From Saccoglossus kowalevskii (taxonomy: Eukaryota; Hemichordata; Enteropneusta; Harrimaniidae): a stretch of DNA of 26,666 nucleotides. The DNA lies in the NCBI RefSeq assembly GCF_000003605.2, contig NW_003148770.1, positions 331,304-357,969 on the forward strand, in the 5' to 3' direction. The notes below the pieces were generated by a model. The model did not search any database. It was not told the DNA's origin and saw only the letters and a program-made list of their open reading frames with translations. A program made the position numbers and the translations under genes. Shown here piece by piece: positions 1 through 26,666 of this stretch. The stretch's first letter is position 1; each line of letters opens with the position of its first letter.

Positions 1-108
1 CCACTGTACCACGTATTTCTATGGGCTTTGTGCGCGCTGCTGTGGAACGCCGGTGGAGCCGGTGAAAACTCGAGAAAACAACACAAACTGAACTTTGAAG
101 TAATCTGA
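1..108 (+). other. Open frame entering from the left edge, unrecognised
   Basis: Frame 1 is open from the window edge to a TGA at 106-108 (35 codons). The first 60 bases are clearly GC-richer than the AT-rich DNA that follows. The reading begins with a hydrophobic Leu/Trp/Ala-rich run and continues into a polar segment, so it resembles a signal peptide followed by a mature N-terminus. There is no start codon in the window and I recognise no family. It could be the 3' end of an exon from a gene to the left, or chance. Confidence 0.15.
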
Positions 109-848
109 ACAACCAAATTTATATATGTTACACACGTAGGACTAATCTTGTTACACTGTTCAGGGGAGTCTCAACAAACATCCCAAAGTACCGTTTTCTG
201 CGAGTTGTTGGTCTTTGTTTTCACCGCGAGGGTTGCCAAGCGGTAGAAATTGCCCGGATGTCCGCCCCCGACGATACTCATATATATACATCATATCACG
301 AATGCATGATTTCAAGCTTGGTACATCGAATTATATCTGATGCCATCTGAGCAAGGCATAACACTGTGAAAACGTTGCGAATATCTATAGGTGCAGTGTT
401 TCTGGTAGATTTCATACAGTTGCTGCATGCTGCCCTCATCGGTAGTGTTAGGTTTTACTGTCGGACTATTTATCGCGAAGTAAGCCATCCTTCTTCTCGT
501 CGCTGAGGGCAGTTTCTCAATCTCGCATAGCGTTGAAAGAGAGACAGGCTTATCGCTGGTAAAATGACATAGGTGGCGACAGAGGGCAAAAAGCTATTCA
601 TTTGTCAGGAGATTCAAATTTGTATATGTATTTTTAGAAAACCACTTTAAATTATTGCGTCACAGGTATCAAGCTAATTTGGTGTTTTCACTTTATAAAC
701 ACGAATAGACACGAATGTGACACATTTTATGCAAGTTTTATTTAAAGTGATTTTCGATAATTCTTCATAAAAAATGCTATTGCGTTGGAACTAAGAGGTT
801 ATGATGCCCTCATTGTGCTGATCTGAAGGTTCGGCATTCCCATGATGT

Positions 849-917
849 AGGTTATTATGAGGATACCGAAAAGTATGCACTCAGACAGTACTACAGACAG
901 TTCTCGTAATAACCTCA
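849..917. mobile_element. Short hairpin MITE remnant, same family as 19442-19576
   Basis: The left arm starts AGGTTATTATGAGGATAC and continues through an ACTCAGACAGTAC segment. The right end reads TTCTCGTAATAACCT, which is the inverted complement of the left terminus. The same termini and the CACTCAGACAGTAC segment occur in the longer hairpin at 19.4 kb. In both places a TTCGG(C/T)ATTCCCATG stretch lies a few dozen bases to the left. The right arm is shortened here, so this is a decayed copy. Confidence 0.55.
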
Positions 918-3450
918 TAATATTTATACAGCGAAAGACTCCTTGGCCTTGTGGCCTATTTGATAATACGTTGTGTTCATCGAATATGTGTTTTATTACA
1001 GGTATTAGAAGGGTAGACTATGAGTGTTGAGCTCAATCTGTTGATTTTTTACTTTGTGTTAATGTTCATATTTCATGTTTCATGTTTTGTGAATCAATTC
1101 CAAGTGACTGTCAGTGATTTCATTCTTGACAAGGCAAGGTTTTGTTTCAATGAATCATTCGATATTTGTTGCTTTGTTATTTATTCAGAATTTTTCCAAC
1201 GCTTTCATATTTTCAGCGTCTGTTTTGTAGATTTTTTTTTACATTTCAGTGACTCCCAACACTCGCTTCTAGATGCATTTAACAATGAGTTTGGATTCAA
1301 ATTTCAGAAACTTTATTTCCTGTTTTTTTTTCCGGACGGTCAACGTGCTGATGCTTTTTGGGCTGTTGTCAACATAACATGATCTATCGTTTCATGAGTA
1401 CTGTCGTTACGATTAAGACAATTCGCCCTGTGCAACCTTAACAGCATTTCTCCAGTCAAATAGAAGGCATGTTCCGATATTGTATGTGTTGAGTCAAGTT
1501 TAACACTAAAGATAGAACGACCTTGATAATAGACAAACACGCTGAATTGTTCTACATACGTATATAAAGGAATATGCCCAGAAAATATATGTGATGAGTA
1601 ATCATATATGGTTTATAGAAACTTGTATGGGACGGTCGTCTGATATAGCGAATCGTATACTATGCACGCTCTGTGTGTAAAACTCGGTTCTTTCATTTGC
1701 GCCCTCTGTGGTGAAAAAATAATTAGAAAAAGGGAATATACTGAATTTGCTCATGTTATTTTAATGCTTAATCTTAATGCTTAATCGTTATTTTAATATA
1801 ATCGACTCAACAAAAATGTCAATGTACAAATGTGGATAGCTAATCCCCAGAGCGCAATATTGTATAAAAGAAGGGTTTTGGGCAAAATAATGTGTGAGGC
1901 GAAGACTCTACTCTACTATTCCCCTTGCTCACGATGTTGTTCATAAATTACCACGCCCACATCACCAGTACTAAATTGTTGAGCCACATTTTTGATATTT
2001 TGGTACAACTGTTTTCCAACTTATGTCTGAATCAAGAGATATACAGTTGTATTGTTACGTGACTGGCAATTATTCTTACCATTGATATTAAAAAGAAAAC
2101 AAAACAAATACTGTAAATTATGGGCTTGCAAATATATTAAACTCCCTTTGACCATGACATTTTTTAATTTTTAGGGAGGGGGGGGGGATTATTACCCGTG
2201 ACCCGAGGTATCCGAACTTGTTTCTAAAAATATGATTCTTGGTTGTGTGCATTTGACCAATTCGCAATTCAATGTCTATCATAATAGGGTTTAAGGCTAT
2301 ATGGGATAAACATTGTTTCCATGGAAACAACTTTAGGTGACTTCCCTTTTTTATTTACTAGTTGTCATTTATTTGATGTAACATTTAACTGCGAAAATTA
2401 TCAACGATTTATAGTATTTTAAAATTGTCACCATTCAACTGCGTTGTTTTGCGTGTACATTAAAAAACTGCTCATTGCATGCATGTGTGTTTGGTCCGGC
2501 TAGGATTTCAGTATATCGTGACTGTAATCATTTCGCTGTGTTCCGTGCCCCACTATGTCATACACATTATGAACACGAAGAGTAATATGAGACGTAATGT
2601 ATTGTTGGTAGTACTGGAATAAATCACATTTACTTGAGAATCAATGAACGCCATTCATTCATCTATATCGTAATCAGACTGCCCTCAGCGACACATTGCT
2701 AAAGCAAAATGAAATCAACAGGTGGTTTCGTCGTCAATACTCCTCATAGATCACGTGATTCCGTACACCATGATTTTGGTAATCCATAATGCGATCAATA
2801 TCACTACTTTGGTGGCGCTTGTAGTTTATCGTGTATATGCCCGGCATACTAGACAGAATGGCAGGTTATACAAATAAACTGCTATAAACCAATTAAATAT
2901 AAATACATCATCGTTAAAAAACGTAAATTTGACAGCAGCTTAGAAACGAAATTAAAATGCCTCAATGGGTATTGTTAAAATACAAATGTGGTATGCGAGA
3001 AGAACAATGAGGTGACCCGGATGTTAAGTGTTTACTCACATATATGACCTACTTATAAGATAGGCTCGAATTAACTATGTGTATTTTATTTACTCCAGTG
3101 AGTATGTGCTACGTTCTAGATCGTATATTTCAACACAACAAACACGTATTTTAAACGACAAATTCGGAGGAACACGTGAACTTTATTCCCTCACCCGCAT
3201 ACTAAATGAGCATACAGCCCAATATTCGATATTGAATTACGATGCGGCGCTGACAATGACTGTGAAAAAATAACTTTTCTCTTGCAGCTTTTCAAATTGT
3301 CAGGAGTCACAAATTTAACGCCAGTCATTGTTACAATGCTACCTCCAATGCATTGAAGTCCTATGAGATGGACTACTTCCTGTTCTGAAATAAACCATTA
3401 TAAAAAGTTATACAAACATACAGAGCAGGTATATTAACTCAAGCTGTGTT

Positions 3451-3527
<77 letters not shown>
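3451..3527. repeat. Compound microsatellite (AC)n(AT)n(ATT)n
   Basis: A run of AC dinucleotides passes directly into AT dinucleotides and then into ATT trinucleotides, about 77 bp in all. It is a simple sequence repeat with no coding content. Confidence 0.95.
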
Positions 3528-3530
<3 letters not shown>

Positions 3531-4562
3531 ATGTTGAAGTAGTCCTGAAACTAGAAAATCGTTACAGGTTATGTGAATAACATCTGACTTATGACCATAT
3601 CGCGGATACCGACGGAAGTCACGGAACAAACTACCGCGCGCGTGTTTACGATAAACTCAGGTTAATGATCTGAGCTCCATGCAACGCACGGCCGATGTGT
3701 GACCTCGCTTATCTTTGGGAGTCTTTTGTAAATAATCCGTACCATGCAACTTTAAACTACACGTATGTCAATGAGGTCACCAGTGGACATTGTTAGTATG
3801 TAGTAAACAAGGAACCGATAATAATTATATTATGAATGATACTACCTAACGACCAGAGTATAATTATGAGCACGACACAGCAGGAACAAATTGTGACGTT
3901 TCGTAAGTCAAATACGCGTGTTCTTATTCTGTCTGACACAAGGCGATTTAATTTATATTTAGTTCTTTTCTCCAATATATACAGGCCATGCGCGTAACAT
4001 TGGGGGAGTGCGGGAAATGTTTTTTAAACTTAACCAACGCGGCTATTATCTCAACACGTGCCAAGTACGCATATGGATTATATCTCAAAACTAGTACGGA
4101 ACTAGTTTTACGGACAATACCTCTCCGCATTCAGACGAATGCATCATTTGTTTTTCTATACGCGCAAGGTGAAATATGATTGCAACTCAATAATTAATAA
4201 TTACATAAACTAAATCAATTTTCGAAAAAGAATTGTTGTTGATATGGCAATGGTTATAACGTGACAATCACGCTCCTGTCATGGCTACACCGCGGTATGA
4301 TATGGTATAGGGGAATCCCCCTTCAACCGCCTTTACGTCATACTCTGAAGTGCATGATAACGTTCCAGGAAGTCATGTGACTTGCATTAAATATCATCTG
4401 CAAAACCAGGAAAGTCTTGTATAACTCATTCCAACACGTGCTATGCAGCATGTGACAGCAAAATAACTATTTTTCAATTCATATTGAATTGAATGTTTCA
4501 AATACAGAAGTTTTTTGCAGGTGACTTTCTAAGGTTAACTACGATCGACGAGATTTCAATCT

Positions 4563-4584
4563 CGATACCCGGATGGAATTTCCC
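4563..4584 (+). promoter_or_regulatory. Conserved upstream module with kB (Rel/NF-kB) site, gene at 4717
   Basis: CGATACCCGGAT (4563-4574) is followed directly by GGAATTTCCC (4575-4584), a good match to the Rel/NF-kB consensus. It lies about 140 bp upstream of the start codon. The same 12-bp box followed by the same 10-bp kB site occurs upstream of the paralogue on the minus strand (21783-21759), there with 3 extra bases between them. That conservation in otherwise diverged non-coding DNA supports function. Binding itself is inferred. Confidence 0.65.
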
Positions 4585-4644
4585 GAAGTGATTTTTTGCC
4601 GGGTTCATGTGTTTAAAAATAAACGTAAGGTTGAACCAAAAAAC

Positions 4645-4650
4645 TATAAA
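4645..4650 (+). promoter_or_regulatory. TATA box of the IL-17-like gene at 4717
   Basis: TATAAA lies 67-72 bp upstream of the ATG, between the kB site and exon 1. The corresponding boxes of the other two genes lie at a similar distance (about 63-73 bp), so transcription probably starts near 4675 and gives a short 5' UTR. Confidence 0.55.
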
Positions 4651-4716
4651 AATGTGTTAGAAACATTAGAAATACACACTAGTCCAGTCTGCTCAGTTCG
4701 AGTCTTGTGGATCACA

Positions 4717-6705
4717 ATGGCACAGTGGTTTTATTTAGTGAGTATTATTTTTAAACTAAGTATTTTAATCAAATTTAAATAACGTAAATGTGTCAAATTA
4801 TAGTATTGCATATATGTAAACTGTGCACTTTGCTGTATGAGTGAAAACTAAGCAAATTGGGGGCGATTTGTACCGCAACTGGCAATTGTTGTGTTAAAAC
4901 CTGCTGCTCAACTTCAAAGTGTGTTTTGTGTTCGAGTGTGTTGTTAGTTTTTCGATGCCACGCAATCTTGCGATTCGAGCAATGCATCTTGCAGTGTTTG
5001 ATAATTGTATACTAGACGTATCAAACACTGGATACCAGAGCCGCACACGGGAGAACATATCTTGCATTTATATCTTGCACGTCTTTTATTTTAATCACAA
5101 TAAGTGGCGTGAAGACTATGATACTCTTTATTAAACGCTTATTATTTCTATTTTTTTTATCTTCACTTTGATAACGGTAACGGCATCGTGCTGACCGACA
5201 GTGATATCTTAATAATATAATCATTTACATCGTTTTTTTTTTGTTATACTTTTTCAATAAAAAAATCATTAATATGTACGGTTATGAGGCTCCACAAATG
5301 ACTGTCTTTCATCATATGAATTTGATACCGGAATGAAAAAGTTAAAGCGGTCGTCGCATAGCGCGTTTGAATGTCGTATATACAAATAATTAATGTTGTA
5401 TACGTTGTATGTGACTTCCATCGAACAAGACGCGACGCCATGGATATAGATGACATTATTATGAAGCCAATGGTAGGGTAGTTATATTGTTGGGTTGCTG
5501 CTTGTTGTAGCATATAATTTCCTTCCAATCCTGAATTCAAATACAATCGTAATCATGACAATGGCCAGCATTATGCAACCACGTCATACCAGCAAGGTTA
5601 TATTTTCATGAATATGTAACAGAAAAAGTCACAGAAAAAGTCACATAAACCAGCGAGTTACTCCTATACTTGGACAGGAGCTAAGCTAAGACATGAACAA
5701 GAAGTCCATTTTAATAGTCGTCGAAACTGAAATTCAGTCTTCAAAATGCACCCAAACTATAAAATCTTGCATGTAAGGACTAAATCGCAATTGTGAATGA
5801 AGATATTTATTTATATTGAATTGTGTGCGTTTAACAATATAGACATTTATTGAAGGATGGGTGGAAGACGTTTTTGACTCAATTGTGATACATTTGTATT
5901 ATGTAATTAATTTTCATCAGTTGAAAATTTGACAATTCGTTACATGCTTTGATCACGTGGGTTGGTCACCTGATGCAACACAGCCTACTTTATTTACGGT
6001 AAATTTCCATCAACATCATTAGCCACAATATAGCCAAGTGTTCATATCCTGGAAGAAGCATATTTTTTTCTAGATAGCATGTGATCGGAAATGTACTTTT
6101 GACTAAATCCTCATGTTTTTTTTTCTCAATAGGTAGTGTTGGCGATTGTTTTCTCTTCAGAATTTAGTGACGCCATCCCCATTGACGACTGTCAAGAATC
6201 AATGCAATACCGAGGGAAACACTCTTCGAAATCTTTGTATCCATACACGGACTATTTGGCCATAATGCCTTTCCCCGTAGCTGACGTACCAAAGGGCGTA
6301 CAAACACACTCGCCTGCTGTTCCACTAAGAATATATCGTGGTGATAACGATATGACATTTGCTTCTCCACAAGAACGAAGCAATTGTCCTTTCTATTACA
6401 CCTATGAAGAGGACGCTGACCGTATTCCAAGGACTTTGGCCCACGCTATCTGTTCCTGTGACAAATGCATCGGGGAAGACGGAGGTACGAGCCCCTTGTA
6501 TACCTGTCAACAAATCACATACCCCGTGCCAGTGATGAAGCGAAGTGGGTGCGTCGATGGTTTATTCAAATATCACTTGCAATTCCAGGAGGTTGCCGTC
6601 TCGTGCGCTTGTCTGCGACCAAGAGTGACTACCTATGTTCAAAAACGGAGGAGAAAACATCACACAACATCAGAAAGCGTTCTCCGCGGTCTCTCAATGA
6701 AATAA
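4717..6705 (+). CDS. Secreted IL-17-like cytokine, 2 coding exons (A subtype)
   Basis: Predicted 197-aa secreted cytokine of the interleukin-17 family, which signals through IL-17 receptors in innate and epithelial immunity. Exon 1 is 4717-4737 (MAQWFYL) with donor GTGAGT. The intron is 4738-6132, phase 0. The acceptor is a T-rich tract ending CTCAATAG, and exon 2 is 6133-6705. The join puts a hydrophobic signal peptide at residues 1-21, probably cleaved after SDA. The family domain runs from about residue 92 (CPFYYTYEEDADRIP, matching the IL-17 CPW...DxxRxP motif) through AICSCDKCIG (Cys 114, 116, 119), YTCQQI (Cys 132), SGC (Cys 147) and VAVSCAC (Cys 165, 167), the cystine-knot signature. 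Cys 27 lies near the mature N-terminus. The C-terminus is basic (QKRRRKHH) and ends in LRGLSMK. ATG is chosen because only this exon gives a signal peptide, a strong donor and correct phase, and the paralogue at 21663 matches it. The intron also holds short open frames that I consider chance. Confidence 0.88.
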
Positions 6706-6706
6706 A
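6701..6706 (+). other. Candidate polyadenylation signal overlapping the stop codon
   Basis: AATAAA overlaps the TAA stop of the IL-17-like gene (6703-6705) and is followed by T-rich DNA. If used, the 3' UTR would be very short. The minus-strand paralogue has AATAAA about 17 nt after its stop, so a short 3' UTR is plausible. Confidence 0.35.
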
Positions 6707-6729
6707 TTTGCTATTTGTTTTATTTTTGT

Positions 6730-9700
6730 AGATTTCAAGTGAACTTACAATATGGAAGTGCTTAAGTATGCAATGAGTTTTAATGGTATTGTTCGTCTAT
6801 TTTTTTTAAATTGCCACATTACGCATGTTTTATCTCAGTGACAAGTTTTTTGGGAAAATTGTCGAACGAATTAAGTGATCATTTTATCTAATATTTGGAT
6901 TGTCTGCAATATCAGTTTATCCCTCATCAGATATTGTATGTATATTATATTTAGTGCGTTTTATGACAAATATAGTACACTTCGTATCAAAGGCTGGTAT
7001 GATTATATAATAGTTCCGACATTTACGTCATCGTATGCCTTGTGGTGTACATATTTATTGTAGTCATTTTGAAATGACCATATTTTTTTAAATCGTTAAA
7101 AAATAACACACAAAAGCAAAAAAGTTTACTGTATTCTTGAAAATTGCAGAACCTGTGTATTGTAATATCATTTTAAGACTTATTCAAGTTCTGAATCAAT
7201 GTTATTGTAAAAAATATCTCAAATTGTTTCATTAAAAAAATATGTAATGATTACTCCCCTCCAAAAAAACAACACTTCTCTTAGACTATTAGTATAAATT
7301 GTCGTTTATAACGATTTAAAAAGATATTTGATAATACATGCTCAACCTTGTTTATTAATTTTAATCGTATTGTACACAAGTTATGGTTGTGAATTGTACA
7401 AGATATTTTTACCTTACACTAAGGGAAGTAGTTTGTACAGATGTGACACGTGACAATGTATAACCAATCACAGCTGCGTGTATGAAATAGTCGGGCACAT
7501 TTACATAATTGTATTACTTTTGCAAAATAGCTCATATCTGAGTTATATTGTCAAAATAAAAATTAAATTTATTGAAAATACTTAAGTAACTGTTATTATT
7601 TACACATTACATTACATTTTTTGTAACTTTGATTTTAAATCAAATACCCCATTCTCTTTCGATAGCCATTTAGAGTGAATGCGCACATTTACAACTTGTA
7701 CGAACGTCATTGGTAGGCTAACCAGCGAACCTCTTTGCCTGTTCACCTATTGCATTATTGCTTCTTTTTGGCCACCTTAAAGTAATATCTAAGCGACAAA
7801 CAAAAACACTTTTAGACGTACCGCCAGACTGTAACTTCATCAAAATAAGTATATGATTGATTACAAGAAATAACTAGGAACTAGGAAATAACTAACTTCC
7901 GGTGGTTCCTACACATATGTGCATATTTCGTTCTGTTGTACATATATCCTCGCCCTCGCCAACTACTACCAAAATTATGCCTCAGTTACACACAGGTTTT
8001 TTTCAGGTATCCGGTTTGAAAAAAATAATCAAAAAATGACGTGAAAAATGCCATAATAATAAAAAAGAACGATTAAGTTGAAATAAATACCCCCTCAATA
8101 AGTTTATTTATATTATTACAAACTGGGCAAAGAAACACTGAATTTAGATTTGAGCGTAGCCCAACATAAGCCAGTGTAATCGAATTTGTTACTGATAACA
8201 AATAATTGGTTCAAATTTGTATTACGTTAACAATTTTGACTGTTCCTTCTTACCCTACACAGAAACACATTCACCACACATAGGTGTGTACCAGTAGCAG
8301 CATGAAAGTGAAGCTAATGCCGTTTTATAACTATAACTCAGAAGTCCTTTTACTGTATTACTAGTGTTTATTTTACTGTTATAATTATAATTATTGTTTC
8401 CGGCCGTTTTGTGATTGTATTTTCTAGATTCTTTGAATGAACGCAGCATTTACAATTCATTCGTCGATACAGTGTAAGAATGTCGGTGCCGGTGGTCTCT
8501 TTTGTCGGAGCGCAACTTAGCCAAAAGAAAAACAGGATCAATTCATCACTGCTATTACAAGACTGGTAGAAGGTTAAACATTTGGCGTTAAGCTACTCAA
8601 AAATCAGATTGTGTGGCTTTTGTTACGCCAACAGTGGGCTAGGAATAATTTTTCGATTTACCACCCAGCTAGAGTGACGGTATAACCTGCCTGCCAAGTA
8701 TGAACAAAATCGGCTTAGCCAAAAAAGTTAAAATGCCGTGAAAAGTTACCCAAACTTCGAGGGAAAAATTCCTCGGCAATGAAAAGATATCAAAAAACAA
8801 ACTTTGTACTCACACTCAAGCGGAGTCGCAGAAAGTGACCCACACATTATTCGTCAAAAAATCAAGCAAAGGTTAGAAAGAATTCCCGTGAAAGTATTAG
8901 AGACATATTATAAAATAATTAGTCTTCCAAACAAGATGCTTGACAACTAAACATTGTCTGCTATTTGAGATGTACAGCATTGAAAACAATGTGATCCACA
9001 TTATTGAAACCAACATATTTTTTTGTTGAGATAGCAAACAACAATAATATATCAACTTGGTTACGTCCATTTACGTAACGGAAGCGCTTGAACTATATAT
9101 AATTATACATGTATAAACGATATCGATGCATGTTAGATATCAGTTAATATCTATGTTAACTATCAAATTCATTACCAAGTTATACCGCACTCAGTAATAG
9201 GTGTTTGAGAAGGGGGAATACAGCTTACAGGAAATTAAAACGGCATTTTACGTTTTTACTGAAAATGAAACGAAAGTTTCATTCACAGTAAAAATTAGAT
9301 TTTTACACTTTACAGATAAAGCAAATTCCCTAATTACATTTGACAATTTTATAGTGTATTTAATAATTTGTGTTTAAGAATCAAAATTGGAAATTGCGTA
9401 CGAATTACGACATTTAATGTGTAAAATGCTTTATTGGCTTACAAAAAATAAGATCTTTGTACAAATTACTGACGAATAAAATAACTGATTACATTTGACA
9501 CCTTGCCCATGTCTACGAATTTACGTGTTTTTTTCGTATTTAAATTACACTATTACGAAAATAGAAACAATTGATGACACCTTACGAACATATCCCTTGC
9601 CGAGATACTATGATTAATAGTTAGGAGGTCACCATAGATAAGCTAAAAAATCGTAAAAATGTGTAATACCAACGGTTTTCAGCATAAAATCGGTTACGTT

Positions 9701-10050
9701 TAGAGAAATCCTTGTTTGTACTGTTAAAGTAGATGTTTATTGTCAATTGTAGTAATATAAAAAAGTATTCTTATTGAACAAACGGAAGTGACGCATACAT
9801 TACTAAGGCAATAGCGTGGCGACCAATGTCATATGAGGTGAATAAATCAAGTCGTGATACCCACTCGCCTAAATTCAATATTAACAATTTCTGCAGGATT
9901 TTCAAATGTAAACATACATCACATCTAAGTAGTATAAAAAGAAATGCTCAAATTACCTAGAAGTGTTCCTTGTTTCGAATACCATGGATACTCTTTGCTA
10001 TGTTGAAACACGTGAGATCTCATGTGCGTTGTGGGTAGCCGTGTATTGAA
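6730..10050. other. AT-rich intergenic region, no gene seen
   Basis: I find no plausible exon and no IL-17-like fragment. Frames are short and low in complexity. A perfect-arm hairpin lies at 9253-9294, a short direct repeat of an ACTAGGAAATA-type unit near 7870-7895, and two CTTAGCCAAAA copies near 8507 and 8713. Confidence 0.55.
9253..9294. repeat. Short inverted repeat (hairpin)
   Basis: TTTTTACTG (9253-9261) pairs with CAGTAAAAA (9286-9294), and the inner ATGAAAC pairs with GTTTCAT around a 4-base GAAA loop. It could be a micro-MITE remnant or chance in AT-rich DNA. No gene is adjacent. Confidence 0.5.
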
Positions 10051-10257
10051 CGCCGAGGGGAAATTTCTAGCTTTGCGGAAAAAACTAGTAGTTTCAACAT
10101 ATTTGCAAATATGAGCAGTAAATCCTTTTCCCAATATCCTAAGACAGATAAACGTACACCACCGAGTATTTTAGCATTATAAATACTTAATTTGTTTAAC
10201 CCAACTTCTTGTAATGAGATTATTTGTAACGCTCCACCACAGATTTGTCGAGTAAAA

Positions 10258-10905
10258 ATGGATTTTTTTTCTTTTCTTGGTGATCACCGTGAGTATTGTC
10301 TTTTACATTTACACATAAACATGAATTTGTTATTTTGTCAAATCACGTCGTCAGTCGCTCTCCACAGTTTCCATTGATTGTTATTGGATAATACAAAAGT
10401 GCTTAGAATATATTCTCTTAATAATTTTCTCTTAATAATAAGTCATCCCGCGAACTCTATATGTTTTTATGTCATATCGTGGCATGGTAGTTTTTACAAT
10501 ACTGTCATTACATCAATCTGTGGGTTGATCTGCGCTGGATAATATAAATGACTACAGAAGTCACGTGATTGTATATTTCTTTCAGTCTGGTGGGTCTGAC
10601 CAATTTACAGCATACAGAGACAGTATGCTATAATTTGTCTCTTATATTAATGTCTTATTTATCTGTATTCAACAGGTAGTGAGTTTTGATTGTAGTTTCC
10701 TCGTCGTCGATCGGCCACGATGTACCGGTAGAAGAAGACTGTTGTGAACTCTTTGTCAAATTTTATATCCATAGACCAACGATTTTGCTTTTCAGCCAGT
10801 TTCGGAGGTTACAATGGGACGAATGGCATTACGACATAAAAATAAGCGGACTTCATCTGAGACACATGTTCAACGTCACAGTGTGGCAGCAACGACCACG
10901 TGATT
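10258..10905 (+). pseudogene. Decayed IL-17-like gene, N-terminal half
   Basis: The candidate exon 1 is ATG at 10258, a T8-containing hydrophobic stretch, then GGTGATCACC and GTGAGTATT. The T8 run puts it one base out of the seven-codon phase-0 pattern of its paralogues. TATAAA lies at 10178-10183. Exon 2 follows an acceptor ending TTCAACAG at 10675. From 10686 it reads SIGHDVPVEEDC, closely matching SIGHGIPIEEDC of the gene at 12456-13828. A 4-base gain at its start brings stops (TAG, TGA) into frame, about 24 bases after VEEDCCELFVK are missing, and a further shift leaves a TAG. Shorter blocks still align: CCAACGATTTTGC near 10775, GTTACAATGGGAC near 10808 and a CCACGTGAT block near 10896. 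The cystine-knot part does not follow on this strand. I see no way to read a functional product. Confidence 0.7.
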
Positions 10906-11007
10906 TTCCATTGAAATTAACCTGCTTTATGCTCGACTATATGTATTACAATGCGACATTACTATGAATATTCTAATCACAAAAATCATTTCTCAACCAT
11001 TTCTCAA

Positions 11008-11174
11008 CCATTTCTCAGCATCACTAGCAAGTGTATAGCGGAGTCTCGTCGCCAGAGGCGGTCTGGGACCAAAAAACGGCCTTGGACTTTCCCGACAATA
11101 CATGTTGATCCACCAAAAACCTTGAGGGAAAGTGGTGCTATAGTGGTATATTGTCTGTCATAACAGAACCCACA
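11008..11174 (-). pseudogene. Decayed IL-17-like cystine-knot fragment, opposite strand
   Basis: The minus strand shows three blocks in the order expected for exon 2 of the gene at 12456-13828: CGFCYD (11174-11157, cf. CPFCYQ), GDETPLYTC (11053-11027, cf. GDESPLHTC) and a block matching MRRNG, AGTGATGCTGAGAAATGG (11025-11008). A TAG stop follows the TYC-equivalent Cys codon directly, and spacing between blocks differs from the intact gene, so the fragment is broken by indels. It is followed to the left by three near-identical TTTCTCAACCA-type repeats (10988-11017). The matching N-terminal half lies just left on the other strand. Confidence 0.6.
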
Positions 11175-11548
11175 CAGAGGAACTATTTATGATTGTTTAT
11201 TCACGATCTCGAGAACAGTAATATTCAAGAACGACTAAACATCGCTTGCATCTCTAGAACAAAAATTAACATCTATACATTGTATTTTATATACAGCCAT
11301 ATTACAGTTACTTCTACTGCTTGCACTTTAAAGAGAGAAAAAATCTATACCGCTGTTATCTGTGACTGATCATGAACTTGCCAACAATAATTACACTGAG
11401 TAGTCATTCTGAATGTTGGCTATTAAAGATTGGTACAATTACTGCTGACGCCCGACGGCCGTTCTGGACTTTTACAGAACGTACAGATTATCAGTCCGTC
11501 CTGTTCGTCGTAGATAATTACAAATCATTTTCATCTCCGAATGTTGGG

Positions 11549-11687
11549 TTTATACAGCATGTTTATGATTACACAAATCTGTTTTCTTAGTAAAACTAGT
11601 TATAAGGACGATTCTGTGCTTATATTTGTGATTTTTGAAAATATGTCAGGGAAATTAGAAAATTCCCGAGTTATTCACGACGACTAG
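11549..11687 (-). promoter_or_regulatory. Orphan IL-17-type promoter block
   Basis: On the minus strand, CTAGTCGTCGTG (11687-11676), a kB-like GGGAATTTTC (11667-11658) and TATAAA (11554-11549) occur in the same order as upstream of the intact gene at 13828. The region around the TATA box also aligns: both read TATAAACCCAAC and then GAGATGAAA. No exon 1 of the MAFQLLL type follows it. It points toward the cystine-knot fragment at 11174-11008, so it is probably the promoter of the lost gene. Confidence 0.5.
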
Positions 11688-11699
11688 TAACAACACACG

Positions 11700-12220
11700 T
11701 GACAGGTTTCACAGGTTCGGGGTACATTTATCTGTTAATCCCCACCGTAGTTGCGAACAAGTTGCGTTGGGTTGGGCAGTGAACAAATAATCATTGATAG
11801 CATAGTTCAGAAACAATCGGTAGACAAATATACCAAAATCAGTATATAAAAGGTAACTTGCAGGGGGTGGAAACACGATCTGTTCGGGTTGTGATCGGGT
11901 GAAGTATGTTTGCAGTACAAATGTCAAATTCAAATCTATTTGTAAAAGGCATGGGATTATGGGAATAATATTCACCAGTATGTCCGGTCTGTTCATTTTC
12001 TTTACACTGTCGCAAAATCCCCACAGCGTTGGATATATACTCGTAAATATATACCCGCCAACAGGGCAGCTGTTATATTGAGTACAATTCTTGTATTCTT
12101 GTAATGTAATTTTTTGTCGGGTTTTGGCGACTTGGTTTCTTCCATTTGGACAATAGAAGCGACACGTTTCTGATTTATATACGTAAACAAATAATCCGCA
12201 AGTCGGTATATATTGTCAAA
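11700..12220. other. Intergenic, nothing recognised
   Basis: This is AT-rich DNA between the decayed IL-17 remnants and the 3' end of the next minus-strand gene. Overlapping short open frames on both strands show no family features. AATAAA on the minus strand at 12233-12228 may be a distal polyadenylation signal of the gene ending at 12456. An ATTAAA at 12418-12413 is nearer. Confidence 0.45.
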
Positions 12221-12455
12221 ACATAGTTTTATTGCTAATATTAAAATTCAATATACGATACACCTAATGCCACGAGTTATATGTAAATAAACAATCATGT
12301 GAACCTGTTAACGAAAGGTAAAAAATCGGTATTGATAAGAGGAGTCGTCACGTGATTAGAACATCATGAACCTTGGACACGTACAATAAACATAAATTCA
12401 AAACCAACGTATTTTAATGTACTAGCTCGCAGTGGAATGTTTGGCAGTACACTTC

Positions 12456-13828
12456 CTATTTCATTGAAATCGATTTCAGTAATGACCGGTAATCGTCGGC
12501 ATTGTGTATTTTCTTGTGCAACTTCCTGGAGACATGCACGTGCTCCACATGCCGCATACACGCACAAGACACGGCGACATCTTGGTATTCCATCGTATAA
12601 TTGAACAACCCACCAATGCATCCATTTCTCCGCATTATTGGCATGGGGTAGTATATTTCCTGGCAAGTATGTAGCGGACTCTCATCGCCGTCTTCACTGA
12701 TACAGTAGTGACCAGAACAGACCGCATGACGTAGTATTCTGGGAATACGGTTAGGATCTTCGTCCAATTGATAACAGAACGGACAAGTGCTTCTTTCTTG
12801 CGCAGGCGCGTACATAAGATCGGTAGCATCACGTGGGCATCGCAACTCGCCAACTTGTCCCAGTGTAATCCCGGCTACATCAAATGGCAGAATTGCGAAA
12901 TCGTTGGTATACGGATAGAAAGCTGCAGGAGAGTACCCAGCGTAGCTAACAATCAGTTCACCACAGTCTTCTTCTATCGGTATACCGTGGCCGATCGACA
13001 AGGAGGAAATCACAGTCAAAACTGCCTGTTGATCGGAAGTAAATAACAATTTACGGATTATGAAACAAATCATACCATAGCATGCGTATATTGATCGGAT
13101 ACTACAGATAAGAATAATCACATGATTTTGGTGGTTTTATGTAGTCCATTGAATACGTCACATGACCGCATTCTATTGACTGAATCACAATGAACGTAGG
13201 TGATTTGAAGCATAGTGACGGTGAGACCCAGTGGTATTTAATTACTTGACAATAGAGGGCGAGTTGTTCATTCAGAACAATATAATAATAACAAACCCAC
13301 GGCACGTATTAACGGCACGATATCAAAATGAACAGAATTCACAAGGCGTCTTTAATCGATCGAGTATACATTACAGAAAGTGATTAAATACATAAGGGGT
13401 AGTTTTAAATAAACTAGTTTTCTATTCTCACAACACAATTTTGCAAACACGTGGAGTGGTGATACGTGCACTGACTGCATGATTTGGCGAATTCGCCCCT
13501 TCACCGCTAATGCCTGCATTGTGTCATTGCAACCAAATAATCCTCATTGTATATTTTGTTTCTACTTGAATGAATAACCAACATGTACAGAAATGTTGAT
13601 GTAAACTGCTAAAATTTTTAGTCAAATTATGAACAATTTAGTTGAAATATTTTTTATGTGACATATGGTGAGATGATAATAATATTGAGATATGATTACA
13701 AATATAAATTCGTGTTGTGTCAGCCCCGTAAAAAATCGCTAAATCCTAAAACACATGTTTTATTCACATCTTTGCAAATGAAAGACAATAATATGTATAG
13801 CACTTACCAAGAGAAGCTGAAACGCCAT
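12456..13828 (-). CDS. Secreted IL-17-like cytokine, 2 coding exons (B subtype)
   Basis: Predicted 196-aa secreted cytokine of the interleukin-17 family. Exon 1 is 13828-13808 (MAFQLLL) with donor GTAAGT. The intron is 13807-13026, phase 0. The acceptor ends GATCAACAG, and exon 2 is 13025-12456. Residues 1-21 form a signal peptide ending near SIGHG. Residues 88-163 carry the IL-17 signature: CPFCYQLDEDPNRIP, HAVCSGHYC (Cys 110, 115), HTCQEI (Cys 128), NGC (Cys 143) and VAVSCAC (Cys 161, 163). It differs from the other two genes in lacking the middle Cys of the CxCxxC segment (Gly 112 instead), in having an extra Cys 91 in CPFC and an extra Cys 70, and in having an NYT glycosylation sequon at about residue 149. 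The tail ends LKSISMK. Exon 2 is also open upstream of the acceptor to an ATG at 13121, but that extension lies in the intron of the paralogous structure and gives no signal peptide, so I reject it. Confidence 0.87.
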
Positions 13829-13890
13829 AGTTTACTTGATCAATCTGCAGTGAAGCTTTGCAAATACTAATTTCATCTCGACAAGTTGGG

Positions 13891-13898
13891 TTTATATA
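13891..13898 (-). promoter_or_regulatory. TATA box of the IL-17-like gene at 13828
   Basis: TATATAAA on the minus strand lies 63-70 bp upstream of the ATG at 13828. This is the same distance as in the other two genes, between the kB site and exon 1. Confidence 0.55.
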
Positions 13899-14031
13899 GC
13901 ATTTTTAATGTTGAAATAAGTGAGTCGTGTCTATTTTTATCTGTTTTTAACAGTATTTAAGAGGAAATGGACAAATATCATTGAATGTTCATATTTGTGG
14001 ATGCTGAAACTACAAGTTTTTCGTAAAATTA

Positions 14032-14065
14032 GGAAATTCCAGGACGGTCAATACACGACGACTAG
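14032..14065 (-). promoter_or_regulatory. kB-like site plus CTAGTCGTCGTG box, gene at 13828
   Basis: On the minus strand, CTAGTCGTCGTG (14065-14054) is followed by GGAATTTCC (14040-14032), a Rel/NF-kB type site about 205 bp upstream of the start. The same pair of elements recurs at 11687-11658. The 12-bp CGATACCCGGAT box of the other two genes is absent here, so the two gene subtypes have related but distinct promoter modules. Confidence 0.5.
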
Positions 14066-16981
14066 GCATGTCACATGTAAAACCACGTGCCTGATTCAAC
14101 ACAGTTAAAATAACAAGGAAACTTGAAACAGGACAACTTTTAACCAGATTCTGTTATTCAATTTCAATTTATTTTTACTGATAAAGTCTAATCTATGTTT
14201 TAGATTCTTGCAAAAATTATTAATAATATAATAATGAATTTTTGGGCGCGATAATTATGGTTGGATCATGACAGTGAGTTTTCAATGCTGCTCTAGAAAC
14301 GTATACGTCACTTCCGTTTGTTTAATGGGAATACTTCTCTAATGTACTACAATTACGGCAATATCCAGCAGGTTATTATACTTCGATCAGTGCATCCCTC
14401 CAAATGACAATCCACTAACTTTTCCCCCTACCTGAACATGGGCCAGGATTCAAGCTAACACAAACAAAAGGCCTATATTAACAGTCACCTTGGCTTAAAT
14501 TTCAGTCTTCTTATACACCAAAACTATGTAACATTTTCTATTGGAATACGTAATCAGAATTGCGTATTGAATGAAGGTACACACTTCGCATAATGTGAGT
14601 TATGAATTGTACAAGTTTATGTTGAAGGGTGGACCATGGAAGGGGGAATTCTAAATTTGCCAAGCCGCACATTATTCTGAAGTTTCTAGAAAGTACCCAC
14701 AGTGCACTGCATCATTTTACATTTTGCTGGCGTTTCTAAAGTAAACCTTGCATGGTAAACATTTGTTGACGGTTAAAGCGGGATGGTCGTCACCTGCGCA
14801 CGCGCGGGAAGTGAATCCCAAGCGACGATAACAACACACGCTAAAACGCAAAGGCTCATGGGTAGACTCTTGTTTGTAAACAATGACATGCTATGGCCAC
14901 CTGACGCATATACTAGTACCCTGACTACTGGGCGTAAAATAAAGGTGTCTGTTGGTTTAGTGTAAGCCCTAGACTCGCACAAAAAGTGTCTAAATGAATG
15001 AAACGTGGGCTACATTTAGACCGCCCTATGGCGGGTTAGTTCTACTGTAATGATATCCTCGTTTCTTAAATGTGGTCGATTTAGTTTCACAAATTCGATA
15101 TGACAAGACTATTCACGTAAATCACATATTTTTTTTTCATACACTTGAATAACCATATATAGCATCATTTTAAACGTTTAAATATCTTCGAGAGTAATTT
15201 CCTGAATACTGTCATCTCGGGTCAACTGTTTGATTGGCTGGTACGTTACAGGAATTAGTAGAGTGAACACAGAGGGCGCATATCTAAATACAAATACAAC
15301 GATAAATTTGAGACCCAAAAAAAATACAGCGTTTATGAGAGTTTTACAACTCATTACGATGTCCTAGTTTTTCTGTGATGACCATTGACTTGGTAATCAA
15401 AACATTTTTGTTTTTAAAAAAATCGTTGGTGTTGTTGATCACGGCAATTCGTTACACCGCAGAACCTGTCAAAATATGAATATATCATACGGAGAAAACC
15501 TTTTCTCTGAGGTTCTCCAACCCGTGTCATGGGGGAATATCGTCTGGTCTCTATATCTCGTCTGCTTGAGGTACCGGACCGGGAACGTCACTTAAACCTT
15601 ACAGTCAAATAGACGCACACAACGAAATACGTTTCAACTCTCGTCTTTAGTCAGTCAGTCGAGTACTCTATAAGACACAGCGCCCTGGGGGAAAGTCCCC
15701 AAGACTATCGCAAGGCTGACCCAAGACAAGACTGCGTCTCTCGTGGTGTTCTCGCCAAGACCAACTAAAACAACTTTATTCACTTTCCAAAACCTTAACG
15801 AATTGCAAAGCAGTTTAAAATCTCTAAGGCATGGTTTTCACACATTCGACCTGCACACACTAAGTACTGGACACGTCATATCTACTGATTAATCGTCCGC
15901 TATATTACTAACTGCGAATACTAACTGTCAGAAATAGCGGTCCGGATAGCGACGGTTATATCGTAATTAGTTCCAAATCACTGAGTCAAGTTCCGTCCAG
16001 GACCTCGCATGATCCTAAACGATGACAGATATCACACAGCAATTCAATAGTAATCAGCTAAACAAGTCGGTCAACGGATACGCAAAAACTAATTCATGAC
16101 AAATACGTGAAAAAAACATCGAAACTAGGTCTTCATGAAGGTTGGTAACACAAGTACTAGTACAGTGTATGTCGAGTGAGCACTTCCACCTCATTGTAAT
16201 CCATATGGGTAATTGGACTGATTCAATTCTAGACCAAAAAATAACAAGTACGCGTTTTGCGCAGTTGGATATATCACAACTTTTACTGAGGATTTTAATC
16301 TAACAAGAAAAGGAGGAAACAAATTATACTGAAACACAAAAACACGCACGCGAGAAAACGAACGAAAGTACTGATGAAAGTATAGTGACCAGTTTGTGTT
16401 ATGGGAGAGCAGCTAAGGTATTATTGTTTTTGGCTGTGTCACTTTGTTGAAGTGTACGGGATATTAATGGATCGACTCGGACCAACACAATACGACAAGG
16501 TGACTTTTTAACAGTCATTTCTGACCCCGCATATCTGTTGTGTTGAATAACACGTAGCTAAGTGCGTATCCCCACGTTTAGCGCCGTGTTGGTCAAATGA
16601 TAACATGGCAATGTTCATGTTGTCTATGGGCGTCACCTGCCTGTATCGTACCGTATAACGTAGTTCACGTGCAGAGTACATTTCCAATCACATATCATGA
16701 CATATGAAATGTCTATTTATGATTTGCATACATTTACGTGACTTCATTTCATAAAAATGTATACGTTTTTTTTATAAAATGAATTTGTTCGGGTATTTGT
16801 AGTGCCTTTTCTGCATTGGTCGGATAAACAACCAATAAAGTAAATGACGAGACGCAGGGAAGACATAATTGAGAGCCAATGATTCTAAAAGAGAGTAGCG
16901 TATGTCCTGCAGCCACCAAACCATGAGTAATGTATACACAAAACTACAATTTGAACTGGCATTAATGCCATTTTCGAATAG

Positions 16982-17178
16982 GGCAAGAGTTCCTCTTGTA
17001 CACCCCCATCCCTAACCCTAACACTAACACTCACTTCCAGTTACCCAATTCATTTGATTATGCCCCTCTAGATTACTATAGATGTACCTTAGGAGGGGTA
17101 TGAACAATTAAATGAGAAGTGCTGGAGGGTATGGTAAGGGTTATGGCTAGGGATGGGGGTACAAAACGAACTCTTTCC
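16982..17178. mobile_element. hAT-like MITE with 8-bp target duplication
   Basis: The element begins GGCAAGAGTTCCTCTTGTAC and, read from the other end, GGAAAGAGTTCGTTTTGTAC. Both arms continue into CCCCCATCCCTA and then a CCTAACCCTAACAC / CCATAACCCTTAC-type stretch. It is flanked on both sides by TCGAATAG (16974-16981 and 17179-17186), an 8-bp duplication as made by hAT-superfamily transposases. At 197 bp it has no coding capacity and would depend on a transposase elsewhere. The superfamily call rests on duplication length only. Confidence 0.75.
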
Positions 17179-19441
17179 TCGAATAGTAGACAATTTTATT
17201 TTTTGTAATATGATACAAATATTTGCTAATTGCACTTGTACATATAAAGACGTCGACTGTGAGGTTTACTCTTTTGAATATCAACGTAGCAGTGACGATG
17301 TACTAATTTGCATACGCACATTTTGTGTTACAGTAATAAATAAAAACAACAAAGATGCACGTGACTATGATTGGTATCAATTACTAGCTGAAGTAACGTG
17401 TATCAGATATCGCATAAATTTTCTTAAATGAAAGCAAAAATCTGTAATTGTTTTTTCAAATTAATGAAATGGATAATTTTAATGATTATTGTTAATGAAT
17501 AATGAAAACAAATACAAATATTCAAAACACGGTTTTTCCTTCTAGATCAAATCAAAATACGCTTTTGATGGATAACGCGCACTTCGTAATACCCTAAGTG
17601 AAATCTAAATTTATTCTGTGTTAATTTCCAAAAAATATATATTTTTGAGACAAAAAATACAATAATTATTTTGCAATATTCCATAAATTAACGACAACAC
17701 ACCGAACACAATGGTATATTTAAACGACATTGCTCACACACGACGTCACAGCAACTTTTTGTTGCCAGAGGGCGCAACTCATTTGTGTGTGTGCAAAAAT
17801 ATCAAATTCATTCTTCAGCTTTAGCGTGTAGTGAGTTAGTCTCACACATGGGAGAACATATATTGGTTATATATACGGTATACGGTATACACCACACTAC
17901 ATTAATTTTATTACTAACGAGAACATACTTTTTTTGCTTTTCAAATTACGCATTGCAGCTTTGCTGTCAACAAAGGTTTCAGCGAGGTGTTCACCAAATG
18001 TTTCGCTTGTGCATATATGAGCATTTGCGGAGAGGTGGGGATTTGATTGAATAGTATTTAAAATCAATATACAAAATACTTGCTATAAGAAATAAAAATG
18101 AACTTGAGTATTTTCTGTTAATGTTATTCTTATTTTATTATTTGGTCCGATATCGGCTTTATAGCATAAATGATACAAATATGTAAATGGTGTTAGAATT
18201 ATTCATACACACAGCATTGATTGGTTTAAATAGTATCACGTGTCATCTGCTGAACAAACAACGCATCTAAATTGTGTCTTCACAATTAAAAAAAGCAATA
18301 CATTAAATGACTACTAGTATGTAATACGCCATTCATATGAATCGCGCCCTCTAGAGACGTTAATAGGTGACACGAAGCTGAGGCTGCTCAACTATCCTGC
18401 GGAACTGGAGTAGTATTTTACTATATTCCAGGCAACGAACGACGGCTAAGCAAATAACACAGTGGTCGATTTGAACGACGTTGATTTCTCCGTAATATTA
18501 TCTAGTATGTCCATGTAATATCAAACATACGGAGTTGATTATAACTTTGAGTAGTTTGGGCATATTTAAATAAATATTTTCGATTTTACACGCTGAGAAA
18601 AACAAACAAAAAAACACAGCAGCAAACAAAGCATTACAAGGTAGAAACCAACGTGTATTAAGTAGAGAAAACAAAACTTCTAATAAACATGAGATTATAT
18701 ACGGATTATATATCTTAAAATGAGCTTCGATTACTGTCGGGGAAACTTAATCTCAATTGTAATTGGTACAATAATCATATCAATGGTGATTGGTCTAAAT
18801 TAACGACCCCTGATTATTTTTTTAGTCGGCATGTCGTATCCCGAATTGACATCAAGCTCGGTAGATTATACATGTTGTAAAACTCTATTTTAGTTTATGA
18901 TTTCGTTTTGCTCAACGAAAATACGGAAAACCCGTAATGCGCATGCGTACTAATGATTTTAATATTTTATCAATCGAAAGCTGATATGCTTGCAACCAAT
19001 ATATTATACTCAAACATACACAAAGTTGTCCCACGTTGCTTCTTTACGTACTACGTCGCCATAGGCGGTGTCGCCAACCAGCATGTGACCTCCCCATAAC
19101 AAACATAACTCACTGATCAGCACTAACACTAAATCTTCTATGACAACAATTCCCACAAGTTGTTTTATTAGCAGGTATTATTATACATCTGTCATCGTAA
19201 CGCTATAAGATACAGCGTGCCGTAATGTTGCGGTATTTTACGGGGTATTTTCATCCTACCATATTAGGAAATGCGAATTCCAAATATGGAATGATTACGC
19301 ACGTACGTGACCTCTAATAAAAAAACTGGCTGCCACCAGAGTTTCACCGGACTCCACACAAAGAACTTCGTTGATTCTGTTCTAAACATTTTGGATTTCG
19401 GTATTCCCATGGCGTATCCTTGGTGGAAAGATGTATAATAA

Positions 19442-19576
19442 TAAGGTTATTACGAGAGTTCATCAAAGTATACACTCAGACAGTACGCCGCGCATCGACC
19501 TCCGCCGCGCGTCGGTCGATAATCCAGCTGTACTGTCTTCAGGCATACTTTGATGTATCCTCGTAATAATCTCTTA
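19442..19576. mobile_element. Hairpin MITE with ~45-bp inverted arms and GC-rich loop
   Basis: The left arm (19442-19486) and right arm (19530-19576) are imperfect inverted complements. The termini are TAAGGTTATTACGAG and TCGTAATAATCTCTTA, and the inner ends are ACAGTAC and GTACTGT. The loop is strikingly GC-rich (GCCGCGCATCGACC, CCGCCGCGCG) and contains its own inverted pair ATCGACC / GGTCGAT. A shortened family member lies at 849-917. Confidence 0.7.
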
Positions 19577-20084
19577 TACATACATGTATATTTAATAACG
19601 TTATTTTATCTCCGTTTAGCGGACGACCGGTTCTTGCAAAGCAGTTATTAACTGTTATTAGTAGAAAATATGAAATGTACTCAATTACATTATCTTTCCT
19701 ATTAACAGGGATTCGTAAATTTATGCCACGATGCAAACAATTCAATTATATAATAAATTTCACAATTACAATATGTTTTTTCTTTCATATATGGAGTTTT
19801 AACAACTATTCAAAAAAATACGGTCATTTCGTAATGACTACAATAAAAAAAAGTACACCACGTGGCATACGATGACGTCACGATATCGTAACAATTGTAT
19901 AATCACACCAACCTTCGATACGAAGTGTAGCATACATGTCATAAAACGCACTGAATATAATATAAATACAAATACAATCTCTGGTTATTTTAAAAAGATT
20001 GATTATAATATAGATAATTCAAATAAACCCATCCTTCCCTTATTCGTTCGATGACCCCGTAAACGTGTCATTGCGTATGACAAG

Positions 20085-20090
20085 TTTATT
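20085..20090 (-). other. Candidate polyadenylation signal of the gene ending at 20107
   Basis: AATAAA on the minus strand starts about 17 nt after the TAA stop codon. It is the nearest such signal and would give a very short 3' UTR. Confidence 0.4.
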
Positions 20091-20106
20091 TGACTGCCTC
20101 GAGTCT

Positions 20107-21663
20107 TTATCTCATTGAGAGAGCACGGAGAACGTCTTTCGATTTATTTTTGCGGTGTTTTCTTTTCCGTCTTCGAACATGGGTAGTTTCTTTCGGTCGC
20201 AGACACGCGCAAGAGACGGCAACCTCCTGAACTTGCAAGTGATATTTGAATAAACCATCGACGCACCCACTTCGCTTCATCACTGGCACGGGGTATATGA
20301 TTTGTTGACAGGTATACAAGGGGCTCGTACCTCCGTCTTCTCCGATGCATTTGTCACAGGAACATGTAGCGTGGGCCAAAGTCCTTGGAATACGGTCAGC
20401 GTCCTCTTCATAGGTGTAATAGAAAGGACAATTGCTTCGTTCTTGTGGGGATACAAACATCATACCGTTATCACTACGATATATTCTTGGTGGAACAGCA
20501 GACGACTGTGTGTGTACGCCCTTTGGTACGTCAGCTACGGGGAAAGGCATTATGGCCAAATAGTCCGTGTATGGATACAAAGATTTCGAAGAGTGTTTTC
20601 CTATCACTGGTTCTTTACATTCTTCAATGGGTTTAGCTTCGATAATCTTGGCTGAGAAAGGAATCGCCAACACTACCTGTTGAACAAATATGTGAATTAA
20701 GTTAAAAATACACCATTACCGACTCCCATGTACGTTATCTTTATTTTTTCCAGGAAATGAAAATTTGGCTACTGATGTTTTCGGAAATTTACCACAAATA
20801 AACTGTGCTCTTTCACCCTTGGTCAGTGTTCAGCACGGAACTAGTTGTCGAGTTTTTCTGTGTGAGCTTTGGAATCAGAATACGTGAATGTATAACGTAA
20901 TACAAATATATCACCAAAAATCCAATATGGATGACCGCCACGCCCGTATCACAGGATTGTAGTACGAATGCCATTTCGTCGTTTAATTCAGATTTCAAAT
21001 TAAATTACTACACCAGTATCACTTGTCTATCATTTGTTTCTTAGTGATATCTGCTAAAGTCATTACGTCATGCTCGAACGTGCTGTGTGATGACTGTGGT
21101 ACTTCATGTAACAAACTAATGTTACGGATGTAACACTTTTGTGATACAAAGTTCACGTGACAAGAGACTGATGTGTCAGCTGATGTGTCCGAACCTGTCC
21201 ATAATTTAGGCATTCATTACAATAGATTGGAACAACTGAGCAGTTGATTCTTTTGAATTATACTATGGCTGCGTATGTGTATCAGTGTAATTTAGTAGGG
21301 CTCACATTATCAACGTGAATTTCAAAACATTTTGAAAATAAAAGGTGGTGGTGAAGGTTATCACCTAATCACGTTATTACCTCAAGGCGACGCAAGTACA
21401 GTTGTTTGAAGTTGCACAATTAATAGCATTCTTGTCCTAAATACGATAGTGGCAAAGATGGAAATTGTATTCTCCTAGTCTAGCGGGGGAAGAGGCAGCG
21501 ATTGGCAACTATTGCTTGTAACAATCTATATTGCGTTCACAGATATTGCAAAGTGGACAGTTTTCATTTGAAATACGGCAAAGCAATACGTTATTTGTGG
21601 GAAAACAACAAGTACTAGTCTTAGTTTAAAAATAATACTCACCAAATATAACCACTGTGCCAT
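20107..21663 (-). CDS. Secreted IL-17-like cytokine, 2 coding exons (A subtype)
   Basis: Predicted 196-aa secreted cytokine of the interleukin-17 family, a close inverted paralogue of the gene at 4717-6705. Exon 1 is 21663-21643 (MAQWLYL) with donor GTGAGT. The intron is 21642-20677, phase 0. The acceptor ends TTGTTCAACAG, and exon 2 is 20676-20107. Residues 1-21 form the signal peptide. The cystine-knot domain starts at CPFYYTYEEDADRIP (Cys 90), then HATCSCDKC (Cys 112, 114, 117), YTCQQI (Cys 130), SGC (Cys 145) and VAVSCAC (Cys 163, 165). An extra Cys 27 is shared with the paralogue. The tail is very basic (RRRKRKHRK) and ends LRALSMR. The knot domain is nearly identical to that of the first gene, while the signal peptide, the segment just after it and the tail differ more. 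The first 23 bases of the two introns are also identical, so the copies are recent or homogenised by gene conversion. Confidence 0.88.
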
Positions 21664-21730
21664 CGTTATCCGCAAGAGTGGAATCGTGTATTTCTACTAT
21701 TTTAAAACTTACTTATAGGAGTTATGTCTA

Positions 21731-21736
21731 CTTATA
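21731..21736 (-). promoter_or_regulatory. TATA-like box of the IL-17-like gene at 21663
   Basis: TATAAG on the minus strand lies 68-73 bp upstream of the ATG, matching the spacing in the paralogue. A second TATAAG at 21717-21712 is nearer the start and is an alternative. Confidence 0.45.
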
Positions 21737-21758
21737 AACTACTATTTTTAACAAGGTC

Positions 21759-21783
21759 GGGAAATTCCACAATCCGGGTATCG
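21759..21783 (-). promoter_or_regulatory. Conserved upstream module with kB (Rel/NF-kB) site, gene at 21663
   Basis: On the minus strand, CGATACCCGGAT (21783-21772), three bases (TGT), then GGAATTTCCC (21768-21759). It lies about 100 bp upstream of the start codon. Both elements are identical to those upstream of the paralogue at 4717, where they are directly adjacent. A CTACGA motif a few dozen bases further upstream is also shared. Confidence 0.65.
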
Positions 21784-21789
21784 ATGTAT

Positions 21790-24700
21790 AGATTGTATAA
21801 GTCGTAGTTATCATTAGTTCATTCCGTATTTTGAGAAATCTTGGAAAACAACTCAGTTGAATGCAACATATGCTAATAAATAATTTAGTACTAGAAAAAA
21901 TGATTTTAATATTAACCAATTTGCCAACGTGTTTGAGACCATGTGTTGAATTTGGGTCACGAATCATGAGTTTGTCAAAATTTTCCTGGTTTACAAGTCA
22001 CGTGACTTCATGTATGTCACATGACTTCCTCAAACGTGCTGAGGTATATTTGGAAATGTAGGTATGGTGGAGTTGGAAGGGGGGCTCCCCGGCACCAATG
22101 CTCGAGTTATAATGCGTGATATACGACGGAGTCACCATGAAGGGGCATGATTGTCACGTGGTATTCATAACAACAACAATTACCAGAGCTGCACATCTAG
22201 TCCCATACAGGAATAAACAATCCAATCCTTAAAATACCAAACACATAATAATACGCCTGCCAGTGTTTTCAATCACGAACCGAGTGGTAGGCAGATGAGG
22301 GGAGTACTGTAAAATGTAGTCCCGCGCCGAGGGTTTCGGTAACCTCAATATTTCAGGCTAAGGGAGAATATGTTCAAATCCCTCAAATTTCTAGACGTAG
22401 CACTGCATTGCCGCCTTTCATGTTTTCCCACCCACAGGTATTTTAGTATGTTAGTTGGGCGCGAATTTGACGTGGGTTAAAACGTCAAATTCTTCGGTTA
22501 TTTTTACACTTTCCGAGTAAAAACTTTACAGGTTGTTCATATAACAGAAATAAATTAAATATTAATCAACTTCATAAAAATATCGACAATTAATATGGCA
22601 TGACTTGTGACACGCTGTAGTTTTTAATTGGATATTATAAATAAATATAATTTCCTGTTTTGCTTCTGCCGGGTCGTGAGGTACTACCCATGGTATTATT
22701 ATTATCGGTTCCTTGTTAACTATCGCCACTAGCGACCGCATTAACAAGCTTATTCTTTGCGTGAGTGGTGTTGTTTACAGAAGGCTACAAAGGTCACTGA
22801 GGTCACACAACAATCGTGCTGGTTTTAACTTACAGTAAGTACGCTGAAGTACGATATCGTAATCCGGTTATAAATGTTAAGTTGTGTACACGATCTGTAT
22901 TGGCTTTATCAATATATGAATGCAATGTACTAAATAACGTATCAGGGTTTCATTTACAACAGGAAGTTCAATACATTACGGGTATAATAACATCGACATG
23001 TATGGCGACTTTAATGCGACACGGGGCAAGTTGAAAGGGTGAAAGAGTGTTCATAGTGTTCACGGAGGGAGCTTGGCCAGTATTTGTGCCAGTTCTATAG
23101 ATGTACTTCAGTATCAATCTTTGGACGACACTCAAGTACATCTTTGTGATAGCACTTTGAGCTCAGAGGTGCCCATGAGAGCTGCCGTAGATGCATATAT
23201 TGTGTGTAAAACGTGTGAACGCAGAACGGTGAGACATTCTGCAACGTAGCACGTTCTATAACCATGTTCGATTGACTAAAACACAAGTAGCTTCTTCAGA
23301 TTTCAGTCTTGGGTGTTATAGGTCATAGGCGTGAGGGAATAATTAACAATGAGTACTCGTGACGTCATTGCGAGTAACTTTGTAATGGAACAACATACAT
23401 TACATCGCAGACACTGTGGTGAATTTTATATGGTTTGCATGTTCTCAATTTTCTAATGAAAATTTCGTTATTTAATGAGCCCGGGGCAGTTTATTAGTAA
23501 TGTAAACACAAAGACGGACATGGGAACCGCAGGCTGCACCCGGGTAGTAATAGTAACAGCTTTCGTTGCATACTATTATCGTGAAATAAACAACCACGTA
23601 ATATACAAAAAGTACCGACAAAGAAACCACTTGTTGATTTCATTGTAACTATGCATAGGAGAGGGCGATAATATTAATAGGTATCGTCAGATGATTCTAC
23701 GGTATCGAACAACTTCCCATATTGCCATATCGAGTTCAACACCCACTATTGTTCAGAATAATTATCATTAATTACATATTTACACTTTATTGTATTACTT
23801 TAAATATGGCTGTTAATTATATGTGTTATATGTTGGTGGTTATCAACTAAATACCTCACTAATATATTTTGCATTAAATGTACAAGTGAATAAGAGAGAT
23901 GACATTCACATTATTTCTTCAACTAGTGGTATAATATTCCTATTGAATTGGTGCTATGTATTGATATTTTAGTCTCAGTGGAACCTGGACGTTTTTCCTA
24001 TTTCAATTTAAGGCCTTCTCCACAGTGCTCATCCGCAGTTCCGGGAAATATCTCTCTAGTTCTTGTACAGTACCGGAACGGTCCAAAAAGGTGTTCTGCA
24101 TGCATATTAGCGTACTTGAACCTGCTTGCCAGTTGAGGCAAATTGAAAATTGAGACTTTCCCGCTTCTTGATGGTGGCATTCTTCAGTTGGACCTGACCG
24201 CAACACTCCTCATCCGGTGAAGTCCTACCTAAGGGTGTTGGTGTTATTGAAGGAACTGATTTTACGGCACCCAGTCAGAAATTGATGATGAACGGCAAAT
24301 TATGTGTTGTCTTTGTGGACACTGTATTCATGGTCACCACGTTGCACGTTCATCATTTATGCGCTTGCGCATATTGCGTGGCACACTATTCTGCCTAAGC
24401 AAGAATAACGAGCATGCAAATTATTTTCATATTTTTTGCGGGTATTTTGGGAGTTGAAAATCTTTTTCAACTGAAAATCTACGTTTCTCAGTTCTTCTCG
24501 CTGCCCGCGTTTGTACTCACCCACACTCACTATACTATGATCTTTAAAACACTGTTTGAAATATGCCGCGGTCTTCTTCTAGGTTGCATATCTATTGTTG
24601 TCTTTTGACTTAAGTTTTTATATTTTTGTCCTACCCTTTGTATGCGCAAATAGAGTTACATCGTAATTAGGGAATCTAGAATTACAGAGACTTGTGCAAC

Positions 24701-25740
24701 AGCGTGCGAAGCTATGTTAGCTTAAGTTGGAGCCTAGTAATGTAGATATTGAGGGACCGGTGGAATATCATGTTACACATCGTAGTGTTGATTGGTTATT
24801 ATTTTTTAGCTGGGTTGTACTTATGCAGGTTTTCCAGGATGTGTGATGAATATTGAAAGGATGTTGGTACAATTGGTACAAACCTTAATAGTGCTAGTCG
24901 AGATGAGGTGAGAGCTAAGCATGACGCAAACCAATCAGATCCAGTCTATGCTATGGCATATACACACAAATTAGTGAGACTGATCGATTTTGGTTGAAGG
25001 AAATTTGACAGAGTAGGCTTTGCAAAGTTTAAAGGTAAAAACCCACACAGCCTGCACTGTTAGGCATCAAGAGGATCTGCAGGTGGGGAATTACACGTCT
25101 ACAATGATAGGGTAATAGTGCTGGATAACACGGCGATTAGGCAGACATTAACCCCTGCGATATAATAAATAGTTTCACTATTTGCATATCAATTATTCTA
25201 TGCATGCGTGATAGCAATCAGTGCTGTATTATATCAATTCGTGGTTAGGTAAGACTAGATTTAAATTATATTTAATGCATAGAGGGTATTACGTAACCAC
25301 ATATTAAATGCGTCTCGATTAAAACAATTTTCTCAACATAAACTTCAAGCACTTTGTGAAAGTAAGAAAGTATTAGATGTTTCTCTCAGCATCAACGGTA
25401 GACAACATGGTGAAACAGATAACATCTCATTTCGAGCCACTGTACATACACAAACTTTTGAAAATTGAAAAAATTAAAAATTATTATTGTCTGATTTAAA
25501 GGCCAAACTAACACCAATCAAATAGAAATGTATTTTCTCTCATGTGCTTAAGGCCATGCGTTACAATACAAGTCGGTGTATATTGTAAAATGTGTAAGTT
25601 TGAAATATGTATTAATACATTTTGTATTTTGTTTACCTGCAATATAATATTATTGTGAACAAACCGTTAAATCTTCAAAGAACACTGTTTATGGGGGACA
25701 AACGTGCAAAAATTGGGTCCGAAAAATAATAATGTCAAAG
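21790..25740. other. Intergenic region, one unrecognised open block
   Basis: Mostly AT-rich with no recognisable exon. It holds a TCACGTGA palindrome at 21998-22005 with a CACATGACTT near-copy 20 bp on, an AGAGGGCG motif at 23660-23667 and the GC-richer block at 24000-24206 described separately. Confidence 0.5.
24003..24206 (-). other. Open minus-strand segment, possible exon or transposon relic
   Basis: About 67 codons are open on the minus strand in a block less AT-rich than its surroundings, ending in a TGA. The end of the reading, ELERYFPELRMSTVEKAL, has the spacing of a CUE/UBA-like helix pair (LxxxFPxxxxxxVxxAL), but only half such a domain fits before the stop. A second minus-strand frame and a plus-strand frame are also open over the same bases, so the coding frame, if any, is not settled. 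I do not recognise a family. Confidence 0.2.
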
Positions 25741-25747
25741 TCACAAT

Positions 25748-26320
25748 ATATCGTTTCTAAATAGCGCTGTTGTTTATAATTTAGATATTCTAAATAGCAA
25801 ACTGAATGTCGCCGTAGTTTATAATTAAGATATTCTAAATAGCTAAAGAAATAACGCCGTAGTTTATAATTAAGATATTCTAAATAGCTACTTAAATAGC
25901 GTCGTAGTTTATAATTAAGATATTCTAAATAGCTAAATAAATAACGCCGTAGTTTATAATTAAGATATTCTAAATAGCTAAATAAATAGCGCCGTAGTTT
26001 ATAATTTAGATATTCGAAATAGATAAATAGCGCCGTAGTTTATAATTAAGATATTCTAAATAGCTAAATAAATAGCGCCGTAGTATATAATTAAGATATT
26101 CTGAATAGCTAAATAAATAACGCCGTAGTTTATAATTAAGATATTCTAAATAGCTACTTAAATAGCGTCGTAGTTTATAATTAAGATATTCTAAATAGCT
26201 AAATAAATAACGCCGTAGTTTATAATTAAAATATTTTAAATAGCTAAATAAATAGCGCCGTAGTTTATAATTAAGATATTCGAAATAGCAACCTAAATAG
26301 CACCGTAGTTTATATTTAAA
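25748..26320. repeat. 45-bp AT-rich minisatellite, about 12.5 copies
   Basis: Full units start at 25765, 25810, 25855, 25900, 25945, 25990, 26031, 26076, 26121, 26166, 26211 and 26256, with partial units at both ends. Each begins CGCCGTAGTTTATAATTAAG. The unit starting at 25990 is 41 bp long, having lost 4 bases. Because 45 is a multiple of 3 the minus strand is open for 105 codons (26323-26006) with a 15-residue repeat (YLNYKLRRYLFSYLE). This ends where the 4-base loss shifts phase, so I regard it as non-coding. Confidence 0.95.
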
Positions 26321-26380
26321 CAAGTCATTGTCAATGACACGTCCCCGTTCCGTTCATATTTGAGTGACATATACATTCAA

Positions 26381-26666
26381 AGCAGATCATGACCGAAATG
26401 CACCTGCATATGTACAACACATTGTGCTAAATCTGAACAAAATCCATCCATGCATGACTGAGATCCGGTTCTGGAATTGTGAAAATATGTGATTTTGATG
26501 CATTTTCGGCCTTAAAATGGCCATCATTCCGCTATTTGTAAGCAGATCATGAAACAAATGCACATATCTATTTGTGACATAATGTACCATGTGTGTGTGA
26601 AGTTTGAACTTGATCAATCCAGACATGTCTTGGATACGGATCCAGAACTGAATTCTTTAACAAAAT
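26381..26666. repeat. 160-bp-period diverged repeat reaching the right edge
   Basis: AGCAGATCATGACCGAAATG at 26381 recurs as AGCAGATCATGAAACAAATG at 26541, exactly 160 bp on. The similarity continues through CATATGTACAACACATTGTG / CTATTTGTGACATAATGTAC, AATCCATCCATGCATG / AATCCAGACATGTCTTGG and GATCCGGTTCTGGAATT / GATCCAGAACTGAATT. The second unit runs off the window, so copy number is unknown. Confidence 0.65.

Follow-up and report, generated by a model that had tools for sequence, protein, structure and literature searches.

We are highly confident that the stretch of Saccoglossus kowalevskii DNA analysed here (26,666 nucleotides, hereafter the window) contains three protein-coding interleukin-17 (IL-17) genes, each opening with a first exon of 21 bases, together with the relic of a fourth copy, all arranged as an inverted two-gene block whose outer pair, genes A and C, later probably underwent gene conversion. 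The species agrees with the mitochondrial contig of the assembly, on which COX1 is in the opposite strand to two neighbouring frames recognised as COX2 and ND1, all three using AAA and lacking AGG; for S. kowalevskii, PMC3121625 gives an inverted COX1, AAA read as Lys and an absence of AGG. The three genes are ordinary in kind and represent a clear case of the known IL-17 family. To the earlier description our analysis adds the relic, the mirrored arrangement of two genes in one block, a tract of probable conversion and the apparently family-wide occurrence of a short first exon.

Gene structure

A sequence-only reading of this DNA had proposed IL-17 genes of two exons with a seven-codon first exon, a structure that our analysis backs. 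The three exon-2 frames are open and contain the IL-17 motifs, and the phase-0 GTGAGT or GTAAGT donor claimed for the first exons occurs in all three genes. That reading had also counted an ATG plus seven codons; this part needs correction, as the ATG is itself one of the seven. The gene models are as follows.

4717..4737, + strand: gene A exon 1, encoding MAQWFYL; donor TTA/GTGAGT at 4738; part of a 64-nt island that has 89% identity with gene C
4738..6132, + strand: gene A intron 1, phase 0, 1395 nt, predicted to be spliced
6133..6705, + strand: gene A exon 2, encoding the remainder of the signal peptide, mature IL-17 and stop; PF06083, E 2.8e-17
13808..13828, - strand: gene B exon 1, encoding MAFQLLL; donor TTG/GTAAGT
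12456..13025, - strand: gene B exon 2, IL-17 domain and stop; PF06083, E 1.4e-18; matches to IL-25 and IL-17F in the PDB
21643..21663, - strand: gene C exon 1, encoding MAQWLYL; donor TTG/GTGAGT
20107..20676, - strand: gene C exon 2, IL-17 domain and stop; PF06083, E 4.7e-17

The predicted introns of genes B and C, both on the - strand, measure 782 nt (between 13808 and 13025) and 966 nt (between 21643 and 20676), and the spliced products of A, B and C would comprise 197, 196 and 196 amino acids. The open frame of gene A starts at the acceptor, with its first methionine at codon 24 of exon 2, and that of gene C extends 13 codons upstream of exon 2 with no methionine among them; neither gene has a signal-peptide start of its own without exon 1. 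For gene B alone there is an unspliced alternative, in which a single exon would begin at an in-frame methionine upstream of 13025, as the open frame runs on to 13136. We consider this very unlikely: the resulting N-terminus has a weaker hydrophobic core than the spliced one (2.19 versus 2.84), the arrangement seen in A and C would be absent, and the first exon of B, its TATA box and the similarity of its promoter to that of the relic would be left unexplained.

IL-17 identity and predicted secretion

In the Pfam profile search that had been suggested as a check on the three exon-2 proteins, all of them match IL17 (PF06083) with bit scores of 63.3 (A), 67.5 (B) and 62.6 (C), far above the curated cut-off of 24 bits. 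In the PDB, 25 distinct sequences are matched by gene B with E ≤ 0.01, every one of which is IL-25, IL-17F or IL-17A. Its core aligns with vertebrate IL-17F and IL-25 (PDB 3jvf and 7uwj), and it has four cysteines in common with IL-17F, aligned to the CxxxxC and CxC pairs of that protein. Unlike IL-17F, gene B has cysteines in place of two serines, in agreement with PMC4517768, where invertebrate IL-17 is described as having a third knot bond. Both the aligned cysteines and the invertebrate third pair are kept in A and C, and the corresponding bonds are predicted. Genes A and C also carry an additional cysteine in CSCDKC that is absent from B, and B carries one in CPFC that is absent from A and C; these may possibly reflect a relocated bond partner.

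The best ten-residue hydrophobic window of the spliced products covers residues 5-14 in all three genes and thus spans the exon junction after residue 7. A candidate cleavage site follows residue 21 in each, as judged from hydropathy and the (-3,-1) rule. On the side of the receptors, the genome contains four SEFIR matches above cut-off, which suggests that a receptor system is encoded in the same genome. SEFIR domains are found in adaptor proteins as well.

Further IL-17 copies

A whole-genome search with PF06083 yielded at least 14 matches, nine of them on the scaffold of the window. All 11 exon-2 starts that were read, including the three in the window, are compatible with an acceptor in phase 0 where a hydrophobic stretch is encoded, those of the 582 and C2506 genes having been picked by eye within a longer open frame. 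Upstream of six other copies we find candidate first exons of 8-10 codons, likewise in phase 0. Four of these (MGVFTKIM, MGFITNIV, MGFFSKIM and MDVVFFAKIL) belong to copies whose sequences upstream of exon 2 are mutually alignable; the remaining two are MQSCILLLAL in C2506, where an exon of 14 codons with an earlier start is just as possible, and MVFSFVLR in the second C1763 copy. The first C1763 copy is not among the six because a run of N occupies the place where exon 1 is expected, nor is C3164, in which exon 2 itself starts with ATG and none of three candidates is convincing. With candidates at six further copies, the short first exon looks like a trait of the family.

The position of the intron relative to the signal peptide varies among these copies. 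In the 582 and C2506 genes, as in the window, the hydrophobic core spans the exon junction, and the best hydrophobic stretch lies wholly within exon 2 in the 564, 572, C318 and C1763 copies, so that exon 1 would supply only the methionine and the n-region there. Hydropathy across the nine copies therefore places the intron near the start of the signal peptide, not in every case within its core. The C2506 match spans only profile positions 3-62, and this gene accordingly either has a further exon or is cut.

Some of the copies are broken. The two C1763 copies (loci L031 and L032) are very similar and lie approximately 4.5 kb apart, the second with a stop in its exon-2 frame. Three more matches on the scaffold of the window, in loci L013 (C3896:470000-479900) and L011 (C3896:567901-577800), have short or interrupted frames. 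The broken copies on this scaffold suggest birth and decay of IL-17 genes along approximately 250 kb.

Promoter elements

The following promoter elements were located upstream of the first exons, with distances given from the ATG.

4645..4650, + strand: TATA box of gene A, at -72
13891..13898, - strand: TATA box of gene B, at -70/-68
21731..21736, - strand: TATA-like TATAAG of gene C, at -73
4575..4584, + strand: kappa-B-like site GGAATTTCCC of gene A, at -142, in an island common to gene C; putative function
4310..4320, + strand: second kappa-B-like site of gene A, GGGGAATCCCC, at -407; putative function
21759..21768, - strand: kappa-B-like site GGAATTTCCC of gene C, at -105; putative function

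Gene C has a second kappa-B-like site, in a weak form, at -427. The expected counts per 600 bases are 0.07 and 0.20. These sites may point to kappa-B-driven induction of genes A and C. Within 600 bases upstream, none was found for gene B, for the relic or for five of the six other copies, the C2506 gene having one at -132. We rejected kappa-B control as a general rule for these IL-17 genes, as GGRRNNYYCC sites occur in A, C and C2506 only of the ten promoters scanned. A further kappa-B-like site in the window, at 15699, lies away from any first exon. A TATA box at fixed distance was likewise discarded as a family-wide rule, the group of copies 564, 572, C318 and 582 having no TATA at the distance found in the window genes.

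First exons and chance expectation

Short elements of this kind may arise by chance, in which case the true first exons would lie elsewhere, for example with the start codon in an exon farther upstream. We defined the element as an ATG followed by a phase-0 GTRAGT donor after 5-12 codons, within 2 kb upstream, and generated 1000 first-order Markov sequences per gene as a chance model. At least one element is present upstream of nine of the nine genes tested, the candidate of C3164 among them being doubtful. In the simulated sequences an element is present in 10-12% for A, B and C (5-12% per gene over the nine genes), falling to 0.5-1.2% for A, B and C when a TATA box at -90..-55 is added, figures that are descriptive only because the limits on length and TATA were set after the window genes had been seen.

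Given that roughly one in eight to ten of the 2-kb sequences simulated for the upstream regions of A, B and C holds such an element, chance deserves to be weighed, and several observations nevertheless make it highly improbable as an explanation of the seven-codon exons. Both strands of the window contain five elements, three of which are the first exons of A, B and C; these three alone have a TATA box 50-90 bases upstream (-68 to -73 from the ATG in all three), and none of the other elements in the window has one in place. When the window is taken together with loci L010-L016 (187,210 strand-bases), 20 elements are found, of which eight are proposed first exons; one of the 12 not taken as exons, in locus L015, has a TATA box in place. 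The 64-base island around exon 1 and its donor is kept between A and C, most of the intron aligning poorly. Finally, the same architecture appears in divergent paralogues and in sea urchin. We therefore retain the seven-codon elements as the first exons of the three genes.

An inverted two-gene block and a relic copy

Comparison of the window with itself, after removal of identity hits, mirrored duplicates and hits that begin beyond 25600 (a minisatellite), gave 14 matches, 11 inverted and three direct. Ten of the inverted matches fall on one colinear chain that runs from 2708/23644 outermost to 10624/13079 innermost; the eleventh corresponds to the similarity between A and B, and one direct match to that between B and C. 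The resulting features are as follows.

2708..10756, + strand: left arm of the inverted duplication, from ten colinear inverted blastn matches
12949..23644, - strand: right arm of the inverted duplication, from the same ten matches
10258..10756, + strand: relic of a fourth IL-17 gene, the partner of gene B; ATG resembling that of exon 1 at 10258, frame-shifted beginning of exon 2 at 10676

Across the mirror, gene A is paired with gene C, and gene B with the relic at 10258-10756. The relic has a TATA box at -80 and an acceptor, with GTGATC in place of the donor GTAAGT of gene B. No homology was detected past 10756, and the open frame at 10683-10967 within and beyond the relic has no Pfam match. 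The inverted colinear chain agrees with the earlier proposal that one gene structure was duplicated locally with inversion, with the amendment that the duplicated unit is most simply a block of two genes, inverted, that later lost sequence near the centre of the palindrome. The block-wide inverted duplication is old.

As for other genes in the neighbourhood, seven other open frames of the 18 in the window were compared with Pfam and none scored over the cut-off, the one sub-threshold match among them lying inside the minisatellite. This repeat, at 25758-26319, consists of 12.6 copies of a 45-base unit and leaves one reading frame open over long stretches. A frame of 168 amino acids at the palindrome centre (11712-12215, - strand) was considered as a gene and rejected; it is probably a dispersed repeat, because six further sites in the genome match portions of it, chiefly the C-terminus.

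Probable gene conversion between A and C

Silent differences between genes A and C are unevenly distributed along exon 2. Among 147 degenerate codons that encode the same residue in both genes there are 11 silent differences, two of them at the 114 codons within exon-2 codons 29-156 and nine at the 33 outside. A permutation analysis in which the segment search was redone in each of 2000 shuffles gave p = 0.0015 for the silent-cold segment. For the pair A and C, dS amounts to 0.10 over codons 27-160, as against 0.36-0.45 in the two ends. The silent sites of A and B, and of C and B, are saturated over the whole of exon 2. From this pattern, gene conversion has probably made A and C alike in the core of exon 2, over the following tract.

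6217..6600, + strand: tract of probable gene conversion with exon 2 of gene C, delimited by the pattern of silent differences

The same pattern might instead reflect constraint on the coding DNA itself, and the cold segment does largely coincide with the mature protein. This alternative is the less likely one, and we judge it unlikely: gene B keeps the same domain, yet its silent sites are saturated relative to both A and C, so that a constraint on the DNA letters could not be general. Gene conversion remains our preferred account.

The divergence between A and C also bears on whether the genes are functional. Given the broken fourth copy, and the short or interrupted frames of at least four more IL-17 matches elsewhere in the genome, one might regard A, B and C as functionless relics too. 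We take this to be almost certainly wrong, given that their frames are full, their cysteines are conserved, and dN in the A-C core (0.038) is lower than dS (0.104).

Discussion

Taken as functional genes, A, B and C would work as follows. Transcription would start approximately 30 bases downstream of the TATA box, and the 21-base first coding exon would provide the methionine and the first residues of the signal peptide. Splicing in phase 0 would join this exon to exon 2, which encodes the remaining signal-peptide residues followed by the cystine-knot cytokine. The protein is predicted to be secreted and may act on SEFIR-domain receptors. The cluster itself would have formed by inverted duplication of a block of two genes, after which one central gene may have been cut down near the palindrome centre, and the outer pair A and C later exchanged exon-2 sequence, probably by gene conversion.

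Among the closest known parallels is sea urchin SpIL17-1, whose first exon, of two exons in total, comprises two codons (the methionine and one residue), as checked by 5' RACE in the section cited of PMC5457136. SpIL17-1 resembles the genes described here in having the IL-17 domain in exon 2, a very short first coding exon, clustered copies and some pseudogenes in the family; it differs in its two-codon exon and tandem cluster, as against seven codons and a mirrored array in the window. A short first exon of this type, with a splice predicted to fall inside the signal peptide, is indicated by sequence in all three window genes and in six further candidates. For S. kowalevskii itself, IL-17 is reported absent in the section cited of PMC4517768; PMC8353272 (2021) gives nine IL-17 sequences in seven clusters with tandem arrangement. 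The repertoire of the latter very probably represents the same gene family, and the section cited is silent on first exons, the mirrored block and the relic. Among the best matches in the IL-17 and Saccoglossus literature, as judged by title and the opening of the abstract, none concerned the structure of this cluster.

These genes bear on how IL-17 proteins that appear to lack a signal peptide are interpreted. In the section cited of PMC4517768, 18 of 54 invertebrate IL-17 proteins (one third) have no predicted signal peptide and are read as possibly not secreted; the corresponding part of PMC8353272 suggests a missed signal-peptide exon as the cause of signal-less forms, which would then possibly be misannotated. 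The short first exons offer a direct test between these two readings. They also provide concrete, checkable models of hemichordate IL-17 genes, whose start codons would be invisible to single-exon models, and the mirrored pair with its probable conversion tract represents a small-scale natural example of concerted evolution among clustered immune genes.

As a tentative proposal, which may well prove wrong in this general form, we suggest that a tiny phase-0 exon starting the signal peptide is ancestral and conserved in ambulacrarian, perhaps wider invertebrate, IL-17, and that in mirrored IL-17 pairs gene conversion preserves the likeness of the mature domains as the promoters, introns and signal peptides diverge. 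If this is true, the loss of the exon from gene models would account for much of the reported third of IL-17 proteins from invertebrates that lack a signal peptide, and mirrored pairs would constitute near-identical ligands under different control.
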